A stretch of DNA of 64,000 bases, from NCBI GenBank assembly GCA_033297075.1, contig MU858115.1, positions 62,001 through 126,000 of the forward strand, in the 5' to 3' direction. Positions 1 through 64,000 of this stretch are shown one piece after another (position 1 is the first letter of the stretch; every line of letters begins with the position of its first letter). The notes below the pieces were generated by a model. That model ran no database searches. It saw only the letters and a program-made list of their open reading frames with translations, and had not been told where the DNA came from. The DNA is from Rhypophila decipiens (lineage: Eukaryota; Ascomycota; Sordariomycetes; Sordariales; Naviculisporaceae). Made by a program: the position numbers and the translations under genes.

Positions 1-331
1 GCAACGTCGATCCTCAAAGCAGGAATAAAAGTTTGAGAGGAGATAAAAGACAACCATCTTGTTCAAGAACAATCACTCTCCCCGTTCATCGGTGTGTGGC
101 ATGTTGGAGACTTTGTTCATACTATAGTAATAAGGTTGTCATCAATCCTCAAAACAAAGCATAAATCATATCACCGATGTCTTTTAAGCTTATTGTTGCT
201 AATTAACGTTGTACCAAATTAAAATTCACTTCTGTATGGGAAAGTAACGTTATGAGAAAATTATGTTCTTTTTGAAAATGTTTATTATTATTATTCGCAT
301 CAACTCCTTCGACTTACCTTTTCTATTCCCC
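1..331. other. AT-rich left edge, no gene seen
   Basis: No convincing open frame is visible. It is probably the 3' flank of the minus-strand membrane-protein gene that follows. Confidence 0.5.
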
Positions 332-1105
332 TCAAAACATCTCCAAAAACCTACTCACACGACCTACTACCTGAGCAGTGGGCTGGGGCCGAGCAACACC
401 GTGACCTTCGTCATCAGCACCGCCGCCCCTCCCTCCTCGCCGATAAGCCGCCTCCTCCGTCATGAAAACACTCAGTCCGCTCAGCCTGCCCCACCCGAAC
501 CCGGAGCCCAGCTCTAGGTCGATATAGTAAGGGTCTGACTGAACGGGTGTTAGCCGACGGAGTGGGATGTTTTGGGCAGGCTTTGTCTTTTTGGGGATCA
601 AGCGGGCGACAAAACATCTCCATGAGTGGGACTCGCATCTTTTTTGGTGGCGCCGGATGGCCCATACGATCAGAGCGAGTACGAGGAAGGGTAGTATGAT
701 TGCTAGGGCCACCAGGGCCACTGTTAGGGGGTTGTTGAAGAAGGGTAGTGTTTCTGTGTGGTTATGGGTGTTTGAGGGTGTGTTTGTGGGTGTCATAGAA
801 CTTTCTACAACCGAGGTTGGTGTGATGCCAGTGGGCCTTACAAAGGGTTTTGGTGATGTTGTCCTGGAAGGAGTAGTAGTCATAACGCTCTCTGTAGGTC
901 TAAGGGGGGCTTCTGGTGCAATGGTTGTCATGTTCACTGCAGAAGAATCGTGAGTCTCGTTCAGTAAAGGAGGAAGAGCTCCAGCATAAGGGGCGTCCGG
1001 GCCTCGAAAGATGGGTTTCATTGAAGACTCATTCACTGTCACAAACGCGGTAGCCATGGCTGCGCTCAAGGCCAGAGCCCTCAAAATAACCGTACCGACT
1101 TGCAT
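332..1105 (-). CDS. Single-pass membrane protein with Ser/Thr/Pro-rich ectodomain
   Basis: An uninterrupted frame of 257 residues. The frame can be extended two codons upstream to a GTG, but the first ATG is at 1105 and leads straight into a hydrophobic signal-like stretch (LRALALSAAMATAFV). A Thr/Pro/Ser-rich segment with NxT sites follows (roughly residues 25-120). One strong transmembrane helix lies near residues 127-150 (VALVALAIILPFLVLALIVWAI) and is followed at once by basic residues (RRHQKR). The cytoplasmic tail is about 100 residues with a Gly/Arg-rich patch. This layout is shared by fungal cell-wall or plasma-membrane sensor-like proteins, but no named domain is visible, so no function is claimed. 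An intron near the C-terminus cannot be excluded. Confidence 0.6.
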   Translation of the reverse strand: MQVGTVILRALALSAAMATAFVTVNESSMKPIFRGPDAPYAGALPPLLNETHDSSAVNMTTIAPEAPLRPTESVMTTTPSRTTSPKPFVRPTGITPTSVVESSMTPTNTPSNTHNHTETLPFFNNPLTVALVALAIILPFLVLALIVWAIRRHQKRCESHSWRCFVARLIPKKTKPAQNIPLRRLTPVQSDPYYIDLELGSGFGWGRLSGLSVFMTEEAAYRRGGRGGGADDEGHGVARPQPTAQVVGRVSRFLEMF

Positions 1106-2311
1106 GTTCACTCAGACGTAGTTGCTACAGGTTTGTTATCAGAAGATTCTCTATGGGATTCTTATGTTACTAGCCGCTCTACTCTCCGAGACGTATAATC
1201 CGGTCCAGGCTGTGAAGACTGTGTGACGAGAGAAAAACGAAACTGTCAACGATACGGAATGCTGCACCTTTTAAATACATGTTGCTGCCTGCTCGAACAA
1301 GTCAGGTATTTCGAGATAACACTCATGAGCAAAGTACACGATGCATATCCTCTTCCAAACAATGGCATTGTTCTCCACTCCGCGATAAAGAGGCGCTCTG
1401 TCTCGAGATCGGATGTAATGTTGTAAATCGTAGAACCGTATATGTAAATGACAATGGCATTGTTCATCAACAATCTCATTATATTGAGGTCAAGAAACAC
1501 CAAGAAACGCCCAGTGCGTGGCGAGCGGCAGAAACGCCGGTAATTACTGTCCCGGTTACCTCCCGGTATTGAGGTTCGGCAAAATGATAAGCGGAGGAAG
1601 CCACGTCTCCCTCCCGTGCGGTACCTCCCCGGGCTGGCGGGTGTGGATTTCCCGGCTTGTCGCTTGCTCCTGCCAGCAGGTCGAGAACCTGCCCGATTTG
1701 GTGGTTTCGCTAGCCGTCCCCGATAAAACTTGCTCACGAACCACTTCACTTCCAGGAAGGTACTCGGGCTTGGAGGCTCTTGGTTTCATTTGGAATTCAT
1801 GTCCTTTTTTACTACCATTTTTACTTGCCAACCTCCTCCAGTCCCTTCCTTGATCCGCCAAGTCAACAGCAGTCCACCACCGGCGAAATTTCTCGGAGTT
1901 ATCCAGAAAGAGAAACTCCTGTTTATAATTGTTTCAGCTATTTACGAACACACCAAAATATAATATGCATGCAATGCTTCACACCAATCTTTGTACAACT
2001 GTCAGTGTTCACCCTCCACGGCGGAACTGCTACCGAGCCATCCGCTTGTGCAAGCTCACTTGTCGACTTGGCTCCGTCTGCGTCACAGTCCCAAGCCCAC
2101 CTATCCCATATCCAGACCACTCGAAATGTTCCGGTGTTCCAACACGGCGCGATCATCCCTTTCCGATCTCGTTCCAAGATCCACTCGCCCGTTTTGGGTC
2201 GCACGCTGCACGATGAGGCAACAATCAGCCATGGTGTGTGTGGAAAATGTGGCAAGGTGACAGCTTACTCACCTCTTATTGATGTCCACCCGCCTTCATC
2301 TCTCTTTCCTG
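1106..2311. other. Intergenic region, no supported gene
   Basis: Several overlapping frames of 70-330 codons exist on both strands, but none shows family motifs, plausible start context or splice logic. The long plus-strand frame entering 2312-2769 is antisense to the next gene. It probably holds the promoter of the gene ending at 332. Confidence 0.5.
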
Positions 2312-3274
2312 TTACATGGCTTGACCAAGCGGTGGGGGCGAGTCCGACTGCCTATCCGCAGCTGCCTGTGACTCCCACCACGCTTGCTCCTCTTGAACCT
2401 GTTGCATTGTCTGCACCATCTGGGAGTTTACCGACACTCTTCTTGGCTGCGGTGCGCGTAACTGCTCGTCCATCGATGGTCTTGGCCGGGCGTCAATTGA
2501 TGGCCTTGGGCGGGAGAAATCTTCAGATTTCCGTCCCGGTGGACTCCGGGGAATCTCAAAGGATGCAGGCCCGGGTGTCACAGAGGACGCGCGGCTTTGT
2601 GTTCTGGGGGGAATTGGTCTTGCAAAGTTGGCTGCACGAGGAACCACCGTCGGTGTCTCGGGCAATGGACGAGCAACAACAGCTGGTGTCTCGGGCAGTG
2701 GTGTTGTGTCATAGTAAGCCTTCTCGACCTGCAGGCCCCCACGCGGAGACACACCGACGATACTGTTGATGGACCCTCTCCGGCTGCCGGCCGGGATAGC
2801 ACCTGGTCCTTTTTTCAAGCTCGCCACGGACCTGACTGAGCTTGGCCGACTCGACGGCTGCATCTGTGGCAATGGGGGGCGCGAGAAGTTGGAGTTGGAC
2901 CTCACCGAGCTCTGTTTCGCAGTGGGGGAAATGGTGGAGGCTGAATCCCAACGCTTGAGCGGCGGCTTGACAGGGTCCCAGCTGGACCCCGTGTCCCACC
3001 TTCGGAGAGGATCGCCGGTGGAAGCGGTGCCATGACTCCAGGTCGATGCCGATCTCTCTAAACCCTTCGGAACGACTGGCGGGGGTTTCTCAATCTCGGG
3101 CTGCTTTGGATGTTGGCCATTTTTCTTTTCCTCGTCGCCAGAGGTCGTCTGGAGTTTGCGCTTCCCCTTCTGGACCAGGCTCACGACGAGGACCACAGGT
3201 ATCCAGGAGAAGCAGCCGACGACTGCAATAACCACAACAATTGTAGTCACGTTTCCATGCCAATCCCACGCCAT
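2312..3274 (-). CDS. Short-ectodomain single-pass membrane protein with long Ser/Pro/Arg tail
   Basis: An uninterrupted frame of 320 residues starting at an ATG. The first ten residues are followed by one long hydrophobic helix (TTIVVVIAVVGCFSWIPVVL, about residues 10-33) and a basic stop-transfer (QKGKRK). The remaining 280 or so residues are low in hydrophobics and rich in Ser, Pro and Arg, with repeated PLPETP motifs near residue 200 and several RPRPS-type basic/Ser motifs that could be phosphorylation or SH3-binding sites. This indicates a type III or signal-anchor membrane protein with a disordered cytoplasmic tail. I do not recognise the family. The opposite strand also has open frames, as expected from the biased composition. 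Confidence 0.6.
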   Translation of the reverse strand: MAWDWHGNVTTIVVVIAVVGCFSWIPVVLVVSLVQKGKRKLQTTSGDEEKKNGQHPKQPEIEKPPPVVPKGLERSASTWSHGTASTGDPLRRWDTGSSWDPVKPPLKRWDSASTISPTAKQSSVRSNSNFSRPPLPQMQPSSRPSSVRSVASLKKGPGAIPAGSRRGSINSIVGVSPRGGLQVEKAYYDTTPLPETPAVVARPLPETPTVVPRAANFARPIPPRTQSRASSVTPGPASFEIPRSPPGRKSEDFSRPRPSIDARPRPSMDEQLRAPQPRRVSVNSQMVQTMQQVQEEQAWWESQAAADRQSDSPPPLGQAM

Positions 3275-5620
3275 TTTGCCTGCTTCATCCGCTCCCGGCT
3301 AGAAGACAGAAGAGAGGGAACAAAGACATCCTGAGTCTCTCGCAGTTAAAATTGCTGAGCAGGTCAACCGAGAACTTGTAGCTCTGCCACATTGTGGTGG
3401 CTCCCGTCATCCGGAAGTCTAAACAGACTAAACTTCAGAGTTTGGACGGCCCGAAGTGGTCATGTATGTCGCCACGCGAAATATACTGCCAAAATGGAGT
3501 CGATGAGACGCACATTCCAGCCAGTCAGCACGCCAGTGAGACTCTTGAGATCATCGCCCTCGTCATCCTCAGTCCAGGAGGAGTTCAGCTGTCAAATTTG
3601 GATGGTTTCACTCAGTGGGTGCCAAAGTCAGACACCGGAGAATTACACTTCTGCCCAGAAACCAGAAACTCTTGTCATGGATAGCTCGTATGGCTAGAAG
3701 CACGATAGCTTCCGTCAAGAGATTGCCAAGGAGTTGGCGCACAATGGGTTGAATGGCAGTTGTCGACATGTCGCCCCAAAATAGTTAGCGTGTCTTGCAC
3801 GTGATTTGCTCGCTCGTCCATGCAGCCAAGACTTTTCGTTGCCCTAGCCGAACCGCGGTCAAATTTGGGGATGAACCGTGTGGGGCGGATGAACAAACTT
3901 GACACAATTTCAGCCCGGATTCATATTGAGCATGACGACAGCAATATCCAGCATATTGCGCTTTCTCCCACCTACCCGGTTTGCACAAAAACAACCTGGG
4001 AGTTCATTAAGCTAATAGATTGCTTTAAGCCTCAGCGTCCCAGTAGATCATGGGAGAGAGGCAAACGACATTTGCACATTTTGGTCATGTGTTTTGGGTC
4101 TTGAAGTCTTGAAGATGAAGGGACTCTTGGATTTTCTTGTCCAGTTCTTGTGCACGGCTCGGCGCCAGACGGGATTTCACCCGAAGACTCCCGGGAGGCC
4201 CACCATCACTGAGCTTGACAAAGCTGACAGTCAGGCCTTTCCCTCGCTCTCACCAGACGGATTCGACTGCCGCGAGAAAAAAAGATCTGAAATGTCTGAT
4301 GACCGACCAAGAACCAGGGTCTCTTGGTAAATGCGGGGACTCCAGCATGTCTTAAACCTGATTTGGACTTTGACCGATCGTGTGTGGGGAAACCGGAAGC
4401 CGAATGGGATGGGATTGAGAATGGGGAAAAACTGGGGGAAACACAGAATCCGGGGATGATGGGTTGACGGCTCTGACGCCTGACGGATCTCGAACTCTGG
4501 TCCCGGGATTCCCTTTGAGGATGGCAGCCAGGATGGACCTGCGAGCGAGATATTCCATGACAGCTCGACGCGACGACGGGACTTCGGAGCGACCAGCAAC
4601 AGTCGTTGTCTTGACAAAGCATGATCAGGGTGATTTTGGAGGTCAATGGATGATTCTGGTTCCTGGATTCTTCGGAGCCCTAGCGCACGCTAGAAGCGAC
4701 ACCAAGTCACCAAACATCGGATGCCGTTGCATTCGGCGCATGTCCTCCGTGACGACCCCGGACTTGGTCCTCGAGCCAAGGCCGCCCCTCCAATAAACGG
4801 CACTTACCCCCTGTCCATAGTCCCACAACCTTAATCTATCGCTCTCTCGCTTCGTCGAATCTCCAGTCCAACCGCCCTCCAAGTCTCGCAACATCCAGGT
4901 GTTGGCGTCACATCGCTGCTCTATTCCTGGCAATATCGTCCTTCTGCGTCGTTGCCCGTGATCTTAGTCTGCCTCAACGCTCAACGGCTTCCGCCGACCA
5001 CATTCCACTGGTTGGAACTTGGCACGCTTCTCCAACTCGACTGTGAGGGGTAGCGTGGTCCTCTCACTTGCTCCCTGACCCTCCGCGCCGACTCCACGAC
5101 AGCATTGTCGACAACACCACGGGTAGCCAGGACCGAGATGAGGTGCCACCTCGTCTCTTGCCACCGTCCCAAGGTCAACTCTCCAGCGCCACGAGATCCC
5201 ATGTCACCCACATCCAGTTCGTCACTAGTCTCCCCGTGGAGAGCCATGCAGGCGACGCTATCCTCCATGGAACCTGGCAAGAGAGCGTCCGGGTCCCTTC
5301 TTGAGCATCTGCGGGCCGGAAGCCGTCCTTCCTCGACGCGGACGAGCTCCAGATGGGGCGACTAAGCCAAGGCTCTGCCCTCCATGGCGTGTCTGTTCGC
5401 GGGGCCGATGTTCCTGCCCATGTTGATGGCTGGGTCTGTCCGCAGAGGAAGCGAAAGTGGTACGGATATGACCAGGAAAATGCAGAGGTCCTCCACGGCC
5501 TCATCATCTATATAATGCCAACTCTCCAGCCGCAAAGCATCTGTCTCGATCTTTCCTCCCTCATCCTCAAGCACATCTTTGCCCAAGGTCATCCCATCTA
5601 GTCTCCTCCAGATCCCCACC
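3275..5620. other. Long intergenic region upstream of the cellobiohydrolase
   Basis: About 2.3 kb with many short frames on both strands but none with recognisable domains. The last several hundred bases are taken to be the cellobiohydrolase promoter. Nothing else is supported. Confidence 0.5.
5399..5515 (+). promoter_or_regulatory. Core promoter elements of the cellobiohydrolase gene
   Basis: A TATATAA box lies at 5509-5515, about 106 bases before the ATG. A GCGGGG hexamer at 5399-5404 fits the SYGGRG consensus of the carbon-catabolite repressor CreA/Cre1. A TAAGCC at 5363-5368 (GGCTTA on the other strand) fits the loose GGCWWW site of XlnR/Xyr1. These hexamers occur often by chance, so only the TATA box is well supported. 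Confidence 0.45.
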
Positions 5621-7270
5621 ATGATTGCCAAATTCGCCGCCCTCGCCGCCCTCGTGGCCGGTGCCGCCGCTCAGCAGGTTTGCTCTCTCACCGCCGAGTC
5701 CCACCCTCGCCTTTCGTGGTCCAAGTGCACATCTGGAGGACAGTGCGCCAGCTCTACCGCCTCGGTCACCATTGACGCCAACTGGCGCTGGCTACACTCG
5801 ACTTCGGGCAGCACCAACTGCTACACTGGCAACACCTGGGACAAGACCCTGTGCAGCAGCGCCACCAGCTGCGCCAGCAACTGCTGTGTCGATGGTGCCA
5901 ACTATGGTGCCACCTATGGTGCTTCCACCAGCGGCGATGCCCTGACCCTCAAGTTCGTCACCAAGGGCGAGCACGGCACCAACGTCGGCTCCCGCATGTA
6001 CCTCATGGAGTCTGAGACCAAGTATCAGAGTACGCTCTAACTTCCACCACTGCTCGCCCTTCATGGCTTAAGTTGTTGCTAATGCCTTGACACAGTGTTC
6101 AACCTCCTCGGCAACGAGTTCACCTTTGATGTCGATGTTTCCAACATTGGCTGCGGTATCAACGGTGCGCTGTACTTCGTGTCCATGGACCAGGATGGTG
6201 GCATGGCCAAGTACAACACCAACAAGGCTGGTGCCAAGTACGGTACCGGTTACTGCGATGCTCAGTGCCCTCGCGACCTCAAGTTCATCAACGGCCTTGC
6301 CAACGTCGAGGGCTGGGAGCCTTCTGATGGCGACAAGAACGCCGGAGCTGGCCCCTGGGGCAGCTGCTGCTCCGAGATGGACATCTGGGAGGCCAACGGC
6401 ATCTCCACTGCCTTCACTCCCCATCCTTGCACCACTATCGGCCAGGAGAGGTGCAACGGCGACTCTTGCGGTGGTACCTACAGCAACGACCGCTATGGCG
6501 GCACTTGCGACGCTGATGGTTGCGATTTCAACGCATACCGCCAGGGTGATACCACCTTCTACGGCAAGGGCAAGACTGTCGACACCACCAAGAAGTTGAC
6601 CGTCGTCACCCAGTTCCTCAAGAACTCTGCTGGCGAGCTGTCCGAGATCAAGCGCTTCTACGCCCAGAACGGCAAGATCATCCCCAACTCCGAGTCTCGC
6701 ATCACGGGCAACCCCGGAAACAGCATCACCGACGGCTTCTGCGACGCCCAGAAGGAGATCTTTGGCGACATCAAGGACTTCCAGAAGAAGGGCGGCATGG
6801 CTCAGATGGGCCGCGCTCTCGAGCAGGGCATGGTCCTCGTCATGTCCATCTGGGACGACCACCACTCCAACATGCTCTGGCTCGACTCCACCTACCCCGT
6901 CGACCGCACCGGCCCCGGTGCTGCTCGCGGTGAGTGCCCCACCACCGGCGGCTCCCCTGCCGAGGTCGAGGCTCAGGTCCCCAACTCGAGCGTCACCTTC
7001 TCCAACATCCGCTTCGGCCCCATCAACTCGACCGTCGCCGGCCTCGGCAACGTCACTCCCGGCCAGCCTGGCGATGGCGGCAACCCCCAGCCCATCACCA
7101 CCACCACCCGCCCTCCTACTCAGATCACCACCACCACTCCTCCCGCTCCCAACCCCACTGGTGCCGACCGCTGGCAACAGTGCGGTGGCCAGGGCTTCAA
7201 CGGCCCCAAGAGCTGCAAGGCCCCCTACACATGCACCGTCATCAACGATTGGTATCACCAGTGCCTGTAA
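5621..7270 (+). CDS. cbh1: GH7 cellobiohydrolase I with C-terminal CBM1
   Basis: Secreted exo-glucanase that releases cellobiose from the reducing ends of cellulose. Exons 5621-6029 and 6096-7270 flank a 66-bp GT-AG intron that splits the ATG of [11 protein letters not shown], giving 527 residues, the usual length for Cel7A with a binding module. It has a signal peptide (about residues 1-18, ending AAAQQ) and a GH7 catalytic domain with the motif SEMDIWE, whose nucleophile Glu, Asp and acid/base Glu fall near residues 230, 232 and 235. A Thr/Pro linker ([16 protein letters not shown]) and a CBM1 with its CGGQGF...C...C pattern fill the last 36 residues. Codon use is strongly C-ending, as in highly expressed fungal cellulase genes. 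All key residues are present, so the enzyme should be active. Confidence 0.97.
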
Positions 7271-9878
7271 ATCCGGCCGACCTTGTCGAAGCTGGGAGAG
7301 GATCATCAGAAGGCATGATTTTATGAAGGAACAAAATTTGCATTTTGGACGGGAATTAGATTCATAACTGTATATAGTTTTTGCCTGACGATCATTCTCA
7401 CATCAGCGGGGGATTGCTTTCTTTTCTTCGATTCTCACAGTACATAACCTTATTGCATCAACATATTTTATACCTACCTATCTACGCTCTCAGACCATTG
7501 CCTGTGACTTGAATGTGATCATCTTTTCAGAAATTCCTTTGTGTCTTGATGAAGTGGAGCTCCTTGGGATTGTGGCGATCTCGACGTAACGTTGTTGATG
7601 CTCTGGGTCTTCACTCGCTTCAGTTTGGTTCTTTATTGGTCCCTTGTCATGTGTTGCGCCGGTAAACTGTCTCGTATTCTATATTATTGTCACTTTGCTG
7701 GGGGCACAACATATTCTAGCGTGGCCGAACCTCATTCCTCAACCTGACATGAACGGACCAGGAAGCCAAGTTCACTGTGACGTCTTTAGAATATACGTAG
7801 AGATGTGATATTGCCTGTTTGGCCAAAATCAAAGCAGCCATACACGATCTGTACCGACTCGCCGAGCTGGAAGCACAAAGGTCACACGCCCAGAAGTGAG
7901 AACTCCGAAGATCTGCTGTACGACTTCGGATATATTGCTGATGGCAACGTGGACGGCAGGGTTTGTGACTCGGTCCTTGTGAATCGTGATGCTGTCTTTT
8001 GCGGCCGCTACTAGCATTTCTGCAATAGATTCTTTCGTTTCCTTCACAAGAAATAGAGTGTAACAGCGGGAAAAGTTGACAGACTGTCAGGGCGTTAACT
8101 ACTCGCTGAGCTGACATTCAAGAGCCAATGCTTTCTTGTCCAGACTCCGAAGAAAGTAACGCAACTGCTAACAAAAATCTGCTACCCACCCCCCAGATGA
8201 TATGCTGAGGTTTGTGGATGGAGGCTCCCAAAGACTACCAATCACAGGACAACGAGATTCGGAGGTTGATCAAGAAGCGATCCGTATTTTCCTACGCGGG
8301 AACCCATTCAATCTCAGCTGGTATCCGTCACTACTAGGCTGCCATTTGTACCCAGTCCATCGAATGACATCTGCCCACCGTTTTCAGAATATCGAATGGA
8401 AGGGCACGGGGCGCCCAATGGAACACCATCTCGATTCTCGAGCCTGAGCACTATGCAGAGAAGTAGCTGCAATACACCGCTGCAGTGTTTGTTGCAGCAT
8501 CACGTTGCCCTTTCTTCATGTCAGGTCGCTCTCGGGTGCCAAGTATGCTTGACGTGACTGTACATGGCTGTTGACGGTTACACTACTGATACGGGAACGG
8601 GATGGGGCTTGCCTCCTTTTCTAGTGTACGGGAATAGTAGAACAGACGTCCAACCAGAGCTGAACGATGTGCAAAAACCACGGATCGATCAATATAAATC
8701 AACCTGATATTGAACGAACATGCTGGATGGTCGAATGTTACTTTCTGTTCTCGTCATATGTATCAACCCGGTTTTGGCATCAAGGTGTCACTACCTAACG
8801 TCAACCAGCCAACATGTTGTCTTGCTTTTGATGGATTTCGGGCTCCATCTTTCCGCGTTTAGACACGGCAGCACTTTTATGGAACAGGTAGGTGGGAGAC
8901 TGCAGAGTCTAGCTGCAGATGCCGGTCGATATCTCCTTCCTTCGGGGCCAAGCGGGTTCCCGACCCGCCGCCGGTCGGTCCCGGAGTTGCCAAACATCAG
9001 AAACATTTCCATTGTAGTTGCCATGCGCGGACTAGGCCGCAAAAAGCAGGCAAATCGGACAACAAGGGATTGGATTGAACAGATCCGGTATTCTTTCTTT
9101 GGAACATGGGCTGTTTTATCACACCATTCATTGAGAAGTTGGTTCGGCGAGATCTTACAATATCGGTGTCATTGTTACACCACCCCGCCGTTGGCGAACA
9201 CCTTCCCGAGCGGCAGGTCACCCAACCCTTGACTTCCACTCCCGGTCCCCAGGGTAGAAATAAATATCCGTACCCGGGCGTGCAAAGATCTTCCCGGGCA
9301 TGGTCAGACTCTGTCGGACATCAAGTCTTGCTCTTGTGATACTTGGACGTCGTCCACTTCCTCACCGTGTCGCTTGGCGGTTCTTTTGGATCCAGAAGAT
9401 TTGAACCCTATGAACGTTCCTTCCTTCTGTTTGTATAAGTAATTCCGTCCCATGTTTCGGCTGTCATCGAGTCGGCGAAGGAATCTACATCTCATTCTTT
9501 TCGCCAAACAGGTTGAAGCTCCTGCTCCAACAGTCCTGTCGATGCCAATCCGGGCACCTGCTGAGTCGGCTTCAACTTACTATAGCCACTTCCAGAACTT
9601 TGTTTGGAGAGACCCGCATCTCGGAGCCGAGTCAGCATCTTACAACTCACCACCTCAAGGAGGCACTTTCCCTCTGCTCTCCAGGAGGCACCTTCCCTCA
9701 GCTCCCAAGGCGTTATAGTGATTTATTCCCACCAGAGACCTCTAGGATCTACACCGACAAGCTCTACCCTACCAAAGGCTTGCACCAAGAACCAAGGACT
9801 CTTCTTGACATACTTGGAAGGTGGAGCAAAGCCTTCCTCGCTCAACTTTCTTCTTTCCTCTCCTAGGAGACCAGAACC
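7271..9878. other. Long intergenic region, no convincing gene
   Basis: About 2.6 kb. One minus-strand stretch (about 8085-7829) is a coding-looking fragment with a helical composition (motifs EMLVAAAKDSITIHKDR and NISEVVQQIFGVL) preceded by a possible 3' splice site, but I could not connect it to a start or other exons, so it may be a gene relic. The rest holds short frames only. The last part is the promoter of the O-methyltransferase. Confidence 0.4.
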
Positions 9879-12116
9879 ATGGCTCCTTTCCTGGACGCTG
9901 GCATCCTTAACCATGCGGACATGGACCGTCACGCAGATATTTACGAGGATGGCAGTACCTCAGCTCATCATTCCGATTCCGTCAAAGCTCTCAAAGCAGT
10001 CCACGAACTTCTCAACAAATTATTCTCCACGAGCAGTCCTTACCACAACAAGAACGAACCATTGAACAACGATACACTGGACGGCCTGGTCAACGACGCT
10101 TTTCTGATTCTTTCAAGAGCAGCAACTTTGACGCCCCCGAGTAGCCCAGGCCAACGACCCCAAGAAATGGATAACGGACAACAACAGCAAGACATCTCTA
10201 TGGCCAAGACTCGGGAAATCCACAATGATGTGGAATCTGATCCGATCATTCATGCCGTCAAAGCTCCAACACCGCACAATACTTTGGACGGATCCGGATC
10301 CCTGTCCGGGATCTCACCCGTCTCAACAAAGGCACCGACTACCCGACCAGATGTCAATACCACCAACGGAGCCGAACACACTGCACAGGTACCCGAGCCC
10401 GAGCGGCCGAATTACACCCAAGCCACTCTTACCTCGACCCTTGCCCACGAAGGCACCAAAGTCCCAGTGCCTGCCGGCGGAGGCCCCGAAGTCGTCGCCG
10501 CCAAGGTTGGAGCTGAGTCGGCTAACCACGCCACAACTGCAATCCATAATCATCATCCCAAGCCGAGCGCGCCGTCGTCGAAGAACCGCCTCGGCGAATT
10601 AGCCGAAACAATCACCCGCAGTGTCAATACTATCTCGTCCACATTAAACAGGCTCGGAGGCATCGCGGACTGCGAGGTAGCAGACCTCAAACTCGTCGAT
10701 GCGGCAAATGAGCTACTTGGCATGGTCCGGCCAGGGCAGGATACCATTATGGGCTGGTTCGCTCAGATGAGTGTCGTCTCGGCTGTGAATGTGTTTCAGC
10801 ACTGGGGGGTATTTGACCTCATTCCTTCTCAACCGGGGGTCGGTATTTCGTTCTGGAAGCTCGCCGAGAAGGTTGGTGTTGAGGAGGGGTTATTGAGTGA
10901 GTTTTCTTTTCTCTTGGGTATTTGATGTCAGAAGCCAAGCTAACCTGAGGAAATGTGTAAAGTCCGCATGTCCTGGATGTTAACATCCTCCTCTGTCCTG
11001 TGGTATTTCCCCCCCTCCACAGCTGGCAGTCACAAAGGCAGCCTCGCTCACACACCGACATCCCTCCTCCTCCGCTCACAATCGCCCTTGTCAAGCATGT
11101 TCAAACTTCTCCACACGAATATAGTTGAGACGTCGGCCATCATGCCCTCGTATTTCGACACCTACGGGCGCAAAGAGCCCGTTGGACCAGGTCATATACC
11201 CACGTCGTATCTAGCAGGCCAGCCGGAATTAGCATATTTCGACCTGCTGAATCAAGACCCGCAGCGAGTCAAGGAGTTCACTCATGCCATGAGTATCCAG
11301 CATCGACGGTCACCTATCACGGGCATGTTTGATCTGACTAGTGTGATTGCTTTGGCTGAGCAGATGGAGCAGTCTCGGAAACCGCAGGCTGAGGAACGGC
11401 CGATCTGGGTGGATATTGGGGGAAGTGATGGCGCGGTGGTCAAGACTTTCCGGGAGAAATACCCGGGCTTGAAGCCTGAGTGGTGTGTCGTGCAGGATCT
11501 GCCCCAGGTTGTGGAGGCCGCAAGGGAAGCTGCCAAGGATGATGCTCTTCTCAAGGGCGTGAGATTTTACCCGCTGGATTTTCATAATGAGGCGCCGGTT
11601 GAGGGTGAGTGTTCTTCTTCCTTTTCCATTCTTTCCTTGTGGTAAGGTGATCAAGCTAACCACTGCCTTGGGCACTGCTCAGGAGCACTGGTATACTACC
11701 TCCGCAACGTAGTGCGGGACTACTCTGATCCGGTAGTGATCAACATCCTGGCCAACATTCGCAAGTCCATGGTCCCACCTTCTTCCTCAACAGACTCGGG
11801 ACCCGGTACGGCACAGGCAGCAAGCAGGATCTTGATATCCGAGCAGCTTATTCCGTCCCCCCCACCTCTGTACGCCGCCTTCAAGGACTACGCTATGCTC
11901 GTTGTGGGGGGCAAAGAGAGGTCTCTTAAACAGTTTGAGGCTGTTGCTGAGGCTGCGGGACTGGTCATCACGGGGGTGTATCGCGACAACGGAACGCCAC
12001 ATGCTGTGATTGAGATGCAGTTTGACGAAACTGCGTCTCTTGTTGTCGGGTCCTCTTCCTTCTGCTTGAAGTGTGGTGGGGTGGTCCAAAGGCATGATGC
12101 CCAGATGGATTTGTGA
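9879..12116 (+). CDS. O-methyltransferase (COMT-like) with long N-terminal extension, catalytic His absent
   Basis: Exons 9879-10896, 10963-11604 and 11683-12116 (GT-AG introns with GCTAAC branch sites) give 697 residues, much longer than the usual 400-450. Residues 1 to about 230 are a low-complexity, Pro/Thr/Ser-rich extension. Then come a dimerisation/winged-helix part and the SAM-binding motif VDIGGSDGA (about 489-497) with the DLPQVVEAA loop typical of plant-type/fungal O-methyltransferases. The family's catalytic His, expected in an LHDWxD-like motif, is replaced: the sequence reads YYLRNVVRDYSD, with Arg at about 565. The C-terminal helix region (LYAAFKDYAMLVVGGKERS) is present. SAM binding looks intact, but standard base catalysis is doubtful. 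It may be a divergent or non-catalytic member. No other biosynthetic gene is adjacent. Confidence 0.85.
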
Positions 12117-12175
12117 AGAGAAGCGTGGATGGTTGGTTGGTAGCGGTTTCTTCTTGTCTTTTTTTGCGTTTCTTC

Positions 12176-12561
12176 AGGCGCCTAATATTCAGGCACCACT
12201 ACTCTCATATACAGGCACCAGTCTTCTTATATAAAGGCACTAGTCTTGTTGGAATAGAGGCTTTAACTAGCTAGAATAAATACTTGACTGGACTAGAATA
12301 AATACTTTGACTAGACTTCTAATATTAGAATAAATGCCTTAACTGGCTAGAATAAATACCTCTTGTCTAGAATAAATGACCCGGCTAGACTAGAATAAAT
12401 GCCCTAACTAGCTAGAATAAATGCCTTAATGGGCTTGAATAAATACCTTGACTAGCTCGAATAAATGCCTTGACTGGCTCGAATAAATGCCTCTGGTCTG
12501 GAAAGTCAAATTGGACTGGTGCCTGTATATGAGAGTAGTGGTGCCTGTATATTAGAGGCCT
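12176..12561. mobile_element. Minisatellite-carrying element bounded by about 47-bp inverted repeats
   Basis: The left end (12176-12223) and right end (12514-12561) are near-perfect inverted copies. Both read, outside to inside, AGGC..CTAATAT.CAGGCACC followed by ACTACTCTCATATACAGGCACCAGTC. Between them lies a degenerate 22-bp tandem repeat. No transposase frame is present, so this looks like a non-autonomous element. Near-matching TTTCTTC and TTTCTTT flanks could be a target-site duplication, but this is uncertain. A right end of the same type recurs at 33452-33495. Confidence 0.75.
12250..12501 (+). repeat. 22-bp minisatellite, consensus TAGAATAAATGCCTTGACTAGC
   Basis: Roughly eleven diverged copies of a unit near 22 bp (range about 20-32), each containing GAATAAAT followed by CCTT and an ACTAGC/ACTGGC half. 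The same unit forms arrays at 29991-30155 (same orientation) and 32965-33450 (reverse complement). Confidence 0.85.
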
Positions 12562-12753
12562 TTCTTTATGGGTTGGGACGGATGGATATCTGCTCAGATA
12601 CCCCCCTTTCAGCGATGCATGAATAGGTTGCCAGTTTTTAGTAGCAGTCCTTTGAATATTAATGTAATGCCATAATTATTTTATGAGCACCTTGCCTTTC
12701 TTTGGTTGTGAATATCGAACACCATCTTTAAGAGCAATCATACGTACACAACC

Positions 12754-13076
12754 TGTTGGTAAGCTCAACGGGCCTGAATTCCACTGCAAAAGAACGGTGG
12801 ATCTGGCTACCGTAGCAGTGAGGGCATACAGTAACTGGTGATCCGGTTGTTCAATTGAGTCTGTCTAAAAACATCATAGAATACAGGAAATGCTACAGTA
12901 TAAGTAGATCAACGTAGTCAACGGAAGGCCGACTGGCCGGCCAGACTGATCGGTATACCGATCAGTCCGTTGGGGGCCCGGCGCGGAGCCTTCGCGACTA
13001 CGTAATCGTCAGATCGCTAATTCATACGCCGGCTTACTGGCCGGCTTAGCCAGCTGACTGGCTGGCTGATCCAACA
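12754..13076. mobile_element. Solo LTR of a retrotransposon, with 5-bp target duplication
   Basis: The 323-bp segment begins TGTTGG and ends CCAACA (TG...CA with 6-bp inverted ends) and is flanked on both sides by the same pentamer CAACC (12749-12753 and 13077-13081). These are the marks of an LTR left after recombination between the two LTRs of an inserted element. It contains a perfect 22-bp palindrome at 12945-12966 and a 12-bp palindrome CTGGCCGGCCAG just before it. No gag or pol sequence is present. Orientation and superfamily cannot be decided from the LTR alone. Confidence 0.85.
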
Positions 13077-13282
13077 CAACCACTTCTTCATACGATGCCA
13101 GATGATTGCGTTCTTATGGTCAACGGTGCTGTTAGAGTGGTACTTTATTTAAGCGCTATTGGTATGCCAAAATAAGGTATCTACTAGCAATGACACAGAC
13201 CCTTGCACCTCAAATCGGTACTTGCAAGAGTCAAACTTCACAAGACTCTGTGAACACCAACATCGTGGGCACTAAACAATGG

Positions 13283-14364
13283 CTAAATATCTGTCACATC
13301 CATAGCACCCTGCTGCATCCTCGTCAGCTCCTCACTTTTCTCTCCAAACCAAGTCTGTCTCGTCTCCCGCAATGGACCCTCCACCTCGACATACGTATCC
13401 CCGATGGTCACAATGCCCCGTCCATTCCACCGCTTTTTGCAGCCTCCATGTTCTCAGTGCTCCCTGGATCTAAAAGTTCCTTTTGGTCGAGATAATCCCG
13501 CCCGTACAAGTCAACTGGATGGTCCTGCTTGGCAGTGGCCGAGTAGACCACCGCCAGACCGACGCTCTCAGCCTTGTTGACCGGAACGCCGATTGCAATC
13601 ATGGGAGCGGCCATTTAAAGGGGTACGAGCGCGGTGATGGTTGCTCCTGGGGCTACTGCGTTTATGGTGATGTTGGGGGAGCCTTTTGCTGAGGAGCGCA
13701 GGCCTGATCGTAAGGCGCGCATAAAGCCGAGGACCTGTGTTATCACATTGACATGGTGTCAGCCCGGTAAAAACCTTTGGGGACGACGTGTGAAAGTGAT
13801 CGAGACCACTTACGGCAGCCTTGGACGCACTATACACTGGCAGCGACTGTTCCGACCAGTATCCTGCCGCGCTGGATAACAAGACGATACTCCCGTCGCG
13901 GGAATGGTTGCGGAAGCTGGCAATAGCCAACTTGGTGACGTTCATGGTAGCGCGGATGTTGATGTCGAGGACTGGGTAATAAGTCGGCTCGGGGATCTTG
14001 TCGGCCGCGTCGAGTGACAGGTCGATATCGTCGGCCAGGTATTGCGACTGGTCGATGATGCCCGCGTTGGAGATGACAATATCCAGAATGCCCGCGTGCT
14101 GGAAGGCTGAGACGAGTTGGTACCATTTGCAGATATCACAGTTGCGATATTCAATCTTGGAGTCGTCGAGATCCCTGTTGGCGCCGTCATTTTCGTCGGT
14201 CTTCTTGGGGGCGGGGCGTTGGTGTCGAGGTTGAGAACGGCCGCCCCTTTTTGGACAAAGATTCGGGCTGTTGCCAGACCGATACCCGACGAGGCGCCCG
14301 TGATAAGGACCTTCTTGCCGGTCAAGTCTGGGATGTTATCGAGAGCGAAGTTCAAGGAAGTCAT
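13283..14364 (-). pseudogene. Decayed short-chain dehydrogenase/reductase (SDR)
   Basis: Read from the ATG at 14364, the frame encodes the Rossmann motif TGASSGIG and then breaks at a C5 run near 14205. One base is missing relative to the frame that continues with NAGI (14060s) and the active-site YSASK (about 13820). A normal intron (13812 to about 13736, GTAAGT...ACACAG) follows in the expected place. Further on an in-frame TAA interrupts ITALVPL/MAAPMIAIG (about 13614), and an A5 run near 13430 again lacks one base before the C-terminal frame, which ends at TAG 13283. With all lesions bypassed, the order of motifs is that of a complete classical SDR of about 300 residues. Three independent lesions argue for a pseudogene, although two are homopolymer length changes that could be sequencing errors. 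The TAA would be a CAA after a single C-to-T change. Confidence 0.8.
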
Positions 14365-15133
14365 CTCGGAGAACAAAGTGCAGGAATGCCAGAGTCTTGC
14401 CAGTGAAGAGTTGGGGCTCGTCATTTCAAGTCGCTCTGCGGGGAATGCTGGGCTATGTATGGCCGCTCTCCTCATGATGTTGCCTGAAGTGGAGTTGACA
14501 TACCAACTTAGGCATCTTTTAGCTGATGAGTCCATATGACAACAAACTATCAGACCAGAAGCGCCATAAGCTGTGAGACTACCAGCTCGATCCTACCCAC
14601 CAGTCGCACACAGCTAGGCGGCGGCTCATGCATCGGCGTTTATGCCAGGGCATGCTCGTAGACGATGCACTCTTCTATCATGAGGTTGGTGTAGCCCGAC
14701 AACCGAATATCCCCTCAGGGGTGTCAGCAAGTGATACAACCACGCAATGTGCCAAGGATAAGAACCCTGGATACCATCGGATCGGTAACTGGGGTTTTAT
14801 ACTTGCTGACCCAAAGAGACGAGAAGCGAAAGCGTTGCAGTGTTGACACAAAGCCCAATACGACGGAGTCTGGGCGACCTTCCCTCCGAGCTCTGTCCGC
14901 CCGCGGCTTGATGTGTAGAAAAGCAGGTATGTTACAAGAGTGTACTATATTCCTTCGGGCGCGTCAAAGCCGATCGACCTAATGACAGAAGCCGTTCTGC
15001 ATTCGCGTACCGGTCCTTTGGTCTATGTCTCTTGTTTTCCAGGGCGTGTTATGATGGATTATGCCCGCTTGATAAGAGGTACGCCATCACTCTTCATGTT
15101 GTTCATCTTTTGCTCCAAGTCTTCATGCCGTGA
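14365..15133. other. Intergenic region, nothing recognised
   Basis: Only short frames. Two of them (around 14628-14982) show no motifs. Confidence 0.5.
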
Positions 15134-18100
15134 TCAAGCCGAGCGACGACGGTCTGGCTCCGGTCCATGCCTTTTGACTGGATATCGAAACCTCCCGGGC
15201 AAACTGCCTTGGACCACCCACAAGAGCCCATAGCAAGTCACAGTGATAAGCACTACTGCAGCAAGCTTGGCTACCAAATCATCCAAGCCCATTGTACGTC
15301 TAGGCGGCGCAACGATGATGAACCCAGCCAGGGGGAAAAAACAGAACCAGAAGTGAACCAGTCTTTTGCAGTACTCCTGGGCGGGTGAAGTGAACTGGTC
15401 TCCCTTTCCAAGCAGCCACTGGGTAGGGGTGCTTATGAGTCCAATGCCAATTTTATCGTACAAACCTGCCTCTATGGCAAGTTGTCGATTGAACCAAACG
15501 GGAAGGGCGAAGCCAAATAAGGAAAACACGCCGAGCATTTTCGCACACATCTCGAGCGAGAACGAGGTATAAGTATTTTTGGCAAAGAGAACCAGAAAGA
15601 TTGATGCAAATATCGCAGGGACCAGCCATCTGAGTTCGAACCAAAGGCTGTAGAGTTTGACATTTATTGCTTTCGGCTGGATGAGCGACTCCGCTTGGTT
15701 GATGTCGTATGGCCGCGCAGTCAGTCGCAACATGTGCATAGCCCGGGCACCGTCAAAGGTATTGTAGGATTGTGAGCGTATGATATCTCGAGGGGCGTTG
15801 CGTTTGGATTTCCCGACAGCTTTGAGCAAAGTGTAAAATATGAGGATATGTCGCGGGTCGGGCGACCCTGAGTTTACCATCATGTTCAGAGCTTCGACGA
15901 GAGGGTGCCTGTGGGTGGGTGTATGTGTGTCGATGTTGGCGCCGGATTTGACGAGAAGGCGGAGGCTGCGCACATCACTGTTGAGCACCGCCCGTTCGAT
16001 CAGAGGATAGGGCAAGGAAGTCATGGTACGCTGAATCTTGTCTTGTCCAGCATGCATGGAATGGACGAGACGGCGAACAACCGGGTAGTTTGCCAGGATG
16101 ACGGCCAGATAGAGCGCACCGTAATTGCCATACGACAAGTCTGGACCCACTGTGAGCAGCTTGTGTATCTTTGTTGCACCCCTCTCTCGAAGTAACAGCG
16201 AAAGAGAGAGGCATCTGGTTGCCATCTTAGGGTCGACTTGTCTCGTTCCTCGGATCGTTTCAACGCATCGGATAAGCACCCTCAATTTATCCTTCTTGCT
16301 GTACTCCCTCAGCTGCTGGTCGAGCAGCAAGTGATGGGAGTAGATAATTGCCCAAACAAATGGTGTGGGTAGAAGCTTGGTCATCACGATTTGGAAGACA
16401 CCCTCCTCCTTCAAATCATCACAGTAGAGGTTGGAGACATTGTCCCACTTATATGAGCGCAACTGTTTTGCCCAGAGTTTGTGTAGTTGTCTATCTTCTT
16501 CGACCATGGACTTCGAATGTATCAGCCAGTGCGTCTTGGCGTAGGGAAGAAAGACATCCCTCTTTCGCTGCATGGCATTCGGTTTTGGCGCTCGACCTTG
16601 ACCAATGTTGTAGCGTATGTCGATTGGCGCTTTTCTTTCGGCAGAGGTCGCAGTGGCCCCTTTGATCAAAGAAACGACGCTGACAAGCCGCCTGGAAAGC
16701 CCTCCTGATTGCATAACCGCATCGATGGCCTGGCTAGGGGGTGGTACTAGCGTAGGCAGCGACTTTTCCATCTGGGCCGATGATTCTTGATGCACAGTCA
16801 GCTCCTTGGTCGTCTCGAAGATGGCCAGATAGGTGACCAAAATCCCTGCCATCTGCTTATGGGCGTCCTGAGGGCTGAATTGGAATGAATTTGCCATTGC
16901 ACTCAAGTCCGCGCTGGCTATGTCTTTAATCTCGTTGAATAGAAACTGACGCACACTGGGGTGCACGAAGCGGACTGTCAGCTCCTCTTCGTCAACCTGG
17001 AGCAAACTTCCGCAGGAGGCCAATGTGACGTTGATATCGTTTATGAGGTTCTCGTCGGACCAGGCTGTTTCTCCAGGTACGATACTTAGCGCTTCACGCA
17101 GCTGGTCAATGGTCAGAAGCTCGAACGCGGCCGATAGTATCTTCAATATCGCAAGTTGGTACTGTGGTCCGAAGCCACGAGATTTGGTCAGGATCTGCCC
17201 GTATGTGGCTGGCAGACTTCGGGGAATGTTTTTCAAGGCCTGTCGGATGGCCCTGTCACTCCTTTCCGACGCTATTGTCTGTAGTTGAAGCACAACCCAG
17301 AGGAACATGCCACTTGCTCCGGCAATCAGGCATGCTTTGATCTCCTCCAGAAGCTCCTGGCTGCCAACGACGAGTTCGCCCAAGTCGACGAGATGTTCCA
17401 GTTCGGAATTCACAAACGACTCTATGTCCGGATTGTCGAACGGGATGTCGAGCACGAAATCTGGCTGAAGAGCGAGGACTAGATCCTTCTCCGGGTGGAC
17501 ATTGGCCTCTTGGCGCAATGAAGCACATATATAGAGATCCAGAGTTTTGCGCAGCTCTTCTAGATAGCACATCAATGCCAGCCTCTCTTTTCTTGGACAT
17601 TGGTCCAGACCATCTAGGATCAGAAAGACGGGTCTGCCACCTGGGAAAACCTTTCGCAGAAGGCCAAGCATTTCCCGGGAACTGAGCATATCTCGACCTG
17701 ATCCGGTTCTTGGTTCTAGCGCGTCCACCCAAGAAAGATCCGCTACTGCCTCCAAAATCTGTCGAGTGATAGAGCCCAGGACGGTCCTCGCCATGTGGCT
17801 CTCGCTGTCTTCGCTGATAACAAAGAAGTGAGCGACAGAGTACTGATGCTCTTTTCTCGCCAGTATCAAGTCGTCAATCATGTTGGCCAAGAGGACCGAT
17901 TTTCCAGAACCCAAGATGCCGCGCAGCAGGAGATTAGATGGCTTTGGTGAATTCTGGGCCACACGACCCTTCCACTCCAAATATGAATGGTCCGATAGGA
18001 AGAAGGTCGAGTTACCCTGCTTGCGGATTCTCTTTTGCTCTCTTTCATAATTGTACTGTGAACACGAGTCCAGCCACGTTAGACGGGTCTTGATCTTTTT

Positions 18101-18880
18101 ACGCTTTGTGTCGACCTCAGAAACGAGGGTCCACAGTGATCGAAATCGAGAATTTTGCTTGGCTTCCTCTTCGACACGCTGGGCGATAAGTAAGTTGATC
18201 TCACGATCAATGAAGATGGCCCATTTGTCAAGCTCTTCTTTCAGGTTCTTGAGCTCCGGATCAACGAGGGCAAGTTGGAGGCGCGCCTGTATTTGGCCCA
18301 AGGTGGATGGATTGAACAGCCGGTGGCACAGCTGGACAATAACAATGAAGTATTCGATCAAGTCTGACTGCAGACGCTTTGATCTTGGGTAGAGCACGGC
18401 GATCTGTTCGTGGCGAGGCGCTGTCTGGCCAATCTCCATGAAGAGTTCCGAGACCTTTTCTCTACATGAGGCGAGGTTGGTGAAGACCTGAGCAGAGTTG
18501 GTTAGCAAAAGTCAGGCACACTATGCAATGAAGGCCGCCGAACTTGCCGTTAGAGTCAATCTCAAGCAACCCCAAACAGCGCTTGGCACGACATTGCCTC
18601 CTCCGCCGACAATAACATCCCCGACGACGGCAAACTGCTGAACGGCCTTGAGGATATTCACAAACCGACTCCCATACGGTCTGCTTCCTGATTGATGGTC
18701 GAACTCGGCCACGGCGCGTCGAACATCATCCAGGGTGGGGGTTGAACTGGCCGCCTGGCTATGATAGGACCGAAATATTGCTTTCTTATCCTCGCTGAGG
18801 CTTTCCTCCAAGGTTGAGAGAGCATGGCCAAGTCGCACCTGGGGCTTGGCCCTGGCGGTGGACAGCATAAGGGAGTCCAT
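15134..18880 (-). CDS. NACHT/STAND (NLR-like) protein with C-terminal membrane segments
   Basis: Signal-transducing P-loop NTPase of the kind used in fungal non-self recognition. Exons 18880-18548 and 18487-15134 give about 1228 residues. The start at 18880 (MDSLMLSTARAKPQV) is preferred; an upstream in-frame ATG exists at 18940. The N-terminal 230 or so residues match the fungal STAND N-terminal domain type seen before NACHT (AVWGCLRLTLT...FMEIG, YPRSKRLQ). Walker A is GILGSGKS (about 301-308) and Walker B is VFLILDGLDQ (about 398-407). A winged-helix-like part and a helical, weakly ankyrin-like part (LLVKSGANIDTHTPTHRHPL) follow. Four hydrophobic helices fill the last 200 residues, which is unusual for this class. 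The first intron is GC-AG. The neighbourhood is rich in mobile-element relics. Confidence 0.88.
18488..18547 (-). other. GC-AG intron in the NACHT gene
   Basis: The 5' site reads ACG/GCAAGT and the 3' site CTCTGCTCAG, with a GCTAACC branch site. Phase 0 on both sides joins LRLTLT to VFTNLAS. No GT donor in the required phase exists nearby. Confidence 0.7.
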
Positions 18881-20135
18881 TGGGACTGGCAGGGTAGTGG
18901 ATGTCCAAAGGAAGAAGACCCATCGGCTGTTATTGACCAAAAATGTCGAATCTCATGGCTCTGACAATAAATGTTGACGATGGAGTTGAACCGATGTCGT
19001 CGTTCAGCTGAACTCGATCCTGGACCCCTCACGTGAAGCGCAGGGGCTTGTCGTGATACAGCCACCTCTTTATTCGTGGGGGCCTTTTTTTCCATCACGA
19101 AGATTGGGCAGCAGTACTGTACGGCAGAGGGGACACTCTGCTGCTTTTGGCCGAGACCAGGGTCCATTATGCAGGCGAGCGGCTCAGGGCCAGATTCCGT
19201 CATGTGTGTGGTTGCACAAATTCGGCATTGAAATCGGTGCCAAACGTGGGTCGCGACTTCCTTACCCCGTATTTGGGATGGCTTGGGCTGTTGAAGCTCA
19301 TGTCCAATATCGTGAACATGAAGCCCTTGAATCGGCAATTGCGGCAAGACGATAAACCGGTATCGGCCAATCTCTCGGGCAGTGGATTAAGATAGCTGCA
19401 AGATAATTGCAAGCGCATGCGAGTCGATTAACCTTCTGGTAATGGCCTTTTGAGTTCTAACTCGACGAACAGGGCATCATCATGGATCAAAAAAGGGTGC
19501 AATCACTCCGATTAGTCCTTCTGTTCCGTAAGGAGTGAATATCCCGACCGCAATCCGCCCCGCCCCGGCCTCAATCGCTTCCGAGACGGCAGAACGTATT
19601 TTGCGGAGGATCCGTTGAGGTCGAGGACCCTGCCGCTCCTCCGGTCTGTTCTCCACGTGGGAAACTTGGCCCGCTAAAACTCCACTGCAGACCCTGAAGA
19701 TAGCGGCTTGTCAGCGATCATCTCCCCCAATCCCGTCAAGCATCGTTCCTGCCCCCGTGGGTTTGACCGCCTATCCCCACGCTAGGGTATGTCACTTCAC
19801 CATCCGCGGTCTTGTTGGTCTTGTTTTGGTTAAACCCCCGTTCTTTGCCTCTTGGCTTGCGGAGTCGCTGATGGTGCTGTGGTTAGTGGGTGGCTGACCT
19901 GCTTGTCCACTGCACCAAAGCCCTTTGGGGTTTCGCCGGTTTTCACGATGTTGCGCTGTATTGACGTGGTTTTTTTCGACCCCTCTTCACCCTTTCTTTT
20001 GACTTCATCACCTAAGTTGAGTCCTCGGGGTCATAATTCGCTCATAGGATCTCCAGACGGCATTTAGACTTCAGTATTATATCAACGTCCGACAAAAAAT
20101 ATTCACCGTTGTGTTACACAAAATCAGTACCCGTA
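18881..20135. other. Intergenic region between divergent genes
   Basis: About 1.25 kb with short frames only. It should contain the promoters of the NACHT gene (minus) and the methyltransferase (plus). Confidence 0.5.
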
Positions 20136-21140
20136 ATGCCCGAACCAACCCGCCCCGAAAACCCCGAGCGGGTCGAAGTAGACGAGACCATAGCCGAAGG
20201 CGACGGCGACTCCTCCTACGGCAGCGACGTAGGATCCAGCGCCTCAACATCGCTCAACTCGTCTGTCCTAAAATACGAATGGAAGCACGGCAGACGGTAC
20301 CACTCTTACCAATCCGGGACATACCAATTCCCCAACGACGAGCAAGAGCAAGACCGCCTGGACATGATCCACCACGTCTTTTATCGCTTACTCAACGACC
20401 GCATCTTTTTGGCGCCCATCAACCCCAACGACAGCTTGCGCGTCCTCGACATTGGCACCGGCACGGGTCTCTGGGCGATTCATTTGGGCGATGAGTACCC
20501 CGGCGCTGAAACCATTATTGGCAATGACCTGAGTCCCATCCAGCCGGAGTGGATCCCGCCGAATGTGCAGTTCGTCGTGGACGACGTCGAGCTGGACTGG
20601 GCTGAGCCCAGGCCGTTTGACTTCATTCACTGTCGGTACATGGCTGCTGCGATAAAGGACTGGCCGCGACTGGTGAAGCAGATGTACGAGAATACCAAGC
20701 CGGGCGGGTGGGTGGAGCTCCAAGAGTCGGTGAATGAGTTGTATTCTCAGGATGGGAGTCTCAAGCCTGATGATCCCATGGTTCAGATGATGGAGGGCTT
20801 GACCAAGGCATGCGAGATGATTGGGAGGAGTATGAATCCTGCTCCGCTGATGGAGGGCTGGATTAAGGACGCTGGATTTGTGAATGTTACGGTGCAAAAG
20901 TTCAAGTTGCCTATTGGGGGCTGGCCTAAGGATCCTAGGTTGAAGGAGGTGGGCACGCTGATGGGTGTCAACTTTACCGAGGGCGTTGAGGCATTTACCG
21001 CCGCGTTGTTTAAGGATGTTCTTGGATGGAGTCAGGAGGAAGTCACCATTTTGAATGCTGGTGTGAGGAACAGTATCAAGAAGGGTTCGGCGCATGCTAT
21101 CTTTGATTTCTTGGTTGTTACTGCGCAGAAACCGGAGTGA
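20136..21140 (+). CDS. LaeA-like class I SAM-dependent methyltransferase
   Basis: Intronless frame of 334 residues. The frame extends upstream to a GTG, but the first ATG is at 20136. An acidic, Ser-rich N-terminus (about 40 residues) precedes the segment YEWKHGRRYHSYQSGTYQFP, the characteristic lead-in of the fungal LaeA/TAM-like family. The SAM motif I VLDIGTGTGLWAI follows at about 102-114, then the D-L-SPIQP loop and FDFIHCRY...KQMYENTKPGGW. Members of this family range from the global secondary-metabolism regulator LaeA to many paralogues of unknown substrate. This one is best called LaeA-like, not LaeA, because paralogues are numerous in every genome and no sequence feature here singles it out. 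Confidence 0.9.
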   Translation: MPEPTRPENPERVEVDETIAEGDGDSSYGSDVGSSASTSLNSSVLKYEWKHGRRYHSYQSGTYQFPNDEQEQDRLDMIHHVFYRLLNDRIFLAPINPNDSLRVLDIGTGTGLWAIHLGDEYPGAETIIGNDLSPIQPEWIPPNVQFVVDDVELDWAEPRPFDFIHCRYMAAAIKDWPRLVKQMYENTKPGGWVELQESVNELYSQDGSLKPDDPMVQMMEGLTKACEMIGRSMNPAPLMEGWIKDAGFVNVTVQKFKLPIGGWPKDPRLKEVGTLMGVNFTEGVEAFTAALFKDVLGWSQEEVTILNAGVRNSIKKGSAHAIFDFLVVTAQKPE

Positions 21141-21850
21141 TGATGACGATACTCTGATCTCGGTCGAAGATTTTGGAATCATTCTGTGGAGTTGGAGTAG
21201 CACGGGCCGGCGTTAATTAGTCAGGGCAGAGGTTGGGGAGCAGGAAGGAGGCTCCTTAGAGGCATTTTAGAGGCATAGTAATGTTAGCGAGACCGTAATG
21301 CATGTTGATACCCATCACAACACTGTTTCCCTCTTATGATCGGCCGTTGGCTCCTTCTGCTAATCTGTCAGACCAGATCAGAGGAGCACGGACACATACA
21401 ACAAATCGACGGCAGCTATGTGGAGTACATGAAAGCTTCTTCTCTCCTGGCTGGGGTTGTCATCCGTTTATTCGCTTTTCTTTCAGGGTCGTTTTTGTAG
21501 GTTCTGACAGTCAGGTCTTGCGGAGTGGTAGGTCCCTTAAAAGCGGAAAGAGACGGAAAGCTCGGAGGGAAGGAGTCATTGTCGTGGGCAAGCAAGCAAG
21601 ATCCGCCAAACAATGGAAACGTATGGGGGAAAAGGGAAAACCGTTCCCTTTGTGCACTATAGTTCGATGCACAGGTCCATGATATTCGAGTGGTACATGA
21701 TGAAAGGCCGGATTAAAAACCTCTTTCCCATAAATTAGTTCCCTTCCATTAGTCTAGAAATCGTCCCATTTCCTTCCTATCCTTGATCCCAAAGACCTCA
21801 ACTCATCCCCGCCCTACCTGACATGACAGGCTCATACTGTGCTCTTCCCT
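21141..21850. other. Convergent intergenic region, no gene
   Basis: Short frames only. It contains the 3' flanks of the methyltransferase and the WSC gene. Confidence 0.55.
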
Positions 21851-22585
21851 TTACAAGAACAAAGCGGCTCCAACACCGCAGACGGCCAGGATCATGGTGA
21901 CGGACTGTCCAACAAGCGCGCTGGCACCGGCCTCAACAGGTCCTCCAGTCTTGGAAGTCTCAGGAGCAGATTCGCTCTTGGTGGCGGTGCCGTTCGGGGA
22001 GCCGCTGTAGTAGGAGCCGGTGTACCCGGTCGGGGCGAAACTGCCAGTACCGGGAACTTGATAGTAGGCGGAGGGGTCCTCATTCTCGTAAATGCTAATA
22101 CCAGTCTTTCCACCGCAGGTCTCAAGCGCGTAACCGGGACACTTCAAGTTGCAGACTTCCTCGATGGCCTTGGCGTCGGTGATGTGCGTCAGGGTCGAGT
22201 CGACCTCATCGGCGCAGAAGCAATTGTTGCCCTGGGTGGCGGAGTATTTGTAGGTTTTGCAGAGATCATGTGCGCACGCGTTCTTGGTGTTGAAGATGTT
22301 GGATCCCGAGTACCCGCTTGGTCTCTCGTCAGGGGCAAGGCGGTTGTCGTCGACCTTGGCGGGCGAGATTTGGTAGCAGCCCAACTCTTTATAGCTGGGG
22401 CCGTTCGTCCCGGAGGCACCCGAGGGCCCTGTAGCGGTGACAGTGCCCGTCCCGTCGGGGATGGTGGCGGTCACGGTGGTTATGGCGGCGTCGGTTCCGG
22501 CGGTAGCGGTCACGGTCCCTATGGTTGCCATGACGCTAAGGGGGAAGGTGGCCGCTGCGGCCGCGAGGACTTGAGAGGTCTTCAT
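21851..22585 (-). CDS. Secreted WSC-domain protein, probably GPI-anchored
   Basis: Intronless frame of 244 residues. It has a signal peptide (MKTSQVLAAAAATFPLSVMA), a short Thr-rich stretch (residues 20-60), then one WSC carbohydrate-binding domain at about 66-170 with its conserved cysteines (ELGCYQ, CAHDLC, NCFCADEVD, CNLKCPG, ETCGG). A Ser/Thr/Gly-rich tail follows, ending in a hydrophobic segment preceded by small residues (EAGASALVGQ...), as in a GPI-attachment signal. WSC domains bind glucans or glycans and occur in stress sensors and secreted wall-associated proteins. There is no cytoplasmic tail, so a wall or GPI-linked protein is more likely than a Wsc-type sensor. Confidence 0.88.
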   Translation of the reverse strand: MKTSQVLAAAAATFPLSVMATIGTVTATAGTDAAITTVTATIPDGTGTVTATGPSGASGTNGPSYKELGCYQISPAKVDDNRLAPDERPSGYSGSNIFNTKNACAHDLCKTYKYSATQGNNCFCADEVDSTLTHITDAKAIEEVCNLKCPGYALETCGGKTGISIYENEDPSAYYQVPGTGSFAPTGYTGSYYSGSPNGTATKSESAPETSKTGGPVEAGASALVGQSVTMILAVCGVGAALFL

Positions 22586-24097
22586 GCTGAGAGCTTGAAG
22601 TCGGCTTGGAGATTACAGCTAGGAATCTGGTCGTTTGTTGATAACGAGTGTAGTTGTTTCGAGCAAGTTATCAGTCAGTGTTACTGATGTTGAAAAACGA
22701 GTGTCGCGATAACTGGTGCTCTTTCAGGTATAAATCTTCGAGAATATGGAAAAGGATAGGACGATATTTATTTGATACATATTTTCCCCCTGGATGTACT
22801 CCATACAGTCCTTTGGTACAGAGGATCGATCACAACAACCCGACGTTGCACCGGATCTCGGAAATGGATGGATGGATGGAATTTATTTCGCCCGGAGGCA
22901 CTGAGCCTAAAGGGCCTATGCACGCTAACTACATTCGGTTCATCCAAATCCGCCATTATCTCGTCCAATCCCGGAAATGGCTGCGGTTGCGCCGCTTGGT
23001 CTTGTTCCCCTCAGCAAGGCTGCTTGATTGGTTGCCGGGCCCCATGTTTAGTTTCCTTGGACTCCAACGCTCATCCTTCGTGCCAGGAAATACGTAGGCT
23101 GTGTACTAGGCACCAGCATTTTTTGCTTGGTTGCTCCACTCGATACGAGATTATTGGAACATTTATGTGCTGTCTCTGTATTTTCACCACCTGTCAGTTA
23201 ACCCGTAGCTGTCAACGACTGTCACCAACTTAGCCGGCGTCTGTCACCATGCAAGTATTTGTACACTAAGTTGTAACCAGTGACGACTTGGCTGCCAAGG
23301 AAGAACAGCCACAAAGAAACTTTACCAGAACCGCTTAATGGATAGATGCCGTTCCTTATAAGTAGTCCTACTGCATAGGTTTTCTCGTACGTGACCTCCA
23401 TTTACAGATCAAGAAACTCGGTTAGGAAATCAAATACCACCCCGGCCCACGGAGGTTTCCCTTCACAATGGCATCAGCTTGCCACGATGTTTACCGATTA
23501 TGGTAACTAGTTCGCCGGGCATGTGCTAATGACCACTACTGTGAGGACCTTGTCTCCGAGTCCGCGGTCTCAACCGGCAACCGAACTTGATATGGCACTC
23601 GGCCTTCCAGTCCTAGCAGGTGATATCTTTGGAACCTCACTTATACGAGGTTGGAGCCATGGATACACGCGTGGCTCTCTGGGGCAAGTGCGAGTCCCAA
23701 CTGTCCACCATGACCGTGACATCTCAGTCCGAGGGCGCCTATAGGCTATCACTTGTAACCTGTCGAGCGACACAGGCCTCGAATCACCTGAGTTCCTGGG
23801 ACGGACATAACGACCATAGGCAAGCTACGTGCCCGCAAAGTCCGAGTCCCCACAAACAGACAACATGGTTCGTTATATGTATCGATGACGGCGCAAAACG
23901 CCGCAATATCGAGGTTGTGATATCAATGTTTCCAGCTTGTTGATTACTGAGCACAAGGAACCAATATGTCAACATCTCGACTATATAGCTTTCACTGTCA
24001 TGGACACAGCGAGACGGATTCACCAAACAAATACAATCTCTTTCACCCCAGCCGCCAAGACCCGTCCTCGGTCCTGCTAGATTCCTCACTCAACTCT
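22586..24097. other. Intergenic region, no supported gene
   Basis: About 1.5 kb. Frames up to about 150 codons exist on both strands without motifs. A short GGAT/GATG tetranucleotide run occurs near 22865. Nothing else is seen. Confidence 0.45.
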
Positions 24098-24938
24098 TCA
24101 CTTCTTGGGCTCAGGCTCAGGCTCAGGCGGAGCAAACTTCTTGTACATGTCGACAGCGTCCTCGACATCACCCATCGTAGCAAAATCCAATCATCCTGAA
24201 TATCGACACCATACAAAAGGTCATATTCTTGGGTTGCGTATCGGAAGTCCTACGAACAGCCGTAGTCAGTCATCAACAGGTTTCTAGTCATAGGTTCAAC
24301 AGGCATCTTGCGCACAAAAGCAGAAATGAACCTACTTACCCAAAGAGCATCATTATTCTCAACCAAAGCAGCCCTCACCTCCCCCGGTTTGATCTCACAT
24401 GAAGGGACAGGGATGAGGCCCAAGGAGGTGCAAAATATGTCGGTGCTTTGTTTCTTGATGGTGCGAAACTCCTTGCGCACTTCTTGTATCAACGTCCTGT
24501 GCAGCTTATATATCTCGTAAGGAGCATCTTCGCTGCTCGTTATGGTAGACGAGTCGAGCGGCTTGGTGACCTTTTTGTCGAGAGACGCAGTTGTTGATGT
24601 GAGAATGGGGTTGATTTGGGCCAGGACGGCGAGAAAGTTCTATACAAAGATGGCTGTGAGCTTGCATGGTTGCGGCAAGGAAATCGAGAGAAGGAAATTG
24701 TTATTGATGGTGTGACTGACCTTGACACGACCGCTTCCAAACAGACCATACTGGATAGAACTGAAACGTAAGTCAATGGTCTTGGCTGTGGTGTTGCAGT
24801 GACCTTTTGGGTCTGAGCCGTCAGGTCGGAGTAGACACTCTTGACATCGTCGACTGTCAGGGGTACCTGGGGGAGGGCCATGTTGGCGAAGAGGCAAACA
24901 GTGCCTGCTTCCTTTAACAGGAAGGAAAGACCAACCAT
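24098..24938 (-). CDS. Small multi-exon protein, possibly HsbA/galactomannoprotein-like
   Basis: The proposed model starts at ATG 24938 with exons 24938-24804, 24750-24721, 24639-24340 and a last exon from about 24249. The N-terminus is hydrophobic (LSFLLKEAG...CLFANMALP) and could be a signal. The middle is helical (VDDVKSVYSDLTAQTQK; NFLAVLAQINPIL; APYEIYKLHRTLIQEVRKEF). This pattern, with a small secreted helical protein and a late Y..H..L segment, is weakly like the HsbA/cell-wall galactomannoprotein family. The natural C-terminus appears to be DMYKKFAPPEPEPEPKK, but it is in another frame from the start of the last exon. Either one more poorly marked intron (ending GTCGAG near 24150) or a frameshift is needed. 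The first intron also has a weak donor (GTCACT). Confidence 0.45.
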
Positions 24939-25437
24939 GGTGATGGTGAATTCGAGAACTAGGAGTCAGAATCATGAAACGGGGAATATTTTCTGGTAAG
25001 AGACCAGACCGAATATTGGAGTTTCTACTGAGTTTATGTCCAACCTGGAGTCCATAGTTCAACCCGGTCTGTTACACATGTCGTCGAATTCTCCGGAACA
25101 GTAGATTTACAGTAGCACGACAGCAGTAATCGGCTTGCCCAATAGGGAAGCCGATCTATCTTCTTCAGCTTACCAAAATAGGGGCTTGAGACTTGTTCAC
25201 ACATTACGTCGCAACGACCCTAAGTATCACAGAGAGTATATCATGCGTATTAGTACTATAACTGGCTAGCTGGCCGAATCCAAGCTCGATGTCGATCAAG
25301 ATCACAACAAACTTTCCGCGACCATCTATCTGAATCTGACCGTAGCGCTGAACCAAAGCCCCAAGTTAGCACACGAAGCGATATCCTATCCCACAAGCTG
25401 ATTCTTGGTTTGCATCTATTCTGCTATTCCTACTATC
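24939..25437. other. Intergenic region, nothing seen
   Basis: About 500 bases between two minus-strand genes. No frame or repeat is supported. Confidence 0.5.
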
Positions 25438-27316
25438 CTACTGAGGAACACGCTTCGTGACCCTCAAGTGGAAATTCTTGCAGATCCAAAACGCCGCATC
25501 GAAAATCTCAAGTGGCTGAAGCGGATTAGCCACGGCGAAATCGAACCGTCTCACGAGCTGTCGATGGATCCAAAATGTCAGTTTTCACCTTATCAACCCA
25601 GCAAACATACCCCAAACACGTCGAAAAGAGACCAACAGATCAAAGAAAAAGAAAAAGAAAGAAAGAAACGTACCTCAAATACAACTTTATTCATCTCCGT
25701 CCACGCAATCTTGACACCCATACACTGGTACTTGCCATACCCAAAACACAAATCCAGCACCCGACTCATCTCATTAGCCTTTTCCTCTCCAACCTCAAGC
25801 CACCTCTCCGGGCGAAAGACATCTGCATCCGGCCCAAAGATGATAGGGTCATGCATCATGTACATGATATTCACGGCGATCTGCGTCCCCTCGGGCACAT
25901 GGAATCCGTGCATCTCGGCTCCTCCTTTGGGAGGCTGCTTGTTCATCCACCCTGTTGCGGGGGGGATCATGCGCATGCCTTCTTTGATGACGGCTTGGAG
26001 GTAGGGCAGCTTGTAGGCTGCGGCGTCGGAGACGATACCGCTCGGAGAAGAAGAAGTTGCGAGGCCCTTGGACGACGAGACTGCGAGGTCGATTTCTTTG
26101 CGCAGAGAGGATAGGGCGGATGGGGTGTTGATTAGGTAGAGGATTATCATGCGGATTGCGGTTGCTGTGCTGTCTACCCCGGCGATTCTGTCAAGTGCGT
26201 TAGTTAGTCTTTTTTGTCCGGAGTATCAAGGATTAGAATGATAGGGAGGGACTACTGACAGCTCCAAAAAGATCTCGGCGAGCAGCTCCTTCTTGTTCAT
26301 GCCATTCCGGATGTGCGATTCCAGCATGTCACCTCTTGGTTCGGCGCCGGGTTCGAAGCGTTTGCCGACGATTTGGTTCGCAAGTCTATTCGAGGGCCAG
26401 TAGTCAGTCAATTTGCTACAAGTCATCGGTGTTGGATGGAAATTCACAACTGGACTCACCCCATCAACATGCCAAAGCCAATCTGGTCACCCTCCTTGGG
26501 CATGCCCTTATTCAGAGGCCACATCTTGAGGTACTTGTCCACCCAGGGGATGGTCGTCACCGCGACGAGGATCGGCATGGACACGTCGTTGATGGCGACA
26601 TAGTTGTACAGGTCCTTGTCCTCCCTCAGGAACCCAAACGCCTCGCCGAACGAGATCTCGCTGATGACGTCGAGGGCAAAGAAGCTGATGGTGTGGGCGA
26701 ACTCGATGGGCCTGTACTCTGTCGCCGTCGAGATGTATTTGCGCTCAATTAGATCTACTAGCTGGGTGACAATCTGGTCGACCTTGGGCTCGAACCCTTT
26801 ACCGTCTTTGCCAGAGTACTGCGTGAAAGGTGTTGTTAGTATGTGTGTGAGATTAGTAGATTACATAGACGGTCGTTGCGACTCACTCACCCCGGGGGCC
26901 ATTTTCGCCTTGGTGGCTTTCCTCCACGTCTCATCCCGCGATGTAAAGACGCTGTCCTGGTCCGGGACCATCCTCGAAGCCTCATACCACGGGCCCTTGG
27001 TGAACTCGGACCGGACGCTCGACATCCTCCGGAATGTCTCGGGGTCGCCAATCATGACCAGTCCCGGGCCGATCCTCACCAACGGGCCGTACTTCTTTTG
27101 GATTTCCATCAGGCCATAACTGATCCTCCCTCCGCTGGCCATCTTGGTCAGCGGGAGATTTGAGATGGAGTTCAGAAATGGCCCGGGGATGTGATGCAAC
27201 CTCCACCAGGACCGAAACTCATTTGCGATAACGATAGCAACCACCAAACTGATGCCAACCCAGGCCAGCGTTGCCGGTGTGACGTCCTGAATCGACGGCA
27301 TGATGAAATCGGCCAT
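25438..27316 (-). CDS. Cytochrome P450 monooxygenase
   Basis: Haem-thiolate monooxygenase anchored in the ER. Exons 27316-26891, 26818-26460, 26385-26260, 26187-25674 and 25557-25438 join in consistent phase to 514 residues, normal for a fungal P450. It has an N-terminal membrane helix (TLAWVGISLVVAIVIAN) and the proline-rich hinge HHIPGPF. The I-helix reads ELIAGVDSTATAI (oxygen-binding region, with Ser in place of the first Thr). The K-helix ExxR is in AVIKEGMRM, and a meander PERW motif (FRPERWLEV) follows. The haem loop is FGYGKYQCMG with the ligand Cys near 459. All catalytic elements are present. The last intron carries a long A/G-rich run (25643-25672). The substrate cannot be inferred, and no backbone-forming enzyme is adjacent. 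Confidence 0.93.
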
Positions 27317-27836
27317 TCTGTTGACCTACAAGCAGCTCTTTGAGATTATTCTCTCGACATGAAAAGGTCATGATCTGAATGCTCAGAATAGAAACATCTG
27401 CAGGTATTTATGGTGTGGGGTGATAGCTACGCAGCCAAGGAGGGGCTCCAAGTCGAAGACGGGTTAGATTCTGCTATCTTCCCCACCTATTTCTCACTCG
27501 GTTACGACGTGCATACCGTGGGAAGGACTATCGCAACTTATGCCCTTGTCCAGACCAGTAGCCCACCTGCTTGGGGCCGGCTAGAGCAAAAATATCGATA
27601 GAGGACGCTTGGCGGCGTGATGGAAGCCTCCAAGATAACTAGTAACCCACATAAAGCAACAAAGAATATAACTAATAAAGGAACAGCCTAGGTACAAATT
27701 GAAAAGAAACTGAATGACATGTTCAAAATCCAAAACCTTGAACGCCTTCATCACGAGTCGTGGTATCCTTCAAGACGATAACATGCAAAAAAGACCCCTT
27801 TTTAAGGCCACCTCAAATGAGCCAGACACCGCTCAT
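27317..27836. other. Intergenic region, nothing seen
   Basis: Promoter of the P450 gene and 3' flank of the DOMON gene. No frame is supported. Confidence 0.5.
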
Positions 27837-29220
27837 CTATCGGTAGCTGGGCGGCTGGTTCTGGTTTGAATAGTTCTCGTAATGGTGATTCTGGTAGTTG
27901 TGGTTGTAGATGTTGTCCAGCTCCTGAGCCTCCTCCTTGTCCTTCTTGGCACGGGTGCATCTCCAGATGATGAAATAGATGGGCATCATGATGACGATGA
28001 CAGCTCCGACCATGACTGCATATCCGAGAATAAATGTCCGGCTTGCGTCTGCGAGTTTGAGACCCCTATTATCTCCAGTCAGTCCCCGGAATCGGCACAT
28101 CAATGTCAGCGGGTCGATACTTACAGTCCGTTGTTGATCAAGAACAATATCCAAATGAGCCAGCCGACATATTTGTGAATCTTGCCCAAGAGAGCGCTCT
28201 TCTCTGGGGGCGCCTCTCCCCGTTTCTTGGCCCCTTTCTTCACGATGACAAGGAAAATGCCCCAAAACGCCATCACAAACATCAGGACGATGGTGAACAG
28301 GCCAAGAATCTGATGGCCGGTTCTGAAATTTTGCGTCATGACATATGTTCTGCTGATCTGGATACCGGGAACCAGAGCGCCGATGACCAAGGCCAAGTAT
28401 ATCGTCGACGAAATCATGTGCAAGGTGGGCCATTTCTTCAAGGCCCCCGCGACAAGGACGTCAAACGGGGCGCAAAGAAGAGCCACGATGGCGAAGATGA
28501 CACCATGGGCAGTTGCCCCTTTGTCGGTGCCATCTTGTTTGATGACGTCGGCTTTTGGAAGGTTCGCACCCGAGCTGGTACCGGCGGGCGGGAGCTCGAG
28601 GAAGGATGTGCTGGATGCTTGGACCATGTCGAGCCCAAAGCTGCCTGGTTTGAATCAGTACCGTTGTTGCTCCCGTAAAGCGAATAGTGGGTTGACTAAC
28701 CGTAGCCTTGATGACGTCTTAACAAAGCCTCCTTGTCGTCTGAACCAGCGCCATATGATGGTCCCAAGGCAAAGCTCATTGCCTGCGCCGGATTTGGGAC
28801 CTGAATCTCCCCACCGGGCCATGTGCGGCAGCCCTTGGTGCAAGTCGCGTTGACAAACAAGGTCTGGTTGAAAAGACGAGTTCCGTCGTGTAGCGTGATC
28901 TCGGCCTGAGGGTAGAACACAGGCTCGGTTCTGCCGGTGCTAAGTCGGGGACTGAGAGTGACGCCGTCGCGATTGGAGTTAGGATAGACGATGAAGGTGA
29001 ACATGTTATCCATTGAGCCGCCAAAGCCGATGGCGACATATTGGTACAAGTCGGGAACGGCCATGTAAAAGTTGACATGTTCCGAGTCTTTTGGAAGGTT
29101 GAGGGCGAACGTGGTGTCGCTGTCCTTGATGTAGACAGTCGAAGTCGCAGAGGCCAGAGATGCCAGATGCCATGACATGCAGAGCAAAGCCCATGTCGGC
29201 GAAGGTATAGAGATCTTCAT
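27837..29220 (-). CDS. DOMON-cytochrome b561 membrane oxidoreductase
   Basis: Exons 29220-28701, 28644-28125 and 28065-27837 give 422 residues. The start at 29220 is chosen because it opens directly on a signal peptide (MKISIPSPTWALLCMSW); upstream in-frame ATGs add a long non-hydrophobic leader. Residues of about 25-190 form an extracellular DOMON domain of the cellobiose-dehydrogenase-cytochrome type (FYMAVPDLYQYVAIGFGGSM, TFIVYPN). The b561 part follows with transmembrane helices carrying the four expected His residues (GATAHGVIF, TLHMISS, GHQILGLF, KIHKYVGWL). The tail is Asn/Tyr/Gln-rich (NHNYQNHHYENYSNQNQ). Such proteins move electrons across the plasma membrane. The electron donor and acceptor are unknown here. 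Confidence 0.9.
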
Positions 29221-29990
29221 GTTGGGATGGGACTTGAGAACTGACTTGCAGCTCGAGCTGAAGGCAACGGAACTCGCATGCCAGTCAAGCAGACGCTGGA
29301 CCATGGCTATCTATATGTGCCATGTTGGCGGCTGTCACGGGCGGCCTGCTATGCCAATTGCCATTTCGAACCATCAATCCAACCGCAACCTATGCACAGC
29401 GCTGAGCGCTGCATTCATGAGGTCCCAAGTTGAGCGTTGATGGGCGGCCAAGCTGATGTCGGCGCTTAACCAAGCGGCATTGCCTCGACGAGATTGGCCA
29501 GCGAATCTTCATCACGACGCGCCTCTGACAACGCCGGCGAATGAGAAGAGGGCAGCTTTATGGATAAGCTTTTTGATCCCTCTGCCGAACCGTTCTGGAG
29601 ATTGACCAATCCAGCGATTGTTTGTGGATTGCATCCAAAAATAGGGATTAGACCCTGGATGAGGAGCAGCAGTGATGGGGTACGGATACTTACCGGTTCC
29701 GGATAGTGTACAGTACGTAAGGTACGGTACAGTACTCGGGATTTAGTACCCCGCAATTCTTATCTGCGATCGGTCCATGTAATGTAAAGGTATCGATATC
29801 CCTTCACCACCGACTGCAAGGACTGGAAGGAGATGTCAACTACTTGCCCTTGAACTTCCATCAGAAAAGGATGACGGATGAGCCCCACGAGCGAGGCCGG
29901 GCCGAGGGAGGGGCCAAAAGGGTTCGCCGCTGCCAAAACCACCGTCTTCGCCGTCAATCTAGTGTCCGAAGGTCAATTACAAATATACTA
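29221..29990. other. Intergenic region with GTACAGTAC-type motifs
   Basis: No gene. Near 29705-29750 there is a cluster of short self-complementary words (GTACAGTACGT, GGTACAGTACTCGGG) that recurs at 39729-39760 in another intergenic region. Confidence 0.5.
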
Positions 29991-30155
29991 GTATGCCTTA
30001 ACTAGCCCGAATAAATACTTTAAAAACTCGAATAAATACCTTTAACTCGCTGGAATAAATACCTTAATTAGCTCGAATAAATACTTTAATTATTTCGAAT
30101 AAACGCCTTAACTCGCTTAAAATAAATACTTTAACTAGCTCGAACAAATGCCTAG
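29991..30155 (+). repeat. Second array of the 22-bp GAATAAATACCTTAACTAGCTC minisatellite
   Basis: About seven diverged units with the GAATAAAT core, in the same orientation as the array at 12250-12501. I see no flanking inverted repeats of the kind found at 12176 and 12561. Beyond it, up to 30785, there is no supported gene. Confidence 0.85.
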
Positions 30156-30785
30156 GTTAAAGGCTGGACGGTGGTTTTAGCAGCGGCGAAAGGGTTGTGG
30201 TTCTTTTGTAAGGTGGGGTCCCGGCTGACAGGTATAGTATGTACTAAAAGTCTGAAAACCCCGCCGCTGTGTACCTTACTGCATGTGCCCTGGAACCCCT
30301 CCAGCTGGTTCGGCCACAGCTGGCACGTATGTATAATGAGTATATTCTGCCCTAAAACCCCAAGTTTAATCACAGCTCCCATGTCCCATTTTCTGGTAAA
30401 AATGCGGTACGAAGATCAGATATACTCCTCTAGAACTAGCCCTTTAGGGTAATGATCACTTTCTTCTTGACAACTTGACCAGGGTCTTCTCAAGTGTTCG
30501 TTCAGAATGCTGAAAGATTTCACACCCCGTTTTTACACCCACTTGGCTCGCAGCGGGCACCCGGCCTGCCGCCGCTATTTCTTCGGCAGGGTCTTGGCTT
30601 CCAACGCCGACACCCAGCTCTTTTGACGTCAGTCTATTTTTTTATTTTTCGGTCGACTGAAATACGCTTCTGCTCGCTGCCGATGTGTGCCAACATGATA
30701 CATACCGCATACCGCATCCCGCATCCCGCATCTCTACGCACATCAGCCTTACTCTATTCAACGAGTATTCTTTCGGCTACCTGCA

Positions 30786-32984
30786 ATGGGTGGCTCAAAG
30801 GAGATCGCGGCACCCAAGGCCTCGGGCAAGGTGGACTCGTATTCCGATTTGCCCTGGATACCGCGTAATCGGTAAGTCTTGCGTCTCAAATAACAGTACT
30901 CTAGTGCCTCAGCTAATGGTCCCTTCAGGAACTGGCGATTTATCATGTGTTTTCAAGGCAAATGGCAAGACTTACCGGTGGAAGTTCTCGAGGAGATGGC
31001 CAACTTCAACTACAATACCCTGCGCCCACATCCTGTCGACCCCGCCTTTTTCTTCGACATCGTCAAGATTCGGAAGCTGGTTGACAAGGCCATGGCCCAG
31101 GTTGTAAGGGCCGCTTCCAAGACTTTGTCCCGTTTGGACGAAAGCTCGACATACCATGGATTGCAGCCTGAAGGCAGTCAGACAGGCCGTCAGATTCCTT
31201 TAAGTCCTCAGATGCAACTAAAGATGCGTGAGGCCGCCGTTGAGGACCTGGCAAAGGCGTACCGACTGGACGAGATTGCTTGCAGTGTCGCGGCCATGAA
31301 GCAGGCCTCCAGCTTGGACGAAGTCGCGTCGCAGGTCCTCCGTCGGCAACCCAAGAACCTTGACGCTTTATATGTGCACTTCTTCCATGAGAAGATTCCC
31401 AGCCGAAGAATGGCCCAGTTCACCGACCTGACGCCGTTGAATACCGTGATTGACGGTTGGCTGCACCACCCCGAACCGTGGCGAACCCGGGGAGTTGTTA
31501 AAACACACAAGAACGATGATGAAGGCGCTCTTGAGGATCTCAAGCGGGCTATTGCGCTACATGATGGCCGACCTAGGCTTCGACACGATCATGCATCTCA
31601 GCAACCAAACACCGGGGAACAGGAGGACTTCAATCTCAAGGAAGACGACCAACCCAGTAGCCTAGGCGCCCAGCTGCTGTTTCACAAAGCTCGCGCTCAA
31701 CTTACCATTGCCGTCGGTATTGTCAATGCTGCCTTACCGCCAGCTAAACATGTCGGCACGTCTCAGGAGAGTTTGCCCATCGAGGCAAGGGCAGAAGGTG
31801 AACTGCCTGAGATGTCGGAAGCCGAGATCGAGGCGCAAGAGAAGATGGCCGAGGCACAAAAGCTTGTCAAGAAGCATGCCAAGTCTGCAATTCGCGATTT
31901 CCTGGCCTTCTTGTCCCATTTCGATTATACGCCTGACTTGCCCTTTGACTACGGCGATCAGCTGTATACCAAAGCCTCCAGCTTGTTAAAGAAGGGTAGA
32001 AAAGCACCACGTGGACAGTGGTGGGCTCCCACCAAACACAGAATCTACAAGGTCAATGAGCTCTTTAATGCCTCACCCGTCAATCTACCTCCCTCCCGAA
32101 CCTTGGAGGAACTAGGGGAAATGGCCCTTTCTGGGGAGCATCCGCCAACCTTCGAGTGCCTAACATTTCATCCTCTTCTCAACGAGGCGCTCCATTCTCT
32201 ACTGCTCTGCCATTGCCTGGTCCAAACTTCACGCAAAGAGCTATATCGTCACGCGCACATGGTGGTTCGACTGACGCGTCTTAACGATGGTTTTATGGTC
32301 GGCCATCGGGTCCGGGTCTTTCAGCAGCCGAATCCTTCGCATGCTCGGAGGGACTGGTACGAAGTTGTCCGGCAAACCAAGAATTGGATCGAACTGGAGA
32401 CCGACAACTGGGAAGACCTTATCCATATGTCGACAATGGACGACCCCTCGCCGCCGAACGATGCCACGAATGCCATACAGCTCAGAGAGGCGGCGGCGAA
32501 TTTGAAGCTGGGAGGGGAGCCTCAGATGATGGCTGGAACAGGCAAGACGGAGAAAGACGCAGAGTACGAGAGAAGACAGATTCTCAGCAATGCTGCATAT
32601 GAAGCAGCCAAGGACGAGCGGGTAACGGATGATGAGTCTTATAAAGTGGCTTTTCGAGCGCATGTGCTGCGTGGCATCGAGGACTCGGCCTCTGGCGGGT
32701 CTTCTTTTGTGGATGCCGCGGCGGCGGTGGCGACGAGGAGGACGGAAGAGGGCGAGTCTCCTGACCTGGATATCCGCGCCAAGTACTGGCCTATCGGTTC
32801 GGACCGCGCACAGGCTATTATACGTTGGATCCTCGAAGGCCCTCTGCCTCCCGGGGTGCACACGGGCCCCGATGGGGTTCCCAAGAAGACAAGGAAGAGG
32901 AAGCCTGCAGGTGCTCACAAGGCGTCGTCTGGAGCTACACCAGCCGCCAGGCCAGAGGGGGACAAGGCCTCTATCCTAGTCTAA
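30786..32984 (+). CDS. Conserved fungal protein of unknown function, C-terminus from a minisatellite
   Basis: Exons 30786-30871 and 30929-32984 give 713 residues. The ATG at 30786 opens MGGSKEIAAPKASG, joined through a GTAAGT intron to NWRFIMCFQGKWQDLPVEV, which looks like a conserved N-terminal block. The rest is soluble and helical with acidic and basic patches, including LHHPEPWRTRGVVKTHKNDDEG and AQLLFHKARAQLTIAVGIV, and near the end a Lys/Arg cluster (KKTRKRKP) that could be a nuclear signal. There is no membrane segment and no named domain I can identify. The last codons (KASILV) and the TAA lie in the first unit of a minisatellite array, so the original C-terminus may have been different. 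Confidence 0.75.
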
Positions 32985-33495
32985 TTAAGTCATTTATACC
33001 AACTAGTCAATGCATTTATTCCAGTGTAAACAAGGTATTTATTCCAGCAGCCAAGGCATTTATTCCAGCAGTCGAGGCATTTATTCTAGTGCAATCAAGG
33101 TATTTTTTCTAGCCAGTCGGGGCATATATTCCAACCATTTAACGCATTTATTCCAGTCCAATCATGGTATTTATTCCAACAGTTGGGGCATTTATTCCAG
33201 CTAGTCAAGGCATCTATTCGAGCCGGTGAAGGTGTTTATTCTAGCCAGTCAGTGCATATATTCCAGACAGTCAAGGCATTTATTCCAACCAGTCAAGGCC
33301 TCTACTCTCGTGTAATTAAGGCACTTATTCCAGCTAGTCAATGCCTCTATTCCAGTGTAATTAAGGTATTTATTCCAGCCAGTTAAGGCATTTATTCCAG
33401 CTAGTCAAGGCCTTCATTACAGTCTTATTAAGACAACTATTCCATAACAGTAGTGCCTGTAAACGAGAGGACCGGTGCCTGTATATTAGGCGCCT
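32965..33495 (-). repeat. Third minisatellite array with one element end
   Basis: About 20 units of 21-24 bp in reverse orientation (GGCATTTATTCCAGCTAGTCAA) run from within the upstream coding sequence to about 33450. The right side ends in TAGTGCCTGTAAACGAGAGG..CGGTGCCTGTATATTAGGCGCC (33452-33495), matching the inverted-repeat ends of the element at 12176-12561. No matching left end is visible, so the copy is truncated or was inserted one-sidedly. Confidence 0.85.
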
Positions 33496-34008
33496 TTCGA
33501 GGCACGGAAACAAGTCCTGCCAAGTGTTGGACTTGCGTCGATTAGACGCTCTAGCGGTATTCATCCAAACAGCTTGCTTTATTTAACGATCGCAACGACG
33601 AAGCCATGGAGGACAAACAAGTATGATTGTAACATCACAGCGTCACATGAATAGTATGATGACAATAAAGCGTATGAACAAGAACTCATTCCTGCTATCT
33701 GATCGTGATTGGTATAACCGCTGTTGGCATAACCCGCCGTCATAATAGTTCCCCCCCACGAAAAAAAGAACAAAAACGCCATAACTCAGCGCACAAAGCA
33801 GTCAGATCTAGGTACCTAAGCAATAAATGATTCAACTAGCCAACGCAGGTAGGCAGGCACCCAATGTGGATGGTGCAATCCTGCCATGTCCACCAAACAA
33901 AAGAGGAAAGTCCTAGCCCACCCTCCTAACCAAAACGCCCAATTCCATGAATATGCATCCAACTATTGCCCATCAACTCCAAACCACCAACCTACCATAC
34001 ATCCGCCT
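33496..34008. other. Intergenic region, nothing recognised
   Basis: Convergent 3' flanks of the conserved protein and the first Zn2Cys6 regulator. Short frames only. Confidence 0.5.
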
Positions 34009-37000
34009 TTACCACCTGACACCAGCACCATTATTGCCGCCAGCGCCGTTCCCAAAGTTGTTGATGTTCAAAAAGGCATCAATGTCACTCATCCCTTCCG
34101 TCTCGAGCACGTCCATCAACTCCATCTGCTGTTCCTGGCTCAAGCTGCCATGCCGCTCCATCTGGCCCGGGTGAAACGAATAGGGCGCCGAGCCCGGCCC
34201 TCCGCCGCCGAAATGGTGGTTGCCGTGAAACATGCCGCCAGCCCCACCATATGCGCTACCGCCATTCGGGCCACCGTGAGAACTACCTGGTCCACCAGTG
34301 GGTCGGCCACCACCGCCGATGGTGTAGCTCTCGTTCCCACTCAGACCGAGGCCCAAGAAGGGTGAGGGTGTCTGGCCATCTCCCCAGTACCCTGGCGTTA
34401 GGCCACCCGCGAAGGAGTGCGGCGAGATGAACGGCGGCGGGGGACTGAACCAGTCTGTTACCGTTGTTGCGGGCAGTGGGCGTTGCTGAGAATGCGGCTG
34501 GGGTGGATTTGGTATCGTAAAGGCCGGTGCCCTGGGTGGCGGCGGCATAATTGGTTGCTGTTTTATGGGAGGGTGGGCAGGAGACCGCGAAATGTATTCT
34601 CCCGGTTCGTATTTTAGGTTGGAGAGGGTCGGTGTATGCTGCTCGTACTTCAGGCTCGGTATGGTCACGGGACTCGGCTGCATGGACATGGGCGCAGGGC
34701 TGACGTTGCGCATCGTCGGGGTCGGTGTCGGGCTGGCGGTCCGTCTTCCCAGCTTTCCAGGGAGCGGTGGCGAGAGACTGGGGTTGCTGTGGTGGTGGAC
34801 TGACGATGGCCCCAGAGACTCTGGAGGAGTCGGCAATGCGTTTAGTCCAGAGGCCATTGACGGTGAAGTGTGAGCACTGAGATTGCCATTGGAGAGGGGA
34901 GGTGGTGACACGCCGTTGTGCGATACTGCTGTTGCCGGGGGTGTGAGATCGTCCATGCCGTCTTGCGCCTGCTGCTCGCCAGAATGAAAGTCCGGGGCAA
35001 AATGAGAAAGCCTGCGGCCGTTGGCATCTGTGGCCGGGGCGAGAAATATCGAGTTGGACCGGAACGTGGGGTGGTTCCCGAACGGAGAGGCGTTAGGATC
35101 GAATGCAAAATTATCTTCAGGGGTATTGAACACATAGCCGAACAAGGACGTGGCATTGAATAGGCCCATCCCTTGCTGTTGCGTTGCCTGGCCCGCGTGC
35201 GCCGAGTGAAGCGACATTTCCGAGTCGGGCGAGCTGGCATCCCCAAGCGAAGGGGGCGTGTCAAAGGGGTTATGAAGGACAGGCGACTCTTGTTTCACCT
35301 CGTAGCTTTGCATACACGCCCTTGCGAAGACGCTGTACAACTGTGCTGCGGTATCTGAGCCAGGCCAGCGTGCCGAACATTGGTGAATAATTTCGATGGC
35401 GATGTTGACAAAGTCTTCCACCTCTTCCCGCGCGTGTTTGGCCCGGACTTCGGGGTACGACAGGGTCCATAAAAGGGTATTCAGCGACATGTAGACTGTC
35501 AACAAGAAGACCCACGTCACATCGACCGCCGACTTCTTGACCTGCTCGCTAGAAATATTGATGATAAAGCATGCGCTGTCGAAGCAGGTCAAGGCCGCAT
35601 TGGCTGTTGGCTTGGATATCTGGGGCGACGGTCGATAGAGGGAAACAAGCATGGCATGGTACCGCCCAGTGAACCTGTAGGCCCGTTAGTGACCGGCGGG
35701 TGGGAAAATGGGAATCCGGTGGAAATTCTACTAACCATGGCCTGCACCATTGGGGCTTCTCTGGAGCCAAGTCTCGCCACTCATCAATCTTGGCCTTCAT
35801 CTGTGTGAACCACGGGTCGTTGTCATGGTTCGGGTCTGGCTTCCGAGATCCGTACAGAACCCGGCGAATCTCGGCCTGGAGCATTCGCATCTTGCAAAAG
35901 TGTATGGCGATAGCCTTCTTCTCGCTGACCGGGCCGGGCTGGATGCCTTCGCGTGTGATATTTTCGTCGTCTACCGTCTCAAAGAATCCAACATCCATCA
36001 CGTCGCCTTGCTTGGCAAACCCATTGTGCCTCCCCATCACTTGCGCAAGCCCAAGCTCGTTTGTGTAGACAATCCAACTCAACCGCCTCCTCATGTCCAG
36101 CGTAAGAGGATCGGAAATGCCCAGCGCAATCGTCTTCTCCTCTCCCAGTCCTAGCTGTTGGCAGATGGTTGTGGCAAGTCCAATCACGTAGTAGACGGCC
36201 GTTCTCGTCGGCGTCAGCAAGGAATACTGGCCGATCAAGATCAGACACTGCAGAGTCCTCAGGTCTTTGGGTCGGATGACCTCCTCAAAGTCCTGCATAG
36301 CAGCGAGATAATAGCTGTCCGCTAGCCCGGCATATAGAGTACCAAGCTTCTGTAGACTCGTCGCCAAAACCATGCGAACCACAAAGTTCTTGTACGCATC
36401 CTTGTCTCCTTCAAACACGGCATCGAGGTCTTGTGCGAGAGTCGGCTCGTGTAGAGTAGGTGTGAATATCTGGGCTGTCCTCGATGTCAGTCTGCGCTGG
36501 CCAAGGTGCGAGACGGACCAAAATGACACTCACCTCTCTGGTTGAAGATCTCGACGAGCTTATCGGCGGTCTGCCTGCTCGGGAGGCTTTTGGCAGGTAA
36601 CTCACTCACCATTGGGTAGCTCTTCTTCCTGCCTGGCGGCCCGCTAATGCTGCCGCCCATGCTCACCACGCTCTGCATGCGATTCCCACGGTCTAGTCGT
36701 CTCTCGCGTAGTGCGGGTATGAGGTCTGCTATCCGCTTGGATTCGGTATACTTCTTGGCTTCCTCCATAAGGAGCCTCGTCATGGAGATTCCGCTGCTCG
36801 GTCCCAAGTACCTTGGGGTCTCGTCTGTTTCATTGAGCCGTACCATGCCGCCAGGGCGCACCATGTCCTCGTGTGTTCTGGGGTACTCATTCTCATCCTC
36901 CGTGTACTTTGACAATTCTGCCTCGAGCTGCCGGACCTTGTCCTGGAGACTTATGACGTAGTCACGGTTGATCTTCCTTCCCTTGATGGTATCATAGTAT

Positions 37001-37323
37001 TCGCAGACCGATCCGGACCGCTCGCAGGGGAGACAACGGGGCAAGGTAGGATCGCATCGAGTTTTCCTCTAGGCGCTAGTCAGTTTGATGCATCGAGTGG
37101 ACATGGCATTGGAGCACCGGGATTGGCATCATTTGGAGAGGATTCATACCTGACGACACCTACAACAGGCAGTCAAGGTGTAGGCAACCCGATTCGGCGC
37201 ATCGGTATCTGGGTCTTCTCGGGGATGGGGAACCGGATATTGGGGCTTTCGTGGGTAGAAATGGTGTACTGATCTCGTTAGAACAGAGCCCAGGCCTTGC
37301 CGGAAGATATCGCTGGACTCCAT
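34009..37323 (-). CDS. Zn(II)2Cys6 transcription factor with fungal-specific regulatory domain
   Basis: Exons 37323-37150, 37068-36534, 36474-35736 and 35674-34009 join in phase to about 1037 residues. The start at ATG 37323 is used because the frame upstream has no ATG. The binuclear zinc cluster (about residues 54-83, C-x2-C-x6-C-x6-C-x2-C-x6-C) is split by intron 1 between TACCRCRQ and RKTRCDP. It is followed by a linker and a short coiled coil (SLQDKVRQLEAELSKY). The middle part is the Fungal_trans region (NFVVRMVLATSLQ, QCLILIGQYSLLTPTR, DPLTLDMRRRLSWIVY). The last 400 residues are Pro/Gly/Ser/Asn-rich and probably form an activation region, with a final amphipathic piece (SQEQQMELMDVLETEGMSDIDAF). 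The target genes are unknown. Confidence 0.92.
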
Positions 37324-40168
37324 CTGCTGGGTTGGCCTAAAACAAGGCCTCTCTACTTGCGACCAAGTCGGCGGAACAATGGCGCCAAGATGATTCCACC
37401 ACTTTTTTGGGGGGAAGCGACCGACCACAGGGCAACCCAAGTGCCGAGGTGAAGACAAGGAACAGTGATCGGCTCGAGGGAAGTCGGCGTCAATGGCGAT
37501 CGTCGGTGTCAGGGATGTCTGGTATGTACAGTCCTAGTCCCGGTCGGTGGTGGTCGGTGTTAAAGTCGTCCAGACCGAAGCACGGGATACGTGATGTGCG
37601 AAGGCAAAAGCAATTCGGCTTGCCTGAAAGCGACCACGCGGATAGGGTCAAGTGCAAGACCACGAGTCTGGTCTGTGGATATCTTGCAGCGCTGTGAACT
37701 GTTCCGTGTGGAAGAAATGCTTGTTGGACGCACCATCCAGTGGGTAGTAAGTAAGTGTATATCTCTAAAGAATTAGAGTCCAAAACTTGAGGCTGTCAAA
37801 GCTGTCAGAATGGTTGTCGGGTGGTTTCAGATGCGGAGCAATGGTCGATCATGGGGACCTGAAAGAGGCTAGAGACCTCAGGTGTTCCTCCCAAGGCTTG
37901 TTAGCTGAGTATTTGGTAGCTTTTGTGGGACTACCTAGGCCGGGCCGGGGTCCTACTGCGCGTACTGTACATGTACATACATGCCCGGGCATTGGTTTTG
38001 CAATAGTAGGTACTGTACCGTATTGAATTACTGTATAAGTGGTAATGTACTCCGTATGGGTTACATTTAGCACCTTCCTACGAACCGTGCGCACGTCCAC
38101 TACTCCGTATGGTACGGATTACATGATAAAGACATTGTCCTGTATCGCGTATCTCGTGAGGGGTCAAGGTCCGCGTAGCCGTCGCGGGGTTGTGTGGGGC
38201 CAGGCAACCTGGATTTGCCAAGCCAGCCAGGGCTTGACGTGTCTGTCGGCTTCAAAAAGTCCTTCCCCTTGCTCTTTGCAAACTGAATACCTCAGATTGT
38301 GTTGGTTTCATAGCCGGTACACTACGTACCACTTGAATGTTAGCTCCGTACATAATGCGTCCTTACCTAAGGAAAGCACACAGTCAGGCCGAGTAGTTGA
38401 ACGGGGAGGCTGCAGTATCGAGTACGTATGGTACGGATACTCGATCATGACGAGGAAACTTGCTGACTAGGAATATGGTAAGTCTTGTTTCATGTCGAAG
38501 CAGTCTCTACCTCTAACCCGAGAGTGCGGATTGGCCTGTAATAATTGTTCGAAGGGCGAGGAGTATTCCCTCGCGAGGCATCGAGGCGATCCATGGATCA
38601 CCAGCTCTCCGCCTCCGTGGAGGACGAGAACTTCATCGAGCCATAGTCACACTCGGGTGCGGAAGCAAAAATTCCGTCGGTCGTGTTTACCCTGAGATGC
38701 AAGCGCCCGAGAAACATGATGGCTCGACGCTAGAACATGCGGCGAGGTTAGAAGCCCCCACAGCTGGTACATGTACTGTACAGTTCATGCCCGATGACAG
38801 CACTCACAGAAGCGCTTCTGCTCAGCTTCGATTTGAGGCGAGCGAGCTGGGATGGGGCGGCGAATGCGCCCTGTGGCCCAGAAGTCCACCTCCCGCTCGG
38901 CACCTCCTGTCTACTCTACCGTGCCGTCCAGCAAACAACACAACATGACAATGTGCCCTTGGTGCCCTTCAGTGCCTCTCCGCTGCATCTCCTTGTCGCA
39001 GATGTAAGGCACAGCTCGTGACAGCCTCCTTCCATTCTTTGAGTGGGCCTTTCCGTTTGTCATCACGTCGACTGTGTACGTGTAGGGAGTAATGAGCCGT
39101 GGGCGGTTGTTGCTGAATCCGGAGACCGTCCTGTATGGCTGCGTATAGTACTGTACCGTTCACTGTTCGTACACGTGTAGAAACATATACATAATGCATT
39201 ACATGAAATCTTTCATGCTTGGCCTTTGGCCGGGTCTGTGACCTTGAGCACCGACGCAGCGTCGTAGAATCCGTTGCCGCCACAAAAAACGCCTCTTGTG
39301 TGTGGGCATTTTACACTCGAAAGTCGCGACTCGACAGTTCGGATGTCGGGAAGAGTTTTATTTTCGTTAATGACATTTCTTTGAACATCCATTCTGGGCT
39401 CTGGCCACACGTAGAGCATTCGGCTACATATTGTTAATTCTCAGTACCTGACCAGTGGCCTTGGGTGGTGACATCTGGTTGAATATCTTGGATTGTGAAT
39501 GTGGCCTTTCATCACAGCGTGAGGCCATCAAATGATGGTAAATGCGCCTTGATACATTGTAAAACACCGCCTGGGTAACCTGGAAGTCATCCAGTCCGCA
39601 TCTGCCCCGTAAAGAAAACAAAAAGTAGCGACTGGGGTGACATATCATATGGAAAGGGGACGTAGCAACCTGTTTGAAACAGGTACAGTATCAGTATACC
39701 AGCGACAACCATACGGAGTATTTACCCTAGTACTGTACAGTACAGTACTCGGTACTCGGGACCCCACCGGCCCCTTCCCCAAGTTTCTGAGAAAGAAAGA
39801 GGAATGCAATGCCGCCGCCACGTACGGATAAGAGCTCTCAACCCCGCCTCCATGGACCCCGACGATTGTTTGCGTCTCCCAATGCTAATTATCTCGGCAA
39901 TCAACATAGACTTCTTACGAGTCCATTTTATTACGCCAAATTTATCAGTGTGGGCCTTGAGTATTAGGAGCCCAAAGGGCAATACTCTGCCAAATTATAT
40001 TCAAGCCCCAAGCCGAAACGGTGCGGATTATCATCAGTGAATCTAGACTGGGCACTCAACACCTTCATCTCATCTTTGTCTACACGACATCGGACGACAG
40101 CAGATAGTAGTGCTATCTCCACCTTCTGCTGCTCTCTAGTGGGGCGCACCACGTCAAACATCATCAGT
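37324..40168. other. Large intergenic region with repeated TACTCCGTA words
   Basis: About 2.8 kb between divergent regulators, with no supported gene. The nonamer TACTCCGTA occurs at 38048-38056 and 38101-38109, and its complement at 39712-39720. GTACAGTAC words cluster at 39729-39760. The region contains the promoters of both transcription-factor genes. Confidence 0.5.
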
Positions 40169-42667
40169 ATGGGTCGTCCTCGCTCAAGTTTCAGCGACAA
40201 GCCTTTGCTCAAAGTCAGTCGCCCAGTATCGGCTTGTTCAAGATGTGAGTTCTCGTCCTCTCTTCACCACCCCTCATCCCTCCTTACTTTTGTTTTAATA
40301 TATAACTAACGCGACATTCAGGTCGCGCTGCCAAGGTCAAGGTAACTCATACGTCCACGACTGCAAAACAGGTCGCGTTTGATGGGCTCTGATAAGCTAA
40401 CCGGTTACTAGTGTGATGGAAAATTACCTGCTTGCACGAGTTGTGAGAAGGCAGGGAGGGAGATTGAGTGTTCGGCGGCGAGCGACCAGTTCACTCGGGG
40501 CAAGGAGCGAAGGTAAACCCCATCTCGGCCCAAACGTCGTATTCTGGTCTTGGGTCCTTCATACTGACTGATGCGTTTTTGCCCAGCTATGTCGCCGCGT
40601 TGGAATCCAGGATTGAAACACTGAACAGACGCCTGGAGTATGCGAAACAACGCAAGGCTTCGGTCGCCCTACACGATCAAGATGCCGTCCCCGTTGCCGC
40701 CTCCATTGCTCAAGCTCCTCGCAAGGACTCTTTGGCGGTCATTCGAGACGCCGTCCACCGCAAGGCTGCTCGTAAGAGAGAAAACTCGGACGTCAACGCG
40801 CTGATCTCAGACTTTGGCTTTTTGTCCGTCAATGCTACGACACGAGACTTTGAGCCAGCAGTAACCAACATGACGTTTGCTCGGCTGGTGTTAGCAGCCG
40901 CAACCAACGACCCTCTGCCTGAGCCTTCTACTACATTGCTACCGCCCCAAAAGGTCGCCCATGAACTCGTGCAGTTTTACCTGTCAAATATCTATCCGCT
41001 GTATCCCATCTTCTCCGACACCACCCTCCTGACACTTGTTGACGATCTGTACACGGAAGCCCGCCGGCCCGTTCGGAGCACGGACCAATGGCTTTTCTGG
41101 ATGGTACTGGCCCTCGGATCTTCGGCTCAGAGTCGAGATGTGAAGGACGATTATTACAAGCACGGCGTCGAATATGTTGGGCGTGCGCTTGCCCATGCAG
41201 ACCGCGCACTTCAGCCAGGCTACGTGACACAGATACGGTCACTTGCCCTTCTCACCCAGTATTCCATGCTTGACCCTGCCCACTTCGACAGCTGGCATCT
41301 CAAAGGTTTCACCTCCCGTGCTGCCATCGATCTCGGCTACCATCAGGACCCGTCACCCATACACACGGTAGCAATGGACAATGCTGCCCTCGAGGCGCGG
41401 CGGAGAACATTCTATTGTGTCTTTGCTCTGGACAGGTATGCCGGATAGACAGATCTTGTGACATTTTGCACATGATGTACATGCTAACAGTGATTGTAGG
41501 GCAATCAGCATGGTGCACGCGAGGCCATTCTCCTTTTATGACGACGCCATGTCGGTGGAGCTACCATTAGTGGTCCGATCCCCTCCACCCGTCTTCTCAG
41601 GCGGCGCTATTAGCGGCCCTTTCTCAATAGAAGCATCGTCTTACCTGTTCAAGCTCCGAGAGCTGCAGTCGTACTGGTACCAGAATCTGTTCCAGGCTGA
41701 CCCATCAGATCCGTTACCAGACCCAACATCGTTCATCTGGCAAGTGTGTCTGGAGATGAGGAAATGGTCCGAGGCTCTTCCAAAATCTCTCCCAGCGGAT
41801 ATCCTGGAAATGTTGGATCTCGAGCTGCGCTACAGCTATGTCTATTGTATTGCCCCCAGTCCGAGGACGCCCCATTTGACCGATTACGGAAGATTGCTTA
41901 TTTACGAGCACGCCATCTCGTACATTGAGCGAATGCACGACGTTGCTCACGCCGAGAAGAATGCGGCATTCTACACGTATCACGATGCTCTCAGGGTGTA
42001 CTTCATGGGGTCTCAATTTCTGGCTGTGTTGCGCGATATTCCAGAGGCTACGCTGACTGCTAATCCCATTCACGTTTATCCATATCCTGCCCCTGGCAAC
42101 CCGCCGCCTCCTCCTTTGCCGGAGCATGGAAAAAGAATGGATGCTACACCGGAGCCTGGCAAGAAACTTGATGACCACTTCCAACGGAGTGTCCAGGCGC
42201 TTCAGAAGGTGACAGCAACCCTCGGAAAGTATGGAGAGAGGTGGGAAGATGCGTCGTCGCTGAAGGCAAGCTTCGAGACGCTGTCCTCGGAAATGGTGGA
42301 AAACATGAGGTCAAGGATACAGCAACGTCGTCAGCAACAGCCCCAACAGCAAGAGCAGTCACGACAATCCCAAACCACCCAACATCAATGGATTCCGCAA
42401 CAGCCACAACAGTTACAATATCCCCCACGCCCCCAACATCAACAAATACCCCAACAAGCAATGCAGAACGCCATGTATCACCAACAAGGAACGCCCTTGC
42501 AGCAGGTACAATATCCCCCACACCCCCAACATCAGCAAATACCTCAGCAAGCAATGCAGAACTCCATGTATCGCCAACAAGGAACGCCTTTACCGCAGCG
42601 GCCGCAAGAGGTCAGCTGGGTGGATGTTGATGTCGCTGGGATGATTAGAGGAGGCGGCCAGATATGA
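40169..42667 (+). CDS. Zn(II)2Cys6 transcription factor with Gln/Pro-rich tail (candidate cluster regulator)
   Basis: Exons 40169-40244, 40322-40341, 40412-40512, 40587-41435 and 41500-42667 give 737 residues. Exon 2 is a 20-nt micro-exon inside the zinc cluster; with it the motif CSRCRAAKVKCDGKLPACTSC is complete (C-x2-C-x6-C-x5-C-x2-C-x8-C). A short coiled coil (YVAALESRIETLNRRLEYAK) and the Fungal_trans domain follow (LVQFYLSNIYPLYPIFSD, GFTSRAAIDLGYHQD, FYCVFALDRAISMVHARPF). Residues beyond about 610 are Gln/Pro/His-rich with two tandem copies of a segment of about 31 residues. Its 3' end faces the repeat-peptide precursor gene 388 bp away, which makes it a candidate pathway regulator, though proximity is the only evidence. 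Confidence 0.9.
42415..42600 (+). repeat. Two in-frame copies of a coding repeat of about 93 bp
   Basis: QYPPRPQHQQIPQQAMQNAM and QYPPHPQHQQIPQQAMQNSM each continue to QQGTPL.Q. The copies differ at a few bases, which suggests a fairly recent duplication in the regulator's Gln/Pro-rich tail. Confidence 0.85.
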
Positions 42668-43054
42668 AGGTATACCACTGGGCAAGTGTAGATACTAGAA
42701 CTGGCGGTTATGTTTCGTCACCATTATCTATTTGACTTTTGCCTGCCCTAAGGCGTTTTGCTACTGCATACCTCGCGAGCTTCCAGGTTGGAAGCCGCAA
42801 AGGTGAATATAAATCTTAACAGCTCATAATGATCTTTTCTAACTGTCAACCCTCCACTCTTTTCCTCTTCGTACCCTTTGCTCCTCTCCACCTTCATTTC
42901 ACTCGTCTACCCTTGAATCCTCTCCTCCTTCCTTCCCTTTATCCATCCTGTTCCTTCTACAATCTTCAGGCCGGAAATAACACCAAACAGCCGCAATTCA
43001 CGATTGAGCAACGTAAAAGTTGCCATGTGTGGTGGTGGCTGGTTGTGTCTTTAG
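42668..43054. other. Convergent intergenic region, no gene
   Basis: A pyrimidine-rich stretch (42840-42970) and no supported frame. It separates the stop of the Zn2Cys6 regulator from that of the repeat-peptide precursor. Confidence 0.55.
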
Positions 43055-43612
43055 TTACTCCTGCTTTCCAATCAAGTCGGTCAGGGAGTAGAGGGGAGCA
43101 AGATTGTCTGTCCTGTCGTCGTTGACGCTAGCCTCTTCCTTGTCATCTCCCGTGACTCGGAGCGTGTTGTGGACGTACAGGGGAGCCAGATCGCCGGCAT
43201 CAGGAGTTCTCTTTGCTGGTGGACCAACGAGGGCCGTGAGAGAGTACAAGGGGGCGATGTCGCGCTTCTCGATTTCCATGTCTGGAGGACCGACGAGGGC
43301 GGTCAGGGAGTAAAGAGGGCCCAGGTCGGCCGCCTCGCGCTTTTGCGGTGGACTCACGAGGGCAGTCAGGGAGTACAGCGGCGCGGGGTCGCCCCGCTTG
43401 ACCTTTTCGGCGTTCTCGGGACCGACTAGGGCGGTCAACGAGTAAAGAGGGCCCAGGTCGGCGGCGTCGCGCTTCTGCGGCGGACCCACGAGGGCAGTCA
43501 GGGAGTAGAGAGGTGCGAGGTCGTCGCGCTTGACGTTGGGTTGGGCCTCTTGCTCGCCGATTAGGGCGGTCAGCGAGTAGAGGGGTCCGATGTCGGCACC
43601 TGGGTTGACGTC
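43055..43612 (-). repeat. Eight precursor repeats with conserved Tyr core
   Basis: In protein numbering the units are 27-55, 56-74, 75-99, 100-118, 119-143, 144-161, 162-193 (decayed) and 194-211. At DNA level the six exact cores use different synonymous codons for Pro, Leu, Ser and Thr, while TAC (Tyr) and GCC (Ala) never change. The peptide is therefore conserved by selection, not by recent duplication. Confidence 0.9.
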
Positions 43613-43760
43613 CTGATTTTGAGTGTTGGGGTTAGTATTGCTCTCGTGTTCTAGACGGTCTGGGTGAGAGCTAGATACTTACGGCGGCCGGGACCGGGGC
43701 GGCGCCGACGGTGTTGAGGTAGGCCAGGAGGGCGGCGGCGGAGATGCGTTGGAAGAGCAT
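43055..43760 (-). CDS. Secreted Kex2-processed repeat-peptide precursor (dikaritin-type RiPP candidate)
   Basis: Exons 43760-43683 and 43612-43055 (70-bp GT-AG intron, branch ACTAAC) give 211 residues. Residues 1 to about 20 are a signal peptide (FQRISAAALLAYLNTVGAA). The remainder is eight repeats, each with a core around PLYSLTALVG. Six cores are exact for PLYSLTAL, one is PLYSLTDL (last unit) and one has decayed to PLYVHNTL. Six Lys-Arg pairs divide the units, and residues after KR are often D/E-A (KRDAAD, KREAAD), as at Kex2 plus dipeptidyl-aminopeptidase sites. Spacers vary in length and sequence while the core is kept. A signal peptide, repeats and KR sites beside an UstYa gene define fungal dikaritin-type RiPP precursors. 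The peptide lacks Cys and Trp and has no CaaX, so it is not a typical Sordariomycete pheromone. The product structure is unknown. Confidence 0.88.
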
Positions 43761-44831
43761 GGTTGCTGGCAGGTTTGTAACTTGGTTGAGTTTGGAAGCT
43801 GAGTGAGTGGTGAATGTGTAGAGTTGCTTGCTTGCTTGATTTGCGTGCTGAATGGATGCTGAGTGGTAAATCGTTTGTCCTTGGGGGGATCTCCTTTCGG
43901 TCTTTATACTTTTCGATATGACTTGTTTCTCAGGGACTTTGTTTTCGAACGCGTCTTGACATCTCCTTGATCTCCGTCCCACATGACCTCCGACCTCGTA
44001 TTGATCCGATGAGCATGTTTCGCCGAGGATCAAAATCATCGCTTCACGATATCCGTAAACTGGTTCCCCAGCTCGAATGTCTAAAGGGTCTCCGTGGCGG
44101 TGAGGTTCCGGGCTCCCAGAATGGCAGGACCCCGAGTATGCTAGACACAAATCACATCATGAGATCTCAAATGGCTGTAGTATCACATATCAGCGCTTAT
44201 GCTTTGTTGTATTTGGCGATTTTTCGCGACTGAATCGTGACATCAGCGGTGAATCTTACTGCAAGTATCGTCAACACAACATATCTCACCTAGCCTCGGG
44301 TCACAAAGTAGTAAACGGTCTTGCGTCGAAGCTGCCTAAAATCCTAATGCGACCGCCACGATGTCTTTATTCGGCTGAAAGATTGAAGCGAACAAATGAT
44401 AAGCAGTGGAATTGTTGACCTGACGGATAAAGGCCATCTATTCAGCTTGGATCGGATCGGATCTGAGTGGTATTTGGTAAGCGCAGAGTGTGATTCCTGT
44501 CGTCATACGGAGATGTAACGACGATTATACAGACTGTGGAGAACTTCAGGATATGCAACTACACCGGGCAAGTACAGGGTCTGTTTTATGATACTCGGTG
44601 TGTATCCGTGATTCCTCGATAGATCCTTCCCTCCCCGACCGCGCCGAAATTATTCGGTCCCGTCCTCTGGCAATTCCCGGCCCTTATCAAGTAATCGCTC
44701 GGACAAGTCATTTCCGACATTTAACCACCACTTACATGTGCTCCTGGCAACCTTGAAAATTAATCCCATCACTCGTTTTCTGCCTTTCTGCCGGGAGGGT
44801 TTGTCTTACAGATCCCAAGAGCAGTGCCAAT
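43761..44831. promoter_or_regulatory. Shared divergent promoter region of the precursor and UstYa genes
   Basis: A 1.07-kb gap between two divergent starts (43760 minus, 44832 plus) with no supported gene. A divergent precursor/UstYa pair suggests co-regulation. No specific operator could be assigned by eye. Confidence 0.55.
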
Positions 44832-45891
44832 ATGGACTACGAGCCGTTGACCAAACCACCCCTAGACGACGACTATGAGGACGGCACGGCAGTATCCTCT
44901 GGCAACGAGCTCGCCTTCATCTGGGGCGAGCTTCTTGTCAGAATCCACCGTCTACCCAGACATCGCCGGAGAAGTCTTTTGCTCAAACTCGGCTTCATCA
45001 CAGTCCTCAGTACAGCCTTCATTTTCCTCGCCGCCTTGTTGGTCTTCCTAGGCATAGCCAAGTACCGCGAAAGCCACGTCCTGAATTTCAATCTGCGCCA
45101 AGTTTCAACATACAGTTCGTCCTCCATCATCAAAGACCCCATCCCATTCTCCATCTTCGATCCTGAAACCTCAACTGACAATGCCTTTGTTCTATCCAGG
45201 CCCAATCCACGACCTTCTCGATCTCAACCTCCACACAGAGACAATAAACGGCTCCTTCTTTCCCTCCAAACTCAAGCCGCCCTCCATAGCCCGCCATCTC
45301 CCCAACCACGCAACCGACCAAATATGGGAGGACCTCTCAGACGTGAAACCACTCACGCTCACAAAGTCCGATATCCTCCGCATGGGCAAGGATCCCTCGA
45401 CAGCGGTGCACCTCCTCGACGCGGACTTTGGTCTCGGAGACGACACCTACGGCGCCAGCCTCGACATCTTCCACCACATCCACTGCCTCAACTCGCTCCG
45501 GAAGATCGTCTACGGGACATACTACAACACCTCGACCGTCAAGCCAGAAACAAGAACCATGAAATCCCTCCACGTGAACCACTGCATTGATCTGCTCCTC
45601 CAAGCGCTCCAGTGCTCGGGCAACGTGAATTACATCACCTGGCACTGGGTCGAGAACCAGCCGTACCCGTTCCCAGACATGTCGGTCAACCGGAAGTGTG
45701 TTGACTTTGGACGGCTGGTAGACTGGCAGAGGGAGAATTCGATTGATCGGGCAAAGTACGACGCTGTCACGGGTGTCAAGCCCAAGGGCGCCAAAGAGAG
45801 GCCGGCTCCGGATGCGCTGTATGCGTGGAGTGGTGTGCCGAATCCGAATCATGTGAATGGGGCAAATCAAGGCGAGGATTTTAATATTTGA
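44832..45891 (+). CDS. UstYa/DUF3328-family oxidase, membrane-anchored
   Basis: Exons 44832-45114 and 45200-45891 give 324 residues. The junction restores the family motif in which an aromatic-Ser-Pro leads into the first strand (TYSPIHDLLDL...INGSFF). The cytoplasmic N-terminus is about 48 residues, with one transmembrane helix at about 50-75 (LGFITVLSTAFIFLAALLVFLG). Two HxxHC motifs mark the family: HHIHC (186-190) and HVNHC (219-223), followed by a late Cys at the end of the domain (NRKCVDFGRLVDW). UstYa-type proteins catalyse oxidative crosslinks and cyclisation at Tyr or Phe side chains in fungal RiPPs, and related proteins act in some other pathways. It is divergent from the repeat precursor and tail-to-tail with an MFS transporter. 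Confidence 0.93.
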
Positions 45892-46124
45892 GCATGGGAA
45901 AGATGGATTATACATCTTTCGAGATTTTTGAGATGTAAATATTTAAATAATTAGAGAGACTCAAGTCTCATATGTTGACAAGAATTAGACGTGAGGTTGT
46001 TTTCGTTTCTCTGTTGCTTTGCCGTCAACACATCACCTTCAGCAGTCATCTCTGACCTATGGTACTGGAGAAAGAACGATGTTATGCAAGAGTCTCCAGT
46101 CTCCATTACTACCAACAATAAACA

Positions 46125-48145
46125 TTACGCTTGGCTTTCCTTGTCCGGTCCCTTTTCCCCAACATTAGCTCCTTTGGGAGTCTTCTCTGATACAACGGTC
46201 TCCTTGTCCGCGGCTGTCTTGTCCTCCACCACAGGAACCGACTCAAAAGTTTCCTTTGATGGTACCGTGATCCCACCCGTCGTTTCCTTGTCCTCAACCA
46301 CAGGGACTGCTTCAAGAGTCCCCTCAGATAGCACCGTGACCCCGCCAGTGGCTGTTCTATCCTCGACAACGGGAGCCTCCTCAAGGGTCTCCTCAGCTGG
46401 TGTCGTATCCTGATTCTTCCTTGGTAAATCATCCCTCCGTATCGCCCATCCACCCGACCAGCCCACCCAGCCCGTCTCTCTGGGTCCTCTGACGACGCAC
46501 AAAATAATAGCAGCCCCAATAAACGCAACTGTTCAAAATTCGCGTCAGCAACCACCCTCATCCCACAATCCTCCGGATGCAAAACGAAGACAAAAACTTA
46601 CTACTACAACTCCCACTATAAACCCATCCCCCCGCGGCATAAAGTCGATTGCCCACAGCAGTGCCAGTCAACTGGCCAGAAAAAGCAACAATCATATACG
46701 CCGTATTGACTCGATTCCTCGCCAGAGGCTGAATCCCATATATATTGGCGCGATTGGCAATCTGCGCAAACTGAGATCCAACATCGATACAGATGGCCTG
46801 GACAATCGGCCCCGCTAGATGAAAGCTCCCGATAAATGTGCCGACGATGACGCCCGCCAGCTCGAATATCAAGCCTATCAATGCCGAAAATAAAGGCACA
46901 ACCTTGTCAATCACCAGGCGTGAATACACCGGCGCTAACAAGATGACGATGACCCCGATAAGACCAAACAACCCGATGATGACAGGTTCGTACCCATATG
47001 GCGGGGACGATAGGAGAAAGGAGAGCGTGGTCCAGTAGCTCGTGAACACGGCCGACAAGAAAAACGTGACAAATGAGGCCTGGACCAGCAACGGCTCCGT
47101 CACAAAAAGGACAGCTATGCTCCAGAGCATGGAAAAGTAATTCATCCCGTCGGGGTTTTTGGATGGGTAATTCGGCATGTAGACGTACAAGAGGGCCAGG
47201 ACGATGACCTGGACGCCGAAGCCGAACCAGTAAATGTTTCGCCACGAGTTTGTGAAATTGGCGAGGATACCCGAGAGGATTCTCGCGACTAGGACGCCGA
47301 GGGATAGACCGGATACGACGATTGCGAGGGAAGATGCTCGACGTTCTGGGGGGGCTAGGTCGCCTACCAAAGGTAACATGAGTTGTGGTGTTACTGTTGT
47401 GAATCCTACTAGGAAGGATATTGCGGAGAAGGTTGTGAAGGAGGGTGTCAGGCAGAGGATTAGCCACTTTTTGTTGGTGAGAGAAAATACTGGTTAGTTG
47501 GTTGCCATGTGTTTGAGATTGAGTGAATGGGGGCGTACTATCGCGGCGGTGAAGCCAATCAGTGTGATGATGAATGGTCGACGGAGAAAGAGGTCACCCA
47601 GCGGACAGATGAAGAGCAGCCCTGCAGCGTAGCCGGCTTGCATGAGGGTGGCGATTGAGGAGGCCTTTTCGAAGCTGACGTCAAAGGTCTCGGCTATTTT
47701 GTTCAGGATGGCTTGATTGTAGTAGAGGTTTGAGACTGTGAAGCAGGCTGCCTGTGGTTTGTTTGGTCAGTGACGTGGCTGTGGGCTTGGGAAGGGAGAT
47801 GATGACTTGACTTACAAACCCGAATAACATGTTCAACCAAACGGTGAACTTGGGAGGATTTTCTGGGTCATAGCGTGCTGGAGGCGGTATCCAATTCCAT
47901 GCTCGTTGGACACGACTCGGAGGATTCATTGCGGTCTCCGTGGCGGAGATACGAGGGCTCCCAGCGGTGACGCTGCCATTGGGAACTGAGGCAGTGGGAG
48001 GTAACGATACTGGTAATTCGGGGATACCATCATGTTCTAATTTTGCTTCAATCTGCCGTGCTGGAGGTGCGATGGTCTCGTCGGTCTCTGAGCTCTCCCC
48101 GGGTATACTAGTGATGACTGGTTTATCCGGGTCATTTGTCGCCAT
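46125..48145 (-). CDS. MFS transporter with acidic repeated C-terminal tail
   Basis: Exons 48145-47816, 47751-47539, 47466-46602 and 46528-46125 join in phase to 603 residues. A hydrophilic N-terminus (about 105 residues) is followed by about 12 hydrophobic helices. The motif between helices 2 and 3 is GLLFICPLGDLFLRRPF, and a later conserved stretch is TPQLMLPLVGDLAPPERRA, as in the DHA1-like/YnfM-type MFS group. After the last helix (AFIGAAIILCVVRG) there is an unusual acidic tail with three diverged copies of a PVVEDKxTxGGxTV-like unit. Intron 3 has a poor acceptor (AAAAAG/TGG), but protein similarity to the family at this position supports it. It probably exports a small product. Its position beside UstYa and the precursor makes the mature peptide a candidate substrate. 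Confidence 0.88.
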
Positions 48146-48977
48146 ATTGATATAATACTGTTAGTAGTTAGATAGACGGTACTTGGAAAGAAACTGGAGA
48201 ATCAAGAATGTGGTCGCTGTGGAAGAAGTATGGTGGTTTTGAGCCGCCGATCAAGATCGATCGTATCGGCTCCTGCCCCTTTCCGATGAACGGGACGGCA
48301 ATTGTTTTGGCGTCCCCATTGGGGTTGGATTGGGAAGGTCCGGCCTCCGAGATTTTGCTCTTGCATCGGCCTAACGCACACCGGTTGCCCGGCTTCAAAG
48401 AGTTGGTGTCATGGGATTTGTGGGGGCCTGGATCCCAACTGCCCTGCCCGTCCCTTCCACGACTGCTGAACGGGAAGGAAGAGCGGAAAAGGAAATAAAA
48501 CAACAATTGTTCCGGTTGGCCGAGTCTGGGATCATTCATGTGGTGATTGATGCAGTACCCGAGTGTCACGATGACAGTGAACAAATCAACATCAACATCA
48601 ACATGTCAAAAGATGTTGAATGGTTCCAAGGTGGGCGCTTGGCGGTCGGAATAGTCCCCCGCGCTATCGGAGCCGGATCGGCGCTTCCTCGTGCGCCGCT
48701 TTTTGACATGATGGTGACGCCATTTCCGGTGCAGGATTTAAAGCCATGCACTGGGACTCTGTCACCCCTAACACTGACGTTTGGCTCAAGCTGTGACAAC
48801 ATGAGCCCAAATTTAGCAGGTTTTGGCTTACGCTAAAGAGCATTTCATGTTTGGAATGATGATTATCAGTACGACTGCATGTGCATGATTAGGTATTTTA
48901 GGTGAGCATCTCGACTATTGAGACGATTATCAGCTAACATTGGTATAGCGCAGCATTCTGCTACCCTTAAACCATGT
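48146..48977. other. Intergenic region, no supported gene
   Basis: Short frames only. A small CAACAT repeat lies near 48586-48603. It includes the promoter of the MFS gene. Confidence 0.5.
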
Positions 48978-50165
48978 TTACAGAAGAAAGAAAAAAGGTC
49001 TTAACCTCCTGGCCCCCGAGCCCTTGGTGTCCGGCTTGGCCGCCCCGTCGGGAACAGGAGGAGTCGGAACAGGACTTGTCGGTCCTGGCCCAGGTACGAG
49101 CTGTGCAGCGGAACTAACTGGGCCTTTTACCTCAGACGAAGCCGTCGCATCCGGCTCCTTCTTTCCTTCCTTCTCGATAATATTGGTGATATTAACCAGG
49201 TCCGTCGGGAACGGGAACTTGATCTTCAGATCGCACTCCCCGCCTTTGTTGAAGTACTTGCTTGCCGCGGACTTTTTGATGGCATCGAGCTGGTTCTTGA
49301 GCTGGGTGATGTTGGGATTGCTCACGCCCTCCGCAAAGGCCTTCAGACCGCCGGGATAGAGATTATCCATGAGGACCAGCCGGCCGGCCTCGGCAAAGTT
49401 TTCGACATAGGACCCCGTGCCATAGGCACTCGCCGCAATCCCGTCCTTGTCAACGGCATCTTGCCATGTAGATGTGTTCGAGTATTGGGATCCGTACAGA
49501 CCGAGAGGGGCATCAGGCGAGGCGAGAGTGCAGTCGATCGAGTGACCGATCTCATGGACCAGCGCAGTGATGAAGTAAGCCTCGCTAATTCCGACAATGA
49601 GACCATCCGGGCATGAGGCCGCGATAAAGCCGTCATAGTGTTCGGTTTTGAGGTCGCTGTAGACCATGTAAGTCGAAGTAGACTGCCTCATGCTGATGGG
49701 CAGCCTGCTGATCTCGGTGGCAATCTGCTTGGGGTCCTTCTGCGCCTTGATGTGATAGCACAGCACAAAGGGCGACTTCTCACAGTCAGAAAAGGTCACG
49801 TTGTACATCTCAAAGTCGGCCACGTCCCACTTGTCGGTCTCGACGCCCCAGTAGTAGCACGAGTTGGGCATCATTCCGTTGGTCCATTTGGACAGCGTGA
49901 ACTCGTGGGTCGGCAGGTACTTCTTATATGCGGTGTCCCCTATATCGTCGGGTGTTGCGATCGGAAGGGGCGGAAGGAGGTATTTGCCATTGGCGATGCA
50001 GAACTCATCCTTCTTGGGGTCGCAGTAGGGGTATGGGTCGGGGTTGAGGACGGTGCCGTCGTCTCTTCGTACAAGGACCGGCTTGGGTCGTTCCTGATGA
50101 CCAAGCACTCCCGTGGACTGCAGGAGCAACCCGGCGAGGGAGACGGCCAGGTACTGTTTATACAT
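48978..50165 (-). CDS. Secreted HExxH zinc metallopeptidase-like protein
   Basis: Intronless frame of 395 residues. It has a signal peptide (MYKQYLAVSLAGLLLQSTGV) and a possible Kex2 site (VRR/DD at 32-35) before a Cys-containing N-terminal part. The zinc motif HEIGH is at 204-208 in ITALVHEIGHSIDCT, and a candidate third ligand Glu lies in YVENFAEAGRL (255 or 259), giving an HExxH...E arrangement. The C-terminal 70 residues are Pro/Ser/Thr-rich and end in a short hydrophobic stretch (RPFFFLL), possibly a wall or anchor tail. The specific peptidase family is not certain. It lies next to the MFS transporter on the same strand. It could help mature a secreted peptide or act as a general extracellular protease; the second is the default. 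Confidence 0.8.
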   Translation of the reverse strand: MYKQYLAVSLAGLLLQSTGVLGHQERPKPVLVRRDDGTVLNPDPYPYCDPKKDEFCIANGKYLLPPLPIATPDDIGDTAYKKYLPTHEFTLSKWTNGMMPNSCYYWGVETDKWDVADFEMYNVTFSDCEKSPFVLCYHIKAQKDPKQIATEISRLPISMRQSTSTYMVYSDLKTEHYDGFIAASCPDGLIVGISEAYFITALVHEIGHSIDCTLASPDAPLGLYGSQYSNTSTWQDAVDKDGIAASAYGTGSYVENFAEAGRLVLMDNLYPGGLKAFAEGVSNPNITQLKNQLDAIKKSAASKYFNKGGECDLKIKFPFPTDLVNITNIIEKEGKKEPDATASSEVKGPVSSAAQLVPGPGPTSPVPTPPVPDGAAKPDTKGSGARRLRPFFFLL

Positions 50166-51433
50166 GACAACGAGTGATGCGGTCTGAGTACGTGGAGGAG
50201 AAAAAGAATAAGATTAAACGACAGTGGCGCCAGACACAAACGCCAGGACAAAGTATTGTGAAAAGCCCAATATGTCGCCGCCGAGTTTAACTTCGACAAG
50301 TGATGCTTGGCCGCAAAGGGTTCGACTCGGCCAAGGTGTCAAGTCAAAGGGGATGTCGTCGATCATCGATGGCATCGAACAAGGGCATGGGGTGCTTCTT
50401 ATACCGACAGACTTAACTCTCAAGCCGAATAAGTCCTGGGAAGACTTTTCTTAGCGTGATCCTTCCATCTTCGGTCCACTTGCCCCAGGCTCCGATCGCG
50501 TGGGTTGGGCGAATTTGACTAAATTCTAGAGTGGTATTGTGCCCATCCAAAAGGGCCGTTGGGCGGACGGGAAAAAGGAGAGCAGGGGATGATTATGAAC
50601 ATCCCTGGCGTCGTCATCTTTGATCCTTCGCGTGGCTTGCGGAGTACTGAAAGTACCGAGTAGAACTATCCGTAGTTTAAGTTGATCTATCACGAGCTTT
50701 TAGAACCTGCAGGTGCACTTTTGCACCCACAGTGACGAACAGTCAGGGTATTCCAGTCTCAAGTGGGCGAATGATGGGTTTTGCGCATTGAAGCCTGTTG
50801 GCGATTCGAGTCACACATATGGTAGTCCTCAACAATCATGTTCACGGTTCTCGAGAACTTGTAACTGCAGGAGTCCATGATTAGGATCTTGCAGGGATGA
50901 CCCGCGTATCATCGTAGTGTAGCAGTGGCTGTTGTCACTCGTCGATCTGTCAAGACTCAAGTTCCATCCCGCCGTTGCGGAGATTGTATCCAGGCTGACA
51001 GGTGTGTCACGCAGGGACCGGGTAGGCCATTGGGGGCCGAATGGCATAACTCTGCTATTAACCGGGTATCCCCAGAGCGCTGCTAATTGCCAGTCTTTAC
51101 GCGTAATATCGAAGGATTTGGGACTTTCGTTGGTTATAACGCAGACACCAGCACTGCCTGTCTAAGATAGGGAGGTGCCTCCACAAGGAGACGTATTCGG
51201 AAAACAAATACGATGACACGAATGTTGTTGCGCCGAAGTGGATGAACTTCCTATGGATTCGACAATGCGCCTCTGGAGATTGATTGGTGAATTATATTAT
51301 ATTCGCTTGGTATCTAATTCCAGCCTCTTTCGCTTGAGATATCCTCAGTCCTTTGGTCGTCACACTGAGCCACTGCCACCATACTCCACGGGCTTACTGC
51401 GAAAAAGTCCCCACCTTCGACGAAGACTAGGTT
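50166..51433. other. Intergenic region, nothing recognised
   Basis: About 1.27 kb with only short frames on either strand. Promoter of the metallopeptidase and 3' flank of the SRR1-like gene. Confidence 0.5.
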
Positions 51434-52585
51434 TCACAGATCGGTTATATCGGTCAGAAAGAGTGGACGAGATCCTCCGTCAGAAGGCTTGTCCTGAGCG
51501 GACTTTGGCCTTAACCCTCGATCTCGGGGTTTCCATCGTCTTTGGTACTCTTTGCGAACATATAGCGTAGTGATGTCATCAAAGAAGGTGTCGGGAGACC
51601 CTGGAAGCTTCACGTTGACCACCTTTGTAAAGTCTACCTCTGTGTAATGATCGCGCACCATCGCCTTGACACGGGGAGATGCCTCGTCAAGGAATGAGGA
51701 AGAATACCTTTGCAACCTTTCAACCCTTCTCCAAATCATGGCTGCCGGCCTTGCAATATCCGCAATGATTTGTCGGACCGGAACGGTAGGGAACACTGTA
51801 AAGACGATGGTCTCATCGTCAACCTCGAGCCAGCCGTCTGGGTCATCGACGGCCTTGATGCCGACAGCGGACAGCGCGTCCTTGTGCCTAACATTATAAG
51901 CTGGATCCTGGGCAAAAGCTTGGACCGTTACTCCTTGCTTCTGTTGCAAAATGTCGCGAAGTGTCAACATGAAAGTGTGTTGAAACATGGGAGGACGGTT
52001 AGAGAACTTGGAATCCTCGGATAAACTTCCACAGCCAAAGCCGACAATTTTTCGCACATGTGGAAACTCTGTCTTGCTTATCAGAGCTCGTAGTTCGGGA
52101 CACTCGGGACCGGATTCCCATTGTGCTTTGGCGTCGTAGAGTTGGGCGACAAGTTTCTCGACCGAGAGATGTTTGGAAAAGCGCTCGGGCGGATATTCGC
52201 CGTCCAAGACTAAGATGGGCAGGAGCCGACTTCCACTTATTTCTGGATTTTTGTCGAGAAGCTGAAAAATGCCTCTGTATATCATGTACGGCTGGGGTCC
52301 ATCGCCTTCGTTGATGGAGCATTCCATGGTGTTGCCCTGAAGGTCTGCTGTGTAGATAATACCGGGTTTTCCGGTTGTTTTGATTGCCGCCATCTGCTTT
52401 CCTAGATCTCGCATCTTTTCCTTGGTGAAAAGAGGAACTCCTGACTTGTAGATATGGCGGACTCGTGTCGCTTCCGCCAGGTACTGCAGACGCTCCTCGT
52501 TGGCCGAGGAAAGGGCCTCGTCTTGGGGATTTTGTGCGTTGGAGCCCATGATTGGGCTTGTTGGGGATCCTTGCTGTGTGAACAT
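51434..52585 (-). CDS. SRR1-like domain protein
   Basis: Intronless frame of 383 residues with a hydrophilic N-terminus. The SRR1-like core spans roughly 175-310 and has the usual blocks: VRKIVGFGCGSLS, QHTFMLTLRDILQQK, VQAFAQDPAYNVRHKDALSA, DPDGWLEVDDETIVF and VPVRQIIADIARPAAMIW. SRR1 proteins are named from the plant clock and light-signalling factor. Fungi have several paralogues whose biochemical role is unknown, probably soluble and intracellular. No signal peptide or membrane helix is seen. The final 30 residues are basic and polar. The opposite strand has short frames only. Confidence 0.88.
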   Translation of the reverse strand: MFTQQGSPTSPIMGSNAQNPQDEALSSANEERLQYLAEATRVRHIYKSGVPLFTKEKMRDLGKQMAAIKTTGKPGIIYTADLQGNTMECSINEGDGPQPYMIYRGIFQLLDKNPEISGSRLLPILVLDGEYPPERFSKHLSVEKLVAQLYDAKAQWESGPECPELRALISKTEFPHVRKIVGFGCGSLSEDSKFSNRPPMFQHTFMLTLRDILQQKQGVTVQAFAQDPAYNVRHKDALSAVGIKAVDDPDGWLEVDDETIVFTVFPTVPVRQIIADIARPAAMIWRRVERLQRYSSSFLDEASPRVKAMVRDHYTEVDFTKVVNVKLPGSPDTFFDDITTLYVRKEYQRRWKPRDRGLRPKSAQDKPSDGGSRPLFLTDITDL

Positions 52586-53221
52586 AGAACTGCCAAGTTA
52601 TCCGTAGCTGAAGTATGAGGATGAATCAAATGAGCTGATATTAAGTGGTGAGCTTCTGGAGTGGTTGTGATAATCCTGTGGGTAGTAGAGTGGAGGTCCA
52701 AAGTTGAAAGACTTTGCTGAACTTTTCCTACCACTCTCATTTTTTTTTTAATACGCTGTCAACTCACTGATTTCAACACCTTGATTTTCGAGGCAGTTGC
52801 CTGTTCTTGTTAGGAAGTTGCAGTGCAGTGATGAACCTAAATTTTCCGGCCTTCCACACGACTTCCATCACCTAAAAGTTAACAAGCCATAAGAACTCTC
52901 ATTTTCCTTTTCCAGCCCCTAAGGACATCCGGACAATCAAGATTACCGTTCATTAAGAATGACCATATCTTACTGGCTGGTATTAATGACTGCTCAGGTT
53001 CTTCATGTTTGATTTGCGCCATGCGTTGGGCACGTGACGGCTGCCTAATGAAGTGAGGCCTCAAGGAAGTTGTTGAGGCTGCGCCGTCCGCCGACTTCCT
53101 TCCAACTTCACCTTGAAGTTCGGGCCTGCCCAGCATCGTGACTGCCTTCTTGCCATAGAAACGCAGAGACGCCAACCGAAACCTTAATATCTTTTGACGT
53201 CTGTTGAGCCTGCCATCGCCA
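52586..53221. other. Divergent promoter region
   Basis: Lies between the SRR1-like gene and the CorA-like gene. A T9 run occurs near 52741-52749. A minus-strand open frame of 200 codons (53481-52879) overlaps it and the CorA-like exons but looks like a shadow. Confidence 0.5.
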
Positions 53222-54956
53222 ATGTCGCTCCACTGTTTGGAAGAAACCCATGCGCAGTTTTGGGACTCAAGCCATGACCAACCCCAGGACGACTGGCTGG
53301 ATAACGACGCCTTGAATGCAAAGCTTTCTACAATTGTAAGCTCCATTATCGTCATCTTCTGGTAGTAAACCAATCTGACAGTGTGCCAAAACTGCAGTCG
53401 GACCTTTGGAATTCTAAGCCTGATGCTGCGAAAGGTCATGGCCGCTTTATTCTCGTGTCGGTTTTCCCAAACGAGTGTCAATCTGGGGTGCCATCTTCTA
53501 ACTGAAGTGATTTAGATCATCCGGCGGCGACCCTGCCTACGCCAAAATGCCTCTTCATATCTCCCCATCGACCCTGGATAACTTGCTAGCCGTCTCGCAA
53601 ATCTCGGTGTATGCACATGAAATGCTCTCACATGGGGATCTTCACATATCGCACCATGTACATTATAGCAGCAACGAGAAGCCATCCGGCTTGAGTAAGT
53701 CTCCCGAGCTCCAAGTTCCCAGAGCGGTGTGTACGGATCATCTCATTCACTTGGACTTTAGCCATCTTGATACGATACCCTCGCAACGTGCCCGGCATAG
53801 TCCTTGCGATGCGTGTCCGCTTCGCCGATCGCGCCTGCGTCTGTTTTTTATTCGTCACCGATTCTCAGTCTCTTCCGGGCCTACGAGAGACTTGTTACCG
53901 CGAACGCGAGCGCCTTGTGGGAAACCCGCTCCTGCTCCTGGCCTTGATCTATAAGGAGCGAAAACATTACTACGACCAACTGCAGTATGACTTGATAAAA
54001 AGAGTCAGAGAAGCGGAGACAGCAAGTGGCATGGTCCCCAAGTCATGGGCCATGAATAACATCTCCCCAGAACGACTGATCTACTTGCGTGACTTGGACG
54101 AACCGAATCTGCTCAACCACATGCATGCAACTCACACAGAGCTCTGCTACGCCAAAATCTTCTCTCAGTGGGCAATGAAGCATGGCAAGTTCTGTTTCGA
54201 GATGGTGGATCTGGCTGACAAATGCAGGAACGACCTCGGGCTATCCGACTTCTTGAGTATTCCCGTGCGTTCAGAGTTTGAAGAGTCGGTCCGCTTCACG
54301 ATGGGCCGATGGGAGCAATCGCTTAGTGTGGTGGAAGAGATGTTGCAACGCTTGAACGCCCAAATTAATGTGGTAAGTACATCAGTAGCTAAATTTCCTT
54401 TGCCCGACTCGTTTATCGACTCTTGCCGATAACAAAGTGCTAACTCGTCTCAATCGCGCCCCACGGCAAAGGTATTCAGCATCATAGCCCAACGAGACAG
54501 CAAAGTCAGCCGGCAGATCGCAGAGGACTCTAGAGCAGCAGCACTTTTAGCCGCTCGAGACAGCAGGACGATGAAAACCATCGCCATTGTGACCCTGTTA
54601 TTCCTGCCCGCTACTCTCACCACGGCAAGTCCTTCTACTCTATTTTTCCATACTTCAAGCACCCTCTGATCAATACCTCGTCCACCCCCTCGGTATTCTA
54701 ACAAGGTGAACACATTCAGGGACTCTGGTCTTCATCAATCTTCCAGCTCCCCGAAACATACTCCTGGAAAGTCTTCCTCGGGACGACAATCGCGGCTACC
54801 GTTGTATCCTTCACGGTCTGGTTCATCTTTGACCGGCAACCTCTGACACCGGCTCCGAGCACGAGCCATTCGGCAGCTGAATGGACAACACGGCACATAA
54901 AGCCGCTCTTTAAGAAGAAGGAGGAGGATCAGTCTTTCGACTCCCGGTATATATGA
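53222..54956 (+). CDS. CorA-like two-helix membrane protein
   Basis: Hand-built exons 53222-53335, 53398-53474, 53516-53694, 53762-54372, 54472-54624 and 54720-54956 give about 456 residues in consistent phase. Early blocks (SDLWNSKPDAAKGHGRFILV; ISPSTLDNLLAVSQIS) match the N-terminal part of a common fungal family with a CorA-type magnesium-transporter-like C-terminus. The C-terminal half has a long helix (AQRDSKVSRQIAEDSRAAAL) and two transmembrane segments (MKTIAIVTLLFLPATLTT; VFLGTTIAATVVSFTVWFIF), with LFLPATLTT where CorA channels have their pore end. I see no GMN motif, so ion transport is doubtful. Intron 2 would be only 41 bp, and intron 5 is GC-AG. The middle (residues of about 130-190) is divergent and less certain. 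Confidence 0.7.
54625..54719 (+). other. GC-AG intron in the CorA-like gene
   Basis: The donor ACG/GCAAGT and acceptor CACATTCAG join LPATLTT to GLWSSIF in phase 0. The donor hexamer is the same as in the NACHT gene. Confidence 0.65.
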
Positions 54957-55350
54957 CGTACAACTTGCAATCTCTATGTTCATGACGGTGGAAGAGTCTC
55001 GTCCAATCAGCATTACGCTTATGTCAGTTCATTCGGGACACAAGTTGATATCTAACCAGGACCCTCAGACATGCCGTTGATACGGACCAAAAACATCACG
55101 TCAAGAGTTGGAGAAGGACAAGCCGCAAGACAGCACAAGTCAATTGGAACCATGATTAGAAAACAGCTCAGTTGGGTATCAATTATTTTCAATCAACTAT
55201 TCATCTCTTTCGAGTACCAGCTCAGGACGTCGCGCGTGAACTCCATACTCACTCACATGCAGTGCTATTCTGGCAGGCTTGCCTTTATCTCAGCACAGCT
55301 CATCTGTTCAAGAGTTTGCTAGCTCGAGCCTGCCACCCCCTTCCCCAATG
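54957..55350. other. Convergent intergenic region, no gene
   Basis: Separates the stops of the CorA-like gene and the proline/threonine-rich membrane protein. A plus-strand frame beginning here is antisense to the next gene. Confidence 0.5.
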
Positions 55351-57022
55351 CTACCCCCGCCAGCCCTTCTCCGAGAGACTCTTATCCGAACCGCTCGAGC
55401 CCGGTGCACGAGGCGGTGAGGAGCCCTGTGACCGACTCCTTCCATTATCATCATCAGAAGACTTGTGTGACCGTGTCAATGACCTTCTCGCCATGACCCT
55501 CCAACTAGGCGGACTAAGCCATCTCGAAGGCCCCGGCACAGCCATCTCACCCCCGCCGCCACCCTGTGCCTGTGTCTGCCGTGTCTTGGGCGACGGAACA
55601 CTAGGATATCGCAACGCCGTGGGCGGGACAAACTCGCCATCCGTCTTTTGCGTGGCGGTGGTCATCCAGGTAGACGATGCCTCTGACATTGTCGAGTTCC
55701 GAAAGGGTGTATTACTTCTTGATGGCTCGCCGCTCGTGGTGGCCTGGCGATCACCGCCGCCTGGGGGGTTGTCGGCTAGGAACGAAGAAGACCCGATGAG
55801 ACTTTGCTGTCTTGGTAAGATGCGCGAGATGAATATTCGGGTTGATTGTCCTCCTCGCCTTTCGTCTTCTTCTGCAACTGCGGTGAGTGTGATATTTGGT
55901 ATCATTGGTTCGTCGAATCGACGCCGCGTTGTTGATGATTTCCGGCGGACGACTGGCGCTGGTTTTTCGATTTCTGAGGAGGGGGGGCCGAATCTTTTCG
56001 TCGTCCATGATGGGCTGGCGCTGCTGCGGTGAAACAAAGCTCCCAACTTGAAGTCTCTGTGTTTCACGTCGAAACACCCGCCCGCGGGAAGAAGCGAAAC
56101 GCCGGCCGGGGTCGACGCCCGAGCCGCGTCAGCTCGCCGTCGTCGCCTTCCCCTTTCGCGCCAGAAGAGAATTAGAGCTATGAGCAATGCCACGCCCACT
56201 ATAGTATTAAAACGTCAGAATAGACTCCATGGTGAGAAGTAAGAATGGAAAAGACTTGCGTATGGTTCCCACCACAATCCCAGCGGTACGACCAGCCGGA
56301 TTAGGGGTGTATTCTGTCGCTGCACGGGTGGCGCTGTAAGTGGCATTTGGGATGCCGAGGCTCGCAGTGGCCGTTGTGCTGCTCGTTAGAGTGATGAATG
56401 TTTTTATTGAAGAGGATGAAGAGGCACTTGAGACCTCAGATGGCGGTGGAAGAGGTTGTGAGATAGATGGCTCCGCTGTGCTGGTGTATATTTGCGTGGT
56501 AAGAGTCTCTGTCGGTGGGAGCTGAGCAGGTTGAGTCTCGGTTATTTCGAGATCAGCTGGAGGTGGAAATACTGGTATTATTATCGGCGGAGCTGTTGTG
56601 GTAGTCTCGGGCGGCGTTTGGGGTGGAGGTTCTATTATAGGCGTAAGGGTCAAGATAGGAGGAGCTGCCTCCGTTGTGGGTGTTTCTGTGGTACTGGGAG
56701 GAGGAGGTGGTGATGAGAGAACCGGCTCTGGCGTTGGAATAGTTGTGATTGTTTCTGAGCTGGTCGTCGGTAGGAGCCCCGGTGGAATCAATGGTGTGAG
56801 AAATGGCGGAACGATAGTTCGTATGTCTTTTCCCTTCCCCTTGAACAGTTCGCCGATTTGTTTTCCGAAGGCTTGTCGAGCTTGCCTTGACCGACCACTT
56901 CTCTCAGACCTCTCAACCTCACCGCCCGATTCTTTCTTTGCAGAGAGACTTTTTGAGCTGCCACGCCTTCTTACACATCGGCCTGAAAAACGACGGCTGT
57001 CATGACCGTCTCCCTCTGCCAT
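55351..57022 (-). CDS. Pro/Thr-rich single-pass membrane protein
   Basis: Exons 57022-56260 and 56198-55351, joined through a GC-AG intron, give 536 residues. The N-terminus is basic and Ser-rich with no signal peptide. Residues of about 65-230 are dominated by Thr, Pro, Ser and Glu (for example PPPPPSTTETPTTEAAPP). A transmembrane helix spans the exon junction (AGIVVGTIL/GVALLIALILFW) and is followed by a strongly basic stop-transfer (RERGRRRRR). The C-terminal 250 residues are polar and Ser/Arg/Pro-rich, probably cytoplasmic. The architecture resembles mucin-like fungal surface sensors, but without a leader the topology would rely on the internal helix. I do not recognise a family. A long plus-strand frame (55172-56032) overlaps and is rejected. 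Confidence 0.7.
56199..56259 (-). other. GC-AG intron within the transmembrane segment
   Basis: The donor ATAC/GCAAGT and acceptor AATACTATAG (61 bp) restore one uninterrupted hydrophobic helix. No GT donor gives the correct phase. Confidence 0.65.
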
Positions 57023-58640
57023 GTTGTCGGCTTAGTTGGGGCACGTGGGTGAATAATCGGGCCTCCAAGGAGCACAAAACAAACGAGTTCATGCTTGCTT
57101 GTTGATCATGACAGCAAGTTGCATGGCACAAAAAGCAATGGGAATCCGAGGGAGGGTCGAGCAATGATTGACGGCAGGTCGATGCTTATACACATGCAGC
57201 TCAGATCGGGACTTGGTACCATGTGTCGATCCTGGTCGCCGGGACCAGTACCGGCGTCTCACCAACATGATGACAAAACTAGAGACAAATGATAAGGTTC
57301 GCTCAGGGTCGATAAAGTGTCAGAGGCCATCGCTAGGCTGGATTGGAACCGCGAGCACTGCCCCAAACGAAACCAGATGGGTGCAACCACAGGTCTCGGC
57401 CGGATACCAGCACTCCACCACACCCTCTTGGAACTTTTGGTGACGGGAGAGAATACCGAAAGGGCAGCTGTTCCAAAGCGATATCGAAAACCCATCATTG
57501 GTCATTTGTGGTTCCCCGAGAAGCGTGGAGTCCCGGAACCAGGGGCTTGGCATGACGGGGCATGAACCCGTTTCAGGGTACCTCCTTTTGGAAGCTAACG
57601 ACAACGAGGATCGTCTGAAACGATCAACTTGAAACCCCCGCTGGAAGATCTTGAACAACCATTCACACAGAGAGGAATTCGAGGGAGAATATCAACTTTA
57701 ACGGGTCTGCTGTCGGCACCACAGATCGACGCATGATCTTGGCGAACGTGGGTGTCCCGAATCTCGACGCTATTCGTCTGGTCGGCGTCCTGGATGGACA
57801 CCCATGTTTGACTCTATTCCCCGGACGTCAAGTATTTGTGTTGCTTTCTTCTTTGTGACAAGTGGAAAGCTTATCGGTCGTATTTTCCGTTGGTCTGGGG
57901 GCCGCGGAAGTGCCCGTCGGCAGATCGGGTGCGGGCTCCATCACAATCACCAGGAGGAGCGGCAGTGAGCTACAGTGGAGCATCTACGAATGCAAAACAA
58001 AGCTGTCCTTGCCATGTCTTGTATGAAGGTTTTAGACAAAGTGACTTTTGGACAGCCCAGCTTTACGGGGCAGGCGAGGGTGATCACCTTGACCTGAGGT
58101 TGGGGTCGAGCAGTTCTTGGGACTTGCGAAAATGCCGGAGGAGAAAAATTGAGAGAAGCGCGAAATCCTGGAATCCGAGGGGGGTTTATACGAACTCTAA
58201 AAACTGGGGCTGCCATTCTGAGATGGGCCTGCTCAGGCTTCACCGATGAAGAGCCGGCGACTTCCCTGCCAGCAAACAGTTGGGACCGGTCAGGAACCTT
58301 CTTATGTTGTCCATGGAGCAGAGTGGAGAAGGGTACTCCTTCCCTTTTACCTCCATTCCTGCTCGTTGGCATGGACAATGACAGCACGGCTGGACGTTGA
58401 AAGGGTGACTGCCTTCAATCTTGAGTCTACCACGTTCGGATAAACCGACGCCATCACGGTGAGATTTCGGATAACCAGCGGAGCAGATTTTCACAAGAAA
58501 ATATCGTCATATCTAGCAAAAATTGATGAGTACAAACCAGAAAGAAACATTTGTGCTCCTTCCATCATAACTAAAGTCCTGACCTTTCATCCCGATAACC
58601 TCTAATGACGCGGCACCCTCCACGGACATTCAGTTCTCCT
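57023..58640. other. Intergenic region, no supported gene
   Basis: About 1.6 kb. Frames of up to about 146 codons occur on both strands without motifs. Nothing else is recognised. Confidence 0.45.
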
Positions 58641-59597
58641 TCAACGTTCTCTAGAAATCCACCTTGCCAACATGGCATTGAACGTTCCGGGATCCTGGAC
58701 CGGCGCAAAATGTCCAACATCAGGCAAGATGACCAAGCTCGATCCCCAAATCATATCGCGCATCTCTCCGGCGACAGATCGCTGAACAATCTCCTCCGAA
58801 TCACCATCCACAATCCAGACGATTGGCGCGTTCTTGGGGTCCCGGTATAGTGTCTTAATCTTCCCGAAGTCTCCTGCACTCCATGACGGTGAAGTATCCT
58901 GCATCTCTGATACGCGAGTGCTGAAGGCTGCGTAGTCTTTGGGTACAGTCGGGGTCAGTGCTGTCAACTCGGATTGCATACGACCCGCCAGGTCATTCAG
59001 AAAAGGGATTCCCAGTAGGCCAGTGACGTTGAGTTGGTCATAACGATAGTTGGCTCCAAATATGAAAGCCCTGTCAACGAGGGCTGCGTTCGGGGTCGAG
59101 TGGTGGTCGATCAGCAGCGAGAGGATTGTGTTTGCGCCGTCGGACCAGCCGACGAATCCAGCGCGGGAAATGTCAAGATGGGATCTGAGAAGCGTCGCGG
59201 TGTCGTTGGCAAAGAGGCTATAAGACAGAGGGACGGAAGGATCATCAGAGGAACGGCCGTGGGACCTGGTGTCGATGGCAATTACCGGATGAGAGAGCGG
59301 AGGGGAGGACAGGTACTGGATTTGGTGTGTAAGCCAGCGAGATGAGATTTTGCCGCCGTGGAGGAGGACAATTGGCAGCTTCTTTTGTGGTTTATTGAGT
59401 GGCGGACCGTAGAGTGTGTACCATAGAGAGATGTTGTTTATGTTGGCGCTTCCGGCAAATCGGGCATTTGGAGGGAGCACGGGAGTTGGCGGGAGGGTTT
59501 GATACAGAGGAACATATCCAGGGGTTGCTTGTGATGGCTGTGCTGCAGACACACTCATCGTGACGGTGGCTATAAAGAGAGATCTGACAAATATCAT
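58641..59597 (-). CDS. Secreted alpha/beta-hydrolase
   Basis: Intronless. The start at ATG 59597 is chosen because it opens a signal peptide (FVRSLFIATVTMSVSAAQ); the frame runs 56 codons further upstream without signal-like character. The 318-residue protein has the alpha/beta-hydrolase fold order. The oxyanion loop is VLLHGGKISSRW, DTRSHGRSS follows, and the nucleophile elbow is GWSDG with Ser near 152. The acid is probably in WIVDGDSEEI, and the His is in DVGHFAPVQDP near 296. The triad is complete. The segment IDTRSHGRS is typical of esterases and lactonases of the 3-oxoadipate enol-lactonase-like branch. The substrate cannot be told, and no neighbouring gene suggests one. Confidence 0.9.
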   Translation of the reverse strand: MIFVRSLFIATVTMSVSAAQPSQATPGYVPLYQTLPPTPVLPPNARFAGSANINNISLWYTLYGPPLNKPQKKLPIVLLHGGKISSRWLTHQIQYLSSPPLSHPVIAIDTRSHGRSSDDPSVPLSYSLFANDTATLLRSHLDISRAGFVGWSDGANTILSLLIDHHSTPNAALVDRAFIFGANYRYDQLNVTGLLGIPFLNDLAGRMQSELTALTPTVPKDYAAFSTRVSEMQDTSPSWSAGDFGKIKTLYRDPKNAPIVWIVDGDSEEIVQRSVAGEMRDMIWGSSLVILPDVGHFAPVQDPGTFNAMLARWISRER

Positions 59598-60782
59598 TTC
59601 AATTATGTACTTGAGAATTGGTTCCTCTTGACCCCTTTTGAGAAGCATGGAAACAAGAGATGCATACAAGAACGGTAAAGGGCTCTGGAGAACTGTTCCA
59701 CAAGCCACAGGCGAGGAGAATTGACTTATATACTCACAATACGAGGTTTGTGTGCAGAGAGGCACATGACTGAGCGATGTGAAAGACTAATCTTACTCTC
59801 AGCTGATTGTTTTCACTTGGCATCAGATAACACACCTATATACGCCGGTACTAGATATGCAAGGTGCTTACAAATAACAGTAAAATCATGCCTGATACGG
59901 CCGTGGGGGAGGAAAGGTCGCCCCATTCCAGCACTGCAGTTGTGACTACCTACCTTCTTGACAGTTGATGGATGCCGTAATCCCTGATTTCCATCACTAC
60001 ACCTGCCAGGCATTGGAGAAGTAATCACTGGAGGGACGAAAGCTGATATCGGATTCATCAAATGTAACAAACAGTCATTCGAGCAGTCACAATAATCGAC
60101 ATGTCAAATCGGCATCCAAGTCATTGCTGAGGATTTGTTCCCACGGCAATTTGTTTGGCCTTTTGTCTCACCAGAAATGTCCCTTCAAGCGCCAGGATTC
60201 GATGCTATGTACCTGCCTGAAGGGAAACAGGTCATCGTCCAGCGAGCTCCAACAGAAGGGAGCAGTTCTTTCGTTCCAGAGCAACCCAGTCAGCCGGGAT
60301 ACCAAGGGACATGACTGAAGGTAATCTGGTATTTCCAAACCTAAGGAATCCTTTCAGGTGTTAAGGTTTTATGAACGTCGTTGGCCCCCAAAGAGGTTGG
60401 GTAACACGATGAGAGTTCCTTCGACCAATCAGCGAAGAGATATCATTTATTAGCGGATAAATATAGCTCCGAAAGGGCGATCTTACCCCATCCAGTGCCT
60501 GAACCACATGTCAGCAGTTGGAGCCCAAACGTGACCCCCCCTTTTCAGCTCTGATCGTCAACAACCTCGCACCGACGACAAGTACAATTCAACCACCTCA
60601 CTCAACATCCGAGCTCTCCACGTTACATCTTTCCAAAATTCACAATACAGGTGTTCTTCGTTTCTGGATAACTGTCTGTGATTCTCAAAAAAATCTCACT
60701 TTCGGCCAACTGAGCACAAGCCGACGAAGACAATCTGTTAGGCCCCAAAGCGGAATCTCATTAAAGGATATATATACAGAAA
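59598..60782. other. Divergent intergenic region, no gene
   Basis: About 1.2 kb between the hydrolase and the MYND gene. Short frames only. TATATATA lies at about 60769-60776, only a few bases before the MYND start, so the true start may be further downstream or transcription may be leaderless. Confidence 0.45.
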
Positions 60783-61655
60783 ATGAACCTCGCCAGCAGC
60801 AACAATAGCAGCAACAACCACCCGACAGTCTGCGCCCTCTGCAACAACCCACCCTCAATCCCCTGCCCAACCTGCCAAGACCTCCTCTACTGCTCAGCAG
60901 CATGCCAGACGGCCGACGCCCCCATCCACAAGCAAGTCTGCGCATCCTTCAACGGCGTCTCGCCACCACCGCAACCAGCCGAGTCAGAAGGCAAACACGT
61001 CCTGGGCGTTCTGTTCCCCGTTGATTCGGAAGCTGCTAAATTAGTCTGGGTGCGCATCGGCGGATTTCGAGACGAAGAAAGCGGCATCTCGTTCCAAGAG
61101 GCCGAAGTATCTGCTTTCTTTGGCAACGATCAAGTCATCACGCCGGAGTCGATTCACTCTGAGCGGAATCGGGTCCGGAATCGCGATACGAGGAGTATGC
61201 TTGAGATCTGGCATGTTGCCGGGAAAAGCGGCTTGAGTGAGAATGCGTGTATCGTGTCTTTGGCTGGTTTGAATAGTGGCATCACTCCTGATGATGATGA
61301 GAGGAGACCGTTTCATGACTGGAAGGGACCGGTCTTGGTGCTTTTCATGACGAGATCGACGGGGTTCATGGTCGATCCGGGCGCTTATCGGGATTGTCAG
61401 CTGCAAGACTTTCGGGATGCGGTGGATTTTGTGGTGGATTATGGGAACCAGGGGCATGAGAAGCGTATGAAGGAGGCGTTGCAGAGTCTGGGGAGGAAGG
61501 CTCTGGATGATGATGTGTCGAACGGGGAAGGTGTTGGGGAGGCAGTGAATGTTGAGAAGGAAGCTGACAATGAGACTAACTCGGTGAAGCCGGTTGAGCG
61601 AAGGAAGTCTCAAACACCGCCACCAACGAGCTTTGTTATTGAGATGGAAGGTTGA
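60783..61655 (+). CDS. MYND zinc-finger protein
   Basis: Intronless frame of 290 residues. A MYND finger fills residues 17-53 with ligands in the order C-x2-C-x7-C-x2-C-x5-C-x3-C-x7-H-x3-C (CALC...CPTC...CSAAC...HKQVC), so both zinc sites are complete. The remaining 230 residues form a domain with blocks such as LGVLFPVDSEAAKLVWVRIG, FHDWKGPVLVLFM and QLQDFRDAVDFVVDYGNQG. It is seen beside MYND fingers in many fungal proteins but has no known activity that I can name. The tail is acidic and polar. MYND fingers usually bind proline-rich partners. No SET domain is present. Confidence 0.9.
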   Translation: MNLASSNNSSNNHPTVCALCNNPPSIPCPTCQDLLYCSAACQTADAPIHKQVCASFNGVSPPPQPAESEGKHVLGVLFPVDSEAAKLVWVRIGGFRDEESGISFQEAEVSAFFGNDQVITPESIHSERNRVRNRDTRSMLEIWHVAGKSGLSENACIVSLAGLNSGITPDDDERRPFHDWKGPVLVLFMTRSTGFMVDPGAYRDCQLQDFRDAVDFVVDYGNQGHEKRMKEALQSLGRKALDDDVSNGEGVGEAVNVEKEADNETNSVKPVERRKSQTPPPTSFVIEMEG

Positions 61656-63548
61656 GGAGAACCGGATGAGATGGTCATGATTACAATGAAATTGATTTGA
61701 GCGGATGATGGATCTGGCAGCCTGTACAGCTGTCTGAAACAAGTGTTGGAAGAACAAAATTAATTTCAAAGAGAACTGTGATGGTCCAGTCCCCGGCTCA
61801 GGGTGTCGAGAATTGGAACCCCCTTGTACAGTCGGCAAAACAATGAAAACCAAACAATTACAACCCTCAAAAAGCTGGCGCAACCAACATACTTGTAGGC
61901 TACAGCTTGCTCTCGGCTGAGGAGCAGCGTGTTGTGTCATCTATTCGTATATCGTCAGTCGCATCTGCATGTTCTTGCGCGCTTCCCGTGACAGAACTTT
62001 GCTAGAGAATCCCGGGATAGGGGGCACTACTATAGTCCCGGCGACGGCCCTCATTTTGGATCCCCAGTCCCAGCCACTCACGTAATTGACATCAAGCATG
62101 TGTGGAAAGATACCTATGACTCGGTGGCTGCCACCGTCTATGAGCTTCATCAAATAACGCAACGCATCTTATCTCGGACCCGTCTTTTTGGCCGCCAGTC
62201 AAACCGCTGCTGCCTTACGGAAGATATCGGGGTCAACAAGTTGGACCCTGACTGACTAAGGTACGTACAGTCTCGATCATTGGGACTGACATCGACACGC
62301 AAAAACCTCGCAGCCGTTGATAACAAGTAAATACGAAGGGTCAAGGGTCCATCAAGAGCTGTTGATAGGAGGCTCTACATGTTTTCAGGGTCTGTCGTTG
62401 ATGTGAGCGGCGGCGTTTCGCATCTTGCTTGGACTTTGAGCCGCTTCGGTAGGTATCGTGCCGGATTGTCATACTGACAGGAAAAGCTTCATATTCCTAT
62501 CTGATCCCGAGACTGCCATTTCAGGGGTATCAAGGGTTTTTTCCTGGCGTCCTGCCGGCTGCTCCTTAACCCCATGATATCATTAGCATGCATGCACGTA
62601 CTTCTGGTACGACAAATCGAGATCTGGGAATTTTTCCCATCTTGTACGTGTAGACATCGGAAAATCGAGATTGGCGGTTGGCAGGGCTGAAGACAAACAA
62701 GTCCAACCTCAGGTGATGTGCGCATGTCGAGGTAGGTGCATCGCAGAACTGTACCTGCATCGGGACAAAATTCTCCGACAGACTATGATAGACGCCACAA
62801 AAGCCTGATGAGGCTCAAAGGAAGCAGCCGCGAAGAGCAACGGCATTTGGCCGGCTCTGCCCGTCCATGAACCGGCGTGAAGAAGGTGCACAGTTGAGTC
62901 TCCCATAACCCACCGAGACTCGAAGATGACAAGTGGGTACCCTGTTTAGGAAGGAGATAGGCACGGGCTTGCTTCGGCCGGACCATCCGAGGAAGGAAGG
63001 TTCGTTGACAGATTGCTTGGCGCATGATAAATGGCAGGCAGAATGGCCAAGTAGAGAGGTACTTTGCCCTGGGGCAGATCAGCTCAACTTTCCTTGTCGC
63101 CAGTACTGAGCCAAGAGTCCAGAGTATAGATACATCGGGATCCGAGTTAGAACTCAGTTGGCAGGACCTGCAATAATACATTAAACCCGTTCAGGCGACT
63201 TTCTTTTTTCTCTTTCCTCGTCCTCCTTGTCCATTCGCTTCCTGGCTTGGCTCCACGGTCACTATAGGGTCCTCGGTCTGCTAAATTGCCGTCCCATCTG
63301 CCACAACCCAATCATTGAATCCATCCCAACCACGACAGGTAAGACAACAGCATGCATTTCAACGCTCTGATTGCCTTCACACCGTCGTACTGATCTCCGT
63401 TTTCTCTGTCCTAGTCCCGAGGTACCACTTGCCACCCTCATATATAGTCGCGACGTAAGACGCTCCTTGAAGGTTTCGGGCTGGTCCCCAGTTCATTTCA
63501 ATTCGGTCATTCCTTTGCAACTCAAGAGTGTGTCGCCGTTCAATCACC
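61656..63548. other. Intergenic region, nothing recognised
   Basis: About 1.9 kb. Short frames only, some up to 132 codons on the minus strand (63181-62783) without motifs. The right part is the promoter of the nucleotidase gene. Confidence 0.45.
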
Positions 63549-64000
63549 ATGAAACGTCTACTGAGCCTCCTCCTTCCGACCCTCACCTGCGTCACCGCCG
63601 TCGCTGGCGAGGATGTCCTGATCAGCGAGCGTCATGACCTCTCCAGGCGATTTTACGACGAAAAGGGGAACTACAACATGTCTTTTTATCACATCAACGA
63701 TGTCCATGCTCACCTCGACGAATTCTCTTCGTCTGGCCTCGACTGCAATGCAACCAAGGAGGACTGCTTTGGAGGATATTCCCGTGTGAGAACACTCATA
63801 AACAAAGGTCGAAAAATATATCAAGACTCCCTCTTCCTTAATGTCGGCGATGAGTTCTTGGGCACCGATTTCTTTAGGCATTTTAAGGGCGGATCAAAGA
63901 TTGCCGAGACGTTGAATTTGGTGGGATTTGATGCCATGACTTTGGGGAACCACGAATTTGATCTAAAGGATGACAAGCTTGGGGAATTCCTGGAAGTGAT
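63549..64000 (+). CDS. Secreted 5'-nucleotidase/metallophosphatase, N-terminal part only
   Basis: Starts at ATG 63549 and is open to the window edge (150 codons seen). It has a signal peptide (MKRLLSLLLPTLTCVTAVAG). It then shows the two-metal phosphoesterase motifs in order: HINDVHAHLDEF (the DxH metal ligands), FLNVGDEFLGTDFF (the GD ligand) and MTLGNHEFD (the GNHE/D motif). This is the calcineurin-like catalytic domain of the 5'-nucleotidase family, which hydrolyses extracellular nucleotides or nucleotide sugars. The C-terminal substrate-binding domain lies beyond the window. No lesion is seen in the visible part. Confidence 0.9.
   Translation, partial: MKRLLSLLLPTLTCVTAVAGEDVLISERHDLSRRFYDEKGNYNMSFYHINDVHAHLDEFSSSGLDCNATKEDCFGGYSRVRTLINKGRKIYQDSLFLNVGDEFLGTDFFRHFKGGSKIAETLNLVGFDAMTLGNHEFDLKDDKLGEFLEV

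Follow-up and report, generated by a model that had tools for sequence, protein, structure and literature searches.

A candidate RiPP cluster in Rhypophila decipiens pairing a single UstYa/DUF3328 gene with a repeat precursor of unrecognised core

In Rhypophila decipiens a KR-punctuated repeat precursor gene and a UstYa/DUF3328 gene lie head-to-head with 1,071 bp between them, and the locus raises the question of whether the two belong to one RiPP pathway and, if so, what a single UstYa would do to the cores. The original prediction placed five genes in a dikaritin-type cluster; gene models re-derived within the window, i.e. the whole 64-kb stretch of DNA analysed here, put all five where they had been predicted (Table 1), with the MFS gene beyond UstYa and the intergenic region as the presumed promoter common to precursor and UstYa. 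The Pfam scan agrees for the regulator (Zn_clus 39.3 bits, Fungal_trans 64.5 bits), whose exon model was picked to keep the zinc cluster intact, and for the transporter (MFS_1 92.3 bits), modelled with three introns of which that at 46529-46616 has an ambiguous donor. The analysis as a whole supports reading the locus as a candidate RiPP cluster akin to those of ustiloxin and asperipin, one with few genes and an unrecognised core.

Table 1. Features of the candidate cluster, in window positions.
Feature	Position	Strand	Details
Zn2Cys6 regulator	40169-42667	+	exons 40169-40244, 40322-40341, 40412-40512, 40587-41435, 41500-42667
KEP-type precursor gene	43055-43760	-	exons 43760-43683 and 43612-43055; ATG at 43760, intron 43613-43682, stop at 43055; 211 aa
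Core unit 8, PLYSLTDLIG	43067-43096	-	
Core unit 7 (divergent), PLYVHNTLRV	43154-43183	-	
Core unit 6, PLYSLTALVG	43223-43252	-	
Core unit 5, PLYSLTALVG	43289-43318	-	
Core unit 4, PLYSLTALVS	43352-43381	-	
Core unit 3, PLYSLTALVG	43421-43450	-	
Core unit 2, PLYSLTALVG	43484-43513	-	
Core unit 1, PLYSLTALIG	43556-43585	-	
Intergenic region between divergent precursor and UstYa genes	43761-44831	.	1,071 bp
UstYa/DUF3328 oxidase	44832-45891	+	exons 44832-45114 and 45200-45891, intron 45115-45199; 324 aa; HHIHC and HVNHC
MFS transporter	46125-48145	-	introns 47752-47815, 47467-47538, 46529-46616
HExxH zincin-like protein, secreted	48978-50165	-	single ORF; HEIGH

The precursor is a real repeat precursor under selection. 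It carries eight units and six KR sites, with six units close to PLYSLTALVG and the final two within one KR-delimited segment. Its most frequent 5-mer occurs seven times, against at most three in 2,000 shuffles, and the codons vary between units, which together rule out chance repeats. Among the seven SLT units the pairwise changes are 111.5 silent versus 34.5 replacement (pN/pS 0.139), and a parsimony-type count gives 16 versus 5; since the units differ mostly by silent changes, the core peptide is under selection. Between the window precursor and its relative P0001 the cores differ at 2 of 80 positions and the spacers at 9 of 105, which is not a significant difference (p=0.12). Pro1, Tyr3 and Leu8 are the only invariant core positions, in 23 of 23 units from the three known precursor sequences, all of which also hold the divergent unit 7 core, PLYVHNTLRV. 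The two core types have these three residues in common, as well as an acidic entry motif (Asp/Asn-x-Ala/Gly-Pro-Leu/Val-Tyr). The N-terminus is hydrophobic (mean hydropathy 1.6 over 11 residues, the basis for calling it signal-like) and is followed by VGA-AP. A genome search returned one match in all, with no second copy.

By its sequence, the divergent partner is a true member of the UstYa/DUF3328 family, as originally predicted: its second exon scores 145.7 bits (cut-off 25), and both HxxHC motifs are present, at residues 186 (HHIHC) and 219 (HVNHC), with all six ligand residues unchanged in 32 of 32 aligned relatives, drawn from 62 matches. The intron position is consistent with P0003, a relative of 93% identity and equal length that reads continuously across the same junction. 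One hydrophobic segment lies near residue 55; in the structure model of P0003 (mean pLDDT 79.6) a helix spans residues 43-82 and the motifs sit on two helices. UstYa/DUF3328 enzymes are characterised as membrane-anchored, dimeric and copper-dependent, and by its family this protein would act as a membrane-anchored, binuclear-copper oxidase. No solved relative was found by sequence, nor by fold, where none of the 72 matches at E<=10 reached 0.001. DUF3328 proteins have been implicated in hydroxylation, halogenation and macrocyclisation, and one of them, CctR, is copper-dependent (PMC12435403).

The original prediction that no tyrosinase, second UstY or FAD oxidase accompanies these genes extends to all of C71, the 178,884-bp contig bearing the window, under family searches made exon by exon, which diverged genes may escape. 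C71 holds none of the 60 tyrosinase (PF00264), 68 FAD_binding_4 or 24 FMO-like matches in the genome, and no S41 peptidase match; of the 67 UstYa (PF11807) matches it holds only the cluster UstYa, the other 66 lying elsewhere. None of the five genes encodes a methyltransferase, the nearest one recognised by Pfam scans of part of the window ORFs being at 20109-21137, roughly 22 kb off. One of 39 matches to NmrA (PF05368), which we take to be the family of isoflavone reductases, is on C71 at 153656-154537, outside the window and about 46 kb from UstYa.

Elsewhere in the genome, two further repeat precursors lie near UstYa genes among the 12 UstYa groups read, and none was seen at the remaining nine. 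The relaxed-rule repeat scan covered 276,856 bases, drawn almost entirely from the window or the surroundings of UstYa genes, and therefore yields no clean background rate for KEPs (Kex2-processed repeat proteins). The scan also picked up repeat ORFs in which dibasic sites are few or absent (L010, L013, window 33007-33201, portions of window genes and antisense frames); these were dismissed by eye.

Relatives of the precursor are confined to Rhypophila among the 7,998 candidates scored, namely those with the most shared words in a search that needs common 5-residue words. The two matches are P0001, with eight units and five KR sites, one site having been lost relative to the window, and P0002, with seven units and four. 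One match, deposited under the name Rhypophila decipiens, equals the precursor in length at 95% identity. In this protein search the PLYSLTALVG core was likewise found in Rhypophila only, and literature searched with four core fragments gave no match. In Rhypophila sp. PSN 637 the relatives of the precursor (V8F33_003230), UstYa and the peptidase (V8F33_003233) are recorded on one 325,364-bp contig; in V8F06 the precursor and peptidase relatives are 008027 and 008024 (contig 171,954 bp); and in PSN 640 UstYa and peptidase relatives are recorded on one contig, with no precursor match there. Synteny of precursor and UstYa, proposed as a check of the cluster, is thus supported in PSN 637; among such close relatives it is weak evidence of common function. 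UstYa itself is widespread, with 62 relatives across numerous ascomycetes at E<=1e-20, whereas precursor matches, among the candidates scored, stop at Rhypophila. According to the portion of PMC12734299 consulted, R. myriaspora is the correct name for one strain that carries the label R. decipiens; the main text of that paper mentions neither RiPP nor antiSMASH.

The fifth gene encodes a candidate zincin-like metallopeptidase. H204, E205, H208, D211 and E255 are invariant in 19 of 19 sequences of its family, and its fold matches are zincins, albeit weak ones (best E 0.014, none at 0.001). It scores above cut-off for none of the Pfam families and matches nothing in NCBIfam, and the PDB gave nothing convincing by sequence (three matches at E<=1, the strongest at 0.096). 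Two of its 18 relatives bear the database name 'conidiation-specific protein', and four have a CBM1 domain. The only clear second copy in the genome is also 10 kb from a UstYa. The HExxH motif of the original prediction is thus conserved, but membership in the cluster is doubtful, since the family is broad across Sordariales and the gene may be a mere neighbour.

A KEP paired with a DUF3328 gene is an already known kind of pathway. In the parts of PMC7329392 consulted, 1,758 of 7,878 KEPs had DUF3328 neighbours in a 2020 count, the number of DUF3328 genes around KEPs was highest at the adjacent gene, and Tyr-containing repeats made up 65.6% in the KEPs so neighboured versus 38.2% elsewhere; the testable features of this class (ust-RiPS) are present here. 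The gene logic resembles that of asperipin-2a (aprA, aprY, aprT, aprR), whose pathway, as described in the sections of PMC6514808 consulted, combines a lone UstY homologue with a transporter and does without a tyrosinase. The present locus likewise has a single repeat precursor, a single UstY-type oxidase, a transporter and no tyrosinase match, but differs from that description in lacking an isoflavone-reductase-type gene among the five, in having a peptidase-like gene and a regulator adjacent, and in its longer core of unrelated sequence with one Tyr. With ustiloxin and phomopsin, as covered in the same portions of the two papers (PMC7329392, PMC6514808), it has in common a KR-punctuated repeat precursor, a DUF3328 oxidase, a zinc-finger regulator and an aliphatic residue at Tyr+2 (Tyr-x-Leu here, Tyr-x-Ile there), whereas a tyrosinase, second DUF3328 and S41 match are absent from C71. 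Epichloecyclins (gigA), nonapeptides crosslinked Tyr to Ile in the excerpted account of PMC9233826, resemble it by description in their repeat precursor, Kex2 sites and medium-length cores, but there Ile is N-terminal and Tyr internal, whereas here Tyr is near the core N-terminus. Whether the cluster is dikaritin-type depends on the definition, both versions being taken from the part of PMC12048977 consulted: in the broad sense, with DUF3328 as the class-defining enzyme, the label holds, a DUF3328 gene and a repeat precursor lying divergently 1,071 bp apart; under the narrower definition of Ding et al., which calls for a tyrosinase, a methyltransferase, several DUF3328 proteins and a transporter or peptidase, it does not, there being no tyrosinase match and a single DUF3328 match on C71, although a transporter (MFS_1) and a HExxH protein are present.

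We favour, at a probability of about 0.6, a single-UstYa, Kex2-processed repeat-protein RiPP pathway of asperipin-like gene logic, probably with a crosslink from Tyr3 to an aliphatic residue. The Zn2Cys6 protein would turn the cluster on, and the precursor, judging from its N-terminus, would enter the secretory pathway. UstYa may then act on every core, most likely through a bond within the core between Tyr3 and an aliphatic residue. Kex2 would cleave at KR, exopeptidases, perhaps including the neighbouring peptidase, would trim back both flanks, of which the N-terminal one is acidic, and the MFS protein may export the product or protect the producer. We can only infer the Tyr crosslink, since DUF3328 enzymes also hydroxylate and halogenate and since UstYa relatives occur in many fungi without a precursor match.

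Could UstYa instead serve another pathway, the precursor being an independent KEP? The restriction of precursor matches to Rhypophila, against UstYa relatives in many ascomycetes, is what such accidental neighbours would give, as is the closest UstYa paralogue (42%, contig C326), which has two other HxxHC proteins beside it but, over the 16 kb examined, no repeat precursor. For a randomly placed gene, though, the probability of lying as near to a UstYa as this is only about 0.25% (by arithmetic from 34 UstYa groups at 3.4 kb each in 45.7 Mb), precursor and UstYa relatives are recorded together in PSN 637, and a diverged precursor beside UstYa orthologues could escape the 5-residue-word search; we consider this improbable. 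Ustilago repellents are fungal surface peptides derived from repeat proteins, a precedent for a KR-cut structural or surface protein that is no metabolite precursor at all, but the short units, the invariant single Tyr, the adjoining DUF3328 gene and the MFS gene behind it leave this reading very little weight.

A less remote alternative, though still an unlikely one, is that the product is linear: UstYa would hydroxylate or oxidise the core without closing a ring, giving a secreted signal or defence peptide. The hydroxylation and halogenation ascribed to DUF3328 proteins (PMC12435403) would suit it, as would the 6,120 of 7,878 KEPs with no DUF3328 neighbour (PMC7329392, in the portion consulted) and the single Tyr that is the sole aromatic in seven of the eight cores, the eighth adding a His. 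Against it stand the presence of Tyr in 23 of 23 units, the divergent one included, and the position of the DUF3328 gene, adjacent and divergent, where counts near KEPs peak in the sections consulted of the same survey (PMC7329392).

Within the crosslinked reading, a more specific conjecture, which we hold only tentatively and think unlikely in full, is that one UstYa without a tyrosinase closes a six-residue Tyr3-Leu8 ring in a largely aliphatic core of ten residues. Reading nothing but the entry motif and Leu8, it would accept PLYVHNTLRV, the very different core on the same precursor, as well. Neither a Tyr3-Leu8 pair nor such built-in promiscuity is described in the portions of the literature on ustiloxin, phomopsin, asperipin, victorin and epichloecyclin that were covered.

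Clusters with a single UstYa are the simplest setting for asking what DUF3328 copper enzymes read in their substrate, and here the comparison is built into the precursor, whose two core types differ greatly yet have Pro1, Tyr3, Leu8 and the acidic entry motif in common. The identity of the product would show whether one such enzyme, with no tyrosinase to help it, can crosslink a core that is long and aliphatic, and the locus gives genome mining of dung-associated Sordariales a further core family.

The cluster is most likely a RiPP pathway in which one DUF3328 oxidase (UstYa; PF11807) would act on a Kex2-processed repeat protein (KEP), and the testable class features of KEPs and DUF3328 proteins are all present. 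The precursor coordinates of the original prediction were right; re-deriving the gene model on the minus strand added an intron absent from that description. The protein has a hydrophobic N-terminus followed by eight units, with six KR sites and mainly acidic spacers; units 1-6 are PLYSLTALVG or differ from it by at most one residue, unit 8 is PLYSLTDLIG, and the top 5-mer occurs 7 times vs at most 3 times in 2,000 shuffled sequences. Secretion of the precursor, Kex2 cleavage, export of the product and regulation would complete the pathway.

Features of the cluster, of the rest of the window and of two further loci in the same genome
Feature	Position	Strand	Details
Regulator	40169-42667		Zn_clus 39.3 bits, Fungal_trans 64.5 bits
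Precursor	43760-43683 and 43612-43055 (exons)	minus	211 residues
Precursor unit 7	43154-43183		PLYVHNTLRV, divergent; common to all three known precursor sequences
UstYa	44832-45114 and 45200-45891 (exons)	plus	324 residues
MFS	46125-48145		92.3 bits across spliced model
Putative peptidase	48978-50165		conserved HExxH-type residues, weak zincin fold matches
GH7 with CBM1	6095-7267		other window gene
NPHP3/NACHT-type protein	15134-18508		other window gene
Cytochrome P450 fragment	25593-26150		other window gene
b561-like domain	28124-28627		other window gene
CDH-cyt domain	28699-29304		other window gene
Repeat precursor	C167:65524-66252 (L026 759-1487)		signal-like start, eleven PAYVWASA-type repeats
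Repeat precursor	C152:70892-71336 (L018 7789-8233)	minus	spliced model, 131 residues, SSPKPPIMDAGVDF-type repeats

A protein search with the precursor returned two relatives, named as Rhypophila decipiens and Rhypophila sp. PSN 637, which points to a Rhypophila-like source fungus (Naviculisporaceae, Sordariales); P0001 has 95% identity, 8 units and 5 KR sites, and P0002 has 73% identity, 7 units and 4 KR sites. Pro1, Tyr3 and Leu8 are invariant in 23/23 units of these three sequences, which are too closely related to count as 23 independent observations, and Leu2 is changed once. Among the seven PLYSLT-type units of the window precursor the codons differ while the residues stay mostly constant (pS 0.572, pN 0.079, ratio 0.139), the silent-biased pattern that selection on a released peptide would give; gene conversion between units could lower pS and pN alike, but alone it gives no preference for silent changes. 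When the window precursor is compared with P0001, the cores have not diverged significantly less than the spacers (2/80 vs 9/105, p=0.12). Since unit 7 is kept in all three sequences, it may encode a second product rather than represent decay. That unit also bears on where a ring could form: a Tyr3-Leu5 ring would be spaced like Tyr-x-Ile in ustiloxin and phomopsin, as described in a KEP survey (PMC7329392), and Tyr3-Leu8 is the alternative candidate because the divergent unit keeps Leu8 but not Leu5.

The oxidase model is supported by P0003, a 93% relative of identical length that bridges the same exon junction. The PF11807 match (145.7 bits) lies on exon 2, and the protein has a single hydrophobic segment and, as predicted, both HxxHC motifs (HHIHC and HVNHC), whose six ligand residues are invariant in all 32 aligned relatives picked from 62 hits. 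In the AlphaFold model of P0003 (mean pLDDT 79.6) the motifs lie on helices 183-198 and 215-233, a placement that matches the account of the copper enzyme CctR in PMC12435403; sequence and fold searches found no solved structure resembling UstYa. The third donor site of the MFS gene is ambiguous, with four in-frame alternatives. In the peptidase, H204, E205, H208, D211 and E255 are invariant in 19/19 sequences, and a fold search gave weak zincin matches (best E 0.014). Its 18 relatives, whose named genera are mostly Sordariales, include four with CBM1 and two named 'conidiation-specific protein'.

The assembly comprises 45.7 Mb in 408 contigs, and the window is positions 62001-126000 of C71 (178,884 bp). 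Exon-by-exon family searches, which diverged genes can escape, placed on this contig none of 60 tyrosinase, 68 FAD_binding_4, 4 S41 peptidase and 24 FMO-like matches, and of 67 UstYa matches only the one in the window, in agreement with the originally noted lack of tyrosinase, second UstY and FAD oxidase; of 39 NmrA-type reductase matches, the only one on the contig is 46 kb away. The asperipin-2a pathway needs a reductase and a transporter besides its precursor and single UstY homologue (PMC6514808). No sign of cluster membership was seen for the GH7, NPHP3/NACHT-type, P450 fragment, b561-like and CDH-cyt genes.

Synteny in relatives, proposed earlier as a check, is supported in part. For PSN 637, the precursor (V8F33_003230), UstYa and peptidase (V8F33_003233) relatives each list a 325,364-bp contig, and for V8F06 precursor 008027 and peptidase 008024 list one of 171,954 bp; for PSN 640, UstYa and peptidase (V8F20_002467) relatives both list a 379,958-bp contig, and the protein search found no precursor. 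A shared contig is inferred here from identical listed sizes. The locus-tag spacing, with the two middle tags not observed, is compatible with UstYa and then MFS lying between precursor and peptidase. In Thozetella sp. PMI_491, a UstYa relative (P0026) and a peptidase relative (P0081) both list a 1,241,779-bp contig, too long for sharing it to demonstrate clustering. Rhypophila strains tabulated in part of PMC12734299 come from dung.

The 67 UstYa matches fall into 34 groups, and flanks were read for 12: ten (C208 on a single side), C326 and the window. Dibasic-site repeat precursors occur at three of the 12 (the window, C167 and C152), a count that covers UstYa flanks only; none was seen in the flanks read of the other nine. 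Of three UstYa match places at C167, the closest is 3.9 kb from the repeat precursor, which likely marks another RiPP cluster; the precursor on C152 has RR/KK sites, lacks Tyr and lies 1.8 kb from a UstYa match. The nearest UstYa paralogue (C326, 42%) is adjoined by two more HxxHC proteins; the stretches read there (L005, L030, L031) contain no repeat precursor, and the locus may be a different kind of DUF3328 cluster. A UstYa match at C193:56554-56907, beside which the stretches read showed no repeat precursor, is 10.1 kb away from the one clear second peptidase copy (45%, C193:66995-67906). This parallels the window, so the peptidase family may be linked to UstYa. A 62-kb stretch at C3:505583-567809 carries ten UstYa match places, each exon piece being counted as one.

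Fragments of the PLYSLTALVG core were not found in 5.39 million open-licence PMC papers; supplementary tables of the KEP surveys were outside this search, so the precursor may already be tabulated there. In one such survey (PMC7329392, section 7), DUF3328 neighbours occur at 1,758 of 7,878 KEPs, with counts highest at the adjacent gene, and Tyr occurs in 65.6% of the repeats of DUF3328-neighboured KEPs vs 38.2% of others. The predicted dikaritin type holds in the broad, DUF3328-based sense and not in the strict one, there being no match to a tyrosinase or a second DUF3328 protein on the contig; we file the locus as a single-UstYa KEP RiPP cluster, a fresh example of an already known pathway type.
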